From an uncultured Coriobacteriaceae bacterium (GTDB lineage: Bacteria > Actinomycetota > Coriobacteriia > Coriobacteriales > Coriobacteriaceae): DNA of 52,399 nt. This document shows, in pieces, positions 1 to 52,399 of this stretch (the first letter of the stretch is position 1; each line of letters starts with the position of its first letter). The stretch is taken from assembly GCA_944319885.1 (NCBI GenBank), contig CALUFC010000013.1, positions 1 through 52,399 of the forward strand, written 5' to 3'. Below the pieces are notes generated by a model. That model was not told where the DNA came from. It ran no database searches and saw only the letters and a program-made list of their open reading frames with translations. Both the position numbers and the translations under genes were made by a program.

Positions 1-150
1 GCTTCAATAGCGGAACAGCGGGAGTTCGCCGCATTCGCCGCCGAAGTCGACAAATCGCGGGTTGTCGTTCAGCAGCAGGTGCTTAAGTATAATGACGTAA
101 TAAGAGCTTCAAGTGAGACTGCGATTATCAGGCGAGGCGGGCTAGCATGA
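1..150 (+). CDS. hsdS: Type I restriction-modification specificity subunit HsdS, C-terminal fragment
   Basis: An open frame runs from base 1 to the TGA at 148-150 (49 codons), with its start outside the window. The peptide carries EQREFAAFAAEVDKSR followed by a helical tail. This matches the usual end of HsdS proteins (Q-x-EFA-x-F-x-x-x-VDKS-x), the conserved distal helix that closes the second target-recognition repeat. HsdS sets the DNA sequence recognised by the HsdR2-M2-S complex. Its stop overlaps the hsdR start by 4 nt (ATGA), so the two are translationally coupled, which supports the call. hsdM is presumably further upstream. Only the tail is visible, so target-domain types cannot be judged. 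Confidence 0.72.
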   Translation, partial: ASIAEQREFAAFAAEVDKSRVVVQQQVLKYNDVIRASSETAIIRRGGLA

Positions 151-3100
151 ACTTCGATTTCCTCAAGCGCGAGGATGGCTACTATAGCCTCTTTGCGAAT
201 GCTTGCATTGAAGCTGAGAAAGTCTTTGCTACCTCTCCCGCGATGTGTGCAGTCGGCTGTCGTAAGGCGCTCGAGCTTGCGGTCAAGTGGGTTTACGCAA
301 TCGATAGTGACATTCACATGCCTTATCGCGACAATTTGTCGTCGCTGCTGCATGAGCGATCTTTCATGAATACTGTCGATGGGCGTGTATGGCGAAAGCT
401 CCTCGGTATTAATAAGCTTGGCAATCTCTCAGTGCATACTGAGCGCGTTGTCACTCCTGCAGACGCGATTTTGGTTCTGCGAAGCCTCTTTGAGTTCATC
501 GATTGGATTGATTATTGCTACGGGCCGGATTATTCCGTACGGACCTTCGATGAACGCAAGATTCCGAAGAAAGGCATCCAGCTTACAGCTGCCCAGATTA
601 AGGCCATCAAAGATCGCGAGTCGCTACTTGTTGAAAAGGACGAGGAGATTAAGCGACTCGAAGCCGAGCTTAAGAAATTGAGTGCCCAAGCTGCTCAAAT
701 CAAAGGAAATGATAAGCCGAAGCGCGATTTCAACCCAGAAGACATTTCGGAGTTTGAGACACGTAAACACTACATTGACTGGGATTTGGCGCTTGCTGGT
801 TGGAAGCTCGATGAGACTGCGCTTCAGGAGCGAGAAGTATACGGCATGCCCGTGGAGCCTGGTAACAATACGGGCGTGGGATATATCGACTATTTGCTTA
901 TGGGCAAAAACGGGCGTCCTCTCGCTGTCGTCGAAGCGAAACGTACCTCTTATTCTGAGCAAAAAGGGCTCAAACAGGCACGGCTCTATGCGAGGTGCCT
1001 TGAGAGCGAGTTTGGCTACAAGCCGCCTATCTTCCTTACCAATGGCTTTACTACGCTATTTGTTGACGATGAAAACGGTGCCCCACGTTCGGTCAGCGGT
1101 TTTTTCTCACAAGAAGATTTGCAGAGGATAATCAACCGCAGGACATCCACCCTAAAGCCCACAACTTTGTCAGTAGATGAGAAGATTGCAGGCGGAGGGA
1201 GGCGTTACTACCAGGTTGAGGCTATCCAACGCGTGTGCGCCAACATCGAAGAGGGGCATCGCAAGAGTCTTCTAGTTATGGCTACGGGCACGGGCAAGAC
1301 TCGTGTTTCAGCTGCCCTGGTTGACGTGCTTATGCGTTCAGGGCATGTCAAAAACACGTTGTTTTTAGCAGACCGTGTGGCGCTTGTGAGGCAGGCGAAG
1401 CACGCATATCAGGATTATTTGCCTCATGAATCGCTGTGCAATCTCTGTTCAAACAAGGATGAACGTAACGCTCGCATCGTCTTTTCTACGTATCCAACCA
1501 TTATGAATGCAATTGATGGGGAGCGAAATGAAGACGGCGATCGCATGTTTACGCCAGCTCATTTCGATCTCATCATTGTCGATGAGGCCCATCGGTCAAT
1601 TTTCAGAAAATACCGGGAGATCTTTACTTACTTCGATGCTCTTGTTGTTGGTCTTACGGCTACACCTGCGAACGAGGTGGATCGAAACACATACGATTTC
1701 TTTGATGTCGAGCGCGGTGTGCCTACGTATGTCTATGAATACAAAACAGCAACAGAAGTTGACCATGTGCTTGTTCCGTATTTTGGTATAGAGACTCATA
1801 CGAGCTTTATTGATGAAGGCATTACCTACGACGAGCTGTCCCCTGAAGAACGGGAACAGATTGAGGGAGACTTTGAGGATGTAGGGCAGGACGTTCCAGA
1901 TAAGATTGAGAATACCGATCTTAATAGGTGGGTTTTTAACGAGGAGACAGTCGATCACGTCCTGGTCGCGCTTATGAAAATGGGCATCCACGTTCAAGGT
2001 GGGCAGGAGCTGGGAAAATCAGTAATCTTCGCTCAAAGCCAAAAACATGCGCGCTACATCGCGGAGCGTTTCGGCAAGCTTTTCCCGGGACTTCCTGGGG
2101 ATTATATTCAGGTTGTTGTTCACTCGGATGATTACGCCCATACCATCATTGAAGATTTCGAGCTAAAGCCCTGTCCTGTCATTACCGTGTCTGTCGACAT
2201 GATGGATACGGGTATCGATGTGCCCGAGATCGTGAACCTTGTTTTCTTCAAGAGAGTTCGTTCTAAAATCAAATTCTGGCAGATGATCGGGCGCGGAACG
2301 CGTCTATGCGAGGGTCTGAATGTTGTTGACCCGCTAGATGGAGTTCATGAAGACAAGGAACGATTCTTCATTTTCGATTGGTGCCGTAATTTCGAGTTCT
2401 TCCGCGAAAATCCAAACGTAGTTGAAGGCGAGCTTGCTGTTTCTGTTGCCGAGCAGGTATTTCGTCGGCAAGCAGAGCTTGCTCTGCTTTTGCAAGATAG
2501 CGCTTTCGCGAGTGATGGCTATCGGTCATGGAGAAAAGAGCTTATTGAGACTATGCACAGCCAGGTTGTTGCGCTAAACGATGAGCTCTTTACGGTTCGT
2601 AAGCATCGTCGAGAAGTAGAAAAATACCGTCGCATTGAATCGTTCACGCTGCTTTCCGATGTCTCGCTTGCCGAGCTCAGAAATCCGATTTCTATGCTCA
2701 TCGTTAACAATGAGAGAGATTTTTCAGCGCTCCGTTTCGACAACATCATGTATGGATACATGATTGCGACATGCAGTGCCCGGAAGGCAGACTTGTACAA
2801 AAGTAAACTTGTGGGTATGGCAAGGTTGCTGCAGTCGCGAACAACGATTCCCCAGATTAACGAACAGCTGCCTCTGATTAAGCAGATCGCAGAGGGAGAA
2901 GTGTTGGATGGGGCGGACCTGCTGTTCCTCGAGGATATTCGCAAGAGGCTTCGATCGCTCATACAGTTCATTATCGTTGGTCCGCCGCATCGGGATGTCG
3001 TTACGCATCTAGATGATCCGGTCACACAGGTGGTCTATGGAGTGACTGCGGACATCGGAGATAATTTCGAAGATTATAGGCTCAAGGTCGAACGCTATCT

Positions 3101-3530
3101 CAAGGATTATGCCGATAACGTTGTTATTCACAAGCTTCGAACCAATAAGCCAATGACAGCATGTGAATTTAACCAGCTCGAACACATTTTTACTCATGAG
3201 CTTGGCAATGCGGAAGACTATGCGAAAGCATACGGAGATACTCCGTTCGGTCTGTTAGTTCGCAAGCTCGCCCACCTTGATAGGGATGCTGCTATGGAGG
3301 CCTTTGCGGGCTTTCTAAATGACCAGAGCCTCAATGAGCAGCAGATTTCGTTTATCAAGCGCGTGGTTGATTATGTGGTCGAGAATGGCTATTTGGAGCC
3401 TGCGGCTCTTAACAGCCCACCTTTCGATCGCCCACGGTCTTTCATGCAGATTTTTAACACTCAACAGCAGATGAATCTGGTGAGTGTAATCAAGTCAATC
3501 AAGGAGAATGCCATTTCTCCTGCCGCATAA
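147..3530 (+). CDS. hsdR: Type I restriction endonuclease subunit R (HsdR)
   Basis: 1127 aa ATP-dependent translocase and nuclease subunit of a type I R-M complex. The N-terminal ~130 residues look like a DUF4145-type helical domain, followed by a coiled coil (~165-195). The nuclease core has D248 and E263-A264-K265, a PD-(D/E)xK arrangement. The SF2 motor shows Walker A MATGTGKTR (~378), DEAH (479), LTATP (~510) and motif VI MIGRGTRL (~713). The long C-terminal region (~800-1127) fits the EcoEI-type R C-terminal domain that contacts the methylase. The length is normal for HsdR and no frameshift is seen. The start overlaps the upstream hsdS stop by 4 nt. Base composition is clearly lower in G+C than the 12-52 kb part of the window, consistent with lateral acquisition. 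Confidence 0.93.
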   Translation: MNFDFLKREDGYYSLFANACIEAEKVFATSPAMCAVGCRKALELAVKWVYAIDSDIHMPYRDNLSSLLHERSFMNTVDGRVWRKLLGINKLGNLSVHTERVVTPADAILVLRSLFEFIDWIDYCYGPDYSVRTFDERKIPKKGIQLTAAQIKAIKDRESLLVEKDEEIKRLEAELKKLSAQAAQIKGNDKPKRDFNPEDISEFETRKHYIDWDLALAGWKLDETALQEREVYGMPVEPGNNTGVGYIDYLLMGKNGRPLAVVEAKRTSYSEQKGLKQARLYARCLESEFGYKPPIFLTNGFTTLFVDDENGAPRSVSGFFSQEDLQRIINRRTSTLKPTTLSVDEKIAGGGRRYYQVEAIQRVCANIEEGHRKSLLVMATGTGKTRVSAALVDVLMRSGHVKNTLFLADRVALVRQAKHAYQDYLPHESLCNLCSNKDERNARIVFSTYPTIMNAIDGERNEDGDRMFTPAHFDLIIVDEAHRSIFRKYREIFTYFDALVVGLTATPANEVDRNTYDFFDVERGVPTYVYEYKTATEVDHVLVPYFGIETHTSFIDEGITYDELSPEEREQIEGDFEDVGQDVPDKIENTDLNRWVFNEETVDHVLVALMKMGIHVQGGQELGKSVIFAQSQKHARYIAERFGKLFPGLPGDYIQVVVHSDDYAHTIIEDFELKPCPVITVSVDMMDTGIDVPEIVNLVFFKRVRSKIKFWQMIGRGTRLCEGLNVVDPLDGVHEDKERFFIFDWCRNFEFFRENPNVVEGELAVSVAEQVFRRQAELALLLQDSAFASDGYRSWRKELIETMHSQVVALNDELFTVRKHRREVEKYRRIESFTLLSDVSLAELRNPISMLIVNNERDFSALRFDNIMYGYMIATCSARKADLYKSKLVGMARLLQSRTTIPQINEQLPLIKQIAEGEVLDGADLLFLEDIRKRLRSLIQFIIVGPPHRDVVTHLDDPVTQVVYGVTADIGDNFEDYRLKVERYLKDYADNVVIHKLRTNKPMTACEFNQLEHIFTHELGNAEDYAKAYGDTPFGLLVRKLAHLDRDAAMEAFAGFLNDQSLNEQQISFIKRVVDYVVENGYLEPAALNSPPFDRPRSFMQIFNTQQQMNLVSVIKSIKENAISPAA

Positions 3531-3551
3531 ACCAGGATTGAGAGGTCCATA

Positions 3552-4478
3552 ATGGCTATCCCCACTCAAACTGAAATGTTCCTTGTAGCCTTGCAGCTTA
3601 TGGGTGATGGCAAAGAGCGAAAACGCATTGATATCATCCACGATGTACGTGCCATGCTCGGCCTTTCCGATCGGGAGCAAGCCATTGTGACTTCAAGCGG
3701 AGTGCCTGTTTATCGTAGTCGCGTAAGCTGGTCTGTCTCCTATCTTGCTCGCGCGGGTATGCTCACCAAAGTAGCCTACGGTGTGTATAAGATCAGCGAT
3801 TATGGGCGCACTGCTCTTGCAAGACACAATGATGCGCACACGCTTGTCGAGGAAATGAACAAAGCTATTGCCGAGAATAATCCCTGGAAGACGAAGAAAA
3901 AGAAAAGCTCCAAGTCGAAGGAGAACGAGGATTATTCGGATGATGAGGCTCTGTCCGGTTCCGCGGACGAGACTTCGCCGCAGGAGCAAATCGATTCCGC
4001 GTTTGTCCAGCTGAACACCGATTTGCAGGATTCCCTGCTCTCTTTGATTATGGATAAGGAGCCCGGGTTCTTCGAGAAGCTTGTCGTCGATCTTCTGGTT
4101 AAGATGGGCTACGGCCAAGGTGAGCAAACCCGTATTGCGAACGACGGCGGTGTCGATGGCATCATTGCAACTGATGCCTTGGGCTTTGATCCTATTTATG
4201 TCCAAGCGAAGCGTTATGCATCGGAAAACCATGTTGGCCGTCCTGAACTCCAGGGTTTTGCCGGTGCGCTTGGGAGCATCACGCGGGGAGTGTTCATTAC
4301 TACATCGAGCTTTGCCCAGACCGCTGTTGACTGGGCGCGGCATTACCCTCATGCAACGCTCGTGCTCATCGACGGCAAGCGCCTTACTGAGCTGATGGTC
4401 CAATACGATCTTGGCGTTTCAACTGAGAAGACGTATCGCATTAAGCGTATTGACAGCGATTACTTTGGCGAGGAATAA
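3552..4478 (+). CDS. mrr: Mrr-family restriction endonuclease
   Basis: 308 aa. The N-terminal ~95 residues resemble the Mrr N-terminal winged-helix DNA-binding domain. A charged, low-complexity linker (KKKKSSKSKENEDYSDDE, ~115-135) follows, then an Mrr catalytic domain from ~165. The catalytic signature is visible: GFFEKLVVDLLVKMGYG, then D202 in GGVDG and Q218-A219-K220, the QxK variant typical of Mrr-cat. Mrr enzymes cut DNA carrying particular methylated bases. The gene starts 21 nt after hsdR and is probably co-transcribed. A stand-alone type IV enzyme beside a type I system is a common defence-island arrangement. Its target modification cannot be read from sequence. Confidence 0.88.
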   Translation: MAIPTQTEMFLVALQLMGDGKERKRIDIIHDVRAMLGLSDREQAIVTSSGVPVYRSRVSWSVSYLARAGMLTKVAYGVYKISDYGRTALARHNDAHTLVEEMNKAIAENNPWKTKKKKSSKSKENEDYSDDEALSGSADETSPQEQIDSAFVQLNTDLQDSLLSLIMDKEPGFFEKLVVDLLVKMGYGQGEQTRIANDGGVDGIIATDALGFDPIYVQAKRYASENHVGRPELQGFAGALGSITRGVFITTSSFAQTAVDWARHYPHATLVLIDGKRLTELMVQYDLGVSTEKTYRIKRIDSDYFGEE

Positions 4479-4532
4479 GGTTGGATACCTTTTCAACTAT
4501 CGCGCACTAGCGATTGATTTGAGCGGTCATTC

Positions 4533-4979
4533 GTGGCGTCTGGTGTAGATCTTAGTACGGAACAGCAACTTATTGCGTCGCATAGTGCGTACCGCGTGCA
4601 GGTAAAGGGAGACCATTGTCGTAAAGATCGGGGTGGCAGTCCCGGGACTGCACGTGCAATATGGAATACAAGACGAGTGGGGATTGAGGCGCTACTTGGA
4701 CGCGACGCTGCTGGAGGGGCAGCCGTACCGGAGGGCGGGACTATGAGGCTGCCGGAAAGTGCGCAAGAATCTTGACGGAACCGGGTTGGGGGGACCGCGT
4801 ATTGCCGTCCTCCAGGCTGAGGAGTGTGGGCGTGCTGGCAATGCGACATATAGTGTGGACGCTATGCTTCGGCACACCTTGCGAACCTGTTCGCTAATAC
4901 GGATAAGGATCATGAGAATGACAGGTACGCCGACTGGCCCTTCTTTATCGTTGCAATGCGGGGGCGATATGGTTTGTAG
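4533..4979 (+). pseudogene. Degraded gene with several frameshifts, function unknown
   Basis: No single frame spans this stretch, but protein-like segments follow each other in order in alternating frames. They start at a GTG (4533) with STEQQLIASHSAYRVQVKGD. Next come VVKIGVAVPGLHVQYGIQDE and RRYLDATLLEGQPYRR, then LGGPRIAVLQAEECGRAGNA. The last is NTDKDHENDRYADWPFFIV, running to TAG at 4977-4979. Segments join at about 4611, 4740 and 4860. This is what a ~145-residue gene with three or more indels would look like. I do not recognise the family. It directly abuts the stop codon of the minus-strand helicase at 4980. Sequencing error is an alternative, but three separate frame breaks in ~450 bp favours real decay. 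Confidence 0.5.
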
Positions 4980-7349
4980 CTACCGTCCTTCGCGCCACCC
5001 CCGCACGCGTTCGCGCATGCCTTCGATGTCGAGGACACCTTCGGCAAAGCCCTTGCGCACGAGCTCGGCGGGCAGGAACTCGTCATACTTCTCGAAGTAG
5101 GGCACCTCGCCGGGGTAGACGAGCTCCACGGGGTCGAAGTCGGCCTCGGCTGCCTCGGCTACCACTTGGAAGAACGTTTCGGCGTCCGCATTCATCTGGA
5201 ACTGCATGAAGTAGGGGCGGCTCGAATCGAGGCCGCGCAGCCCCAGCTCGCCGGCGCACTTGATCTTGAGCAGCCGTTCGAGTGCCAAAAACGCGTAGCT
5301 GCCAAGCCAGGGTAGCAACACCCAGGTCTTGCCGCCCAGGTTGATAAGGGGCTCAATTGCCGCGCCCGAGAGTTCGGCCGTGCGACGCGCCTGGCGCAGA
5401 CGCGCGCGGGCATTGTCCAGCAGATACGGATACGTCTCGTGGCTTCCCAGCACGCGGCGCATACGCTCCAGGATATGCGTGTGGATGTCTCCGGGGCAGT
5501 CGCCAAAGTAGGCGGGCACGCGCCCTTTGACCTGCGTGGCGTATACAAGATGGCGCTTCCAGTCGACCTCCTCGACCACCCAGCAGGCACCGGCGATGGC
5601 GATGCGCTCGCCGGGCGGGGGCGGGTTCACAATGGTGCCGAGCTCGGCCGATTCGCTCCGCACCGTGAATTCCTCGTTTTCCTGGAACACCGCGTAGAAC
5701 TTGAAGCTGTTGGTATAGCGTTCGCCGGCGAGGCCCACGATGAGGCCGCCGCCCTCGGTGAGCTGGATATGCTCGGTCTCGATAAGGTGGCGCAAGAGGA
5801 TGCGGAAGTCGTCCGCCGAGATACGGTGGAAGTAGGAGAGCGTGAGCACACGCGCCGCGAGCTCGGCCGGCGTGAGCTCGCCGGTGCTGGCAAGCGTTGC
5901 CATGGTCTGATGGTAGAGCAGGCTGTAGGGTAGCCGCTCCGTGCGCGGCGGCTCGACCCACTTCTCCTCGCGGTAAAGCTGCACGAGTGCGATGCCCTGC
6001 AAGAGCTTCCAGGGGATGGTCTCGGGCATGGTGGTGCGCGGCTCGGGACTCTCTTCGCGCATCACGAAATGCATCTCGGGTGGCTCGCCGCGCCGGCCCG
6101 TGCGGCCCATGCGCTGCAAAAAGCTCGACACGGTAAACGGCGCATCGATTTGGAACGCGCGCTCGAGCCGGCCGATATCGATGCCCAGCTCGAGCGTAGC
6201 GGTGGTCACGGTGGTGTCGAGCCGCTCGTCGTCGCGCATGACCTCTTCGGCAGATTCGCGAATGGCGCTCGAGAGATTGCCATGGTGGATGAGAAATCGA
6301 TCCGGCTCGTGGTTCACCTCGCAATAGGCGCGCAGCATCGTGCAGACAGCCTCTGCCTCTTCGCGCGAGTTCACGAAGACGAGGCACTTGGCTCCGCGGG
6401 TGCGTTCGAAGATGTAGCCGATGCCGGGGTCGGCGTTTTCGGGTGCGCGGTCGGTGGGGGCGAGGAGCTCGGCTTGCGTATCGCGTTCGAGGTCAGCGTC
6501 GCCATCGGCACTCTCGTCGGGCAACGCATTCGCGTCCATGCGCTCGACGGCAACCACGTCTGCCTCGATGGTGCCGTCTGCGCGCATAATCCCGGTATCC
6601 GTGTCGCCGGTTGGGGAGAAGTCGTTTGCCCGTTCGGTTGCCTGGGGGCCGGTGATGTAGAAGTGCTCCATGGAGAGACGCCAGGTGCGCCGCGGCTCCT
6701 CGAAACGTGGGATGATACAGCCGCGCCCGGTGCCGGCGGCGAGGAAGGCGCCGGTGCGCTTGGGGTCGCCGATGGTGGCGGAGAGGCCGATACGCCGCGG
6801 GTTCACGCCTGCCATGCGGGAGAGGCGCTCGATGAGACAGAGCGTCTGGCCGCCGCGGTCGCCGCGCAAGAGCGAATGCACCTCGTCGATCACCACGTAG
6901 CGCAGGTCGCAAAAGAGGCGTGGTACCAGCGCATGGCGGTGCATGAGCAGGGCCTCGAGCGATTCAGGTGTGATCTGCAGGATGCCAGAGGGATGCTGCA
7001 TGAGCTTGCGCTTGTGCGACTGCGCCACGTCGCCGTGCCAGCGCCAAACGGGAATATCGGCCTCGATGCAAAGGTCCTCAAGGCGCATGAATTGGTCGTT
7101 GATGAGCGCTTTGAGCGGACCGATGTAGACGGCGCCGATGCTCGCCGGCGGGTCCTCCCAGAACTCGGTGAGGATGGGGAAGAAGGCGGCCTCCGTTTTA
7201 CCGGACGCGGTCTGTGCGGTGAGGAGCACATGTTCATCGGTGTCGAAGATCGCCTCGGCGGCAGCGACCTGGATGGAGCGTAGGCCTTCCCAGTCGTGGT
7301 CGTAGATGAAGTCCTGCACGAACGGCGCGTAGCGATCGAAGATGCCCAT
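4980..7349 (-). CDS. Lhr-like DEAD/DEAH-box helicase of a TerB/BrxD-type cassette
   Basis: 789 aa SF2 helicase. The Q-motif region is followed by Walker A TAQTASGKTEA (44-54), then GPLKALINDQ (~78-87) and TPESLEALL. DEVH is at 155-158, GLSATIGDP follows, and later come FVNSREEAEAV, ATLELGIDIG and motif VI QRMGRTGRRG. The DEVH plus TPESLEALL pattern is that of Lhr-type helicases. An acidic, low-complexity insert of ~60 residues lies between the two RecA-like lobes (~245-310). The C-terminal ~300 residues hold no domain I can name. It is the last gene of a minus-strand run (TerB protein, BrxD-like ATPase, toxin-antitoxin pair, helicase). It starts 12 nt after the toxin stop, with a weak ribosome site overlapping that stop. 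BREX type 2 systems pair BrxD with an Lhr-like BrxHI, which supports a joint DNA-processing role. Confidence 0.85.
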   Translation of the reverse strand: MGIFDRYAPFVQDFIYDHDWEGLRSIQVAAAEAIFDTDEHVLLTAQTASGKTEAAFFPILTEFWEDPPASIGAVYIGPLKALINDQFMRLEDLCIEADIPVWRWHGDVAQSHKRKLMQHPSGILQITPESLEALLMHRHALVPRLFCDLRYVVIDEVHSLLRGDRGGQTLCLIERLSRMAGVNPRRIGLSATIGDPKRTGAFLAAGTGRGCIIPRFEEPRRTWRLSMEHFYITGPQATERANDFSPTGDTDTGIMRADGTIEADVVAVERMDANALPDESADGDADLERDTQAELLAPTDRAPENADPGIGYIFERTRGAKCLVFVNSREEAEAVCTMLRAYCEVNHEPDRFLIHHGNLSSAIRESAEEVMRDDERLDTTVTTATLELGIDIGRLERAFQIDAPFTVSSFLQRMGRTGRRGEPPEMHFVMREESPEPRTTMPETIPWKLLQGIALVQLYREEKWVEPPRTERLPYSLLYHQTMATLASTGELTPAELAARVLTLSYFHRISADDFRILLRHLIETEHIQLTEGGGLIVGLAGERYTNSFKFYAVFQENEEFTVRSESAELGTIVNPPPPGERIAIAGACWVVEEVDWKRHLVYATQVKGRVPAYFGDCPGDIHTHILERMRRVLGSHETYPYLLDNARARLRQARRTAELSGAAIEPLINLGGKTWVLLPWLGSYAFLALERLLKIKCAGELGLRGLDSSRPYFMQFQMNADAETFFQVVAEAAEADFDPVELVYPGEVPYFEKYDEFLPAELVRKGFAEGVLDIEGMRERVRGWREGR

Positions 7350-7361
7350 AGCGTGTATTGC

Positions 7362-7640
7362 TCACCTAATCTTTCGCTGGGGGATAATGCCCAGCACGTT
7401 TACACGCTCGGATCCGTCATCTAGGTGGATTCGTTCGTATATGACGTCGTAGGATCCAACGGCGACTTTGAGAACAGATGCTCCAAACGCTTGCACCAGC
7501 AAGGGCTCTACAAGCGAGCTCCCTACTCCGGGAAACGACTGTACGAGCTCAAGCTCCCTCCAGACTCGCTCCTCAAAAGCAGGGTCAAGAAGTGCGAGAT
7601 CTTGAAGAAAGGGGGTCGAGAGAAACAGCTTGACGCTCAT
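7362..7640 (-). CDS. RelE/ParE-fold toxin
   Basis: 92 aa. The profile fits RelE/ParE toxins: an N-terminal helical half, then a beta-rich C-terminus. The end, with FGASVLKVAVGSYDVIYE, a short hairpin and VNVLGIIPQRKIR, is the pattern seen in ribosome-dependent RNases or gyrase poisons of this fold. Which activity it has cannot be decided. It overlaps the upstream antitoxin by 4 nt, the usual antitoxin-first arrangement. It resembles the toxin at 29308-29577 in size, layout and the D-[LV]-IYE motif, so the two modules look like paralogues. It sits between the BrxD-like ATPase and the helicase, on the same strand. Confidence 0.62.
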   Translation of the reverse strand: MSVKLFLSTPFLQDLALLDPAFEERVWRELELVQSFPGVGSSLVEPLLVQAFGASVLKVAVGSYDVIYERIHLDDGSERVNVLGIIPQRKIR

Positions 7641-7924
7641 CGTGCATTCCGAAGTGCCGAAACTGCTGCCCGGCCTGCGTTAATGCCCTCGACGAACTGT
7701 CCATTCTCAATGGCGGCTCTTCCTTCGGCAATGGCGTGCTTGGCATGCTGCGTGTAAAGTGCACGGTCGACTGCCCGTTCTATTTCTGATTCAAAAACCG
7801 CTTCCGAGCAGAAGACATATGCACCCCTGCCGTTTTCCGTGATGCGAACGAGACGGGATTGCGCTGCTTGCTTGACCTCTTTAGGATGGTCTCGCAAGGC
7901 CGTTGCGCTGTAGATTGCATCCAT
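7637..7924 (-). CDS. Phd/YefM-like antitoxin
   Basis: 95 aa. The N-terminal SATALRDHPKEVKQAAQSRL, then VRITENGRGAYVFCSEAVFE, is the Phd/YefM DNA-binding fold, in which a short strand of the form 'V.IT.NG' precedes a helix. The C-terminal helix (YTQHAKHAIAEGRAAIENGQ) would wrap the toxin. It is clearly homologous to the antitoxin at 29025-29315, sharing HITENG/RITENG, [AY]-FVFCSE and FESEI. The direct-repeat operator at 7948-7969 lies just upstream of its start, consistent with self-repression. RBS: GGGAC-type, weak. Confidence 0.68.
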   Translation of the reverse strand: MDAIYSATALRDHPKEVKQAAQSRLVRITENGRGAYVFCSEAVFESEIERAVDRALYTQHAKHAIAEGRAAIENGQFVEGINAGRAAVSALRNAR

Positions 7925-7947
7925 ACTTGTCCCTTTCTGGTGTAGGG

Positions 7948-7969
7948 ATTATGTACACTATTATGTACA
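7948..7969. promoter_or_regulatory. Antitoxin operator: two ATTATGTACA direct repeats
   Basis: ATTATGTACA occurs at 7948-7957 and 7960-7969, a 12-bp period. Each repeat contains the palindrome TGTACA. It lies 24-45 bp upstream of the antitoxin start in an AT-rich patch within otherwise GC-rich sequence, as expected for an autoregulated toxin-antitoxin promoter. Confidence 0.5.
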
Positions 7970-8010
7970 TATTTTGTAACAAAGTAAATGCCACAAGGCC
8001 ATGGTCGTTC

Positions 8011-9378
8011 CTACAGCGTGAATTCGGCGAAGTCGGTGGGGTTGCGCGGGGCAGCGCCTGCGGCAACCGTTGTTGTGGACGAGCCGGATACCGCGGAGTC
8101 TCCGTAGCCGCCTGTCGCCTGCGTGCCGCCCACGTCTTGCAACAGCGCGGCGATATCGGCGTCGGGGTTTTGGTAGGCGATGTCCAGCAGCTCGATGAAG
8201 TCGCGAATGACCTCGCGCGGCGTGAGGTGCGTATCGGCACCCACGCGTCCGAACTCGATTTTGAGGAAGTCCACCAAGTTCGCTTCGGTGAGGCGTGCAG
8301 TATAGCCGTAATAGCCGGCGTGGATCTGCTGCAGCTTCTCGATGAGCACCAAGAGTTCTTCGTAGGTGAGCGGGTGCAGATGGATGATGGGCGCGAGCAT
8401 ATCGCGCATGCCCTCGCGGGCAAAGTGACCTTGTGTGAGGCGGCTGCGCAGGGCCTCGTAGCTGAAGACGCCGCGCCGGCGATCCTCGATGGACTGCGGC
8501 GTACCACCCATGATGACGCCCAGATGGTGCGCCTTGCCCTGCAGCGTGTCGTTGTACATCGTGAGGATCTTTTCGTAGTTGTACTGGCGCGTGACGGCGT
8601 TGGGGATCTTGAAGAGGTTCACGAGCTCGTCGATAAGCACGAGCAGGCCCTTGTAGCCCGCGCCGGTGAGGAACTGCGCAAAGAGCTTCACGTAGTCATA
8701 CCAGTCGTCGTCGCCGATGATCGCTGTCGTGCCCAGCTCGGTGCGGGCCTCGCTTTTGGTGCGATATTCGCCGCGCAGCCACTTGATAACGAGGCTCTTG
8801 GTTTCGTCGTCGTTCTCGAGCGAAGCGCTGCGGTAGCGGCGGAGCATGCGGGTGAAGTCAAAGCCGTGAACGAGCTCTTCGAGCGGCGCAAGGTGCGCCT
8901 CGAGCAGTTCATCTTCGGTTTCATGGACGTTATCAGAGCCTGTCGCGGCAACCGATTTCGTGCTTGCGACCCAGCGGTCGAGGATGAGCGTGAGCGCGCC
9001 GCCTTCGGGGCGCGTTTTGGTGGAGAGGTTGCGGATGAGCTCGCGGTACGTGGCGAGCCCCTGCCCTTGGCCACCCTGCAAGCGGCGCTCGGGGGAGAGA
9101 TCGGCATCGGCCACTACGAAGTTCTCGCCCATGGCATGTGTGCGGATGGTCTGCAGCAAGAAGCTCTTGCCCGCGCCGTATCGGCCCACGAGAAAACGGA
9201 ACGAGGCGCCGCCGTCGGCAATGAGGGAAAGGTCGGTAAGCAGCGCCCGAATCTCGGCCTCGCGGCCCACCGTGATATAGGGCAGACCGATACGCGGCAC
9301 CACGCCGCCTTTGAGCGAGTTCAAGATGACGGCCGCGACCCGCTTGGGTACGCGCGGTGCGTTTGCTGCGTTGTTCAT
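8011..9378 (-). CDS. BrxD-like P-loop ATPase (DUF2791 family)
   Basis: 455 aa. Walker A GRYGAGKS is at 65-72 and Walker B LLVLIDE at 245-251. The start (PRIGLPYITVGREAEIRALL) and the conserved DADLSPERRL stretch after Walker A match BREX-system ATP-binding protein BrxD / DUF2791, an ORC/Cdc6-like AAA+ group. Its probable role is to load or drive partner proteins on DNA. The tail (~420-445) is Gly/Thr/Ala-rich and looks disordered. It overlaps the upstream TerB-domain gene by 4 nt (ATGA), so coupling is tight. No PglZ, PglX or BrxC gene is in the window, so this is not a standard BREX locus. A generic AAA+ ATPase call would be the fallback. Confidence 0.82.
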   Translation of the reverse strand: MNNAANAPRVPKRVAAVILNSLKGGVVPRIGLPYITVGREAEIRALLTDLSLIADGGASFRFLVGRYGAGKSFLLQTIRTHAMGENFVVADADLSPERRLQGGQGQGLATYRELIRNLSTKTRPEGGALTLILDRWVASTKSVAATGSDNVHETEDELLEAHLAPLEELVHGFDFTRMLRRYRSASLENDDETKSLVIKWLRGEYRTKSEARTELGTTAIIGDDDWYDYVKLFAQFLTGAGYKGLLVLIDELVNLFKIPNAVTRQYNYEKILTMYNDTLQGKAHHLGVIMGGTPQSIEDRRRGVFSYEALRSRLTQGHFAREGMRDMLAPIIHLHPLTYEELLVLIEKLQQIHAGYYGYTARLTEANLVDFLKIEFGRVGADTHLTPREVIRDFIELLDIAYQNPDADIAALLQDVGGTQATGGYGDSAVSGSSTTTVAAGAAPRNPTDFAEFTL

Positions 9379-11282
9379 ATACCAAGCACCTCTCGTAGGT
9401 CGTCTCGATAATCTTCGATGAGTTCGGGTCCTGCGATACCGAACTCGATAACCGTGTCGCCGATTGCATCAAAGAGCTTCTCGTTGATACCATCGATCAG
9501 CATATCCTCGCTCGTTCCCGCAGGCACGGGAGCCGTCTCGCCCGTTAACAACGCAACTAGATACGCCCGTTCATCTGCGGTAAGCATGTTTTCGGTTTGT
9601 CCGGACGGCTCCGAGATCGCCGCCATCGAGGAGGCGGGCTCTGCCGATGGGTTCGCGGTGCCGGCATCGCATGCTCTGTCGCGACTTTCAGAATGATCCG
9701 CCGTCCCAGCTGGCTGCGGCATGTCCCCGCGCGCAGTTCCACAGGCAAGCGGAGCGCGGCCGAGGACTGTCTGAGCACGGGGACATGCCGCGGCCTCGGT
9801 TGGGGGCGACGGCTCGTCTTCGCGCTCCTCGTCGATGAGCAGCGCCTCGCGTGTCTCGGCAGCCGCGCTGCGAATGCCAGAGAGCTGCGAGAGGTCGATG
9901 TCGATCACGCGCGGCGCATGGTCGCGCTTCCACGCAAGCCACGAGGAGATTTCCCGTTCGATGATGCGCGCGAGGTATTTGGGCGCGCCCTCGTCTTCAA
10001 GCGGCGTCTCGCATGCCAGTGCCGTGCGCAGCAGCCGGTCGATGGCATGTAGGATATCGCCGAGCTTGCTGCTGCGGCCCCGCCCGCCGTAGATGCGCGT
10101 GCAGGTCCACAGGCCGCGTCGGCAGGTGTAGCGGTGGATGGGGTCGAGTTCGTACTCGGTGTCCTCGTGTGTCTGGGGGTCAAAGAAGACCGCGGATCCA
10201 AACATGGTGTACGACATGGTAGTCATCTCTCCAAAGGCGCTCTCGATGAGCCCTTTTGTTCGATGGCCCCGATAGTACGCAAGCATGCGGACAAAAACCG
10301 CGCATGTCACATGGCGCAGGTCGTCATGGTGCGCCCGCTCGAGCGGCGAATCGCACAGGCGATGCGCCGAGAGCCGGTCGAGCATCTCGAACAGACGCTC
10401 CTCCCACGCCTTGTCGGGCGGCAGGGGAGCAGCCTCGAGGTTGGCGGGTGCTGACGGAACCGCCCCCTCTTCCTCGGATATTCCTAGAGCACGCGCGGCA
10501 TCCGCATCGTATGGCGCACAGAGCTCCACCAGTTCGAGGATGTTGCGATCAAAGCTGATCGAGGTGTCGTCAAGTTCAATGAGCGCAGGGTCGAGCCCAT
10601 GGTAGACCGCGTAGTCCTTGAGCCAGGGGCGCACGGTGCGGTTGAACTCGGGGGAGAAGTCGCGATAGGCGAGCCAAAACGAGCGGATCTTCTCGAACCC
10701 GTCGCGCGGGCTCTCGATGCCAACCCCGCACAGAAGCTCGTAGAGGTAGACGAAGGCAAACGCGGTAGGCGCTTCTTGCACGTCGCCGCGTCGCACGGCG
10801 GCGCGCCACGTGAAATAGCCACGCAGCTGACGGTTGCTCATTTCGTTATACGTGGGGCAATACGAGCGAAACGATCCCTCGTACGGGCAGGTATCCTCGA
10901 AATCCGCCATGAAGTGGGCCTGCTTGTAGAACAGTTCGGCCTCGGTGAGCCATCGCCCGCGCCCCGCGTCTTGCTCCCAGCGCGAGATGGCGCGCATCTC
11001 GCGGTAGCGGTGGGGGAAGCTCGTATCGAGATGCCGCGTACGAACTGATGCATCGAGTTCGAACTGATCGAAGATACTCACGGGGCGTGGCGCCGGCTGC
11101 GGCGCGCCTTGATGCTGCTGCCGGCGCGCAGCGCGCTCCCGATCGCGCATGAGCTGACGTCCCGTTTTGATGATGGGCTCCCCGCACGAGACGGAGTCTG
11201 AGAAGTGCGAGCTGCTGCGCAGGTGCTCGCCGGTGTTAAGTCGGTGTATCAGCTCCTGGATATCAATCGGATGGTCCTCCAC
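9375..11282 (-). CDS. TerB N-/C-terminal domain protein of the BrxD-like/helicase cassette
   Basis: 635 aa from the GTG at 11282, chosen because GGGGAGG sits 7 nt upstream. An ATG at 11312 is in frame but has no ribosome site. The region ~85-240 is a TerB-N domain: RYREMRAISRWE, then RGYFTWRAAVRRGD and FVYLYELLCGVG. The end (LTADERAYLVALLTGE, INEKLFDAIGDTVIEFG, IEDYRDDLREVLGI) is a TerB-C domain. Between them lies a helical region with a charged, Ala/Ser/Pro-rich linker (~500-570). I see no TerB core domain. TerB-N/TerB-C proteins have been predicted from gene neighbourhoods to work with a P-loop ATPase and an SF2 helicase, which is exactly the set here. The name does not imply tellurite resistance. 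First gene of the minus-strand run. Confidence 0.8.
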   Translation of the reverse strand: MEDHPIDIQELIHRLNTGEHLRSSSHFSDSVSCGEPIIKTGRQLMRDRERAARRQQHQGAPQPAPRPVSIFDQFELDASVRTRHLDTSFPHRYREMRAISRWEQDAGRGRWLTEAELFYKQAHFMADFEDTCPYEGSFRSYCPTYNEMSNRQLRGYFTWRAAVRRGDVQEAPTAFAFVYLYELLCGVGIESPRDGFEKIRSFWLAYRDFSPEFNRTVRPWLKDYAVYHGLDPALIELDDTSISFDRNILELVELCAPYDADAARALGISEEEGAVPSAPANLEAAPLPPDKAWEERLFEMLDRLSAHRLCDSPLERAHHDDLRHVTCAVFVRMLAYYRGHRTKGLIESAFGEMTTMSYTMFGSAVFFDPQTHEDTEYELDPIHRYTCRRGLWTCTRIYGGRGRSSKLGDILHAIDRLLRTALACETPLEDEGAPKYLARIIEREISSWLAWKRDHAPRVIDIDLSQLSGIRSAAAETREALLIDEEREDEPSPPTEAAACPRAQTVLGRAPLACGTARGDMPQPAGTADHSESRDRACDAGTANPSAEPASSMAAISEPSGQTENMLTADERAYLVALLTGETAPVPAGTSEDMLIDGINEKLFDAIGDTVIEFGIAGPELIEDYRDDLREVLGI

Positions 11283-11381
11283 GCGCCCACCTCCCCATCG
11301 TCTCGCATGCATACTGGGTAATCATTTATTCTACCACGGATGCAAACAAACGTTCGGTTTCGTAGGTGGATTCTTTTGAGC

Positions 11382-11831
11382 CTAGCGCTCGCTGCGTTCA
11401 GCTGGCGGCGTTCGTTCTCGCTCGCGCATGAGGGTGAGCAAGCCGGCAGGATCGATAAAGGGGAGCGGCGAGGTGGCGTAGTCGCGTTGGTTTCGCGTAA
11501 GGATATAGTCGCATCGTGCCTCGCGCGCTGTTTCAACTTGCACCGCGTCTTCGAAATCGGGGAGCGGCGAGGCGAGCGCGGTTACGCAGGCGTTCGGTGA
11601 GGTGGGTACGAGTTCACATAGGCGTAGAAGTTTGCTGAGCCAGGTGCGCGTTTCTTGTTGTCCGAGATGCTTGTGAAGGATGTAGTAGCAATCAGTCACT
11701 TGTGATGTTGCAAGTATGAGTGCGTCGCCGCGCTGTAGGCAAAAGCGCATAGCGTCGTGAGCAGCTGTATGGTCAGGGCGCGTGGCGACCGCGTAGTCGA
11801 TTACAACATTGGTGTCGAGAAACAGTCTCAT
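11382..11831 (-). CDS. vapC: VapC-type PIN-domain toxin
   Basis: 149 aa. It starts MRLFLDTNVVIDY, the first PIN strand with acidic D6. Further acidic residues are present in PLPDFEDAVQ and in the final CDYILTRNQRDY segment, which together form the Mg-binding RNase site. VapC toxins cut specific RNAs, often initiator tRNA. The start at 11831 was chosen over an in-frame ATG 13 codons upstream because the PIN fold begins there and that ATG lies inside the antitoxin gene. It follows the antitoxin by 4 nt. The last ~10 residues (RERERTPPAERSER) are charged and probably disordered. Confidence 0.82.
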   Translation of the reverse strand: MRLFLDTNVVIDYAVATRPDHTAAHDAMRFCLQRGDALILATSQVTDCYYILHKHLGQQETRTWLSKLLRLCELVPTSPNACVTALASPLPDFEDAVQVETAREARCDYILTRNQRDYATSPLPFIDPAGLLTLMRERERTPPAERSER

Positions 11832-11835
11832 GGAT

Positions 11836-12129
11836 TTAGCCCTTCGAGACGGGGTGCTCTTCGCCGCCATGGTGTGGTATGAGGCCGGCGCGACGCAGGA
11901 TACGCTCCTCGCGAAGGCGCTCGGTATCCTCGTCGGTTATCGCAACTTTCGATATCGCACCGCTCAGCTCGTCAACAAGCTTCATCTGGTCGCGATGAGG
12001 ATTGGTCCACAATCCAACGACGCGGCCGTTTCGCGTAACCTCGAAGTCGGTGTGCGCGACGTCTTTCATATATTTCCCGAAGTTCTGCCGGAATTCAGAA
12101 GCCGAGATGCGGACGGGTGGAAGGGCCAT
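11836..12129 (-). CDS. Phd/YefM-type antitoxin paired with VapC
   Basis: 97 aa. VRISASEFRQNFGKYMKDV, then FEVTRNGRVVGLW, is the Phd/YefM DNA-binding fold. The C-terminal half (ELSGAISKVAITDEDTERLREER) is acidic and would neutralise the toxin. ATG 12129 is preferred because GAGGAGG lies just upstream and the repeat operator sits beyond it. An in-frame ATG at 12273 would add 48 residues, run through the operator and overlap the 110-aa gene by 4 nt. That longer form is less likely but cannot be excluded. Phd antitoxins paired with PIN toxins are a known hybrid combination. Confidence 0.78.
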   Translation of the reverse strand: MALPPVRISASEFRQNFGKYMKDVAHTDFEVTRNGRVVGLWTNPHRDQMKLVDELSGAISKVAITDEDTERLREERILRRAGLIPHHGGEEHPVSKG

Positions 12130-12137
12130 ACCAACCT

Positions 12138-12193
12138 CCTCAACATCGTATGGTTGAGGAATATTGTACAAGATATCAAAATATATTGTACAA
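12138..12193. promoter_or_regulatory. VapC-module operator: two ATATTGTACAA copies and an RBS-proximal hairpin
   Basis: ATATTGTACAA occurs at 12161-12171 and 12183-12193, a 22-bp spacing, i.e. two helical turns. Each includes the palindrome TTGTACAA. Closer to the gene, CCTCAAC (12138-12144) and GTTGAGG (12153-12159) form an inverted repeat. In the minus-strand mRNA it would fold next to, and partly include, the GAGGAGG ribosome site. Autoregulation by the antitoxin is inferred. Confidence 0.5.
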
Positions 12194-12269
12194 AATAAGC
12201 CGAGACCATCGCGTGAGGCGAGTGCGGATCGTTGCGCATCCAGGAAGGCTGAGGGCTGAAGCTGATTGG

Positions 12270-12602
12270 TCATCGTGGCGCTCCGGAGGTGCGTCCCGTC
12301 GCGTCAGATCCAAGCGGGATGCCCATGGCGCGCGCATATTCCTCGACGCCGAGCGCCTGGTCGAGAAATGCCGTAAGCGCCTCGCGCGCGGCGCGTTCGC
12401 GCGGCGTGAGAGCGGGAAGCTCAATGCCGGCATCGCGCGCCATGCGCTGTTCGAGGAGGTCAAAGCTGGACGGATCATACAGCTCGGCTGCGGTTGCCCG
12501 GTAGATGCGGTAGCCGGGGTACGCCTCGAGGTCTGCCGGCTGGCTCAAGGGATCGTCGATGATTTCGATTGCGGCGCGGTAGCGGGGAACGTATACGGCC
12601 AT
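12270..12602 (-). CDS. Small protein of unknown function upstream of the VapC module
   Basis: 110 aa from the ATG at 12602, which has a good AGGAG site (GAGAGGAGCCCCT). It begins MAVYVPRYRAAIEIIDDP and contains LEAYPGYRIYRATAAELYDP, a Glu/Arg-rich helix (SSFDLLEQRMARDAGIELPA) and LTPRERAAREALTAFLDQAL. No membrane segment or signal peptide is present, and I do not recognise the family. Its stop overlaps by 4 nt an ATG that opens the long form of the antitoxin frame, so it may be co-transcribed with the toxin-antitoxin pair. The 266 bp between this gene and the next plus-strand gene (12603-12868) hold no other convincing feature. Confidence 0.5.
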   Translation of the reverse strand: MAVYVPRYRAAIEIIDDPLSQPADLEAYPGYRIYRATAAELYDPSSFDLLEQRMARDAGIELPALTPRERAAREALTAFLDQALGVEEYARAMGIPLGSDATGRTSGAPR

Positions 12603-12868
12603 AGGGGCTCCTCTCATGTGGTGCGATGCCATAGCCGCAGCGTAGCAGGCGAATCTAACAGAATGATCACGACATCTAACAGGGGTCTCACAAGCGCAGG
12701 CAGGCTGATGCGAAAAAAAGATTGTGGAGGTTTTGGGCGAGTCGCAGCGCACGCAATGCGGTGCGTCCTTTTCGGAACCGTTACGCGGGCGAGCCTCATC
12801 GATGGCGGCTTGGCATGCACGATACAATTGCCAGCACGCACTTTTGCATGCTAAAGAGTGAGGTGCCT

Positions 12869-14521
12869 ATGGCTGCGATAGACAAACACGCTGGTTCAGC
12901 GCGCATTGTGCCGCTCACGCGCGAGCATGACGATTACCTGCACGACGAGTCGCGAAGCCATGGAGAGGCGGAGAGCATCTCGTTTCCCACGACGGAAGGC
13001 GAGATACGCGCCGTGCTGCGTGCGCTTCATGCTGCCGGCACGCCGGTGACGGTGCAGGGCGCGCGCACGGGCCTTGCCGCCGGCGCGGTGCCGCATGGCG
13101 GGCATGTGCTCAACCTGTCGCGCATGAACCGCGTGCTCGGGATGAGGCGTGACGATGCGGGTGCATACTTCGCGCGCGTGCAGCCGGGCGTGATCCTCTC
13201 CGAGCTGCGCAAGAACCTCCATGCGCGCTCGTTTGCCACCGAGGGGTGGGACGATGCTTCGCTGCAGGCGTTGCGAGCCCTTGCCGATGCCCCCGAGCAG
13301 ATATTTCCCACCGATCCTACCGAGGCTTCGGCGTGCTTGGGCGGCATGGCGGCATGCAATGCGTCGGGCGCTCGGAGCTACGCTCATGGCGCCATGCGGC
13401 AGCATGTGAATGCCCTGCGGCTCGTGCTTGCCACGGGCGATGTGCTCGCGCTGCGCCGCGGCGAGCAGCGTGCGTGCGGGCGGCATCTCACGCTAGTTAC
13501 CGAGGGCGGCACGACGCTTGAAGTCGAGCTGCCTGCCTATGAGATGCCTGCATGCAAGAACGCTTCGGGTTATTTTGTCGAGGATGATATGGATGCGATC
13601 GACCTCGTGATCGGTTCCGACGGCACGCTTGGCGTCATCAGCGAGCTCGAGCTTGCACTCGTTCCCGCGCCAGCAGTCACCTGGGATGTGAGCTGCTTTT
13701 TTACCGTCGAGCACGATGCGCTCGACGCGACGGTTGCCATGCGGCACGAGCTTGGCTGTGCCGCGGCGATTGAGTACTTCGACGGGGCGGCACTTGATGT
13801 CCTGCGCCGCCAACGCGCCGAGAGCACGGCGTTTTCGTCGCTCGTAGAGCCGCCGGCAGATGCTGCATGCTGCGTATACGTCGAACTCCAGTGTGCCAGC
13901 GAGGATGAGGCGCTTGCCGAGCTCGCGCGTTTAGGTGCGCTCCTCGAGCGTGCAGGTGGCAGCGCGGAGCATACCTGGGTTGCCCGCACCGAGCTCGATC
14001 GCGAGGCCCTTACGTTTTTCCGCCACGCCGTGCCCGAGAGCGTGAACATGCTCATCGACGAACGTCGCCGCATCGACCCCGCGATTACCAAGCTCGGTAG
14101 CGATATGGCCGTGCCTAACGAGCGCCTGCACGAGGTCATGGACCTCTACCGCACCACTATCTCCGAGGCGGGGCTCGAGGCGGCTGCGTGGGGGCATATC
14201 GGCAACAACCACCTGCATGTGAATATCCTCCCGCGCTCGGCAGCCGAGTACGCCGCCGGTAAGGAACTCTTTGCCCGGTGGGCGCGCGCCGTTACCGATA
14301 TGGGCGGCGCTGTGTCCGCCGAGCACGGCGTGGGCAAGCTCAAGCGCGATTTTCTCGAGATCATGTACGGGTATCAGGCGCTTGCCGAGATGGCGCGCGT
14401 GAAGCTCGTCTTCGATCCGCGCGGTCAGCTGGGGCGCGGCAACCTGTTTGATGAGGAACTCCTGGACTCGCTGCGGCAAGCGGGAGCGTTGGACGGCGAC
14501 GCCGAGAAAGGGGGTGCGTAG
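12869..14521 (+). CDS. FAD-linked (D-)lactate/glycolate-type dehydrogenase of an Etf complex
   Basis: 550 aa. It has a PCMH-type FAD-binding domain (PVTVQGARTGLAAGAVPHGG ~71-90; PTDPTEASACLGGMAACNAS, the FAD pyrophosphate region) and a FAD-oxidase C-terminal domain with WGHIGNNHLHVNILP and SAEHGVGKLKR. This is the GlcD/LldD-like family that oxidises 2-hydroxy acids. Genes for EtfB and a ferredoxin-fused EtfA follow within 3 nt and 0 nt. This is the composition of the electron-confurcating lactate dehydrogenase LctBCD of Acetobacterium woodii, in which lactate is oxidised with NAD+ at the expense of reduced ferredoxin. ATG 12869 was chosen for the GTGAGG site upstream. Substrate (D-lactate versus another hydroxy acid) is inferred. 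Confidence 0.85.
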   Translation: MAAIDKHAGSARIVPLTREHDDYLHDESRSHGEAESISFPTTEGEIRAVLRALHAAGTPVTVQGARTGLAAGAVPHGGHVLNLSRMNRVLGMRRDDAGAYFARVQPGVILSELRKNLHARSFATEGWDDASLQALRALADAPEQIFPTDPTEASACLGGMAACNASGARSYAHGAMRQHVNALRLVLATGDVLALRRGEQRACGRHLTLVTEGGTTLEVELPAYEMPACKNASGYFVEDDMDAIDLVIGSDGTLGVISELELALVPAPAVTWDVSCFFTVEHDALDATVAMRHELGCAAAIEYFDGAALDVLRRQRAESTAFSSLVEPPADAACCVYVELQCASEDEALAELARLGALLERAGGSAEHTWVARTELDREALTFFRHAVPESVNMLIDERRRIDPAITKLGSDMAVPNERLHEVMDLYRTTISEAGLEAAAWGHIGNNHLHVNILPRSAAEYAAGKELFARWARAVTDMGGAVSAEHGVGKLKRDFLEIMYGYQALAEMARVKLVFDPRGQLGRGNLFDEELLDSLRQAGALDGDAEKGGA

Positions 14522-14524
14522 CCC

Positions 14525-15319
14525 ATGCATATCGTGGTGTGCGTAAAGGCCGTGCCCGCTTCAACCGAGGTCAAGATGGATCCCGTGACGAACACGATCG
14601 TGCGCGACGGCGGTGATGCCGTGGTGAATCCGTTCGACGCGAGCGCGCTCGAGCTCGCGCTACGCCTGCGCGAAGAGCGTCGCGCGGCGGGGGAAGACGT
14701 GCGCGTCTCGGTGCTCTCGATGGGCATCCCGGCAACGGAGCGCCTGCTGCGCGATTGCATCGCCCGCGGAGCCACCGATGCGCTGCTGCTTTCGGACCGC
14801 GCCTTTGCCGGTGCCGACACGCTTGCGACAACGCATGCGCTTACCTGCGGCATGTGCGAGCTCGGCATGCCCGATCTGGTGCTCTGCGGCAAGATGGCGG
14901 TTGACGGCGATACGGCGCAGATTGGGCCGGAGCTTGCCGGCGCGCTCGATATGGCGTGCGTGGCCGACGTCCGTACGCTCATGGCTTGCGCAAATGATGC
15001 TGTTACGGTGCGCGCCGGTGGCGATGCGGGCGTTTCGCTCGTTGAGGCGACGCTTCCGTGCGTGCTCACGGTGGCCAAGGAGGCGGCAACGCTGCGCATG
15101 CCGAGCATCGCCGGCGTGCTGGCTGCCGAACATGCGACGGTTGACGTGCGCGGGGCCGCCGAGGTGGGCGCCGATGCCGCGCGCATCGGGCTCGCGGGGT
15201 CGCCTACGCAGGTGGTGCGTTCGTTTGTGCCCGAGCAGCAGGCTGCGGGCGTCGAGGTTTCCGGCGATGCCATCGGGCAGGCACGGCAGCTCGTTCGAAT
15301 CATAGGGGAGGTGGCGTGA
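14525..15319 (+). CDS. etfB: Electron transfer flavoprotein beta subunit
   Basis: 264 aa EtfB/FixA family. MHIVVCVKAVPAS is the standard start. VVNPFDASALELALRL is the conserved segment near the flavin/AMP pocket, and MAVDGDTAQIGPELAGALD is the usual EtfB signature. In bifurcating Etfs the AMP site of this subunit is replaced by a bifurcating FAD with NAD(H) bound nearby. The retained VNPFD motif plus the ferredoxin-fused partner makes a bifurcating type plausible, but the group cannot be proven without alignment. It starts 3 nt after the dehydrogenase stop behind a GGGGGT site and overlaps etfA by one base (TGATG). Confidence 0.92.
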   Translation: MHIVVCVKAVPASTEVKMDPVTNTIVRDGGDAVVNPFDASALELALRLREERRAAGEDVRVSVLSMGIPATERLLRDCIARGATDALLLSDRAFAGADTLATTHALTCGMCELGMPDLVLCGKMAVDGDTAQIGPELAGALDMACVADVRTLMACANDAVTVRAGGDAGVSLVEATLPCVLTVAKEAATLRMPSIAGVLAAEHATVDVRGAAEVGADAARIGLAGSPTQVVRSFVPEQQAAGVEVSGDAIGQARQLVRIIGEVA

Positions 15320-16539
15320 TGGCCGGCCTTCGCGTGGATGAAACCAGGTGCATAGGATGCACGCGCTGCGTGCGTGCGTGCGCAACCGGCGGGATCGAGG
15401 TCAAGGACCGCCTGGCACGCCCGACCGATGCGTGCGTCTTTTGCGGTGCCTGTATCGATGCGTGTCCGGTGGATGCCATCTCCATCGAGCGCAAGGAGGC
15501 GGGCGCGGACCTGGTGGCCTATCGCGATATCTGGGTGTTTGTTCAGGCTGACGAGCACGACGACGTGCTGCCTGTTGCGTTCGAGCTGCTGGGCCGCGCC
15601 CGTGCGCTTGCAGCCCAGCGGGGATGCGCGGTTGTGGCGCTGCTGCCGCAGGGTCCCGGCAGCGCGGGCTCACACGAGCGGGAGCTCATCGCCCGCGGAG
15701 CCGATCGCGTGCTCACGGTGCATGACGAGCGCATGGTGCCGCTTGATGCCGAGGTGTGCGCCCGCTGGGTGTGCGACCTGGCACAACGGCTCAAGCCCGA
15801 GATCATCCTCTATGGCGCCACTGCCTTCGGGCGCGAGCTCGCACCCATGGTAGCGGTGCGCCTGGAGACGGGACTCACCGCCGATTGCACGCGCCTAGAG
15901 ATCGATGGAGCAACGGGGCTTTTGCAGCAGACGCGCCCTGCATTCGGCGGCAACCTTATGGCCACGATCGAGTGCCCCGCACGGCGCCCCCAGATGGCCA
16001 CGGTGCGTCCCGGTGTCTTCGCCGGTGATGCCTGTCCCCGTTCGTCCGTTTCGAGCGACGCCGCCGCCAAGGACCAGGTTGTCGAGTATCCGCTCGATGC
16101 GTCGGTGCGCTCGCGCGTGCGCGTGCTCGCAACCGAGCCCGCGCAGCAGGGCGCCTCGATTGCGCAAGCGAAGCGCCTCGTGGTTGTGGGCCGCGGCATT
16201 GGTTCGAAGAAGCAGCTGCCGCTCATGCAGCGCCTCGCCGACGCGCTCGACGCCGAGCTGGGCTGTACGCGGCCGCTCGTCGAGGCGGGCTGGCTCGAGT
16301 ATCCGCACCAGGTGGGGCAGACCGGCGTCTCGGTTGCGCCGGAGCTCCTCATAAGCATTGGCGTCTCGGGCGCCATCCAGCATCTTGCGGGCATCGGTGG
16401 CGCCAAGACCATCATCGCGATCAACGAGGACGCGCAGGCGCCCATCTTCGGCATTGCGCACTATAAGGCGGTTGGCGACGCCATCGAGATCGTGGACAAC
16501 CTTGTGCGCGAGCTCGAGGACGCAGTGGCGCGGTCGTAG
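15319..16539 (+). CDS. etfA: Electron transfer flavoprotein alpha subunit with N-terminal 2[4Fe-4S] ferredoxin domain
   Basis: 406 aa. An N-terminal 8-Fe ferredoxin domain carries Cys 11, 14, 17, 21 (CIGCTRCVRAC) and 39, 42, 45, 49 (CVFCGACIDACP). The EtfA body follows. The FAD domain shows GLTADCTRLEID, RPAFGGNLMA, GRGIGSKKQLP, PHQVGQTGVSVAP and SIGVSGAIQHLAG, then the final IAINEDAQAPIFGIA. The added ferredoxin domain is what lets LctC-type subunits dock or relay ferredoxin electrons. ATG 15319 has GGGGAGGTG upstream. A 6-bp GC hairpin (16538-16554) directly after the stop may terminate transcription against the convergent azlD. Confidence 0.92.
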   Translation: MAGLRVDETRCIGCTRCVRACATGGIEVKDRLARPTDACVFCGACIDACPVDAISIERKEAGADLVAYRDIWVFVQADEHDDVLPVAFELLGRARALAAQRGCAVVALLPQGPGSAGSHERELIARGADRVLTVHDERMVPLDAEVCARWVCDLAQRLKPEIILYGATAFGRELAPMVAVRLETGLTADCTRLEIDGATGLLQQTRPAFGGNLMATIECPARRPQMATVRPGVFAGDACPRSSVSSDAAAKDQVVEYPLDASVRSRVRVLATEPAQQGASIAQAKRLVVVGRGIGSKKQLPLMQRLADALDAELGCTRPLVEAGWLEYPHQVGQTGVSVAPELLISIGVSGAIQHLAGIGGAKTIIAINEDAQAPIFGIAHYKAVGDAIEIVDNLVRELEDAVARS

Positions 16540-16560
16540 GCGCGCTGTGCGCCTGGTCGC

Positions 16561-16884
16561 TTATGCGGCGTTGACGATGAGCATGTAGAGCACCGTCGAG
16601 AGGGCGATGGAAAGCAGCATGTTGCGCTTCCAGAGATAGGTGCCGCCCGCCACGAGGACGCCGAGCGCCTCGGGCAGCCCGTGCGTGCCCGTGAAGACGT
16701 CTACCTCGCGCAGGCAGTACACCACCAGCAGGCCAAAGACCGCGCCCGGCAGCACGCGGCCGAGGTACTGAATATAGGCTGGCGTCTGCCTGCCCGCCGG
16801 GAAAGCGATAAAGGGCAGGGCGCGCGTGAGGATCGTCGCCGCGGCGGCGACGGCGATGGTTGCGAGCATCTGCATGGTCGTCAT
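16561..16884 (-). CDS. azlD: AzlD-type branched-chain amino acid export subunit
   Basis: 107 aa, about four hydrophobic segments. LTRALPFIAFPAGRQTP, then YLGRVLPGAVFGLLVVYCL, is the AzlD signature (the 'RA.PF' motif followed by a Pro-rich helix). AzlD is the small partner of AzlC in a membrane exporter of leucine-type amino acids or analogues. Its start overlaps the azlC stop by 4 nt. Confidence 0.88.
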   Translation of the reverse strand: MTTMQMLATIAVAAAATILTRALPFIAFPAGRQTPAYIQYLGRVLPGAVFGLLVVYCLREVDVFTGTHGLPEALGVLVAGGTYLWKRNMLLSIALSTVLYMLIVNAA

Positions 16885-17621
16885 GCGTCATCACCGTCCC
16901 GTCCATCGCTCGCCGCGAGTGCGCGCTCCACGGGCGTGCGCGCGAGCGTGAGGGCGATGAGGATGAGTGCCATGGCGGGGATGATGAATCCGTCGGGGCC
17001 GAAGATTACGAGCGCGCCAACCGAGGCGAGGATACCCGCCCGGGCACCGGCATGCACGCTGTCCTTGAGCCATTGATCGAGGAAGATGACGACGAACAGC
17101 GCCGTCATGGCAAACGAGACGCCCTCGATGTGCACGGCGAGCAGCGTGCCGCATATGGCGCCCAAGGTGCAGCCGCAGATCCAATACAGCTGGTTGAACA
17201 GGCTTACGAAGAACATGAACCAGCCGCGATCGATTCCCTTCGGCGCCTCGGTGGCATAGTTGATCGAGAACGTCTCGTCGCACATGCCGAAGATGAGGTA
17301 GGCGCGCTTGCGGCCGAGCCGGCGGAAGCGGTCGAGCATGGAGATGCCATAGAACAGGTGTCGCGCATTGATAACGAACACCGTGATGAACGTCTGAACG
17401 GGATTGAACGGTGCTACGAGCATAGATGCCACCACGAACTCGGCCGAGCCCGCGAAGATGCAGATAGCCATAAGCGGGGGCACCCACCAGGGAAGCCCAA
17501 GCGAGCCCGCGTAGATGCCGCAGGTGATACCAAGAAAGATAAAGCCCGCCAGGATGGGGATGGTGGGTGGGAATGCTGCCTTCGCAGCTGCTGCAAGACA
17601 CCTCCGGGGTGGGTGCGTCAT
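16881..17621 (-). CDS. azlC: AzlC-type branched-chain amino acid exporter subunit
   Basis: 246 aa from the ATG at 17621; in-frame ATGs at 17648 and 17675 give slightly longer forms, and none has a strong ribosome site. PILAGFIFLGITCGIYAGSLG is the conserved first helix and its glycine-rich turn. FAGSAEFVVASML and NARHLFYGISML are the AzlC/YgaZ signatures. About six to seven membrane segments. With AzlD it forms a two-component exporter for branched-chain amino acids. A liv importer lies 18 kb away, so both directions of transport are encoded in the window. Confidence 0.88.
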   Translation of the reverse strand: MTHPPRRCLAAAAKAAFPPTIPILAGFIFLGITCGIYAGSLGLPWWVPPLMAICIFAGSAEFVVASMLVAPFNPVQTFITVFVINARHLFYGISMLDRFRRLGRKRAYLIFGMCDETFSINYATEAPKGIDRGWFMFFVSLFNQLYWICGCTLGAICGTLLAVHIEGVSFAMTALFVVIFLDQWLKDSVHAGARAGILASVGALVIFGPDGFIIPAMALILIALTLARTPVERALAASDGRDGDDA

Positions 17622-17730
17622 AGGTTGTCCAATCTGATATGAGGGCATGGCGGTGCCGGGTGATGCATACCGCACATGCTGTTGCGTCGCGATCGTTCGT
17701 CTTATGGTACTGGCCTCATACCGGGATTTC

Positions 17731-17847
17731 TACCGTTTACCGCCGCAGCGCTACCGTTTACGGTCTATGACCGATTTTGAACGTTTATGACCGTGCGTGG
17801 TGTTATAGTTCGCACCGTGAACGTTTTAGAATGAATCTGAACGGTTC
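17731..17847. promoter_or_regulatory. Repeat-rich control region between azlC and fruR
   Basis: TACCGTTTAC occurs at 17731-17740 and 17752-17761 (21-bp spacing). TATGACCG occurs at 17766-17773 and 17786-17793 (20 bp). TGAACG-starting decamers lie at 17778, 17818 and 17838 (40 and 20 bp). A possible -10, TATAGT, is at 17804-17809. The ~20-bp phasing puts repeats on one DNA face, as expected for a multi-site repressor. The DeoR-type FruR downstream is the likely ligand, by inference. Confidence 0.45.
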
Positions 17848-17909
17848 TGATTGATTCTATGGCGATTTCAGGAGAGCCGGGTCTCGAGATGCGTGGAAGG
17901 GGAGCGAAC

Positions 17910-18656
17910 ATGTTGGCAGAAGATCGTTTGAGCAGGATCGTCGACACGGTGAACGAACGCGGTTCGGCAACAGCGGTTGAGCTTATGGAGCTCCTCGACG
18001 CTTCGGAATCCACGATTCGGCGCGATTTGACGCGCTTGGCGCGCGAGGGGCGCATCGTGAAGGTTCATGGCGGCGCAACGGCGGTGCGGAGGACCGTCGT
18101 GCTTGCCGATCAGCCGGTGGGCGAGAAGCATGGCGTCCATATCGAGGAGAAACGCGCCATCGGCCGCTTTGCCGCGGCGCTGATTGGCCCGGATGACTTC
18201 GTCTACATCGACGCCGGCTCAACAACCGAGTGCCTCGTCGATGCCATCACCGAGACGCGCGCCACCTATGTCACCAACTCCATCGCGAACGCGCATGCGC
18301 TGCTCATGAAGGGTTGCCGTGTGTTCGTGCCCGCCGGTGAGCTCAAGCCCATCACCGAGGCCCTTGTGGGCGAGCAGACGGTTATGACGCTCAATCGCTA
18401 CCGCTTCACGCTTGGGTTTTTTGGAACAAACGGCGCCACGCCCGATGCGGGTTTCACCACGCCCGAGATCGGCGAGGCCCTGGTGAAGGAAACCGCACTC
18501 AAGCAGACGCTCAAGCCGTATGTGCTGTGCGACGCGAGCAAGTTCACCAGGGTGTCGCCGGTGGCGTTTGCCGCATTCGACGACGCCGCCGTTATCACCG
18601 ATGCCGTGCCGTCCGATCTGACGGACTATGCGAACGTCATCGTCGCATCCGCATAG
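17910..18656 (+). CDS. fruR: DeoR-family regulator of the fructose operon
   Basis: 248 aa from the ATG at 17910 (GGGGAG 7 nt upstream; in-frame starts at 17859 and 17889 lack a better site). The N-terminal HTH reads MLAEDRLSRIVDTVNERG, then ASESTIRRDLTRLAREGRIV, the DeoR signature helix. The C-terminal sugar-phosphate sensor (DeoRC) carries DDFVYIDAGSTTECLVDAI and GFFGTNGATPDAGFTTPEI. Members next to fruK and fruA usually respond to fructose 1-phosphate and repress the operon. The gene is first in fruR-fruK-fruA, 60 bp before fruK. Confidence 0.88.
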   Translation: MLAEDRLSRIVDTVNERGSATAVELMELLDASESTIRRDLTRLAREGRIVKVHGGATAVRRTVVLADQPVGEKHGVHIEEKRAIGRFAAALIGPDDFVYIDAGSTTECLVDAITETRATYVTNSIANAHALLMKGCRVFVPAGELKPITEALVGEQTVMTLNRYRFTLGFFGTNGATPDAGFTTPEIGEALVKETALKQTLKPYVLCDASKFTRVSPVAFAAFDDAAVITDAVPSDLTDYANVIVASA

Positions 18657-18716
18657 CCTCGACGGCCGGCACAGCAAGGATATGGTCCCATTTGTCATGC
18701 AAGAGAGGAATGCCGC

Positions 18717-19622
18717 ATGATCTGCACCGTTACATTCAACCCGAGCCTCGATTACATCATCCACACCGACGGCCTCACGCTTGGCGCCGTCAATCGGGCG
18801 ACGTTCGAGAACATCATGGCGGGCGGCAAGGGCATCAACGTCTCGATCGTGCTCAAGAACCTGGGGCATGATAGCCGCGCCCTGGGGTTCGTGGCGGGCT
18901 TTACCGGTAACGAGATCGCGCGCCGCCTCGATGCGCTTGGCGTGACGTGCGATTTCATTCGCGTCGAGGAGGGCATGAGCCGCATCAACGTGAAGATCAG
19001 CTCGCCCGAGGAAACCGAGATCAACGGGATTGGCCCTGCAATCGAGCAGCATCATATCGACGCGCTCTACACGCGCCTCGACGCGCTCGGCGCGGATGAC
19101 ACGCTCATCATCTCGGGTAGCGTCCCCTCAATGCTTCCGGGCGACATCTACGAGCGCATCATGGCCCGCCTCGAGGGGCGCGGCGTGCGCGTCGTGGTCG
19201 ATGCCACGCGCGATCTTTTGATGAACGTGCTGCCGTACCATCCGTTCCTCATCAAACCCAACAACCATGAGCTTGGCGAGATCTTCGGTGTCGAGCTCGC
19301 CGCACGCGAGGAGGTCGTGCCGTACGCGCGCAAGCTTCAGGAGCGCGGGGCCCGCAACGTGCTCGTTTCGATGGCGGGCGAGGGTGCGGTGCTCGTTGCC
19401 GAGGACGGGACGGTGTGCATGCGCCCGTCGCCGCGCGGTACGGTGGTGAACTCCGTGGGTGCCGGCGATTCCATGGTCGCCGGATTCATCGCCGGTTACG
19501 AGGAGACCGGCGATGTTGCCCAGGCGTTCAAGATGGGGCTCTGCACGGGTTCTGCCAGCGCCTTCCATATGGGTCTTGCCACGCGCGACCAGGTGGAAGA
19601 GCTGTTTGCCCAGCTGGGCTGA
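18717..19622 (+). CDS. fruK: 1-phosphofructokinase
   Basis: 301 aa PfkB-family kinase converting fructose 1-phosphate to fructose 1,6-bisphosphate. It starts MICTVTFNPSLDYIIH, typical of FruK/LacC. The substrate site is GGKGINVSIVLKNLG. The anion hole and catalytic Asp are in VNSVGAGDSMVAGFIAGY (D251). Length is normal. The 95 bp before fruA contain only its ribosome site. The genomic partner fruA (PTS IIABC) makes fructose 1-phosphate, so FruK is preferred over tagatose-6-phosphate kinase. The product feeds the class II aldolase encoded at 49.4 kb. Confidence 0.93.
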   Translation: MICTVTFNPSLDYIIHTDGLTLGAVNRATFENIMAGGKGINVSIVLKNLGHDSRALGFVAGFTGNEIARRLDALGVTCDFIRVEEGMSRINVKISSPEETEINGIGPAIEQHHIDALYTRLDALGADDTLIISGSVPSMLPGDIYERIMARLEGRGVRVVVDATRDLLMNVLPYHPFLIKPNNHELGEIFGVELAAREEVVPYARKLQERGARNVLVSMAGEGAVLVAEDGTVCMRPSPRGTVVNSVGAGDSMVAGFIAGYEETGDVAQAFKMGLCTGSASAFHMGLATRDQVEELFAQLG

Positions 19623-19717
19623 CGCGCGCGTCCGCAATACATCATCCAGGGCACCGATTGTTCGGGTGCGTTTACCTTGGTTATTCATCCGGCATCTGCC
19701 GGGGAAAGGAGTTTGCT

Positions 19718-21712
19718 GTGAAAATAACCGGATTGCTCAAGGCGGAAGGGGTGAGGCTCGGCGTTTCTGCCATGACGCAGGCGGAAGCGATCGATGCGCT
19801 CGTCGATTTGCAGGTGGGCATTGGAGCGGTTGCCGACCGCGCGCGGTATCGCGATGCCGTGCTGGCGCGCGAGGCTGAGTTTTCCACGGCGGTAGGCGAG
19901 GGCGTGGCGATTCCGCATGCCAAGACCGATGCCGTGAAGGAGCCGGGCCTCGTGGCGATCACCGTGCCCGGCGGCGTGGATTGGAAGGCGCCCGATGGCA
20001 AGCCGTCCGATCTGATCTTCCTCATCGCGGCGCCCGCTACCGAGGCAAACGTGCACCTCGAGGTGCTCGCGAAGCTCTCGGCGCTGCTCATGCACGAGGA
20101 GTTCCCGGCGGCGCTTCGTGCCGCGAAGACCGTGGACGAGTTCCTCGCTGCGATCGACGCAGCCGAGGAGGCCTATGATGCCGAGCAGGCCGCCAAGACT
20201 GCGGCGAAGGCGGCTCCTGTAGCGGCGACGGCAAAGGATAGCGGCATGCCGCAGGTCCTCGCCATCACCGCGTGCCCCACGGGTATCGCCCACACCTACA
20301 TGGCTGCCGAGAACCTCGAGAAGGTGGCGAACGAGATGGGCGTGACCATCAAGGTCGAAACCCAGGGCTCCGTGGGCACCAAGAACGCGCTCACCGCCGA
20401 CGAGATCGCGGCGTGCAAGGGCATCATCATCGCGGCGGACAAGGGCATCGAGCTCGGTCGCTTCGATGGCAAGCCGCTCTACTCGACGAACGTCTCCGCC
20501 GGCATCAACGACGCCGAGCGCCTCATCAGCATCATCATGAACGGCGAGGCCCCGATCTGCCACGCGACTGGCGGCGCCGCCGCACCGGCAGCAGACGGTG
20601 CAACCGAGAGCTTCGGCTCGTCGCTCTACAAGCACCTCATGAACGGCGTGAGCCATATGCTGCCGTTCGTCGTGGGCGGCGGCATCCTCATGGCCATCTC
20701 GTTCCTCGTCGATCAAGCGGGCATGGGCACGAGCGCCTACGGTAGCTCAACGCCGCTTGCTGCGTTCTTCAATCTCGTGGGCAACCAGGCATTCAACTTC
20801 ATGATGCCGATCCTTGCCGGGTACATCTCCATGTCCATTGCCGATCGTCCTGGCTTGGCCCCCGGTTTCGTGGGCGGCTGGATCGCGAAGCAGGGCTATA
20901 CGCTGGGATACCTCGCTACGGCCATGGATGCCGAGGCACAGGGCGCGCTCATCTCGGGTGGCTTCATCGCTGCGCTGTTTGCTGGTTTCGCTGCCGGCTA
21001 TATCACGCTGGTGCTCGAGAAGGCGTGCGACAACCTGCCCGACTCGCTCGAGGGCATCAAGCCGGTGCTGCTCTATCCGCTGCTCTCGGTGTTCGCCATC
21101 GGATTTGTGATGCTCGCACTGAATCCTATCTTCGGTGCCATTAACTCTTGGCTTTCTGCAGCGCTCAACGGTATGGGCACCGGCAATCTCGTGCTACTCG
21201 GTGCTGTTGTGGGCGGCATGATGTCGGTGGATATGGGTGGCCCCTTCAACAAGGCTGCATATGTCTTCGGTACCGCTATGCTCGCTGAAGGTTCTGAGAC
21301 CGGCCAGATCATCATGGCATCAGTCATGGTGGGCGGCATGGTTCCGCCGATCGCTGTGGCGCTTTCGACCACGTTCTTCAAGAATCGTTGGACTGAGGCG
21401 GATCGCAAGGCCGGTGTGGTGAACTACATCATGGGCCTGTCGTTTATCAGCGAGGGCGCCATCCCGTATGCCGCCGCCGATCCCGGTCGCGTGCTGCCGT
21501 CTTGCATCATCGGCTCGGCTATCGCTGGCGCCATCTCGGCGGGCTTTGGCTGCACGAGCCCCGCACCTCATGGTGGTGCCTGGGTGATCGCGGTCATCGG
21601 AAACCCGGTCATGTACCTCGTGGCGCTTGTCGCAGGCTCTGTGATCGCTGCAGTCATCCTGTCCTTCCTGAAGAAGCCTCTTTCTGCTCAGGAGGCCGGA
21701 CTCGCAAAGTAG
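19718..21712 (+). CDS. fruA: PTS fructose transporter subunit IIABC
   Basis: 664 aa from the GTG at 19718, chosen for GGGGAAAGGAG upstream. The frame continues open to 19415, but that part lies within fruK. Domains in order are IIA (His67 in EGVAIPHAKTD), an Ala-rich linker (~155-175), IIB (Cys186 in AITACPTGIAHTYMAAENLE) and IIC (~300-660, many membrane helices, with FVVGGGILMAISFL and MGGPFNKAAYVFG). It imports fructose and phosphorylates it at C1 with phosphate from HPr. Last gene of fruR-fruK-fruA; a strong hairpin follows at 21735. Confidence 0.95.
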   Translation: MKITGLLKAEGVRLGVSAMTQAEAIDALVDLQVGIGAVADRARYRDAVLAREAEFSTAVGEGVAIPHAKTDAVKEPGLVAITVPGGVDWKAPDGKPSDLIFLIAAPATEANVHLEVLAKLSALLMHEEFPAALRAAKTVDEFLAAIDAAEEAYDAEQAAKTAAKAAPVAATAKDSGMPQVLAITACPTGIAHTYMAAENLEKVANEMGVTIKVETQGSVGTKNALTADEIAACKGIIIAADKGIELGRFDGKPLYSTNVSAGINDAERLISIIMNGEAPICHATGGAAAPAADGATESFGSSLYKHLMNGVSHMLPFVVGGGILMAISFLVDQAGMGTSAYGSSTPLAAFFNLVGNQAFNFMMPILAGYISMSIADRPGLAPGFVGGWIAKQGYTLGYLATAMDAEAQGALISGGFIAALFAGFAAGYITLVLEKACDNLPDSLEGIKPVLLYPLLSVFAIGFVMLALNPIFGAINSWLSAALNGMGTGNLVLLGAVVGGMMSVDMGGPFNKAAYVFGTAMLAEGSETGQIIMASVMVGGMVPPIAVALSTTFFKNRWTEADRKAGVVNYIMGLSFISEGAIPYAAADPGRVLPSCIIGSAIAGAISAGFGCTSPAPHGGAWVIAVIGNPVMYLVALVAGSVIAAVILSFLKKPLSAQEAGLAK

Positions 21713-21734
21713 TTCCATATCCTCATCGTCGTTT

Positions 21735-21780
21735 CATGCCGCCCGCGCACCATATTGGCTGCGCGGGCGGCATGCTTTTA
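21735..21780 (+). terminator. Terminator hairpin after fruA
   Basis: A perfect 15-bp stem, CATGCCGCCCGCGCA (21735-21749) against 21760-21774, has a 10-nt loop and is followed by CTTTTA. It lies 22 nt past the fruA stop. Confidence 0.8.
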
Positions 21781-21900
21781 CAGATTTCAGGGTGTATGCA
21801 TTAATTTGGCCATAATAAAGGGTTTTATACAAGCGTATCTTGCATTGATTTCTAGCAGTACCTGTCCGCTGGTCAAAAGGCGAGGGGTATGGGTTGGGGA

Positions 21901-22044
21901 AGCGTGACAAAACGCTCAGAAACTCCATTATGCATTTCAGAGAGTTAATCATGCATGTTTTTGACTGAGATTTGTGTGCAAGGAGTGCCTTGCACGCTCG
22001 CGGAGAGGCCCTATACATTCCTTATGGAATGTATAGGGCTTTTT
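21901..22044 (+). ncRNA. Candidate small RNA ending in a strong intrinsic terminator
   Basis: No coding frame is credible here. Three hairpins follow on the plus strand: AGCGT/ACGCT (21901-21916), GTGCAAGG-AGTG-CCTTGCAC (21976-21995) and a perfect 14-bp stem GCCCTATACATTCC (22008-22021) closed by TTAT, ending in TTTTT (22040-22044). A terminator ~300 nt past the fruA terminator with no gene in between suggests a separate short transcript. No promoter is certain and no Rfam family is recognised. Confidence 0.33.
22008..22044 (+). terminator. Intrinsic terminator, 14-bp stem and T-tract
   Basis: GCCCTATACATTCC pairs perfectly with 22026-22039 across a TTAT loop, and five T residues follow. It has a textbook form, unlike most terminators in this window, which lack T-runs. 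No gene precedes it on the plus strand. Confidence 0.75.
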
Positions 22045-22048
22045 GCTA

Positions 22049-22131
22049 CCCATAACCCTCGTCTCGTGACCACAAGACGCCCACGCTGCGTTCATCTCGC
22101 CCATAGGTCCCGTTTCGTGACCACAAGACGC
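22049..22131. repeat. Two 32-bp imperfect direct repeats, 51-bp period
   Basis: Copy 1 is 22049-22080 and copy 2 is 22100-22131. Both begin CCCATA and end TCGTGACCACAAGACGC, with five mismatches between the blocks. The 19-bp spacer is unique. The repeats directly follow the terminator and lie in a 636-bp gene-free stretch. This is not a CRISPR: there are two copies only, the repeats are imperfect and the spacer is short. Confidence 0.55.
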
Positions 22132-22255
22132 TGCATCAGAGTGTGTGAGGTTCTGACAAAGGGTCACAATCCCGCCTTGCCCCTGGGCTGGCGCCGCATG
22201 CCCTCTCATGCGGCTCGCTGAGAGACACGAGCGCTGTGCGCGGCGAGCGCGCCCG

Positions 22256-22261
22256 TATAAT
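22256..22261 (+). promoter_or_regulatory. Probable -10 element for the hydrogenase gene
   Basis: A perfect TATAAT lies 88 bp before the hydrogenase ATG. No good -35 is seen at 16-18 bp upstream (GCTGTG region). The rest of 22132-22349 holds only the gene's ribosome site. Confidence 0.4.
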
Positions 22262-22349
22262 GCAGGTATGCGCAATCATCGCCCATGTGAACGTGCGCGT
22301 TCCGGGGCACAGGCTCGTCGCGCTCCGGCGCGGCAGAAGGGGAGGAGCC

Positions 22350-23951
22350 ATGGCTGATTCGATGCGCGGTGTCTACACCAGTTTGGCCAAGATTCGCCGT
22401 ACTGTGTTTCGCGAGGTCGCGCGCGTGGCGTACGAGGACAGCGACGGCGTCTACGACGAGCTCGACGACCTTCCCTACGAGATCATCTCGGGCGATGTCG
22501 CCACGTATCGCGAGAGCGTGTTTCTCGAGCGCGCTATCGTGGGCGAGCGCATTCGTCTGGCGATGGGTTTGCCGATGCAGGGTGCCGACCGACCGGCAAA
22601 GATCTCCGAAGGCACCGAGCAGGCGGCCAAGCCAGAGACCTATTACGAGCCGCCGCTCATCAACATCATCAACTTCGCCTGCAACGCGTGCGCCGAGGAA
22701 TCCTATGTGGTCTCGAACCTCTGCCAGGGATGCCTAGCGCATCCGTGCCGTGAGGTCTGTCCCAAAGGCGCCATCACGTTCGTGGACAAAAAGGCCTTTA
22801 TCGATCAGGAGAAATGCATCAAATGCGGGCGCTGCATGCAGGTGTGCCCCTATACCGCGATCGTGCATCGCGAGCGGCCGTGTGCGGCAGCATGCGGCAT
22901 GCATGCCATCGGATCGGATGAGCAAGGCCGCGCTGTGATCGATTACGACAAATGCGTGAGCTGCGGACAGTGCTTAGTGAGCTGCCCTTTCGGCGCGATT
23001 GCCGATAAAAGCCAGATCTTCCAGGTGATCCAGGCCATCCGTGCGGGCGAGGAGGTCATCGCCGCCGTGGCGCCGGCGTTTGTGGGACAGTTTGGCGGCC
23101 GGGGCAACGTGGACAAGCTGCGCGAGGCATTCAAGCTGTTGGGCTTCTCGGGCGTGGAGGAGGTGGCCGTGGGGGCGGACCTCTGCGCCGTGCAGGAGGC
23201 CGGCATGTTCTTGGACGAGGTGCCCGAGAAGATTCCCTTTATGGCCACAAGCTGCTGCCCTGCCTGGACGGTTATGGCAAAAATGGAGTTTCCCGAGCAG
23301 GCTGAGTGCGTCTCGATGGCGCTCACGCCCATGGTGCTCACGGCGCGGCTGATTCGCGAGCATCATCCCAAGGCAAAGATCGTGTTCGTGGGCCCGTGCT
23401 CGGCGAAGAAGCTCGAGGCGCAGCGCAAGAGCATCAAAAGCGAAGTCGACTTCGTGCTCACCTTCGAGGAGATGGCGGGCATGATGGACGCCAAGGGCAT
23501 CGAGTACACCAAGCTCAAGGGCGACGGCTCGACCGATTTCGACGTCGCGAGCCAAGACGGCCGCGGATTCGCGGTGGCCGGCGGCGTTGCCAAGGCCGTG
23601 GTCGACGCCATCCACAAGGAACATCCCGATGTCGAGGTGAAGGTTGAGGCTGCTGAAGGGCTCGAGAACTGCCGCAAGATGATGAAGCAGGCTGCCAAGG
23701 GCAAGTTCAACGGTTACCTGCTCGAGGGCATGGCGTGTCCCGGCGGGTGCGTGGCGGGCGCCGGCACCATCCAGGCGGTCTCTAAATCCGCGGCGCAGGT
23801 GCGGGCCTATGCCAAGAAATCCCCGCATAAGCTGGCGACCGACAACATGTACAAGAGCTATATCACGGTGCTCGAGCGCGCGGCGGACAACGCTCGCCAG
23901 GAGGATGCGGTCGAGGAGACCTTCGAGGCGCAGCATCCAATCGAGTCGTAG
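22350..23951 (+). CDS. [FeFe] hydrogenase, group-B-like, monomeric with ferredoxin-type clusters
   Basis: 533 aa from the ATG at 22350 (GGGGAGGAG site). Iron-sulfur motifs come first: CQGCLAHPCREVC, then CIKCGRCMQVCP, then CVSCGQCLVSCP, i.e. three or more [4Fe-4S] clusters. The H-cluster domain has all three signatures: TSCCPAW (~300), VGPCSAKK (Cys ~350) and EGMACPGGCVAGAG (~459). The double Cys in TSCCP, needed for proton transfer, is kept, which argues for a catalytic enzyme rather than a sensor. Layout and motifs fit the poorly studied group B of gut anaerobes. It would evolve H2 from, or take it up into, ferredoxin. No maturases (HydEFG) or NADH subunits are nearby. Confidence 0.88.
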   Translation: MADSMRGVYTSLAKIRRTVFREVARVAYEDSDGVYDELDDLPYEIISGDVATYRESVFLERAIVGERIRLAMGLPMQGADRPAKISEGTEQAAKPETYYEPPLINIINFACNACAEESYVVSNLCQGCLAHPCREVCPKGAITFVDKKAFIDQEKCIKCGRCMQVCPYTAIVHRERPCAAACGMHAIGSDEQGRAVIDYDKCVSCGQCLVSCPFGAIADKSQIFQVIQAIRAGEEVIAAVAPAFVGQFGGRGNVDKLREAFKLLGFSGVEEVAVGADLCAVQEAGMFLDEVPEKIPFMATSCCPAWTVMAKMEFPEQAECVSMALTPMVLTARLIREHHPKAKIVFVGPCSAKKLEAQRKSIKSEVDFVLTFEEMAGMMDAKGIEYTKLKGDGSTDFDVASQDGRGFAVAGGVAKAVVDAIHKEHPDVEVKVEAAEGLENCRKMMKQAAKGKFNGYLLEGMACPGGCVAGAGTIQAVSKSAAQVRAYAKKSPHKLATDNMYKSYITVLERAADNARQEDAVEETFEAQHPIES

Positions 23952-24009
23952 CTGCTGTCCATATGCCGCGAATGCATCGCTCGCGTGTCGTGTGGTGTCG
24001 AGCTTCTCG

Positions 24010-24912
24010 CTAGCCGAGCTGCTCGTCCACCCACGCGCGCAGATGGCCGTCCATGCGGTTGAGGAGAAACGCCGTTGCGCGGTTGGTGAACGGGCGCTCA
24101 ATGCCAAAGGGGCGCTCGAAGGGCTCGAAGACGTGGCCCTCCTCGAGCGCGATCTCGAGGCTCGCGGGGTAGACGAGCTCATAGGTAAAGCAGGCGAGGC
24201 CGATGAGGTAGTCGGCGGGCTCGTGTCGCTCGGTGCGGGAAAGGCAGCGGTGACTGAAGAAACCGTTCTCGGCATCGGGAGAGATCGCGCTGGCAAGGAG
24301 CTCGTCCTCGCTGAGGCCCAGCACCGTTTCGACTGAATCGGCGCAGGTCACGCGCAGGATATCGATCTTGTCGGCGTCACGCACGACGTCGCAGACCGCG
24401 CGGGTGCGCATGTCGAGCTCGTCGGGCAGGCGGAAGGCGCTGTGGTGGCCCACGGCGGCGCGGATGAGGGCGGCCGCAGCAGGGTCTGCCGCGACCTCGG
24501 GGGCAAACGCCTCGAGCGCGCCATGTGCAGCGTTGTGCTCCATGAACGCCGCATCGGATGGTTGCGGTGTAGGGGCTACAGCTACCACTGCGGGATCGTC
24601 GAGGTGGGCTGCCCCCTCAAAGAGCATATCGGCCCCGATTGCCGCATGGTCTGCCGAGATGCGGTCGCTGAACGTATCCCAGCGTCGCAGCTGCTCGAAG
24701 CGCCCGATGTCGTGCAACAGGCCAGCGAGCCAGCAGAGGTCGATGCCCGCCGGCGTGAAGCCTTGGGCGCGGGCGATCTGCTCGGCAAGTTCCGCGACGC
24801 GCAGCGTGTGCTCGATCTTGAGCGCGACGCGCGGGTTGTCCGCATCGTAGGGCGCCACATAGGCGTCAAATGCCGCGCGCGCCTTCGTGCGATCGACTAC
24901 CAGCAGTGTCAT
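24010..24912 (-). CDS. HD-domain phosphohydrolase
   Basis: 300 aa. The HD site reads HTLRVAELAEQIARAQG, then CWLAGLLHDIGRFEQ, with DHAAIGADMLFEG and VGHHSAFRLPDE completing the metal ligands. The N-terminal ~30 residues precede the fold. HD proteins hydrolyse nucleotides or cyclic nucleotides; substrate is unknown here. No GYP motif is seen, so it is not an HD-GYP phosphodiesterase. The ~120 bp upstream carries tandem palindromes (24940-25002). Confidence 0.78.
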   Translation of the reverse strand: MTLLVVDRTKARAAFDAYVAPYDADNPRVALKIEHTLRVAELAEQIARAQGFTPAGIDLCWLAGLLHDIGRFEQLRRWDTFSDRISADHAAIGADMLFEGAAHLDDPAVVAVAPTPQPSDAAFMEHNAAHGALEAFAPEVAADPAAAALIRAAVGHHSAFRLPDELDMRTRAVCDVVRDADKIDILRVTCADSVETVLGLSEDELLASAISPDAENGFFSHRCLSRTERHEPADYLIGLACFTYELVYPASLEIALEEGHVFEPFERPFGIERPFTNRATAFLLNRMDGHLRAWVDEQLG

Positions 24913-24939
24913 AGTGTGCTGCCCCTATTCTCGAAGAAA

Positions 24940-25002
24940 GGCAAACTGGTTGGATGTTTTATCCAGTTTGCCCAGAAACTGGTAAGAACTTTTTACCAGT
25001 TT
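24940..25002. promoter_or_regulatory. Tandem AAACTGG palindromes between the serpin and HD genes
   Basis: GGCAAACTGG (24940-24949) pairs with CCAGTTTGCC (24963-24972). Separately, AAACTGGTAA (24976-24985) pairs with TTACCAGTTT (24993-25002). Both arms use the same AAACTGG core, offset by 33 bp. They could be a double operator for the HD gene (start 24912) or a terminator pair after the serpin gene. The AT-rich second stem favours an operator. Confidence 0.45.
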
Positions 25003-25034
25003 AGCGCCAGGGCACCTGTGCAACGAGTTGGACG

Positions 25035-26420
25035 CTATGCCTCCGGTATCGCCAGCATGGTGCCTGCAAAGACCGGCAGGCCCACGTGGTTGTCGATGAT
25101 GAGATAGGCGAAGGGCCGATCGAGGATGACGTCGTAGACCACCGGCTCGTCCATCGGCGCCGCGGCGCCCGCTTCCATACCGATGGAGGTTGCCGCGGCG
25201 GCGCGTGTGCCTTCCTCGTTCACGTCGATAAACGTCTTGTGCAGCACCTGTCCGATATAGAGCGGCCCGTCCTTGTCGGTACCCATGGGGGTGAAGTCGG
25301 CGAGTTCGGGGTCGAACGCAACGTTCATGCCAAGTGCGTGGAGCGTATCGGTGAGTTCGGCTTGGTATTCGAGCTTGAACTTGGGCAGACCGGCGTTGAC
25401 CTCGGCGTTCATGACCGGCTGGAGGAGCGCTTCGAGCGCGGGGCCGTCGAGTGCGGCGACGGCGTCGGCAAGCGAGACGCCCCCGCGCGGCAAGAGGCCC
25501 ACAAAGGCATAGCGATAGTCGGCGTACGGTTTGACGAAGCCCTGGAACTGCTCGTTCTCCACGTAGGTTTCCTCATGCGAGTACATCATTCGCACCGTTT
25601 GCGTTTCGCCGTCCTCGCAGGTGAAGGTGTCGTCCTCCACATCCGCTTCCTCATACGGCTCTTCCCAGGCGTCTTCGAAGGCGAGCGCGTTGATGAGATA
25701 GAGACGGGTCGTATCGGGAATCTCGCTGATGAGCTGCTCGATCATGTGGTTGGTATGTTTGTCCACCCACGCGTTGATATCGTCGACGGTGGTTGCGTCA
25801 AAGGGTGCCGAGAAGATGCTCGCGTCGAGCTCGTTCGCGCAGGTGGCAAGGTAGTCGCCGCGCACCTCGAGCGACTTGGTCTCGCGGATCCAGATAGAGT
25901 TTGCGAGGTGAAGTGGCGTCGCGCCTTCGTCGTCCGCTCCGATGTCATCCATGCCTCCCGTCTCAAGGTAGCGAGCATAGGTACCCAGATAGGAGTTGAG
26001 CTCGTCGGTGCCAAGTCCGGTTACCGCGGCGAGTTCGTCGAGCGTGGTGCCCGCAGCGCCGTTTTGCGCGAGTGCGAGTGCGAAGAGAATCGAGAGGGGA
26101 GAGATGAAGGTGTTGGCGTGCCCATCCTTTGTGCGGTCCGCCTGCGAACAGGTGCGGAACAGATTTGCCGTAAGCGCGTACGATGCCGACAGCGCCTGCT
26201 CGCCTGTCAGGATGGTATAGGGGTCCTCGCCGCTGATCGAGAAGGACGCCGCTTCGCGCGCCGGCGCGGTAAGGTCGGTTGCGGTGAGCGCGAGCGCATC
26301 GTCTGCGTTGTCGCAGCCAGCAAGCGTCGTCGACGCGACCGCTGCCGCGCCCAGAAGTGCGGCGAGTCTCATCATCGAGCGGCGGGAGAGCGCGGGGGCG
26401 ACAAGACGGTGTGCGGACAT
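25035..26420 (-). CDS. Serpin-family protease inhibitor, exported lipoprotein
   Basis: 461 aa. The start codon has an AGAAGGAGG site. A lipoprotein signal peptide ends in TTLAGC (Cys36), preceded by a twin-arginine-like SRRSMMRLAALLG. The serpin body shows NTFISPLSILFALALAQNGA, NSIWIRETKSL, LINALAFEDAWE, FVGLLPRGG and LPKFKLEY. The hinge is EEGTRAAAATS, with the small residues needed for loop insertion, so it should be an inhibitor. The reactive loop is about seven residues longer than in alpha-1-antitrypsin. It reads IGMEAGAAAPMDEPVV, so P1 is uncertain, with Ala/Gly/Met candidates. Serpins of gut Bifidobacterium inhibit elastase; a host-protease role here is inference. Confidence 0.9.
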   Translation of the reverse strand: MSAHRLVAPALSRRSMMRLAALLGAAAVASTTLAGCDNADDALALTATDLTAPAREAASFSISGEDPYTILTGEQALSASYALTANLFRTCSQADRTKDGHANTFISPLSILFALALAQNGAAGTTLDELAAVTGLGTDELNSYLGTYARYLETGGMDDIGADDEGATPLHLANSIWIRETKSLEVRGDYLATCANELDASIFSAPFDATTVDDINAWVDKHTNHMIEQLISEIPDTTRLYLINALAFEDAWEEPYEEADVEDDTFTCEDGETQTVRMMYSHEETYVENEQFQGFVKPYADYRYAFVGLLPRGGVSLADAVAALDGPALEALLQPVMNAEVNAGLPKFKLEYQAELTDTLHALGMNVAFDPELADFTPMGTDKDGPLYIGQVLHKTFIDVNEEGTRAAAATSIGMEAGAAAPMDEPVVYDVILDRPFAYLIIDNHVGLPVFAGTMLAIPEA

Positions 26421-26549
26421 GGTGGCCTCCTTCTGGTGGGAGCGCGTTTTTCCATTGTACCCACCGCGATATCGCGGGCCCGCGATACGCCGATTGGCTA
26501 GGAGCTGTGGCGTCGGCGAGCCGCGGTACAGAAGATGAGTCGTTATGGG

Positions 26550-28145
26550 TTAGCGGAGCTGTAATGCTGCCATACCTGATGCGGCCGTCGCTCCAATCCA
26601 GAACGCAAGCGACGTGCTGCCATCCGGCGCGAGCGCAGAGGCGACGGCAATCACGATGGCGATGATTACCGTCGCGGACTCGCAGCTGAGGCGCATGCGT
26701 CTGGACGACAGTTCGGCAACGTCGAGTGCGCCGATGCATGCGAGTGCGATGTCGAGCGCGAGCATGCGCAAAGCGATATCGGCGGCCTCGCGGGCCGGCA
26801 CACCCCATGCTCCCAAGCAAGCGCCAACGATGGCCGAGGAAAACGCGATGACGGCAAAGCAAGGCAGCGTATCGAACGCGAAGAGCGCAGGCGTCGATAT
26901 GGGGAGGTGGTCGCGCATGAAGCGATTCCGCTCGTCTGCAATAAAGACACGGGCAAGCGTGCGCGGAGCATCCCCGCTATTGATGACAAGCAGAATCCAG
27001 CTCGCGGCACCGAGCACGCGTGCTCCCGTTGCGCCTCCGAGCATGCCAAGCGCCGCGCTCGTTTCTGCGAGTGCGCCGGAAAGCAGTACCGCGCCCGCAG
27101 GTGCGATGAGCGCGCCGGTGGCAGCAAGGGCGGGGAGCGTTTCATAGTGTCTGAGTACAGAGATTGATGACCGTGCCAGCGCAGCGAGGCTGCCGTGCGC
27201 GTGCGGCATGCGAAGGCGCGGCGCCTTGAGCGAGCGGCGTCGGCTCTTCATGAGGGCGCGATACGCTTTGGGGTTGTAGACCGCCATGCGACGCACGGCG
27301 TAAAGCGAGGCGTCGGCAGAGGCCTCGCGCATGAGTGCGACAGGCGTGATCGTATGGGCCGCGGCCAGGGCGAGAAGAACCGCAGCGAGACAACCGGCGC
27401 AGGCGATGCCCGCATATGCGAGGTTTTCAGCTAGAAGAGCAGCAGCAACGCGCTGGCAAGCGGGCATTGCGATCACAGAGAGGGCGAGCAAGGCAATGCT
27501 CGCGGCGAGTGCGGCAAGGGCGAGCGGCAAGCGTCTCCTGCGGCCGAGACGCAGCCGCATGATACCGACTGCCCAGCTGAGCGCATATGCTGTGACGCTA
27601 CCAAGGCCCAGTGCTGCCGCATAGGGCATACACGCGCCTGGGCTGGGCGCATGCCCTGCCGCCGCTGCGGCATAGGCTGCAACGAAATACCCGCCGCATC
27701 CAAAGAGCAACAGCCTTCCGAGGGCGCGCTTTGCGAGCTCCACGGCACTCCATGCAGCGGTTGAGATGTTGAGCTGCGCGAACCATGCAACATCGGGCGG
27801 TGTGGGTGTCCAAGGTGCGCGCCATGCGGCGCGAACGGACCAACCCATCGTAGCGAATATCGGAAGAACGAGCACGGTGCCGGCAAGGAGCTGGGCGAGT
27901 TCATGCGTCAGCGTGGCCGTCACAGGGCCTGTCGTCTGCGCGGCTCCTGTGACGAGCCCGAGCAACCAGAGCCAGCATGATGCGACCGCCACGCCTGCAA
28001 TCACGACGAGATAGGCAAGGTATATCCGCTCGACAACGTCGTGCGTCTCGTCGAGGTCGGTTCCCGCCGCCCAGAGCCAGAAATTGAGCTCAGCGCGCAG
28101 GTGCTTGCCCTGAAGCCAGAGCAGGGCGGGTAGCCCGGCGCTCAT
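26550..28145 (-). CDS. Multi-pass membrane protein, permease partner of the adjacent ABC ATPase
   Basis: 531 aa, about ten to twelve hydrophobic segments rich in Ala/Leu, with an Arg-rich cytoplasmic loop near the middle (RALMKSRRRSLKAPRLRM). I do not recognise a named family. The gene overlaps the ABC ATPase by 4 nt and follows it, so it is taken as the transmembrane half of an exporter. The lack of a substrate-binding protein argues against an importer. The 129 bp between it and the serpin hold a 14-bp palindrome, CCGCGATATCGCGG (26464-26477), of unknown meaning. Confidence 0.62.
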   Translation of the reverse strand: MSAGLPALLWLQGKHLRAELNFWLWAAGTDLDETHDVVERIYLAYLVVIAGVAVASCWLWLLGLVTGAAQTTGPVTATLTHELAQLLAGTVLVLPIFATMGWSVRAAWRAPWTPTPPDVAWFAQLNISTAAWSAVELAKRALGRLLLFGCGGYFVAAYAAAAAGHAPSPGACMPYAAALGLGSVTAYALSWAVGIMRLRLGRRRRLPLALAALAASIALLALSVIAMPACQRVAAALLAENLAYAGIACAGCLAAVLLALAAAHTITPVALMREASADASLYAVRRMAVYNPKAYRALMKSRRRSLKAPRLRMPHAHGSLAALARSSISVLRHYETLPALAATGALIAPAGAVLLSGALAETSAALGMLGGATGARVLGAASWILLVINSGDAPRTLARVFIADERNRFMRDHLPISTPALFAFDTLPCFAVIAFSSAIVGACLGAWGVPAREAADIALRMLALDIALACIGALDVAELSSRRMRLSCESATVIIAIVIAVASALAPDGSTSLAFWIGATAASGMAALQLR

Positions 28146-28834
28146 GCGATATCCCCGTGTGCCGAGGCGGATGTGAAGGCTCTTGCGGCATCCGCTCCAA
28201 CAGTGAGCGCCCCGTCATCAAGTTTGAGCACGCGTGTAGGCTCGATCGTCTCGAGCTCATGATGGCAGCTCATGAGCACCGCGCATCCCCGATGTGCGAC
28301 ACGGGTAATCTCGTCTTCCAATACCGCTGCGGATGCGGGGTCGAGCGGCCCGGTGGGTTCGTCGAGAAGGAGGCATGTTGGTTTGAGCGCGAGTGCAAGT
28401 GAGCAGGCAAGCTTCTGGCGCATGCCGCGCGAGAAGGTTTGCGGATACTGGTCGCAATACGGCGCGATGCCAAATCGCTCGAGTAGCCGATCCGCTTCGT
28501 CCCAGCGTGTATCGTCCCAGCGGTTGGCGCGGCCGAGCAACTCCACGTGCTCATAGGCGGTGAGGTCATCATAGAAGGCGGGCACGTCTGCTACGAATGC
28601 CATGCGGCTGCGCGCATCTGCCTTCAGCCGCTCGAGCGGCACACCTTCGAATGAAATGTCACCGGATCGCACCTGTTCCCAGCCGGCGAGGCACCGCAAG
28701 AGCGTGGATTTGCCGGCGCCATTCGCCCCAACAAGCAGCACCACCTCGCCCGGCTCGAGTGTGAGCGAGATATGCTCCCATACGTTGGCGCGTCCGTAAC
28801 CGAAAGCGATGTCACGTGCCTCGAGGATGCTCAT
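28142..28834 (-). CDS. ABC transporter ATP-binding protein
   Basis: 230 aa. Walker A is LLVGANGAGKSTLL, the signature FSRGMRQKLACSLALALKP, and Walker B CLLLDEPTGPLDP. The H-loop is in SCHHELETIE. FSRGMRQK is the variant of the LSGGQ motif found in CcmA-type exporters. It is translationally coupled to the membrane protein that follows. Substrate unknown. Its promoter must lie in 28835-29024, shared divergently with the toxin-antitoxin module. Confidence 0.85.
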   Translation of the reverse strand: MSILEARDIAFGYGRANVWEHISLTLEPGEVVLLVGANGAGKSTLLRCLAGWEQVRSGDISFEGVPLERLKADARSRMAFVADVPAFYDDLTAYEHVELLGRANRWDDTRWDEADRLLERFGIAPYCDQYPQTFSRGMRQKLACSLALALKPTCLLLDEPTGPLDPASAAVLEDEITRVAHRGCAVLMSCHHELETIEPTRVLKLDDGALTVGADAARAFTSASAHGDIA

Positions 28835-28950
28835 CGCTGCTCCCTATCCCGATGTTGATAAGGGAGATGATACTCCTGTTGTCGGGTCTGTTGAGATGGA
28901 TCTAACTGTTAAAAGAACGCGTCGGGTGCAGTAGTAATCAGTAAGCGTTG

Positions 28951-28984
28951 TTGTATCAAGTATCAAATATGGAACCTGATACAA
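28951..28984. promoter_or_regulatory. Operator-like inverted and direct repeats upstream of the second toxin-antitoxin pair
   Basis: TTGTATCA (28951-28958) and TGATACAA (28977-28984) are perfect inverted repeats. GTATCAA is also repeated directly at 28953-28959 and 28960-28966. It lies ~40 bp before the antitoxin start. The sequence differs from the ATTATGTACA operator of the paralogous module at 7.9 kb. Confidence 0.48.
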
Positions 28985-29024
28985 TACCTTAAAGAGTGTT
29001 CTAGGGCATACCAAGGAGTTGGAA

Positions 29025-29315
29025 ATGGCTGCCATTTTTTCTTCCGCAGCGCTCAAGACGCGTCAACGAGAGATTAAGGATGTGGCGAAGAAGCAGGTCG
29101 TGCACATCACGGAGAACGGTAACGCTGCGTTCGTCTTCTGCTCCGAGGAACTCTTCGAGAGTGAGATTCGCCGTGCAGCGGAGAACGCTGCATACGAGGA
29201 GCGTATGCGTGCCGTATTGGAGCGCGGCCGAGCCGATTACGCCACAGGACGTTTTGTTGAGGGAACGGACTCTGCGCTGGCAGAAATCGAGCGAAGGGCG
29301 GCTGCCCGTGTCTAG
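29025..29315 (+). CDS. Phd/YefM-like antitoxin, paralogue of the 7.6 kb module
   Basis: 96 aa from ATG 29025 with AAGGAG upstream (a TTG two codons earlier is possible). The start SSAALKTRQREIKDVAKKQ, then VHITENGNAAFVFCSEELFE, matches the antitoxin at 7637-7924 throughout (TENG, FVFCSE, FESEI, then a helical toxin-wrapping tail). Both carry an 'A..[EK]GRA' helix near the end. It overlaps the toxin frame by 8 nt if the toxin uses GTG 29308. Confidence 0.7.
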   Translation: MAAIFSSAALKTRQREIKDVAKKQVVHITENGNAAFVFCSEELFESEIRRAAENAAYEERMRAVLERGRADYATGRFVEGTDSALAEIERRAAARV

Positions 29316-29577
29316 GATGGTGTACACGGAAGGGTTTCTCGATGATGCTGCGGCGGTGTGGTCGGGACAGGTTCGGGATTGTCTTGGTTGCATGCTTGCT
29401 GCGATAGAGATGTTTCCAGAGATTGGCTCGCGCGATATTCCGGCGTCGTTGCGTGCTCAATACGGGGACAGTATACGCAAAGCGGTGGTGGAACCGTTCG
29501 ATCTGATTTATGAGTATGATTCAAAGACCGATAGCGTTATCGTCTATGGTCTTGTCCATGTCAGAGCGGCACACTAA
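29308..29577 (+). CDS. RelE/ParE-fold toxin, paralogue of the 7.4 kb module
   Basis: 89 aa from GTG 29308 (or 86 aa from ATG 29317, just after the antitoxin stop). It has YTEGFLDDAAAVW, an Ile-Pro turn, SIRKAVVEPFDLIYEYD and VIVYGLVHVRAAH, the late strands of the RelE/ParE sheet. Size and the DLIYE/DVIYE motif match the toxin at 7362-7640, although sequence similarity is lower than between the antitoxins. The cellular target is unknown. Confidence 0.62.
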   Translation: MSRMVYTEGFLDDAAAVWSGQVRDCLGCMLAAIEMFPEIGSRDIPASLRAQYGDSIRKAVVEPFDLIYEYDSKTDSVIVYGLVHVRAAH

Positions 29578-29610
29578 CGGACGGTTTGTACGCCTCATAT
29601 ACGAATCGAA

Positions 29611-29690
29611 GAGGCCCCGGAGAGATTCCGAGTAAACATTCCGCAGGCGCGTAGCGCCGAGGACGTTTGCGAGGAACCCTCCGGGGCCTC
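29611..29690 (-). other. Long conserved-core hairpin A (copy 1 of 4), 3' of purL
   Basis: The 12-bp outer stem is GAGGCCCCGGAG (29611-29622) with 29679-29690. On the minus strand the core reads GTCCTCGGCGC, a 3-nt loop, then GCGCCTGCGGA. This forms a TCC/GGA stem, a TC/TGC internal loop and a GGCGC/GCGCC stem. It lies 22 nt past the purL stop in the direction of purL transcription. No T-tract follows. Confidence 0.6.
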
Positions 29691-29712
29691 CCGTGGGGTG
29701 CGATGTGCGCGT

Positions 29713-32700
29713 CTACGCGAAGTAGTTCACGCCGCTCTCGAAGACGGGCATGAACTTCTCGCCCGGGACGTTTTGATACAGGCCCGTGCCGCGGCGCTCA
29801 ACGTGGCCCATCTTGCCGAAGACGCGACCATCCGGGCTCGTGATGCCCTCGATGGCAAGAACCGAGCCGTTGGGGTTCACGTCGAGGTTCATGCTGGGCA
29901 TGCCCGCCTCGTCCACGTACTGCGTAGCGATCTGGCCGCCGGCGATAAGCTGCGACAGCACCTCGTCGTTCGCTACGAAGCGGCCCTCGCCATGGCTGAT
30001 GGCGACGGTATAGGTGTCGCCCGGCGTGCACGCCGAGAGCCACGGGGAGAGGTCGCTTGCCACGCGCGTGCGCACCAGGCGGCTCTGATGGCGGCCGATG
30101 GTGTTGAACGTGAGCGTGGGTGCGTCGCTCGTCGCCTCGACGATGTCGCCATAGGGTACGAGGCCGAGCTTCACGAGTGCCTGGAAGCCGTTGCAGATGC
30201 CGAGCATGAGGCCGTCGCGCTTCTGCAGCAGCTCGCGCACCGCCTCGGTGACCTCGGGCGCGCGAAAGAAGGCGGTGATGAACTTGGCAGAGCCGTCCGG
30301 CTCGTCGCCGCCGGAGAAGCCGCCGGGGATCATGACGATCTGGCTCTCGCGGATGCGACGCGCGAGCTCGTGGGTGCTTTCGGCCACGGCTTCGGGCGTG
30401 AGGTTGTTGATCACGAACGTGTCGGCCACGGCGCCTGCCGCCGTGAAGGCGCGCGCCGTGTCGTACTCGCAGTTGGTGCCCGGGAAGACGGGGATGATCA
30501 CGCGCGGGCGGGCAAACCGCTCGCCAGCGTAGACGGGTGCGATGCGGCCCTCGTCGGCGCAGCGATAGGTTACCGGTTCGACCTGCGGGAGCTCGGCGGC
30601 CTCAGCGGCGGGCGTGCGGTAGGCGAAGACGCTCTCGATGCCGCTCTCCCAGATTTCCTGCAGCTCGGCAAGATCGATGACCTCGTGCTTCCTGCCGATA
30701 TAGGTGAGCTCGTACTCCTCGGTCGTCTCGCCCAGCTCGATGACGTCGAACGCGTCGCCGAACGGCGCAAGCTCCGCATCGTCGGCGAGCTCCACGATGA
30801 AGCTGCCGTAGGCGTAGTCGGTGAGGTCGATGCCGTCGTGATCCTCGATGCCGGGAGTGTAGGAGAAGCCGATGCGGTTGCCCACACAGGCCTTGAACAC
30901 GGCCTCCGCCACGCCACCAAAGCCCGGGGTCGAGATGGAGCACGCCGCGCCGCTGCGCACGAGATTCTCAACGTAGGCAAACGCCGCAAGAAGGCTCGGA
31001 GCTTCGGGCAGGATGCCGCCCCACTCGTAGCGCGGGCTGACGAGCGCAACGCGCCGGCCGGCGGCCTTGAACTCGGGGGAGACGATGGTATCGAGCGTGC
31101 CGGTGGCAACGGCGAAGGAGACGAGCGTGGGCGGCACGTCAAGGTCCTCGAAGGAGCCCGACATGGAGTCCTTGCCGCCAATGGCGCCGATGCCCAGATC
31201 GACCTGCGCCATGAGTGCGCCGAGGACGGCCGCCGTGGGCTTGCCCCAGCGCTCGGGCACGTCGCGCAGACGCTCGAAGTACTCCTGGAACGTGAGGTAG
31301 GCGCGGGTATGGTTGAAGCCGGTCGCCACGAGCTTGGCGACGCTCTCCACCACGGAGAGGTATGCGCCGCGATATTGATCGGCTTCCATGAGGTACGGGT
31401 TGAAGCCCCATGCCATACCGGAGACCGTGGTGGTCTCGCCCATCACCGGGAACTTGGCAACCATCGCCTGCGCCGGCGTGAGCTGCGTGGCGCCACCGAA
31501 GGGCATGAGCACCGTGCCGGCGCCAATGGTGGAGTCGAAGCGCTCGGAAAGGCCCTTGTTGGAGCATACGTTGAGATCGGCCACGAGCGTGCGCATCGCA
31601 TCGGCAAACGTCTCGGCATCGTCGCCGGGAGCCGCGGGGACGTTTGCGCCGCCTTGCTCGAGCACATGCACGGCCTGGTGCTTCGGAGCGCCGTTCGAGG
31701 CGAGGAACGCGCGGGAGAGGTCTACGATCACGTCGCCGTCCCAGGCCATGCGCACGCGCTTCTCGTGCGTGACCTCGGCGATAACCGTAGCCTCGAGGTT
31801 CTCCTCGTGGGCGTAGGCCATGAACTCATCGACGTCGTCCTCCGCCACGGCTACGGCCATGCGCTCCTGGGACTCCGAGATGGCGAGCTCGGTGCCGTCG
31901 AGGCCCTCGTACTTCTTGGTCACCTGGTCGAGGTCGATGTAGAGGCCATCGGCCAGCTCGCCCACGGCGACGGCCACGCCGCCCGCACCGAAGTCGTTGC
32001 AGCGCTTGATGAGGCGGCATGCGTCTTCGCGGCGGAAAAGGCGCTGGAGCTTGCGCTCCATAGGCGCGTTGCCCTTCTGGACCTCGGCACCGTCTTTTTC
32101 GATGGACTCGACGTTATGTGCTTTGGAGGAACCGGTGGCGCCGCCGATGCCGTCGCGACCGGTACGGCCGCCGAGCAAGATGATCTTGTCGCCGGGTTGG
32201 GGCTCTTCGCGGCGCACATGGCTTGCGGGCGTGGCGCCTACGACGGCGCCGATCTCCATGCGCTTGGCCACATAGCCGGGGTGATAGAGCTCGGAGACCT
32301 GTCCCGTGGCCAGGCCAATCTGGTTGCCGTAGCTGGAGTAGCCGGCGGCGGCGGTGGTCACGAGCTTGCGCTGCGGGAGCTTGCCGGCCATGGTCTCGGA
32401 CACCGGCACCGTGGGGTCGGCCGCGCCGGTCACGCGCATGGCCTGGTAGACGTAGCTGCGGCCCGAGAGCGGGTCGCGAATGGCACCGCCGATGCAGGTC
32501 GCCGCGCCGCCGAAGGGCTCGATCTCGGTGGGGTGGTTGTGGGTCTCGTTCTTGAAGAGGAAGAGCCAGTCCTCATCCTCGCCGTCCACGTCTACCGTGA
32601 CCTTCACGGTGCAGGCGTTGATCTCCTCAGATTCATCAAGGCCGGTGAGCTGGCCGGTGTGTTTCAAGTACTTGGCGCCGATGGTGCCCATGTCCATGAG

Positions 32701-33489
32701 GCAGACGGGCTTCTCGTCGCGGCCGAGCTCGTGGCGCATCTGCATGTAGCGGTCGAAGGCGGCCTGCACCACGGCGTCGTCGATCGTGACATCGTCGAGC
32801 ACGGTGCCGAAGGTGGTGTGGCGGCAGTGGTCGGACCAATAGGTGTCGATGACGCGGATCTCGGTGATCGAGGGGTCGCGGCCCTCGCCGCGGAAGTACT
32901 CCTGGCAAAACGTGATGTCGGCGAGGTCCATGGCGAGGCCCAGGCGCTCGATCATGTCGGCGAGGCCCGCCTCATCGAGTTCGCAGAAGCCTTCGAGCAC
33001 CTCGACGGGTTCGGGTTCGGGAATCTCGGTGGCCAGCGTGTCGGGCTTTTCAAGCGACGCCTCGCGCGCCTCAACCGGGTTGATGACGTAGCGCTTGATC
33101 GCCTCGATGTCCGCGGCGCTCACCTCGCCAGCGATGACGTACACCTTGGCGCAGCGCACGGTTGGGCGCTCGCCTTGCGAGATGAGCTGGATGCACTCAG
33201 CGGCGGAGTCGGCGCGCTGGTCGAACTGGCCGGGCAGCGATTCAACGGCGAACACCGTGCCCGTTGTCTGCGGCATATCGTCGCTCGCGGTATCGACCTG
33301 CGGCTCGGAAAACACGGTGGGCACGCACGCGCGGAACAGCTGCTCGTCGATGCCCTCCACGTCGTAGCGGTTGATGAGCCGCAGTTCCGTGATGCCCGTG
33401 ATCCCGAGGATGTCCGTGAGCTCGCCCTTGAGCTGCTGAGCCTCAACGTCAAAGCCCGGCTTCTTCTCTACATAGATGCGAGAGACCAT
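29713..33489 (-). CDS. purL: Phosphoribosylformylglycinamidine synthase, large single-chain form
   Basis: 1258 aa. It converts FGAR, ATP and glutamine to FGAM, the fourth step of purine synthesis. The start MVSRIYVEKKPGFD at 33489 was chosen over an upstream ATG because the PurS-like domain begins here and AAGGGCGG precedes it. Order: PurS-like domain, linker with DTYWSDHCRHTTF (catalytic His region), FLFKNETHNHPTEIEPF-GGAATC (FGAM synthase P-loop-like segment), second PurM-like half, then a C-terminal glutaminase. The glutaminase Cys1099 is in GICNGFQ, with HGEGRF downstream. The fused glutaminase means no separate PurQ or PurS is needed. A possible minus-strand -10 (TATCAT) lies at 33529-33534. 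Confidence 0.96.
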   Translation of the reverse strand: MVSRIYVEKKPGFDVEAQQLKGELTDILGITGITELRLINRYDVEGIDEQLFRACVPTVFSEPQVDTASDDMPQTTGTVFAVESLPGQFDQRADSAAECIQLISQGERPTVRCAKVYVIAGEVSAADIEAIKRYVINPVEAREASLEKPDTLATEIPEPEPVEVLEGFCELDEAGLADMIERLGLAMDLADITFCQEYFRGEGRDPSITEIRVIDTYWSDHCRHTTFGTVLDDVTIDDAVVQAAFDRYMQMRHELGRDEKPVCLMDMGTIGAKYLKHTGQLTGLDESEEINACTVKVTVDVDGEDEDWLFLFKNETHNHPTEIEPFGGAATCIGGAIRDPLSGRSYVYQAMRVTGAADPTVPVSETMAGKLPQRKLVTTAAAGYSSYGNQIGLATGQVSELYHPGYVAKRMEIGAVVGATPASHVRREEPQPGDKIILLGGRTGRDGIGGATGSSKAHNVESIEKDGAEVQKGNAPMERKLQRLFRREDACRLIKRCNDFGAGGVAVAVGELADGLYIDLDQVTKKYEGLDGTELAISESQERMAVAVAEDDVDEFMAYAHEENLEATVIAEVTHEKRVRMAWDGDVIVDLSRAFLASNGAPKHQAVHVLEQGGANVPAAPGDDAETFADAMRTLVADLNVCSNKGLSERFDSTIGAGTVLMPFGGATQLTPAQAMVAKFPVMGETTTVSGMAWGFNPYLMEADQYRGAYLSVVESVAKLVATGFNHTRAYLTFQEYFERLRDVPERWGKPTAAVLGALMAQVDLGIGAIGGKDSMSGSFEDLDVPPTLVSFAVATGTLDTIVSPEFKAAGRRVALVSPRYEWGGILPEAPSLLAAFAYVENLVRSGAACSISTPGFGGVAEAVFKACVGNRIGFSYTPGIEDHDGIDLTDYAYGSFIVELADDAELAPFGDAFDVIELGETTEEYELTYIGRKHEVIDLAELQEIWESGIESVFAYRTPAAEAAELPQVEPVTYRCADEGRIAPVYAGERFARPRVIIPVFPGTNCEYDTARAFTAAGAVADTFVINNLTPEAVAESTHELARRIRESQIVMIPGGFSGGDEPDGSAKFITAFFRAPEVTEAVRELLQKRDGLMLGICNGFQALVKLGLVPYGDIVEATSDAPTLTFNTIGRHQSRLVRTRVASDLSPWLSACTPGDTYTVAISHGEGRFVANDEVLSQLIAGGQIATQYVDEAGMPSMNLDVNPNGSVLAIEGITSPDGRVFGKMGHVERRGTGLYQNVPGEKFMPVFESGVNYFA

Positions 33490-33599
33490 TCCGTCCGCCC
33501 TTCTGTGGCTGGGTTGCATACCGTCCCTATGATACCAGCGGCAGCGCCAGCAGGGTGCCACGGTGGGTCATCGGATAGCACATGTTTGACATATCGTAG

Positions 33600-33681
33600 A
33601 GGTCGCCCGAAAGGTTCCTCGCAAACGTTCTCGGCGCTGCGCGCCTGCGGGATGTTTGCTCGGAATCCTTTCGGGCGACCT
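33600..33681 (+). other. Long conserved-core hairpin B (copy 2 of 4), between hom and purL
   Basis: The 15-bp perfect outer stem is AGGTCGCCCGAAAGG (33600-33614) with 33667-33681. The core reads GTTCTCGGCGC, loop TGC, GCGCCTGCGGG. The TCC/GGA pairs of the other copies become TTC/GGG here, which still pair. The inner ~54 nt are nearly identical to copy A while the outer stems differ. It lies 12 nt past the hom stop, but the core is in plus orientation, antisense to hom. Confidence 0.6.
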
Positions 33682-33693
33682 TCAGCAGAGACG

Positions 33694-35040
33694 CTAGTCG
33701 TTTTTCTCCACGCCGTCGAGCCAAGCGTTCACATCTTCGATGCGGATGACGCTTGCCACGCTTTCGACGTCATCGAGTGTGTTCAGCGCGTGGCAGACGG
33801 CCTCCACATCACATTCGCGGGCGAGGTGCGTGAGGAACACGACGGAGCAGGTGCCGTCGCCGCCGTCTGCGAGCTGGTTCACCGCTGAGATGGAGATGCC
33901 GGCATCGGCGAAGGCCTTGACCACGGGCGCCAGCGCGCCGGTGCGATCTGCGATGGAGAGGCGGATGTAGTAGCGTGTTTCAAGGTCGGCGATCTGCCGA
34001 ATGGGGAGCGTGCGTGCATACGGCTCGCTCTCGGGTGCTGGGGCCGCGCCATGCGCGATGGGCTGCGCGAGCTCGAGGATGTCGCCCACCACGGCGCTCG
34101 CGGTGGGGAAGGAGCCCGCGCCGGCACCGTAGAACATGGTCTCGCCCACGGCGTCGCCCACCACGTATACGGCGTTCATCGCGCCCGATACGCTGGCGAG
34201 CATGTGGTCGTGTGGAATCATGACCGGGTGCACGCGCGCATCGATGCCCGAGGCGGTCCAGCGGGCGATGCCGAGCAGCTTGATGGCATAACCCAGCTCG
34301 CGCGCCTGGTCGATATCGGCTGCCGAGACATTGCGGATGCCCTGCATGTAGACATCGTCGGTGGTGACGCGCGTGTGGAAGGCAATCGAGGAGAGGATGG
34401 CCACCTTGCTGGCGGCATCGAAGCCGTCCACATCGGCCGTGGGGTCTGCCTCGGCATAGCCCAGGCGCTGCGCATCGGCGAGCACCTCGGCGAAATCGAG
34501 GCCTTCTGCGGTCATGCGCGAGAGGATGTAGTTGGTGGTGCCGTTCAAGATGCCGGCGATGCACAGCACGTTGTTGCCCACGAGGGCGTGCTCGAGGGCG
34601 TTGACCACCGGGATGCCGCCGGCAGCCGCCGCCTCGCACCTCAGCTGCACGCCGTGTTCGGCGGCAAGTGCCGCCAGGCGCTCAACATGGCGACCGAGCA
34701 GCGCCTTGTTTGCCGAGACCATGTGCTTGCCGCTTGTGAGCGCCGCCTCGAAGATCTCGGTCGCAGGGTGCTCGCCGCCAATGAGCTCGACGACGATGTC
34801 GATATCGGAATCCGAGGTGACGTCGTGCCAGTCGGTCGTGAAGGTGGCGGGGTCGAGCCCGAGTTCGTCTGCGCGCGCGGGTTCGAGGCCGCAGGCGCGA
34901 GCGATCTTGAGGTCGATGCCATAGGCGTGGAGGTACTCGTCGTGGTGGCGCATGATGAGCCGCGCGGTGCCGCCGCCCACCGTGCCCAGACCGATGAGGC
35001 CGACGTTGACGGTGCGCGTCTTTGCCTGGGTGCTCTGCAT
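33694..35040 (-). CDS. hom: Homoserine dehydrogenase
   Basis: 448 aa from ATG 35040 (CGAGGAGGAA site). It reduces aspartate semialdehyde to homoserine with NAD(P)H, feeding threonine and methionine synthesis. The Rossmann start is VNVGLIGLGTVGGGTARLI. The family signature is CEAAAAGGIPVVNALEHAL, then AGILNGTTNYILSRM, and YAEADPTADVDGFDA is the substrate loop. The C-terminal ACT domain (~355-440, YIRLSIADRTGALAPVVKAF) suggests threonine feedback. A weak -10-like TACAAT is at 35107-35112 on the minus strand. Stand-alone, not fused to aspartokinase. Confidence 0.95.
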   Translation of the reverse strand: MQSTQAKTRTVNVGLIGLGTVGGGTARLIMRHHDEYLHAYGIDLKIARACGLEPARADELGLDPATFTTDWHDVTSDSDIDIVVELIGGEHPATEIFEAALTSGKHMVSANKALLGRHVERLAALAAEHGVQLRCEAAAAGGIPVVNALEHALVGNNVLCIAGILNGTTNYILSRMTAEGLDFAEVLADAQRLGYAEADPTADVDGFDAASKVAILSSIAFHTRVTTDDVYMQGIRNVSAADIDQARELGYAIKLLGIARWTASGIDARVHPVMIPHDHMLASVSGAMNAVYVVGDAVGETMFYGAGAGSFPTASAVVGDILELAQPIAHGAAPAPESEPYARTLPIRQIADLETRYYIRLSIADRTGALAPVVKAFADAGISISAVNQLADGGDGTCSVVFLTHLARECDVEAVCHALNTLDDVESVASVIRIEDVNAWLDGVEKND

Positions 35041-35464
35041 GGGGTTCCTCCTCGGGATCGCGTGGGTGGGGCGGCTCGGCGGCATGATGCCGCGGCCTTG
35101 CACAGCATTGTAGCCCAGCGGATGCCGCCGGGTTCTCTGTGCATGATGCCCGAGGCGATATCATGAACGGGCGCGCCGCGGGCTGAAACCAAGATGTAAC
35201 ATGCTTCCATCGTTGCCGAGTGCTGCAAAACGCGCCTGCCGAGCTGGCATTTCTATGCAGTGCCCGCGTCGTGTCGAATCGTGGCAGCCCAAGTGTATCC
35301 ACGGCACCTTACCTTTTATTCAAAAAGCGAGTAACCTACTCTCCAACCACCGTGAGCGGGGTTTCTTCGAGCGCCTTCGAGTGCCCCGGCCCGCAAGGGG
35401 GAGTCCCATCGTGGAAGGATCTACACAGCCGGCGTCAGCCGGGCGCAATCGAGAGGAGAGCCGC
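35041..35464. other. 424-bp divergent intergenic region between hom and livJ
   Basis: Promoters for hom (minus) and the liv operon (plus) must lie here. There is an AT-rich patch around 35305-35345, and GC-rich arms follow it (around 35385-35450). I find no confident -35/-10 pair for liv, no T-box signature and no recognised riboswitch. GAGAGGAGAG just before livJ is its ribosome site. Confidence 0.4.
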
Positions 35465-36730
35465 ATGTCGAGCCTCAACATCAATCCCATTATGAACCGC
35501 AGGAGCCTCGTTGTGGGCGCAGCCGGGCTGGGCGCTGCTGGTATTCTTGCTGGTTGCGCCGGCAATGAGGGCGGTGCCGCCGCGGGTGACGGTAGCGCGC
35601 CTGCTGTTGAGGCGGGCACGGCATTTATGATCGGCGGTATTGGACCCACCACCGGCGCTGCCGCCATCTACGGCGTCGCTGTTAAGAACGGCGCTCAAAT
35701 CGCTGTTGACGAGATCAACGGCGAGGGCGGCGACATCCAGTTCGCGCTCAACTTCCAGGACGACGAGAACGATGCTGAGCGCTCCGTGAATGCATACAAC
35801 AACCTCAAGGACTGGGGTATGCAGATTCTCATGGGCACCGTCACCACCACGCCCTGCGTCGCCGTCTCGGCCGAGACCAACAGCGACAACATGTTCCAGC
35901 TGACCCCGTCCGGCTCCTCGACCGACGTCATCGGCGGCCAGCCCGATGCCGATGGCAACATCTCCATCCCGCGCAAAGAGAACGTCTTCCAGATGTGCTT
36001 TACCGACCCCAACCAGGGCGCGGCCTCCGCGCAGTACATCTCGGAGCAGGCGCTCGGTACCAAGATCGCCATCATTTACAACATCTCCGACACCTACTCC
36101 ACGGGCATCTACAACAGCTTCAAGGCAGAGGCTGCTGAGCTGGGTCTCGAGATCGTTTCCGAGACCTCGTTCACCGAGGACAACCAGACCGACTTCTCCG
36201 TCCAGCTCAACGACGCCAAGAACGCCGGCGCCGACCTGGTTTTTCTGCCCATCTATTACACGCCGATCTCGCTCATCCTCACGCAGGCCAACCAGATGGG
36301 CTATGCGCCCAAATGGTTCGGCGTCGACGGCATGGACGGCCTGCTCACTGTTGAGGGCTTCGATACCTCGCTCGCCGAGGGCTGCATGCTGCTGACCCCG
36401 TTCGTCGCCACCGCGACCGACGAGGCAACCAAGGCATTCGTTGATACGTACAAAGAGCAGTACAGCGAGACCCCCAACCAGTTCGCCGCCGATGCCTACG
36501 ACTGCATCTATGCCATCAAGCAGGCAATCGAGGCGGCCGGCGCTACGCCCGATATGGACTACTCCGACCTGTGCGACACGCTTGTCGAGACCTTCACCTC
36601 TTCCGACTTCGCCTTCACCGGCCTCACTACCGCCGGCGAGGAGGCAACGTGGTCCGATACCGGCGAGGTTTCCAAGCAGCCTATGGGCATGGTCATCGAG
36701 GGTGGCGTCTACATGCCGCTCGACGCGTAA
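35465..36730 (+). CDS. livJ: Branched-chain amino acid ABC transporter substrate-binding lipoprotein
   Basis: 421 aa from ATG 35465 (GAGAGGAG site). The lipoprotein signal is MNRRSLVVGAAGLGAAGILAGC (first part shown at residues 10-20), with the acylated Cys31 and a twin-arginine pair at 12-13. The mature part is a periplasmic-binding type 1 Leu/Ile/Val protein: IGPTTGAAAIYGVAVKNGA, LNFQDDENDAERSVNAYNNL, then IYNISDTYSTGIYNSF and NQTDFSVQLNDAKNAGADLVF. First gene of livJHMGF. A hairpin after it (36766-36801) may lower expression of the downstream genes. Confidence 0.93.
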   Translation: MSSLNINPIMNRRSLVVGAAGLGAAGILAGCAGNEGGAAAGDGSAPAVEAGTAFMIGGIGPTTGAAAIYGVAVKNGAQIAVDEINGEGGDIQFALNFQDDENDAERSVNAYNNLKDWGMQILMGTVTTTPCVAVSAETNSDNMFQLTPSGSSTDVIGGQPDADGNISIPRKENVFQMCFTDPNQGAASAQYISEQALGTKIAIIYNISDTYSTGIYNSFKAEAAELGLEIVSETSFTEDNQTDFSVQLNDAKNAGADLVFLPIYYTPISLILTQANQMGYAPKWFGVDGMDGLLTVEGFDTSLAEGCMLLTPFVATATDEATKAFVDTYKEQYSETPNQFAADAYDCIYAIKQAIEAAGATPDMDYSDLCDTLVETFTSSDFAFTGLTTAGEEATWSDTGEVSKQPMGMVIEGGVYMPLDA

Positions 36731-36765
36731 GATACCGCGTCCGTTTGGGTGTACCAACGGTTTGA

Positions 36766-36801
36766 GCGGAGATCACCGCGCACATGGTGGTCTCCGCTTT
36801 T
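36766..36801 (+). terminator. Attenuator-like hairpin between livJ and livH
   Basis: GCGGAGATCACC (36766-36777) pairs with 36786-36797 (12 bp, one G-U pair) across an 8-nt loop, followed by TTTTC. It lies 36 nt past livJ and 20 nt before livH. It would leave livJ mRNA in excess over the membrane and ATPase genes, as binding proteins usually need. Confidence 0.55.
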
Positions 36802-36820
36802 CACATTGAGAGGAGGGGAC

Positions 36821-37702
36821 ATGGAAGTACTTACCAATCTCATCAACGGCATGAGCTTGGGCAGCGTCTACGCCATCATCGCGCTTGGCTACACCATGGT
36901 GTACGGTATCGCCAAGATGCTCAACTTCGCACACGGCGACGTCATCATGGTGGGCGCGTATATCTGCTTCTGTTCCGTCAGTTACCTGGGGCTTCCTGCT
37001 TTTGCCGGTGTCGCGCTCTCGGTTGTTGGGTGCACGCTGCTGGGCATTATCGTCGAGCGGCTCGCCTATAAGCCCTTGCGCAACGCGCCGTCGCTCAACG
37101 TCCTCATCACCGCGATCGGCGTGAGCTACTTCTTGCAGAACGCGGCGCTCATCATCATGGGATCCGACCCCAAGAGCTTCTCGTCGATCATCAGCCTGCC
37201 GGCGCTCAGCCTCTTCGACGGCAAACTGACGATCAGCGCTACGGCCGTGCTCACCATCTTCGCGTGCGTGGTCATCATGGTGGCGCTCACCATGTTCACC
37301 GGCAAGACCAAGATGGGCAAGGCCATGCGCGCTTGCTCTGAGGACCGCGATGCGGCACAGCTCATGGGTATCAACGTGAACTCCACGATTTCGATGGTGT
37401 TCGCGATCGGCTCTGGTCTCGCGGCAATCGCCGGCGTGCTCATGTGCCTGGCGTACCCCACGCTCATGCCCACCACCGGCTCCATGCCCGGCATCAAGGC
37501 CTTCACGGCAGCAGTGCTCGGTGGCATCGGCTCCATCCCTGGCGCGGCGCTTGGCGGTGTGCTCCTGGGCATTATCGAGATTTTTGCGCGCGCCTACATT
37601 TCGACGCAGCTTGCCGACGCCGTGGTGTTTGGCGTCCTCATCGTGATTCTGCTCATCCGTCCTGCTGGCCTGTTGGGCAAGCCGGTTAACGAGAAGGTGT
37701 AG
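36821..37702 (+). CDS. livH: Branched-chain amino acid ABC transporter permease LivH
   Basis: 293 aa from ATG 36821 (GAGGAGGGG site). The start NLINGMSLGSVYAIIALGYT, then MVYGIAKMLNFAHGDVIMVG, is the LivH signature. MRACSEDRDAAQLMGINV is the EAA-like loop that contacts the ATPase. The end, AAVLGGIGSIPGAALGGVLL, is also typical. About eight membrane helices. It pairs with LivM in the inner membrane. The stop directly abuts the livM GTG. Confidence 0.94.
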   Translation: MEVLTNLINGMSLGSVYAIIALGYTMVYGIAKMLNFAHGDVIMVGAYICFCSVSYLGLPAFAGVALSVVGCTLLGIIVERLAYKPLRNAPSLNVLITAIGVSYFLQNAALIIMGSDPKSFSSIISLPALSLFDGKLTISATAVLTIFACVVIMVALTMFTGKTKMGKAMRACSEDRDAAQLMGINVNSTISMVFAIGSGLAAIAGVLMCLAYPTLMPTTGSMPGIKAFTAAVLGGIGSIPGAALGGVLLGIIEIFARAYISTQLADAVVFGVLIVILLIRPAGLLGKPVNEKV

Positions 37703-38806
37703 GTGAGAAACGTGGGTATTAACATGCTCAAGCCGCAAACGCGGTCGACGATCATCACCTATGCCATCGTCATCGGTGCGTTCCTCGTGGTGACGGTGCT
37801 CGATGGTTTGGGGCTTATCTCCAATTCGCTTACGGGACAGCTCGTGCCGATCTGCGCGTATGTTTCGCTCGCCGTGTCGCTCAACCTTGTGGTCGGCGTG
37901 TCGGGCGAGCTGTCGCTGGGCCATGCGGGCTTCATGAGCGTCGGCGCATTCACCGGCGTTGTCGCAGCTGGCTGCCTGGCGCATATGGGTGTCGAAAACG
38001 AGCTGCTGCTGTTTGCCGGCTCCGCTGTTGTGGGTGCCGCCGCTGCGGGTATCATCGGCTTTTTGGTTGGCATCCCGGTCATGCGCCTGCGCGGCGACTA
38101 CCTCGCTATCGTGACGCTTGCCTTTGGCGAGATCATCAAGAACCTGCTCAACATCTTCTATGTGGGCGTTGATGATTCGGGCCTGCATTTCTCGCTCACC
38201 GATTCAGCTTCGCTTGGTATGAGCCAGGGCACGATTCTCATCAACGGCCCCAAGGGCGCCGTGGGTATCGACAAGGTTTCGACGTTTGTCATTGGCGTCG
38301 TGCTGGTGCTTATCACGGTGGCAGTCGTGCTGAACCTCATGCACAGCCGCGACGGCCGCGCCATCATGGCCGTGCGCGACAACCGCATCGCTGCCGAGAG
38401 CGTGGGCATCAACACCACGAAGTACCGCCTCATGGCCTTCACCGTTGCCTCGGCACTTGCCGGCGCTGCGGGCGTACTCTATGCCATGAACTACTCCACC
38501 ATTGTGCCGTCGCAGTTCGACTTCAACCAGTCGATCCTCATCCTCGTGTACGTGGTGCTCGGCGGCATGGGCAACATCTCCGGCTCGATCATCTCGGCCG
38601 CGTTCCTCACGGTTTTGCCCGAGGTGCTGCGTCCCATCAACAACTACCGCATGCTGCTCTACGCTATCGTGCTCATTCTCGTGATGGTCGTGCCGCATAC
38701 GAAGATCTACCAGCGCATCGCCGATGCCGTGCGCAGCCGTTTCCGCAAGGAGGGCGCGGCGCCCGAGGCAGCTGCCGCCGAGACGGGAGGTGAGGCGCAT
38801 GAGTAA
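37703..38806 (+). CDS. livM: Branched-chain amino acid ABC transporter permease LivM
   Basis: 367 aa from GTG 37703. An ATG seven codons later (37724) is an alternative, and both have only modest ribosome sites. SLNLVVGVSGELSLGHAGFM is the LivM signature, followed by FLVGIPVMRLRGDYLAIVTL, AFGEIIKNLLN and AVRDNRIAAESVGINTTKYR (the coupling loop). GGMGNISGSIISAAFLTVLPE closes the domain. About nine to ten helices. It overlaps livG by 8 nt. Confidence 0.94.
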   Translation: MRNVGINMLKPQTRSTIITYAIVIGAFLVVTVLDGLGLISNSLTGQLVPICAYVSLAVSLNLVVGVSGELSLGHAGFMSVGAFTGVVAAGCLAHMGVENELLLFAGSAVVGAAAAGIIGFLVGIPVMRLRGDYLAIVTLAFGEIIKNLLNIFYVGVDDSGLHFSLTDSASLGMSQGTILINGPKGAVGIDKVSTFVIGVVLVLITVAVVLNLMHSRDGRAIMAVRDNRIAAESVGINTTKYRLMAFTVASALAGAAGVLYAMNYSTIVPSQFDFNQSILILVYVVLGGMGNISGSIISAAFLTVLPEVLRPINNYRMLLYAIVLILVMVVPHTKIYQRIADAVRSRFRKEGAAPEAAAAETGGEAHE

Positions 38807-39674
38807 GTTCTCCGATTTCGCTGCGCGCCGCCGCGAGGGGACCAAGATGGTGCCCGTGCCGAGCGTGTCGATCATGCCCGAGCGCGACCTGGGTAAATCC
38901 CCGGCGCTTGAGTGCCTGCACCTGGGTATCGACTTCGGCGGCCTCAAAGCAGTTGATGACTTCAACATCACCGTTGGTCGTACCGAGATCTGCGGTCTCA
39001 TTGGTCCTAACGGCGCCGGCAAGACCACGGTCTTCAACCTGCTCACCAAGGTGTACCAGCCCACGCGCGGCACCATCATGGTCGATGGCCACGACACCGC
39101 CGGTCTCGATCCGGCGCGCGTGAACCGCCTGGGCGTGGCGCGTACGTTCCAGAACATCCGCCTGTTCAACACGCTCACGGTTGAGGAAAACGTCGCCGTG
39201 GGCCTGCACAATCAGCATCACTGCGGCATGGCGACGAGCATTCTGCGTCTGCCGCATCACTGGAAGAGCGAGGCGTATTATCACGAGCGCGCCCTTGAGC
39301 TGCTCGACATCTTCGACATGTCGGGCCTGGCCGATCACGAGGCCGGAAGCCTGCCCTACGGCGCCCAGCGCCGCCTGGAGATCGTGCGCGCACTCGCCAC
39401 GAACCCCAAGCTGCTGCTGCTCGATGAGCCCGCCGCGGGTATGAACCCCTCCGAGACCGCCGAGCTCATGGAGAACATCGTGAAGATTCGCGACCAGTTC
39501 CAGATCGCGATCATGCTCATCGAGCACGATATGAACCTCGTCATGAACATCTGCGAGGGCATCTGCGTGCTCAACTTCGGCAAGATCATCGCCAAGGGCA
39601 CGCCCGAGGAGATTCAGCAAAACGATGCGGTGATCGAGGCGTATCTGGGCAAGCAGAAGGAGGCTGATGCGTGA
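38799..39674 (+). CDS. livG: Branched-chain amino acid ABC transporter ATPase LivG
   Basis: 291 aa from ATG 38799 (GGGAGGTGAGG site). Walker A is GLIGPNGAGKTTVFNLLT, signature LPYGAQRRLEIVRALAT, Walker B LLLLDEPAAGMNP, and H-loop MLIEHDMNLVM. VARTFQNIRLFNTLTVEENV is typical of LivG. An N-terminal extension of ~35 residues precedes the ATPase fold. One-base overlap with livF (TGATG). Confidence 0.94.
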   Translation: MSKFSDFAARRREGTKMVPVPSVSIMPERDLGKSPALECLHLGIDFGGLKAVDDFNITVGRTEICGLIGPNGAGKTTVFNLLTKVYQPTRGTIMVDGHDTAGLDPARVNRLGVARTFQNIRLFNTLTVEENVAVGLHNQHHCGMATSILRLPHHWKSEAYYHERALELLDIFDMSGLADHEAGSLPYGAQRRLEIVRALATNPKLLLLDEPAAGMNPSETAELMENIVKIRDQFQIAIMLIEHDMNLVMNICEGICVLNFGKIIAKGTPEEIQQNDAVIEAYLGKQKEADA

Positions 39675-40375
39675 TGCTCTCCGTCTACAACATCAACGTG
39701 TGGTACGGTGCCATCCAGGCCATCAAGGGCGTCTCCTTCGAGGTCAACGATGGTGAGATCGTGGCGCTTATCGGTGCGAACGGCGCCGGCAAGTCCACGA
39801 CGCTCAAGACCCTTTCAGGTCTTTTGCGCTCGCGCACCGGGTCCATCACGTTCATGGATCAAGACCTTATGCACATGCCGGCGGAGAAGATCGTCGAGCA
39901 CGGGCTTGTGCATGTGCCCGAGGGTCGCCGCATCTTCCAGCAGATGACGGTCGAGGAGAACCTCGACATGGGCGCCTACACCCAGGCGAAGGATACTATC
40001 GCCGACAACCTCGAGCGCGTCTATGCGCAGTTCCCGCGCTTGAAGGAGCGCCGTCGCCAGATCGCCGGCACGCTGTCGGGCGGCGAGCAGCAGATGCTCG
40101 CCATGGGCCGTGGTCTTATGGCCAACCCCAAGCTCCTCATGCTCGATGAGCCCTCGATGGGCTTGGCGCCCATCTTGGTGGAGCAGATCTTTGAGATCAT
40201 CGAGGCACTGCACAAAGCGGGCACCACGATTCTGCTCGTCGAGCAGAACGCTCAGATGGCGCTTTCCATCGCTACGCGCGGGTACGTGCTCGAGACGGGG
40301 CGCGTGACGCTTACTGGCACCGGCCAGGAGCTGCTGCGCAACGACGACGTGCGCAAGGCGTACCTGGGCGGTTAA
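39674..40375 (+). CDS. livF: Branched-chain amino acid ABC transporter ATPase LivF
   Basis: 233 aa from ATG 39674. Walker A is ALIGANGAGKSTTLKTLSGL, signature LSGGEQQMLAMGRGLMANPK, Walker B LLMLDEPSMGLAP, and the H-loop His is replaced by Gln in TILLVEQNAQMAL, as is normal for LivF. VPEGRRIFQQMTVEENL is characteristic. Last gene of the operon; a long GC hairpin follows. Confidence 0.94.
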   Translation: MLSVYNINVWYGAIQAIKGVSFEVNDGEIVALIGANGAGKSTTLKTLSGLLRSRTGSITFMDQDLMHMPAEKIVEHGLVHVPEGRRIFQQMTVEENLDMGAYTQAKDTIADNLERVYAQFPRLKERRRQIAGTLSGGEQQMLAMGRGLMANPKLLMLDEPSMGLAPILVEQIFEIIEALHKAGTTILLVEQNAQMALSIATRGYVLETGRVTLTGTGQELLRNDDVRKAYLGG

Positions 40376-40399
40376 TTGAACCTATCAGCGTCGGTTTGG

Positions 40400-40435
40400 G
40401 GCCGCGGCTGACAGCGCTCGCTGACAGCCGCGGCC
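40400..40435 (+). terminator. GC-rich hairpin after livF
   Basis: GGCCGCGGCTG (40400-40410) pairs with 40425-40435. An A-A mismatch and an inner CAGC-GCTC-GCTG stem follow. It is 25 nt past the livF stop, with no T-run (TTGTG follows). It does not carry the conserved core of hairpins A-D. Confidence 0.55.
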
Positions 40436-40466
40436 TTGTGCCGTCTTGGCGTGCGGGCGCTATACT
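40436..40466 (+). promoter_or_regulatory. Possible sigma-70-type promoter for cutC
   Basis: TTGTGC (40436-40441) and TATACT (40461-40466) have a 19-bp spacer, 38 bp before the cutC start. The -10 is good and the -35 weak. Confidence 0.35.
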
Positions 40467-40504
40467 GGGTGCGATCGTAATCCGCACGGATAAGGAGCCG
40501 CGCC

Positions 40505-41194
40505 ATGTCAACGACATCCCTGCTGCGTGAATTCAGCGCCGAGAACGCCACCGATGTCCCCGCTGCCATCGATGCCGGTGCGCAGCGCATCGAGCTCTGC
40601 GACAACATGGCGCAGGGCGGCACGTCGCCTTCGGCCGGCGTGATCGAGGGCGTTGTTGCCTGCGCGCACGCCCGTGGCGCCCGCGTTATGGCGATGGTGC
40701 GCCCGCGCGGCGGCAACTTCGAATACAGCGCCGCCGAGGTCGATATGATGGAAACCGATGCCCGCATCGCGCTCGAGTTGGGAGCCGATGGCATCGTCTT
40801 CGGTTGCTTGGCGCGCACCGAGGATGGCGGGCTCGACCTCGACCGCGCCGCACTCGCACGCTTGATGGCGATTGCGCGCGAGGCGGGCGAGGAGCGCGGC
40901 GAGCCGGTCGATGTGACGTTTCACATGGCGTTTGACGAGTTGGGCGAGAAGCAGCAGCTTGCTGCGATTGACACCCTTGTCGAGCTAGGTTTCTCGCGCA
41001 TCCTCACCCATGGGGGCGCTGCGGGGACGCCCATCGAGGAGCATGTCGACCGCCTGCGCGCGCTCGTTGCGCATGCGGCGGGGCGCATCATCATTTTGCC
41101 GGGCGGCGGTATTACCCATGAAAACGCCGAGGCGGTTGCCGCGGCGCTTGGCGTGCACGAGGTGCATGGCACCAAGATCGTCAAGCTCGCTTGA
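40505..41194 (+). CDS. cutC: CutC-family protein
   Basis: 229 aa TIM-barrel protein. EFSAENATDVPAAIDAGAQR, then IELCDNMAQGGTSPSAGVI, is the CutC signature. It also has MVRPRGGNFEYSAAEVDMM, DGIVFGCL, VTFHMAFDE and ILTHGGAAGTPIEEH. Linked historically to copper handling, but the biochemical role in most bacteria is not settled and a carbohydrate-related activity is also suspected. ATG with AAGGAG site. Single gene, or in a short unit with the acetyltransferase 66 bp downstream. Confidence 0.92.
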   Translation: MSTTSLLREFSAENATDVPAAIDAGAQRIELCDNMAQGGTSPSAGVIEGVVACAHARGARVMAMVRPRGGNFEYSAAEVDMMETDARIALELGADGIVFGCLARTEDGGLDLDRAALARLMAIAREAGEERGEPVDVTFHMAFDELGEKQQLAAIDTLVELGFSRILTHGGAAGTPIEEHVDRLRALVAHAAGRIIILPGGGITHENAEAVAAALGVHEVHGTKIVKLA

Positions 41195-41260
41195 TGCTGT
41201 GTTCGCGTGGGCAGAGCTGCTTGCGAGGTGGCACTGATGTATAACGATCGGGAGAGCACG

Positions 41261-42589
41261 ATGAATGCGATTGCAAGCGACAGGCTGGTGTTGCGGCCAT
41301 GGGCAGACGATGACGCACCTGCCTTGTACGCGCTTGCCTGCGATCCCGAGGTGGGTCCTGCTGCGGGGTGGCCTGCGCATACGAGCGAGGCGGAGAGCCT
41401 CCAAACCATCCGTGACGTGCTGAGCGTACCGGATACGTACGCTGTCTGTCTGCGCTCTGTAGGTCCTGCGGGTGAGCCTGCGGGCACGCTCGTGGGCGCT
41501 ATCGCCCTCAAGGACGCTACGTTGAGCGCCTTTGTGGCCGGTGCGGGGGAGCGCGAGCTTGGCTATTGGATCGGGCGTCCCTTCTGGGGGCGCGGCTATG
41601 CGCCCGAAGCGGCACGCGCGCTCATTGATCACGCCCGTTGCGCTCTTGGCCTGAGCACGATTTGGCTTGGCTACTACGCGGGCAACCGCAAATCGGCTCG
41701 CGTACAGCATAAGCTGGGATTTCGTTATGTGCGTACGGATCGCGACGTAGAGGTTCCCCTGCTGGGCGAGGTGCGTGACGAAGTGGTGAATCGCCTTGAT
41801 CTCGAGACGCCGCCAACGGCAGGCGATATGGCGGCCGAGGCGCTGGCGATCTTGTGCGCTCAGCCTTGCCCAGAGCGTTTCCTGAGCATCACGGAGCCGC
41901 TCAAGCTCGGTCGCATGACCGTGTGTGCGGCGGGCGAGGATCTCGGTGTGCTCACACGGCTTGCGTGGCGCGGAACCTATTTTGCCGCACCGTTTTCTCG
42001 CGAGGCCGCCGGCATCATGGCGGGATTGGTTCCGGCGGGGGAGCTCGTAAGCCTGATCGATGAGCGGTATCTCGTCGAGTTTGCGAACGGCAGCGCAGTC
42101 GATCCGGGGCGGTACGAGCTCTGGGCGCTCGACGGCGCGATGCCGTCTTCGGCGGTTGGTCCTGCTGGCACGCCGAATGACCCTGTTATCACCACGCTCG
42201 GCCCCGATGCCCTCGATGTTGTCGATGCCCACTACGACCTTCTTGACCGCGCGGCAATCAAGGATCATCTCAAACGGGGCTGGGTGCGCGGCGGCATCGA
42301 TGCCACCGGTGCGCTCGTGGGCTTCATCGGCGAGCATGAAGAGGCGTCGATGGGCATGCTCGAAGTGGTTCCCGCAGCGCGCCGTCGCGGCTACGCCGCC
42401 GCGCTCGAGCGGGCGCTTGTCAACGAGCTGCGCGAGGCGGGGCGCACGCCGTTTTGCCACGTTGCGCCCGATAACGAGGCGTCGCGCGGGCTGCAGCGCA
42501 AGCTCGGGCTGCGCCGCGTTGGCAATCTGATCCAGTGCTGGTTTGAGATGCCGCAGCATCGCGCACCGCGTGAGCGGCCGGCGTCATGA
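41261..42589 (+). CDS. Double-GNAT-domain acetyltransferase
   Basis: 442 aa from ATG 41261 (GGGAGAG site); ATG 41237 with GAGGTG is an equally possible start adding eight residues. The N-terminal half is a RimJ/RimL-like GNAT: SDRLVLRPWADDDAPALYAL, ERELGYWIGRPFWGRGYAPE, IWLGYYAGNRKSARVQHKLG and FRYVR. The C-terminal ~120 residues form a second GNAT with GFIGEHEEASMGMLEVVPAA, RRRGYAAALERALVNEL and APDNEASRGLQRKLGLRRVG. A middle region of unknown fold joins them. Acetyl acceptor unknown. Confidence 0.82.
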   Translation: MNAIASDRLVLRPWADDDAPALYALACDPEVGPAAGWPAHTSEAESLQTIRDVLSVPDTYAVCLRSVGPAGEPAGTLVGAIALKDATLSAFVAGAGERELGYWIGRPFWGRGYAPEAARALIDHARCALGLSTIWLGYYAGNRKSARVQHKLGFRYVRTDRDVEVPLLGEVRDEVVNRLDLETPPTAGDMAAEALAILCAQPCPERFLSITEPLKLGRMTVCAAGEDLGVLTRLAWRGTYFAAPFSREAAGIMAGLVPAGELVSLIDERYLVEFANGSAVDPGRYELWALDGAMPSSAVGPAGTPNDPVITTLGPDALDVVDAHYDLLDRAAIKDHLKRGWVRGGIDATGALVGFIGEHEEASMGMLEVVPAARRRGYAAALERALVNELREAGRTPFCHVAPDNEASRGLQRKLGLRRVGNLIQCWFEMPQHRAPRERPAS

Positions 42590-42637
42590 TCGCGCTTCCG
42601 CCTGCGGTTGCACGGGAGCTTGTCCGCACGATGAGGG

Positions 42638-42643
42638 TATAAT
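42638..42643 (+). promoter_or_regulatory. Consensus -10 upstream of the recJ-recQ fusion gene
   Basis: Perfect TATAAT within GAGGGTATAATGGG, 57 bp before the ATG. No -35 at proper spacing; TTGTCC at 42620 is too close. Confidence 0.42.
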
Positions 42644-42699
42644 GGGAGCGTTCAACAGCTCGACCTGCCGCAGCGGGTCATATTACAAGGACGTTCACC

Positions 42700-45600
42700 A
42701 TGGCATCGCTTACCACGAGCCGCCGCTGGGCGGTAGCTCCCGAGAACCCAGATCTTGCCCGTCAACTCGCTAACGAACTCGATATCGCATCGATGGTCGC
42801 GCGCATCATGGTCGCGCACGGCATCACCTCCGTCGAGGAGGGGCGGCTCTTCCTCACGCCGTCGCTTGAACGCGACTGGGCGGATCCCTCGCTCATTCCC
42901 GGCATGGCCCAGGTTGCCGATCGCGTGCAAGCCGCTATCGAGCAGGGGGAATCGATCGCCGTGTTCGGCGATTTCGATGTCGACGGCATCACATCGACTT
43001 GCCTGCTCACCGAGGCGCTGCGCACGCTGGGTGCGCATGCGGAGCCGTTCATTCCCCGCCGGTTCGACGAGGGGTACGGCTTGTCGCAGGCGGCGCTCGA
43101 TCGCGTGGTGGACGCCTGCGCGCCGTCGCTCGTCATCACGGTGGACAACGGCATCGCGGCACGCGACGAGGTGGCTTACCTTTCCGCTCGCGGCATCGAT
43201 CTGGTGGTAACCGATCATCATGAGCCGGCCGATCTCGTACCAGAGAGCATACCGTTGACCGATCCCAAGCTCGACGAGGCGGGCCCATCGCGCGAGCTCG
43301 CCGGAGCCGGCGTGGCGCTCAAGCTCGTGCAGGTGCTGGGGGGGCGCATGGGCGCCCCCGATCTGTGGCGCTCGCTTACCGAGGTCGCGGCGCTTGGTAC
43401 CGTATCCGATATGATGCCGCTCACGCCCGAGAACCGCGCGTTGGTGGCAGACGGCATCGCCCAGATGCGCGCGACCGCGCGGCCCGGCTTCATCGCGCTC
43501 GCAACGCTCGCTCGCACAGATATCTCCGCGATCACCGCAGACGGGCTCTCGTTCTCGCTCATCCCACGTCTTAACGCAGCGGGGCGCATGGCGGATCCCG
43601 CGCTCGCCCTCGACGTGCTGCTCGAGCGCGACCCGGTGCGCGCCTCCGCGCTTGCCGCGCAGCTGGAAGAGATCAACCAGGAGCGGCGCGACATCGAAGC
43701 CAAGCTCACCGATGAGGCGCTTGCGCTGGTGAAGAAGACCTATACCGGCGGGCACGTGATCGTCGTGGGCGGCGAGGGCTGGCATGAGGGCGTCAAAGGC
43801 ATCGTGGCGAGTCGCATCGTCAACAGCTTCCACGTGCCAGCGTTGCTGTTCTCCATCGAAGACGGCATCGCGCGCGGCTCGGGGCGCTCGGTGGGATCGA
43901 TCAACCTGTTCGATGCCGTCGAACAGTGCTCCGATCTGCTTATCAGATTCGGCGGTCATGCGGGCGCGGTGGGCGTGACGCTCGAGGCGGCGAATCTCGA
44001 TCGGCTGCGCGATCGGCTGGAGGCCGTGCTCTCCCAGCTGCCCAGCGAGGCATTCGAGGACACCGGGGAGGTTGCGGCCACGGTCGAGCTCTCGGAGCTC
44101 GATATCGCGTCGATTGAGCAGATCTCGCTGCTCGAGCCGTTTGGCCAGGGCAATCGCGTGCCGCTGCTGGCGGCGACGAGCGTGACCATGGGAGATCGGG
44201 CCTGCGTGGGAAAGACCGGCGATCACCTGCGCTTTACCGCGACGGACGGCGTGTCGAGCGTGGCTGCCATCATGTTCCGCGCACCTGACATCGACGAGCT
44301 CGTTGCCTGCGATAGCGTAGTCGACCTTGTGTTCGAGGCCGTGGCCGAGCGCTGGCAGGGGCGTGTGAAGCCAAAGCTGCTCGTCAAAGATATCCTGCGC
44401 CACGACCGCTCGGATGGCGATACCGGCAGCGCCGACGCCGATCAGGCAATCGCTCGCCTGTTCGAGCAGCCCGAAAAGGATACCGCGCCGTCCGACGCAT
44501 GCCTGGCAGCGGCGGCGCCGGAGACGGAACCGCGTGCGACCGAGCGCCGCCACGCGTTCGAGCAGCTCTCGTACGCAGAGGCAACGCGCTCGCTCGTGCA
44601 CAGCCTTATCGGCGACGGTACGCTCCATGCCGCGCAAGAGGAGGCGCTGGCTTGTCTTGCGCGTGATGAGAGCTGCCTTGCCATCATGGGGACGGGGCGC
44701 GGCAAGTCGCTTGTGTTCCAGGTGCATGCGATGCGCGAGGCGCTTCTGCGGCACCGCGCGAGCATCTTCGTCTACCCCTTGCGCGCGCTCGTGGCAGATC
44801 AGGCGCTGCACCTTATGTCGTGCTGTGCGTCGTGCGGTCTGCGCGCGAGCGTGCTCACCGGTGAGAGCTCCCCGTCCGAGCGCGCTGCCGCATTCAAAGC
44901 GCTCGCATCGGCATCGCTCGATATCGTGCTCACAACACCTGAGTTTCTCTCGATCCATCTCGATCGCTTTGCCGCGACGCGGCGCGTGGGGTTCGTGGTG
45001 ATCGACGAAGCGCACCACATGGCCGAAGCCTCCGGTGGCGACCGGAGCTCCTACCTCGATATGCCGCGCGTGCTCGAGCGCTTGGGCGCGCCCACGGTGC
45101 TCGCCGTCACCGCGACCGCCGACGCGCGCGTGGCGGCCTCGATTCGCGAGCTGCTGCCGATACGCCGCGAGATCATCGACGACGCCGCACGGCCCAATCT
45201 CGAGCTCGAGGACGATCGCGACCTTGCCACGAGGGAAACCCGGCTGGTCTCCCTCGTGGCTACCGGCGAGAAATGCGTGATCTACGTGAACTCGCGCGAG
45301 CAGACCGTCTCGCTTGCCCGGATGCTGCGCAAGCGCATCCCCGAGCTCGCCGGAGCGGTCGCGTTTTACAACGGAGGCCTCGGGCGGGCGATGCGCACGC
45401 GCATCGAGACGGCATTTCGAGACGGGGCGCTGCGCTGCATCGTTTCGACCTCGGCGTTTGGAGAAGGTGTCAACCTTCCCGATATCCGCCATGTCGTGCT
45501 CTACCACATGCCGTTTTCCGCGGCTGAGTTCAACCAGATGAGCGGCCGTGCGGGCCGCGACGGCGCGACGGCGCACATTCATCTCATGTATTCATCGCGC

Positions 45601-46044
45601 GATGCGCGCATCAACGAGCGCATCCTTGAGACGGCGGCCCCCGAGCGTGATGAGCTGGTGACGCTCTATCGCACGCTTAAGACCATGCAGCGCTCGATGG
45701 GGGCAGATGCTCGCTCGCATGCGCTCGCGGCAACCGATGCGCAGATCGCCGACATGTGCCGCGCCGTCGATGCGCGCTGCGCGCCCGATGAGCGAACGGT
45801 CGCCAGCGGCATCGCGATCTTCGAGGAGCTGGGCTTCGTGCGCGTCGAGGGCTTTGGAGAGACGCGCCATCTGCTCATGACCGACCATCCCGGTCATATG
45901 GCGCTCACAGATTCCATCCGCTATCTCGAGGGGCTGCGGGCGAAGCTGGCGTTTTCAACGTTTCGCAGCTGGGCGCTTACGGCGCCGGCTCATGATATGC
46001 TTGCACGAGTACGCCATCCCATCACGCCCGGGGTGGCAGGATAG
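42700..46044 (+). CDS. recJ: RecJ exonuclease fused to a RecQ-like helicase
   Basis: 1114 aa. Residues ~1-560 are RecJ: GDFDVDGITSTCLL (D91 region), DNGIAARDE, DHHEPADL (172), LNAAGRMADP, WHEGVKGIVASR and RFGGHAGAVGVTLE, then the OB-fold segment (FGQGNRVPLL). Residues ~610-1050 are an SF2 helicase: Walker A MGTGRGKSLVF (663), YPLRALVADQ, DEAH (769-772), AVTATADARV, VNSREQTVSL, VSTSAFGEGVNLPDIRHV and SGRAGRDG. The helicase order is RecQ-like, but there is no recognisable zinc or HRDC domain. RecJ (5'-3' ssDNA exonuclease) and RecQ act together in gap and RecFOR repair. Here both lie in one chain with no frameshift. The start has an AAGGA site. Confidence 0.9.
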   Translation: MASLTTSRRWAVAPENPDLARQLANELDIASMVARIMVAHGITSVEEGRLFLTPSLERDWADPSLIPGMAQVADRVQAAIEQGESIAVFGDFDVDGITSTCLLTEALRTLGAHAEPFIPRRFDEGYGLSQAALDRVVDACAPSLVITVDNGIAARDEVAYLSARGIDLVVTDHHEPADLVPESIPLTDPKLDEAGPSRELAGAGVALKLVQVLGGRMGAPDLWRSLTEVAALGTVSDMMPLTPENRALVADGIAQMRATARPGFIALATLARTDISAITADGLSFSLIPRLNAAGRMADPALALDVLLERDPVRASALAAQLEEINQERRDIEAKLTDEALALVKKTYTGGHVIVVGGEGWHEGVKGIVASRIVNSFHVPALLFSIEDGIARGSGRSVGSINLFDAVEQCSDLLIRFGGHAGAVGVTLEAANLDRLRDRLEAVLSQLPSEAFEDTGEVAATVELSELDIASIEQISLLEPFGQGNRVPLLAATSVTMGDRACVGKTGDHLRFTATDGVSSVAAIMFRAPDIDELVACDSVVDLVFEAVAERWQGRVKPKLLVKDILRHDRSDGDTGSADADQAIARLFEQPEKDTAPSDACLAAAAPETEPRATERRHAFEQLSYAEATRSLVHSLIGDGTLHAAQEEALACLARDESCLAIMGTGRGKSLVFQVHAMREALLRHRASIFVYPLRALVADQALHLMSCCASCGLRASVLTGESSPSERAAAFKALASASLDIVLTTPEFLSIHLDRFAATRRVGFVVIDEAHHMAEASGGDRSSYLDMPRVLERLGAPTVLAVTATADARVAASIRELLPIRREIIDDAARPNLELEDDRDLATRETRLVSLVATGEKCVIYVNSREQTVSLARMLRKRIPELAGAVAFYNGGLGRAMRTRIETAFRDGALRCIVSTSAFGEGVNLPDIRHVVLYHMPFSAAEFNQMSGRAGRDGATAHIHLMYSSRDARINERILETAAPERDELVTLYRTLKTMQRSMGADARSHALAATDAQIADMCRAVDARCAPDERTVASGIAIFEELGFVRVEGFGETRHLLMTDHPGHMALTDSIRYLEGLRAKLAFSTFRSWALTAPAHDMLARVRHPITPGVAG

Positions 46045-46063
46045 GCAAAAGGGGATCTGAGGA

Positions 46064-48403
46064 ATGGACGCTGCAACCCGCGCGGCGCACGACGCGTCGC
46101 TACAACCGTTCTCCGAGATGATGCACTACACGCATGCGGATGACCTCCCGCCCGAGATCTGCGCCGACAACTACGATCGCCTTGCCAAGCTGTGCAGCAA
46201 GTACATGAACGAGGCCGATCAGGCGCTCATGGAGCATGCGTACTGCTTTGCCGCCGAGAAGCACTCGGCGCAGAAGCGCCGCTCGGGCGAGCCCTATATC
46301 AATCATCCCGTCGAGGTCGCCATCATCTTGGCCGAGCTCAAGATGGATTGCGACGTGGTGTGCGCGGCGCTTCTGCACGACACCGTCGAGGATACCGAGG
46401 TCTCCCTGGCCGATGTGCAGGGTATTTTCGGTGAGACCGTTGCCGAGTTGGTCGACGGCGTCACAAAGCTCACGAACATCGAAGTCGACAACATGGATGA
46501 GAAGCAGGCGCTGAACCTGCGCAAGATGTTCCTCGCCATGTCGAAGGACATCCGCGTCATCATCGTCAAGCTCGCCGACCGCTTGCACAACATGCGCACC
46601 CTGGCCGCGCTGCGCGAGGACCGGCGCCTGTTCAAGGCTCGTGAGACCATGGACGTGTATGCGCCGCTCGCCGATCGCCTGGGCATGAGCTCCATCAAAT
46701 GGGAGCTCGAGGATCTGTCGTTCTTCTACCTCGAGCCCGAGGCGTACCAGCGCATCGCGCGCATGGTGGCCGAGAGCCGCGAGGCGCGCGAGCGCTTCCT
46801 CGCCGAGACGATCAAGACGCTTACCGACGAGCTCCACCGCGTGCACCTTGACGGCTTCCAGATCAACGGCCGCTCCAAGCACTACTGGTCGATCTACCAG
46901 AAGATGAAGCGCAAGGGCAAGGAGTTCTCCGAGATCTACGACCTCGTGGCGTTTCGCGTGATCACGCGCACCGTAGGCGACTGCTACTCGGTGCTGGGTG
47001 CGGTCCACTCGCTGTGGCATCCCATGCCCGGGCGGTTTAAAGACTATATCGCCATGCCCAAGTTCAACAACTACCAGAGCCTGCATACCACGGTCATCGG
47101 TCCCACCGCGCGCCCGCTTGAGATCCAGATTCGCACCTATGAGATGCATGAGCAGGCAGAATATGGTATCGCGGCGCACTGGCTCTACAAGCGGTCGGGC
47201 GGCTCGACGGCAACGAAGTCAACCGATGCGCAGCGTCTCGACGAGCAGATCAACATGCTCAAGCATTCGCTCGATTGGGCGGCGTCAGATGATATCGACG
47301 ACCCCAAGGAGTTCCTGCATTCGCTGAAGGTCGATTTGTACGACCAGGAGATCTTCGTGTTCACGCCCAAGGGCGAGGTCATGAACCTGCGCGCGGGCTC
47401 GACGCCGCTCGATTTCGCCTATGCCGTGCATACCGAGGTGGGCAACCATTGCGTGGGCGCCAAGATTAACGGTGTGGTGGCGCCGCTCACGCACGTGCTG
47501 CTCACCGGCGACCGCGTGGAGATCCTCACCAACAAGAACGCCAAGCCCTCGCGCGACTGGCTCAACATCGTGAAGACCCCTTCGGCGAAGTCGAAGATAC
47601 GGCGCTATTTCGCCGCGGCTACCAAGGATGACGATGCTGCTGCCGGCCGCGAGGTGCTTGCAAAAGACCTGCGCAAACGCGGATACGGTATCTCCACGCC
47701 GCGTTCGACGCGCGCACTCAACGCCGTGTGCGAGCAGTTCAGCTATCGCCGCCTCGAGGACCTGTTCGCCGCCGTGGGGGCGGGCAAGATCGCGCCGCGC
47801 TTGGTGGGCAACAAGGTCCAGCAGATCCTCGATCCCAAGCCCGAGGTGCCTGCCGCGCCCGCGCCCGAGGTGCCGCCGCGCGGGTCGAACCGCCGTCCGC
47901 GCCGCGCCGACAAGGGCAGCTCCGGCGTGGTGGTGAAGGGCTCTGCCGATTCGGGCCTGCTTGTGCGTCTCGCGCATTGCTGCAACCCCGTGGCGGGCGA
48001 CGACATCGTGGGCTTCGTCACGCGCGGGCGCGGCGTCTCGGTGCATCGCGCGAACTGTCCCAACGTGAAGGGGCTCATGGAGCACCCCGAGCGCATGATC
48101 GAGGTCGAATGGGACACTGGCGCCGAGGCGACCTTCCAGGTGGAGATCGTCGTCGAGTGCCTTGATCGCATGGGGCTGTTGAAGGACGTCACCATCGCCA
48201 TCGGCGAGGCGGGCGCGAACATTCTCTCGGCGGCAACCTCGACTACGCGCGACGGCGTCGCCGTGCTGCGCTTCTTGGTGGAGATTTCCGATGCAAGCGG
48301 GCTTGATCCGCTGCTTGCCGCGATCAGCCGGGTGGAAAGCGTGTACGATGCGCGTCGCCTCATGCCGGGCGAGGGCTCGTCCCAGATGAAGCGCAGGGGG
48401 TAG
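46064..48403 (+). CDS. rel: Bifunctional (p)ppGpp synthetase/hydrolase Rel
   Basis: 779 aa long RSH enzyme. The hydrolase HD is intact in AALLHDTVEDTEVS (H105-D106). The synthetase carries AFRVITRTVGDCYSVLG, RFKDYIAMPK and YQSLHTTV. The RFKD motif (R324) is the basic type seen in bifunctional Rel/SpoT rather than RelA-only enzymes. A TGS domain (IFVFTPKGEVMNLRAGSTPL, ~430) and a C-terminal ACT domain (~700-775) follow. GAGGA ribosome site; only 19 nt separate it from recJ-recQ. It controls the stringent response. Long hairpin C lies 13 nt past the stop. Confidence 0.95.
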   Translation: MDAATRAAHDASLQPFSEMMHYTHADDLPPEICADNYDRLAKLCSKYMNEADQALMEHAYCFAAEKHSAQKRRSGEPYINHPVEVAIILAELKMDCDVVCAALLHDTVEDTEVSLADVQGIFGETVAELVDGVTKLTNIEVDNMDEKQALNLRKMFLAMSKDIRVIIVKLADRLHNMRTLAALREDRRLFKARETMDVYAPLADRLGMSSIKWELEDLSFFYLEPEAYQRIARMVAESREARERFLAETIKTLTDELHRVHLDGFQINGRSKHYWSIYQKMKRKGKEFSEIYDLVAFRVITRTVGDCYSVLGAVHSLWHPMPGRFKDYIAMPKFNNYQSLHTTVIGPTARPLEIQIRTYEMHEQAEYGIAAHWLYKRSGGSTATKSTDAQRLDEQINMLKHSLDWAASDDIDDPKEFLHSLKVDLYDQEIFVFTPKGEVMNLRAGSTPLDFAYAVHTEVGNHCVGAKINGVVAPLTHVLLTGDRVEILTNKNAKPSRDWLNIVKTPSAKSKIRRYFAAATKDDDAAAGREVLAKDLRKRGYGISTPRSTRALNAVCEQFSYRRLEDLFAAVGAGKIAPRLVGNKVQQILDPKPEVPAAPAPEVPPRGSNRRPRRADKGSSGVVVKGSADSGLLVRLAHCCNPVAGDDIVGFVTRGRGVSVHRANCPNVKGLMEHPERMIEVEWDTGAEATFQVEIVVECLDRMGLLKDVTIAIGEAGANILSAATSTTRDGVAVLRFLVEISDASGLDPLLAAISRVESVYDARRLMPGEGSSQMKRRG

Positions 48404-48416
48404 CAGGGTTCCCGAG

Positions 48417-48499
48417 GGCGCCCGGGGCGTATCCCCGTCGGCTTGTCCTCGGCGCGGAGCGCCTGCGGAGGACGCCGATGGGGATACGCCCCGGGCGCC
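48417..48499 (+). other. Long conserved-core hairpin C (copy 3 of 4), 3' of rel
   Basis: The 20-bp perfect outer stem runs 48417-48436 with 48480-48499. The core reads GTCCTCGGCGC, loop GGA, GCGCCTGCGGA. Below the core GTCGGC pairs with GCCGAT. The core matches copies A, B and D although the outer stem is unrelated. No T-tract follows. Confidence 0.62.
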
Positions 48500-48546
48500 T
48501 TGCGACCGCTACCCGGCCTGCGGGACGGTGTTTTTAGATTGAAAGG

Positions 48547-49224
48547 GTGATCGGGTTGAAGCTTGATCTTGATCCCAGGGGTCACGTTCAGATTGAAAAC
48601 GCGGTGAATGGTCCCATCGAGACGAATACGTATTTCGTTATCTCAGGGGATGAGGCTGTGGTGATCGACCCTGCGTGGGAGGGGGAGAAGCTCGCCGCCT
48701 CGTTTGCCGGGCGGCATCCCGATACCACCATCAAGGCGATCGTGTGCACGCACGGGCATGCCGACCACACGTGTGGCGTGGCTGGCATGCGGCAGGCGCT
48801 TGGTACGGGCGTGCGCTTTCTGCTACCTGCGGCGGATGCGGGGATCGTCGCGGGGAGCATCGCGCATCAAAAGGCGGTCTGGGGCATCGATGCTCCCGAT
48901 CCGGGTGCTGCTGATGAGCTCATCGAAGAGGGCGCGACCGTTGCGGTGGGTGACGTTGTGCTGCAGGTGTTTGCGGTGCCGGGGCACACGCCGGGCGGCA
49001 TCGTGCTGTTCGCCGCCACCGAGGATGGCAACATCGCATTCGTGGGCGATACGCTGTTCCCGGGCAGCCATGGGCGCACCGATCTGGAAGGGGGCGATGA
49101 GCGCGCGATCATCGCCTCGCTGGCGAAGATGGCGACGCTGCTCCCGCCCGACACGCTGTGTCTCACCGGGCACGGCGCCGCCACGACCATCGCCGATGAA
49201 ATCGAGCACAATCCGTTTTTCTAG
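48547..49224 (+). CDS. MBL-fold metallo-hydrolase (glyoxalase II-like)
   Basis: 225 aa from GTG 48547; TTG 48556 has better spacing from AAAGGG and would drop three residues. The metal site is THGHADHTCG (H69, H71, D73, H74), with further ligands in VPGHTPGGIVLF and VGDTLFPGSHGRTD. The start QIENAVNGPIETNTYFVI is typical of YcbL/glyoxalase II-like small hydrolases. Substrate is unknown; hydroxyacylglutathione is unlikely in an organism of this type, which probably lacks glutathione. Confidence 0.85.
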   Translation: MIGLKLDLDPRGHVQIENAVNGPIETNTYFVISGDEAVVIDPAWEGEKLAASFAGRHPDTTIKAIVCTHGHADHTCGVAGMRQALGTGVRFLLPAADAGIVAGSIAHQKAVWGIDAPDPGAADELIEEGATVAVGDVVLQVFAVPGHTPGGIVLFAATEDGNIAFVGDTLFPGSHGRTDLEGGDERAIIASLAKMATLLPPDTLCLTGHGAATTIADEIEHNPFF

Positions 49225-49414
49225 GTGCATGCGCATTCTCCTTGCGGTTGAGGGGCGTCTTCGCGGCGATGCGTCGCGCGTGCGTTGCGAGAACGTGCTG
49301 GGTGGCAAAAAGTCAGTTCCGTTCAGTCTTTTCAACGCGTCAAGCTATAGCGCATGCCATGCAGCGTGATAAACTTGTAGCTGTTATGGGCAACCCTTAT
49401 TTTGGAGGTTATCT

Positions 49415-50281
49415 ATGCTCGTCAATGCAGCAGACATGCTCAAGAAGGCCGAGGCCGGTCACTACGCCCTCGGTGCCTTCAACACCAACAACCTTGAGTG
49501 GACGCTCGCCATCCTGCAGGCCGCCGAAGAGGCGAAGAGCCCGTTGATCATCCAGTGCACCGGCGGCGCTGCCAAGTGGATGGGCAGCTACAAGGTGTGC
49601 GCCGACATGGTGAAGGCCGCCGTCGAGGCGCTCGGCGTCACCGTGCCTGTGGCGCTGCATCTCGATCATGGTTCGTATGAGGACTGCTTCAAGTGCATCG
49701 AGGCTGGCTTCACCTCCGTTATGTACGACGGCTCTCACGAGGAGACCTTCCAGCTCAACCTCGACCGTACCAAGGAGATCGTCGAGCTCGCCCATTCCAA
49801 GGGCATCTCGGTTGAGGCCGAGGTAGGCGGTATCGGCGGCACCGAGGACGGCGTGACCTCCAACGGCGAGCTGGCCGACCCCGAGGAGTGCAAGCAGATC
49901 GCCGATCTGGGCGTCGACTTCCTTGCATGCGGCATCGGCAACATCCACGGCGTGTACCCGGCCGATTGGGCGGGCCTCTCCTTCGAGCGCCTGGGCGAGA
50001 TCAAGGCCCTCACCGGTGATCTCCCGCTCGTGCTCCATGGCGGCACCGGCATCCCCGAGGACCAGATCAAGAAGGCCATCGAGCTCGGTATCTCCAAGAT
50101 CAACGTGAACACCGATCTCCAGCTCGCCTTCGCTGCCGCCACCCGCGGCTACATCGAGGCCGGCTCCGATCAGCAGGGCAAGGGCTACGATCCTCGTAAG
50201 CTCCTCAAGCCCGGCCGCGACGCTATCGTTGCGCGCACCAAGGAGCTCATGGAGCAGTTCGGCTCCGTCAACAAGGCGTAG
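49415..50281 (+). CDS. fba: Class II fructose-bisphosphate aldolase
   Basis: 288 aa. Zn and catalytic residues lie in LHLDHGSYEDC (H82, D84, H85), EAEVGGIGGTEDGV, GNIHGVYP, LHGGTGIPEDQI and KINVNTDLQLAF. Length fits the short class II (GatY/FbaA-like) group that includes both fructose- and tagatose-bisphosphate aldolases. Fructose bisphosphate is preferred because the window encodes fruK. TTGGAGG ribosome site. The 190 bp upstream hold no other gene. Hairpin D follows 25 nt past the stop. Confidence 0.92.
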   Translation: MLVNAADMLKKAEAGHYALGAFNTNNLEWTLAILQAAEEAKSPLIIQCTGGAAKWMGSYKVCADMVKAAVEALGVTVPVALHLDHGSYEDCFKCIEAGFTSVMYDGSHEETFQLNLDRTKEIVELAHSKGISVEAEVGGIGGTEDGVTSNGELADPEECKQIADLGVDFLACGIGNIHGVYPADWAGLSFERLGEIKALTGDLPLVLHGGTGIPEDQIKKAIELGISKINVNTDLQLAFAAATRGYIEAGSDQQGKGYDPRKLLKPGRDAIVARTKELMEQFGSVNKA

Positions 50282-50306
50282 ATACGCTCGCTGCCGAGAT
50301 TCCCGG

Positions 50307-50379
50307 GGCCCGGTATATCCTTCAGCGAACGTCCTCGGCCTTTGGCCTGCGGATGGTTCGCCTCCGGATATACCGGGCC
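50307..50379 (+). other. Long conserved-core hairpin D (copy 4 of 4), 3' of fba
   Basis: The 14-bp perfect outer stem is GGCCCGGTATATCC (50307-50320) with 50366-50379. The inner stem is GCGAAC/GTTCGC and the core reads GTCCTCGGCC, loop TTT, GGCCTGCGGA. TTTTG follows, so this copy could terminate transcription. The inner stem has GGCC/GGCC where the others have GGCGC/GCGCC, again still paired. Confidence 0.65.
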
Positions 50380-50482
50380 TTTTGTATCTCGCATCGATGC
50401 AGTAAAGGGGAAGGCGGCGGTGCCAGTTTTGATCTTGTGGGCACAAGGCGTTCCGGATGTGGTACGATGTGCCGGTGCATGT

Positions 50483-50569
50483 GCCCGAGTGGCGGAATTG
50501 GCAGACGCAGTGGACTCAAAATCCACCGGTAGCGATACCGTAAGAGTTCGAGTCTCTTCTCGGGCACCA
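50483..50569 (+). tRNA. tRNA-Leu (anticodon CAA)
   Basis: The acceptor stem GCCCGAG (50483-50489) pairs with CTCGGGC (50559-50565), followed by discriminator A and an encoded CCA (50567-50569). The anticodon stem GTGGA/TCCAC encloses loop CTCAAAA, giving CAA, which reads UUG. A long variable arm (CGGTAGCGATACCG) marks a class II tRNA. The T-loop GTTCGAGTC is present. It lies between fba and the infC leader. Confidence 0.95.
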
Positions 50570-50716
50570 CAGCGCCCTCTTCGTGGGGAAAGCATGAAGG
50601 ACGGGGCGGTGTGGTACCATGCACAACGCGTTGCGAACGCAGCGCATGCCAAGTGGGACGCAGGTCCCCACCTTTCGGCGCCATACGGTAGCTGTCTGGT
50701 CTCAACAACACATGCT

Positions 50717-50778
50717 CGGCATCTCCATGCCGTATCACAGTGCTTTGAGGCCCGGTTACCATGCGGTACCGGGTTTTT
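50717..50778 (+). terminator. infC leader terminator/attenuator
   Basis: CGGCAT-CTCC-ATGCCG (50717-50732) is a perfect small hairpin. It is followed by CCCGGTTACC-ATGC-GGTACCGGG (50751-50773, one bulge) and TTTTT (50774-50778). The terminator ends ~10 nt before the infC ribosome site, so it must be bypassed for infC-rpmI-rplT expression. That is the layout of L20- or IF3-regulated leaders. The region 50570-50801 has no reading frame of its own. Confidence 0.65.
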
Positions 50779-50801
50779 CGTGTTTGAGGGAGGTAACAAA
50801 A

Positions 50802-51362
50802 ATAGCTAAGCACGATACCACGCGTATCAACGACGAGATCACCGCTTCGAGGTGCCGTCTCATCGGGGTCGATGGTTCCCAGCTGGGCCTGTTCGACATC
50901 CGCGATGCCCAGCGCGTCGCAGACGACCAGGGGCTCGACCTCGTCGAGATCGCTCCGAATGCCGATCCGCCGGTTTGCCGCGTCATGGACTATGGCAAGT
51001 ACAAGTACCAGCAGGCCATGAAGGCGAAGCAGGCTCGTAAGAACCAGTCGAGGGTCGAAGTCAAGGAAATGAAATTCCGCCCGAAGATCGACGTTGGTGA
51101 CTACGAGACCAAGAAGGGCCATGTGCTCCGCTTCCTCAAGAAGGGCGCGCGCGTCAAGATCACCATCATGTTCCGTGGTCGCGAGATGGCGCATCCCGAG
51201 CAGGGCCTGAATGTGCTCGAGCGTCTTGCAGAGGATCTCAAGCCGTATGCAACGGTCGAGTCGCAGCCCAAACTCGAGGGCCGCAACATGCTGATGCTCC
51301 TCGCCCCCATCAAGGGCGCCTTCGATGAGAAGGCTGCCTCGGGCGATGGCAAGAAGAAGTAA
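50802..51362 (+). CDS. infC: Translation initiation factor IF-3, apparent AUA start
   Basis: 186 aa. [85 protein letters not shown] and MLMLLAPI cover the whole IF3 fold. No ATG, GTG or TTG lies at the right place. GGGAGG (50788-50793) is followed 8 nt later by ATA (50802) and AKHDTTRIN. The closest in-frame alternative is TTG 50784, inside or before the ribosome site. Rare start codons are how infC autoregulates in E. coli (AUU). First gene of infC-rpmI-rplT. Confidence 0.88.
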
Positions 51363-51388
51363 GTACGACATCGATAAGGAGAAGTTTC

Positions 51389-51580
51389 ATGCCTAAGATG
51401 AAATCGCACAGCGGTACCAAGAAGCGTTTCCGCGTTACCGGCTCCGGCAAGATCATGCGCGCCAAGGCGTACAAGAGCCACATCCTTACCAAGAAGACCA
51501 CGAAGCGCAAGCGCGGCTTCCGTCAGGAGGAGACGGTTTCCTCCGCCGACCGCAAGACGGTCGTTTCCCGTCTCGCATAA
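51389..51580 (+). CDS. rpmI: 50S ribosomal protein L35
   Basis: 63 aa, highly basic, [20 protein letters not shown] start and [14 protein letters not shown] near the end. AAGGAG site 6 nt upstream; 26 bp after infC. Full length for L35. Confidence 0.97.
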
Positions 51581-51629
51581 GGTCCGTCTTCATTCCCTGT
51601 AGTTTTCACCGATAAGGAGTTGATTCGAT

Positions 51630-51989
51630 ATGGCACGTGTGAAGCGCGCTCTCAACGCTCGTAAGCACCACCGCACCATCATGAAGCAGGCCAAGGGCTA
51701 CTATGGCGCTGCCTCCCGTACGTACAAGCATGCCAAGGAGCAGGTGCAGCACTCGCTCCAGTACCAGTATCGCGATCGCCGCAACAAGAAGCGCGATATC
51801 CGTCGTCTCTGGATTACCCGCATCAACGCCGCCGCGCGCATGAACGACATTTCCTATTCCCAGTTCATGCACGGCCTTAAGCTCGCCGGCATCGAGCTCG
51901 ACCGCAAGGTGCTCTCCCAGATGGCCTATGAGGACATCGAGAGCTTCAACGAGCTCGCCGCCATCGCCAAGAAGGCGCTCGAGGCGTAG
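51630..51989 (+). CDS. rplT: 50S ribosomal protein L20
   Basis: 119 aa: [58 protein letters not shown]-like core and [14 protein letters not shown] end. It binds 23S rRNA early in 50S assembly and in many bacteria represses its own operon by binding the leader. Here the candidate target is the hairpin region before infC. AAGGAG site. Confidence 0.97.
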
Positions 51990-52017
51990 CGAACGCGCGA
52001 CATACTTACTGAGATAG

Positions 52018-52049
52018 AAACGGGATGCCTTCGGGCATCCCGTTTTTTT
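52018..52049 (+). terminator. Intrinsic terminator of the infC-rpmI-rplT operon
   Basis: AAACGGGATGCC-TTCG-GGCATCCCGTTT, a perfect 12-bp stem with a UUCG tetraloop, then a run of T to 52049. Confidence 0.95.
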
Positions 52050-52339
52050 GCAGCAAGAAGCCCGGTAGCCGATACGCGATCTCGGCTTGTATATAGATCG
52101 ATGCAACTCGGTACGTTTAGGTAGAACAGAGGTCCACGATACGACTAGCATGCAGCGTTAAAGAAGCGGTAAGGCATTGATAAGGTGTGCAACTCACCAG
52201 CGCAACGTCTCGCTGTCTGCGAGGACATCATGATGAAGGGGATGCAAAAGCGCTGGTAGAACGGTAGAAGTGTGATAGATCCTCTATACCTATATAGATA
52301 GGGCCGAAGTAGGCAATAGATCCCAATTGTGGAGGAATC
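52050..52339. other. Gene-free stretch before the last start codon
   Basis: 290 bp without a convincing gene. It is more AT-rich than its surroundings, with TATATAGAT-like runs at ~52089 and ~52290 (TATACCTATATAGATAGG). A promoter and leader for the next gene probably lie here. I cannot assign exact elements. Confidence 0.35.
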
Positions 52340-52399
52340 GTGAACATCCCCTCCGCCCTTGCGCGGGCGGCCCGGGGCTGGCAATATATCTCCTTGCCG
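52340..52399 (+). CDS. Start of a further gene, truncated by the window end
   Basis: GTG 52340 sits 4 nt after GGAGGAATC-type sequence (GGAGG at 52331-52335). It opens 20 codons, MNIPSALARAARGWQYISLP, to the last base. The strong ribosome site and leader support a real start. Too short to identify. Confidence 0.5.
   Translation, partial: MNIPSALARAARGWQYISLP

Follow-up and report, generated by a model that had tools for sequence, protein, structure and literature searches.

The opening of DNA by RecQ and the degradation of the freed 5' strand by RecJ is the textbook cooperation of two proteins. A motor and a nuclease are also coupled to make 3' single-stranded DNA in RecBCD/AddAB, Sgs1(BLM)-Dna2 and HerA-NurA, but the nuclease of those systems is unrelated to the one described here, where a RecJ-type nuclease and a RecQ-type motor share one chain. 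RecJ alone acts on 5'-ssDNA tails, while blunt or 3'-tailed ends need RecQ, a 3'-5' helicase, and direct contact between the D. radiodurans RecJ and RecQ was not seen (PMC4846377). In Bacteroidota (Parabacteroides, Bacteroides) the same functional pairing is found at one locus as adjacent recJ and recQ genes; these encode two proteins, and the partner is a separate helicase of 636-641 aa, annotated as RecQ and 25-29% identical to the fused helicase.

In this work we analysed a window of 52,399 nucleotides from an uncultured Coriobacteriaceae bacterium, in which a single gene encodes both the nuclease and the helicase parts. On the computational evidence its product is probably a single-chain helicase-nuclease for DNA resection, and the Bacteroidota gene pair may be taken as independent support for coupling.

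The nuclease and helicase halves

The initial annotation had proposed a natural RecJ-RecQ fusion in an uninterrupted frame of 1114 aa, and the ATG-started ORF was found as described (Table 1). The chain begins with all of RecJ (DHH-DHHA1-OB), followed by a short linker, an entire RecQ-type SF2 helicase and a winged-helix tail. Chance or assembly error as the source of the fusion was ruled out because the architecture is conserved across whole families. The sequence just before the start ATG is tattacaaggacgttcacc. A 976-aa antisense frame (42652-45582, minus strand) was rejected as a gene: it lacks any Pfam match and results from GC-rich codon usage (GC3 0.80).

Table 1. Features of the recJ-helicase locus (window coordinates).
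Feature	Position	Strand	Residues	Details	Basis
recJ-helicase fusion gene	42700..46044	+	1114 aa		ATG start; conserved in class
DHH domain	42955..43401	+	86-234	D91/D93 and DHH 172-174	PF01368 E=1.7e-21
DHHA1 domain	43753..44034	+	352-445	GGH 418-420 invariant	PF02272 E=8e-14
RecJ_OB domain	44077..44391	+	460-564		PF17768 E=2.6e-20
Short linker	44395..44592	+	566-631	low model confidence at 572-577 and 590-608; HIRAN site in sister families	alignment, model
RecA1 domain	44632..45129	+	645-810	motifs 0, I (663-670), Ia, Ib, II (DEAHH 769-773), III	PF00270 (DEAD) E=2.8e-23
RecA2 domain	45244..45564	+	849-955	motifs IV, V (917-923), VI (946-955)	PF00271 (Helicase_C) E=1.2e-22
C-terminal region	45640..46041	+	981-1114	helices, winged-helix-like unit near 1008-1060, terminal helices	model secondary structure, weak PF10141 match, hhalign
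relA/spoT gene	46064..48403	+		19 bases downstream of fusion stop	Pfam HD_4, RelA_SpoT, TGS, ACT
MBL-fold hydrolase gene	48547..49224	+		conserved neighbour	Lactamase_B E=7.5e-25

Residues 31-565 pass the curated RecJ cut-off of TIGR00644 (465.6 vs 396.9 bits). The exonuclease motifs that had been noted around D91 and at DHH 172 are in place (D91/D93 and D172-H173-H174, within FGDFDVDG 89-96 and TDHHE 171-175), as is GGH 418-420, and the RecJ motifs are retained in 59/59 aligned fusions (44 from the class plus Oleimmundimicrobium, and 15 from Bacillota). The window RecJ half is thus predicted to be a 5'-3' ssDNA exonuclease. It shares the complete nuclease and its fold with the RecJ proteins of E. 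coli, D. radiodurans, T. thermophilus and S. aureus; the window protein adds a full, motor-competent helicase, whereas S. aureus/Bacillus-type RecJ carries only a decayed remnant (PF10141, see below).

The complete SF2 motif set ascribed to the second half (Walker A at 663, DEAH at 769) was likewise recovered as a RecQ-type core with motifs 0 and I-VI: MGTGRGKS 663-670, DEAHH 769-773, TATA 803-806, TSAFGEG 917-923 and QMSGRAGRDG 946-955. Motifs I, II (DE[ASC]HH) and V (T[ST]AFGEG) are intact in 58/59 aligned fusions, one of which has the conservative motif I variant MGTSRGKS; in the sole exception (L255) every helicase motif is broken. Constraint is no lower on the helicase half than on RecJ (mean identity 0.47 and 0.44, respectively).

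Structure prediction, which the initial annotation had suggested as a check, agreed with this division. Among PDB sequences the first half matched RecJ structures best, and the second half RecQL4, RecQ, BLM and WRN. The full-length AlphaFold2 model has a pLDDT of 87.8, with the linker floppy in its two low-confidence stretches, and its nuclease half resembles RecJ structures (Z 41-50). The helicase half (pLDDT 92.3) has a RecQ-family fold, resembling WRN, BLM, RecQL4 and RecQ with Z 25-30.

The name RecQ, in contrast to the fusion with its two intact and conserved active sites, proved too strong. The fused helicase shares its core with the RecQ family (E. coli RecQ, BLM, WRN, RecQL4) and aligns to a true RecQ profile (hhalign E=1.6e-50), but aa 632-1000 fall under both RecQ cut-offs (TIGR01389, 192.1 vs 640.2 bits; TIGR00614, 179.5 vs 219.8 bits). 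The lack of evident Zn and HRDC parts, pointed out earlier, was borne out: the window protein has no Zn (RQC/RecQ_Zn) or HRDC Pfam match, the matches listed for 44 helicase halves include no RQC, Zn or HRDC family, and the 59 fusions show no cluster of conserved cysteines after the helicase core (one column alone exceeds 20% Cys). The HRDC domain is not universal in the RecQ family. A winged-helix tail stands where RecQ has its zinc and HRDC parts, and the aromatic-rich loop of the window protein, EASGGDRSSY, is without the RecQ tryptophan. Because it scores below the RecQ cut-offs, is without Zn/RQC/HRDC and has a winged-helix tail of its own, the window helicase is, by sequence criteria, RecQ-like and not RecQ.

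Distribution, neighbours and the HIRAN domain

A domain search across Coriobacteriia, the check proposed for whether the fusion is universal, found it to be near-universal. RecJ was found in 147/149 sampled class genomes, and about 139 of these 147 carry the fused single frame (a RecJ frame of 1050 aa or longer). The eight exceptions comprise four genomes with the helicase on another contig (G055, G109, G081, G117), one split over two contigs (G025), one truncated by a contig end (G119), and two of one genus (G007 and G085) in which the helicase is truly lost. The motor is dispensable at least in the latter two, since RecJ was kept there. In a contig scan, both halves lay in one frame at 73 loci among the matches listed, and the remaining listed loci were truncated by contig ends. 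Named relatives with the fusion include Collinsella, Olsenella, Slackia and Parafannyhessea; the nearest is Collinsella massiliensis (70% identity). Beyond the class, Ca. Oleimmundimicrobium also carries the fusion, and so do about 15/149 sampled Bacillota genomes (about 10%), such as Orenia and Thermincola.

Judged by sequence distances, the RecJ and helicase halves have been inherited together: r=0.85 for 59 proteins, and r=0.83 for the 19 proteins outside the class, with 0/1000 permutations as high in either case. In the RecJ tree G007 and G085 nest within the fused clade with strong support; the backbone is weak, so that this loss is the one well-supported event and fusions, losses and transfers outside the class are uncountable.

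The recJ-relA order is common to L094, L133 and L134, and the recJ-relA-MBL order is found also in L094 and Monoglobus L134, thus spanning phyla. Because relA starts 19 bases past the fusion stop, the two genes are probably co-transcribed.

The interval between RecJ and the helicase differs between lineages. The window's family and most of the order to which it belongs have 45-75 aa here; almost every other family, Oleimmundimicrobium and Bacillota have about 160-190 aa. The long interval is a HIRAN domain (Orenia 3.8e-16; Oleimmundimicrobium 7.7e-16; Thermincola 4e-12; class member L091 4e-10), which scores above the gathering threshold in L164, L183, L200, L109 and L091. The window protein has no Pfam match to HIRAN (PF08797), and L079, from the window's order, has only a decayed trace (0.088). 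The simplest history to be read from these sequences is that HIRAN was lost in the window's order. Three points were absent from the initial annotation: that sister lineages carry HIRAN, that the fusion extends to Bacillota, and that the helicase has elsewhere decayed to a RecJ C-terminal domain (see below).

In HLTF, fork remodelling is driven by the HIRAN domain, which binds single-stranded DNA at its 3' ends (PMC4666394). Like HIRAN proteins (HLTF/Rad5; bacterial HIRAN fusions), relatives of the window protein place HIRAN beside an SF2 motor; the motor of HLTF is a SWI/SNF translocase rather than RecQ-type, and the window protein itself has lost the domain. With HIRAN present in most lineages, the enzyme might be a processor of stalled forks instead of a break resector. 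In that scheme the winged helix or, ancestrally, HIRAN would bind the 3' end of the nascent strand, fork remodelling would fall to the motor, and RecJ would trim the newly made lagging strand; in E. coli, blocked forks are indeed processed by RecQ and RecJ (Courcelle and Hanawalt, as given in PMC4846377). We consider this unlikely as the main role, as HIRAN is missing from the window protein and from most of the order, and no fork-specific partner gene lies nearby, the neighbours being relA and the MBL hydrolase. Fork processing is compatible with break resection, and the two are not exclusive.

An anti-phage or other conflict role of the helicase was weighed on account of a PADLOC DpdF profile match (206 bits over aa 626-1010) and of a stand-alone HIRAN-helicase (L245) encoded apart from recJ in genome G471. 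Such a DpdF match is expected of any RecQ-like helicase. The near-universal presence in the class, the vertical inheritance with recJ and the gene order shared across phyla make a conflict role very improbable.

The C-terminal domain of helicase-less RecJ proteins

Many RecJ proteins without a helicase bear an extra C-terminal domain, which in Bacillota is partly the Pfam family ssDNA-exonuc_C (PF10141); that of Deinococcus was described in 2015 as being without a defined homologue (PMC4663267). The C-terminal region of the window protein is the same region as PF10141 of other RecJs, and PF10141 matches 14/44 fused helicases weakly (best 4e-4). In profile-profile comparisons with the fused helicase, RecJ C-terminal domains of Actinomycetota aligned over 238 columns (98.4%, E=7e-15), an extended Bacillota set over 317 columns (99.8%, E=9e-28), and PF10141 members alone over 213 columns, from just past RecA1 to the end (probability 98.9, E=1.7e-17). 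Reversed and column-shuffled profile controls gave E no better than 0.07, and 30 shuffles of the larger set 0.34 at best. Against true RecQ the C-terminal domain profiles gave a far weaker match, with a best E of 1.7e-4.

In structure comparison of the full-length model, S. aureus RecJ (8y30) ranked first. The alignment covers 639 residues and reaches residue 735 of the chain and 1083 of the model, compared with 522-527 residues for RecJ matches confined to the core. The match is collinear and runs through the C-terminal domain; a different placement of the two modules accounts for its large overall rmsd. No clear relation emerged for the C-terminal domains of Deinococcus/Thermus RecJ: D. radiodurans RecJ aligned over the core only in 5f56 (527 residues), with an ambiguous extension in 5f54. 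A search of PDB sequences with the Actinomycetota C-terminal domain profile returned no RecJ chain, only weak winged-helix matches to ribosomal eS19, so the link to S. aureus RecJ rests on structure and on the Bacillota relatives.

PF10141 exceeded its cut-off in 12/149 Bacillota genomes and the fusion was present in 15, with no overlap; in one fused genome (G421) a single weak PF10141 signal lay inside its own fused helicase. Intermediates were also found. L255 is of full length with all motifs dead and without HIRAN, and its genome is G471, where the stand-alone helicase L245 is intact; L268 can be aligned with both helicase domains over 419 aa; L273, L274 and L277 have 277-303 aa; and PF10141 forms have 213-242 aa. 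By these alignments the shortened domain retains RecA2 and the winged helix and no motor motifs. In many Bacillota and Actinomycetota the C-terminal domain of helicase-less RecJs, PF10141 included, is almost certainly a shrunken, ATPase-dead remnant of the fused helicase, and the direction is read as decay because the reverse, growth of a RecQ-motif motor out of such a stump, is very improbable. The remnant would presumably act by binding or bracing.

The fold can thus be kept without the motor, given that motif-dead L255 and the PF10141-type remnants exist, and by the same token the fused helicase could be mainly a structural or recruiting module whose ATPase is of little weight. This is improbable for the intact fusions: motifs kept in 58/59 proteins would be unexpected without selection on ATP hydrolysis.

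For the history as a whole we lean, by a modest degree, towards an early Bacillota/Actinomycetota ancestor whose RecJ comprised the nuclease, a HIRAN end-sensor and a RecQ-type motor. The assembly would have stayed active in Coriobacteriia and scattered Bacillota, with HIRAN lost in the window's order; in many other lineages the motor would have lost its activity and dwindled to the C-terminal part of RecJ that is listed as an orphan family in Bacillus and Staphylococcus, a pseudo-helicase with a bracing or partner-recruiting role.

Proposed resection by a single chain and its cellular setting

A single-chain resection machine, as the initial annotation had predicted, is the best reading of the gene product because both active sites are intact and conserved. 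We infer its polarity, coupling, strand hand-over and main substrate (breaks, gaps or stalled forks), the first and last of these because the helicase half scores below the RecQ cut-offs. Where HIRAN is present, it would most likely hold the 3' end to start the motor, and in the window's lineage, without HIRAN, loading is perhaps done otherwise. By analogy with known families, the motor, being RecQ-type, would translocate 3'->5' along the strand that is kept. It would open entry points closed to RecJ alone, namely gap edges and blunt or 3'-tailed ends. The complementary 5'-ended strand would be peeled off and then degraded 5'->3' by the tethered RecJ, so that both active sites would advance the same way into the duplex and a 3' single strand would be left for RecFOR/RecA. 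The strand hand-over is not settled by the model because the linker is predicted to be flexible.

It had been suggested that the fusion perhaps replaces a separate RecQ. For the window genome this was rejected, as a separate 660-aa RecQ is encoded at C1:337737; the initial annotation had raised such a recQ together with an inactive fused half, and by its motifs the fused half is not ATPase-dead. Replacement may hold in other members of the class. Among 100 class genomes, the best RecQ match was weak (E above 1e-70) in 37; 36 of these have no RecQ-like helicase besides the fusion, and in G007 both RecQ and the fusion are absent. RecO was present in 40/40 class genomes, which makes the RecF pathway available. 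AddA-like frames of about 1150-1400 aa occur throughout the class, all under the AddA cut-off, and from these sequences an AddAB-type route probably exists too. The window genome has such a frame (1206 aa, at C4:94476-95819, under the cut-off) in addition to RecQ, and therefore other resection routes exist beside the fusion.

We found no paper on the fusion, or on PF10141 as a helicase relic, in the open literature (most subscription journals were outside the search); database annotators may well have noticed the fusion architecture already. Since the cell has joined motor and nuclease, coupling, directionality and hand-over become addressable in one polypeptide, with the HIRAN module a likely 3'-end reader between the two. 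The remnant finding gives an origin to the orphan RecJ domain of model bacteria and turns its role into the question of what a dead helicase does. For this class of gut bacteria, sometimes without any other RecQ, the analysis names a likely resection enzyme.

Unmatched frames and other genes of the window

The long open frame antisense to the fusion gene is a by-product of GC-rich third positions; it has no Pfam match, and antisense frames of comparable length are present in four relatives. The plus-strand frame overlapping the PurL-like frame is probably spurious. Elsewhere, the TerB-domain gene and the nearby DEAD-box helicase gene possibly form a stress or defence neighbourhood.

Features of the window and of Bacillota genome G471 (stretches L255 and L245)
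Feature	Location	Strand	Length	Domains or matches
Type I restriction R subunit-like protein	147-3530	+	1127 aa	HSDR_N, ResIII, EcoEI_R_C, DUF4145
DEAD-box helicase	4980-7349	-		
TerB-domain protein	9375-11312	-	645 aa	TerB_N, TerB_C
Frame overlapping PurL-like frame	29698-33888	+	1396 aa	No match
PurL-like frame	29713-33561	-		FGAR-AT linker, AIRS_C, GATase_5
Frame antisense to fusion gene	42652-45582	-	976 aa	No Pfam match
RecJ fused to motif-dead helicase	L255:515-3787	-		
Intact stand-alone HIRAN-helicase	L245:2816-4786	+		

RecJ and its helicase in relatives

Two Coriobacteriia of the same genus (G007, stretch L094; G085, L124) have lost the fused helicase and retained RecJ. The secDF-recJ-relA-MBL gene order is retained in G007, and RecQ is absent from that genome too. 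In Bacteroidota (Parabacteroides and Bacteroides; L129, L130), adjacent or overlapping recJ and recQ genes give the same pairing as the fusion, but as two proteins.

In G471, the stand-alone helicase belongs to the same family as the motif-dead helicase fused to RecJ and is located elsewhere in the genome than this recJ. The G471 pair is a natural snapshot of the motor departing from RecJ.

Follow-up and report, generated by a model that had tools for sequence, protein, structure and literature searches.

Where does translation of IF3 begin, and how is its operon controlled, at a locus where the infC reading frame has no standard start codon in the right place and is preceded by a terminator-bearing leader? 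The locus lies in the window, the whole 52,399-nucleotide stretch of DNA analysed here (contig CALUFC010000013.1, from an uncultured Coriobacteriaceae bacterium), in which the gene order is tRNA-Leu, leader, infC, rpmI and rplT (Table 1). The tRNA-Leu gene is the sole match in the window at gathering scores in an Rfam scan. A terminator-like hairpin is also observed at 50363-50380, 3′ of an ORF (49415-50281) that we take to be aldolase-like.

Table 1 Features of the infC locus in the window (coordinates are those of the window)
Feature	Position	Strand	Evidence or remark
tRNA-Leu (CAA)	50483..50569	+	ARAGORN; immediately 5′ of the leader, outside the switch
Extended −10-like promoter element TGTGGTACCAT (inferred)	50610..50620	+	TGNTANNNT-like sites in relatives
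Variable 5′ hairpin GCGTTGC-GAAC-GCAGCGC	50628..50645	+	fold; sequence differs among relatives
Conserved core, match to model R1	50649..50710	+	68.7 bits in own genome
AAG	50651..50653	+	46/46 in alignment A2; corresponds to AAG in the L20_leader consensus; candidate AA dimer of an L20 site
Hairpin P1, GGGAC-GCAG-GTCCC	50655..50668	+	5/5 pairs with two-sided changes; 98.8% of cells paired
ACC, OFF-fold partner of GGU 50698-50700 (two consecutive G-C pairs)	50670..50672	+	100/100
Hairpin P2, CGGC-GCC-ATAC-GGT-A-GCTG, bulged A at 50690	50676..50694	+	6/7 pairs two-sided; 97.1% of cells paired
Antiterminator 5′ strand, GGTAGCTGTCTGGT and following bases	50687..50713	+	overlaps P2 and GGU
Intrinsic terminator hairpin, stem CCCGGTTACC/GGTACCGGG at 50751-50773	50749..50773	+	sequence, fold; 5′ arm 50749-50760 is the antiterminator 3′ strand
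T5 tract of the terminator	50774..50778	+	sequence
Shine-Dalgarno GGGAGG	50788..50793	+	sequence, start regions of relatives
infC (IF3, 186 aa) from ATA	50802..51362	+	TIGR00168, 228.6 bits (cut-off 60); start conservation
rpmI (L35)	51389..51580	+	TIGR00001
rplT (L20), candidate ligand gene	51630..51989	+	TIGR01032

The infC start codon

The IF3 reading frame is opened by ATA (50802-50804), positioned 8 nt 3′ of the Shine-Dalgarno (SD) sequence, and the only near-cognate start nearby in the same frame, TTG 50784, lies 5′ of the SD and therefore cannot use it. An ATG at 50619 is also in the infC frame, which is open upstream, and initiation there would give a protein of 247 aa. As the frame is open there by chance, the window alone cannot settle the start, and it is settled by relatives. 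IF3 was found in 57 of the 60 relatives searched, and a motif scan of named genomes contributed 71 further infC loci, some from the same species as the relatives; 106 distinct Coriobacteriia start regions were compared. The homologous codon is AUN with an SD upstream in 105 of these (91 ATA, 8 ATC and 6 ATT). In 31 of the 105, the frame contains no ATG, GTG or TTG from the preceding stop codon to the AUN; a further 6 offer just a GTG or TTG no more than 9 nt upstream, and the remaining 68 have an ATG, GTG or TTG in frame further upstream. Judged from this comparison, the AUA start of infC is conserved at the level of the class and is no peculiarity of this locus, because AUN is found in nearly every locus and 31 of the loci have no standard alternative. 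The reading of GGGAGG, 8 nt, ATA and IF3 sequence in the first-pass annotation, together with its statement that no standard start is found at the right place, is thus upheld.

The single exception is L057 (G057), where infC starts with ATG, possibly through loss of the AUN start. Of the relatives searched, its genome is the most distant (59% IF3 identity), and its match to the leader model R1 described below is weak at 16.7 bits.

With the reading frame extending open 5′ of the AUA, automatic annotation of the window is likely to place the infC start at 50619 and so give IF3 (50619-51362, 247 aa) 61 spurious N-terminal residues. Since gene callers seek ATG, GTG or TTG, we infer that the N-terminus of IF3 is likely misannotated in many Coriobacteriia genomes, and infC misannotation of this kind has been reported for Streptomyces (PMC5472188).

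A conserved core in the infC leader

The aligned leaders share a core with the order AAG, any base, P1, C, ACC, a short spacer, P2 with a bulged base, a spacer and GGU. The model R1 was built from Coriobacteriia only, and it gives exactly one match per locus in all 100 loci of alignment A3, which was aligned to R1 and is hence fitted to the model. In A3, 98.3% of pair cells hold standard pairs, and 11 of the 15 pairs show two-sided changes, with 99 such cells compared with 22.3 (sd 3.6) in shuffles; sliding the pair partners abolishes this covariation signal. An alignment made with MAFFT (A2; 46 of 58 short-P1 cores, the near-identical ones being dropped) agrees, with 32 two-sided cells versus 8.6. 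The ACC/GGU pairs show zero variation and therefore contribute no covariation.

R1 matches 216 of 246 Coriobacteriia genomes at E ≤ 0.01, and 200 of the 219 more complete ones, adjacency to infC having been checked for those loci whose flanking stretches were available. The motif scan of named genomes gave at least 119 matches, and among the 80 loci listed, infC lies 124-190 nt downstream in 71, 5 are Coriobacteriia stretches that end before infC, and 4 (L066 from Cryobacterium, L078 from Halomonas, L085 and L145) are without infC and look like chance. Across the phylum R1 gives 83 matches, 57 of them outside Coriobacteriia, where most score below 21 bits and are probably due to chance; four of these outside matches were inspected, and three were at infC while one (L236) was not. 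The window's own genome contains one more match to R1 at E ≤ 0.01 besides that of the infC leader.

The leader had been delimited as 50570-50801. This range ends one base before the ATA, and 50570-50609 is probably promoter and not transcribed leader, because the extended −10-like TGTGGTACCAT follows directly. Sites resembling TGNTANNNT precede the core in 64 of 104 leaders compared with 7.6% of shuffles. Simple scans of the window for promoters and terminators reported neither the TGTGGTACCAT promoter nor the leader terminator, the stem of which is bulged.

Terminator and predicted antiterminator

The leader set was composed of 104 of 128 sequences, 22 being identical to others and two (L010 and L057) falling outside the segmentation pattern. 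An intrinsic terminator is found between the core and the start codon in all 104 distinct leaders and is therefore not a chance feature, in agreement with the terminator with a T5 tract, ending about 10 nt before the ribosome site, that had been described in the window. The 3′ half of P2, together with GGU and the bases that follow, pairs with the 5′ arm of this terminator. Over the 104 leaders, the mean duplex energy with the leader's own arm is −21.9 kcal/mol, as compared with −17.15 kcal/mol (sd 0.30) when arms are swapped among species, and the own-arm value was reached by none of 2000 permutations. By this measure the pairing between the 3′ half of the core and the terminator 5′ arm is species-specific.

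GGU therefore has two alternative partners. Pairing with the upstream ACC leaves the terminator free, while pairing with the downstream ACC/CCGG breaks it. The ON and OFF folds of the window leader have energies of −62.9 and −62.2 kcal/mol respectively, a difference of 0.7 kcal/mol, and near-isoenergetic folds are as expected of a switch. Relative to shuffled sequences, the fold of the whole leader is only moderately stable (z of −2.41).

Comparison with the L20 leader family

Even with the threshold relaxed to E ≤ 5, Rfam L20_leader (RF00558) does not hit the leader in the window, and none of the 246 Coriobacteriia genomes has a match over its gathering threshold. In the window's own genome three weak matches (22.7 bits at most) were observed, none at infC, and were treated as chance. 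The family consensus, for the printing of which alone L058 served, reads AAG, a, hairpin, C, gCC, spacer, hairpin with a bulged a, CA and GGc, and the Coriobacteriia core corresponds to it in each element. In the infC leader of another member of the Coriobacteriales (L045), L20_leader aligns in the same register at a sub-threshold 27.2 bits, and a sub-threshold alignment of 20.3 bits is found in the infC leader L048. The infC leader L234, from another class of the phylum, is matched by R1 at 29.5 bits and at the same place by L20_leader at 65.6 bits, over the cut-off of 58.7. On the minus strand of this stretch (35-268), downstream of infC, a T-box leader match of 92.3 bits (cut-off 93) is also seen.

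In a phylum sample of 296 genomes, 42 have an L20_leader match at E ≤ 0.001, one of them over the cut-off. All 21 L20_leader loci inspected (20 from the phylum sample plus L238) have infC in the stretch, and R1 recovers 9 of the 21; in the stretch around the 32.2-bit match of L239 there is no infC. Among three controls, Bacillus subtilis, Thermotoga maritima and Lactococcus lactis, two scored over the cut-off and one, by elimination probably T. maritima, scored below it, a hint that the leader may reach beyond Firmicutes and Actinomycetota.

The features of RF00558 are found in the Coriobacteriia leader in its position directly 5′ of infC-rpmI-rplT, in its core of AAG, H1, C, nCC, H2 with a bulged A and GGn, and in a terminator that overlaps the antiterminator and lies 5′ of the infC ribosome site. 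The published determinants of L20 recognition are two consecutive G-C pairs and an AA dimer (PMC7247131); in the leader, the invariant C-G pairs are present in 100 of 100 loci and the AA dimer in 46 of 46. A 23S pattern search gave no match in the own genome. The LSU model was used to retrieve 23S genes from relatives, and the H40-H42 region of L061 was aligned but allowed no confident mapping of the leader, resemblance to 23S rRNA being judged by the published criteria alone. Because the L20_leader consensus matches in register and bridging leaders are found by both models, we regard the Coriobacteriia leader as related to the L20 leader but diverged from it. Common descent appears likelier than convergence, if unproven. 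The leader is not filed as a formal member of RF00558, as the curated score is missed.

Proposed control of the infC operon

We propose that in this bacterium, probably a Collinsella or a near relative, infC-rpmI-rplT is under two stacked controls, with a diverged L20-type attenuator 5′ of an IF3-sensitive AUA start, and we place the probability of this reading at roughly 0.8. When free L20 is absent, GGTAGCTGTCTGGT would pair with the terminator 5′ arm as antiterminator, allowing RNA polymerase to read through. When L20 is in excess of 23S rRNA, it is predicted to bind the AAG / P1 / ACC-P2-GGU core and thereby to keep GGU and GCUG off the terminator arm, so that the terminator would form before the infC ribosome site. 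IF3 would in turn discriminate against the AUA start and so limit its own synthesis. Three points we infer from analogy: L20 as the ligand, a rise in termination upon its binding, and an action of IF3 at the AUA codon. In B. subtilis, L20 bound at the H1/H2 junction stabilizes the terminator (PMC6097659), and homology to the Bacillus L20 leader is the best reading of the attenuator sequences; for E. coli, PMC5472188 cites feedback by IF3 at the AUN start of infC.

Several other accounts of the locus have to be weighed against this proposal. That AUA merely sets a low level of IF3, with no feedback by IF3, is an unlikely account but one to be taken seriously, given that AUN starts are also known where control by IF3 plays no part, as in ccpN and citZ of S. 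aureus (PMC13009471); the retention of AUN in 105 of 106 loci and the E. coli feedback just cited speak against it. A conserved attenuator that responds to a ligand other than L20, such as L35, IF3 or some other factor, would suit the failure of the curated L20_leader model throughout the class. We consider such a ligand improbable, given that the bridging leaders are found by both models, one of them above the cut-off, that AAG and CC/GG, both matched here, are the determinants published for L20 recognition, and that rplT itself sits in the operon.

The remaining accounts concern the start and the hairpin, and each is less probable still. Initiation further upstream, at TTG 50784, ATG 50619 or elsewhere, with ATA as an internal Ile codon, is compatible with the open frame in the window and with the standard in-frame starts of 68 loci, and is nevertheless very improbable, as it is impossible in 31 loci, would place coding sequence in what is a structured leader of varying length, and ignores an SD spaced for the AUN codon. 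The hairpin might similarly be taken for the plain terminator of the tRNA-Leu gene, which lies immediately 5′ without another terminator in between; this has very little to be said for it, since core and terminator are kept in other families and in relatives with no tRNA in the available stretch (L011, L013-L017 and L024). Leader-peptide attenuation, in which a ribosome and not a bound protein would govern a terminator near the gene as in amino-acid operons, is likewise very improbable: an SD-preceded ORF of at least 6 codons is found in 4 of 104 leaders, under the 14% of shuffled sequences, and this rarity speaks against it. The preferred reading thus remains an L20-type attenuator followed by an IF3-sensitive AUA start.

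Discussion

The first-pass annotation had suggested that this lineage combines the two controls. Both architectures, an AUN start and an L20_leader-like core, are indeed observed, whereas the notion that their combination sets the lineage apart does not hold: the infC gene of B. subtilis has an ATT start plus an L20-controlled attenuator (PMC6097659; PMC1805508), so that joining a non-AUG infC start to an L20 attenuator is no new principle. The new part seems to be the leader in Coriobacteriia. According to PMC6097659, the distribution of the Bacillus L20 RNA is narrow and limited to Firmicutes; among the r-leaders tabulated in a 2020 survey, none for L20 comes from Coriobacteria or any other Actinobacteria (PMC7247131), and in a literature search of open-licence papers no published report of an L20 leader in Coriobacteriia was recognized. 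With L20 as the predicted ligand, L20 attenuation of the IF3 operon would be extended to this gut class, and a class-wide alignment is available for testing the evolution of one L20 site. More tentatively, and at somewhat less than even odds, the L20 leader may be an ancient means of regulating the infC operon, common to Firmicutes and Actinomycetota (perhaps also Thermotoga, on a weak Rfam signal), as a rule accompanied by an AUN infC start, with the Coriobacteriia form as its unrecognized G+C-rich descendant.

Viral contigs were also searched for IF3. An alignment query returned 20 homologues (L185-L204), either phage-borne or host contamination, and a single-protein IF3 query for Firmicutes infC loci found none in these contigs.

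Of the known systems, the L20 leader of the B. subtilis infC-rpmI-rplT operon (RF00558) is the closest in design, sharing the operon, the core elements, the terminator directly 5′ of infC and a non-AUG start, while the Coriobacteriia form is G+C-rich, has other stem sequences and a long antiterminator helix, and scores below the family cut-off. The start of E. coli infC is likewise non-AUG, though it is AUU there, as in B. subtilis (PMC1805508), and AUA here; the E. coli operon departs from our proposal in that L20 acts on rpmI/rplT translation and infC is outside L20 control (PMC10931766). An AUA start of infC, supported by Ribo-Ret, is found in S. aureus (PMC13009471), which belongs to another phylum and is compared by start codon only. 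Streptomyces infC also has an actinobacterial AUN start, which is ATC in that genus, and the passages on it in PMC5472188 mention no leader attenuator. Finally, the L20 r-leader candidate of deltaproteobacteria differs from the Coriobacteriia leader in structural scaffold and resembles it in the CC/GG pairs and AA dimer, which were proposed there to mimic rRNA (PMC7247131).
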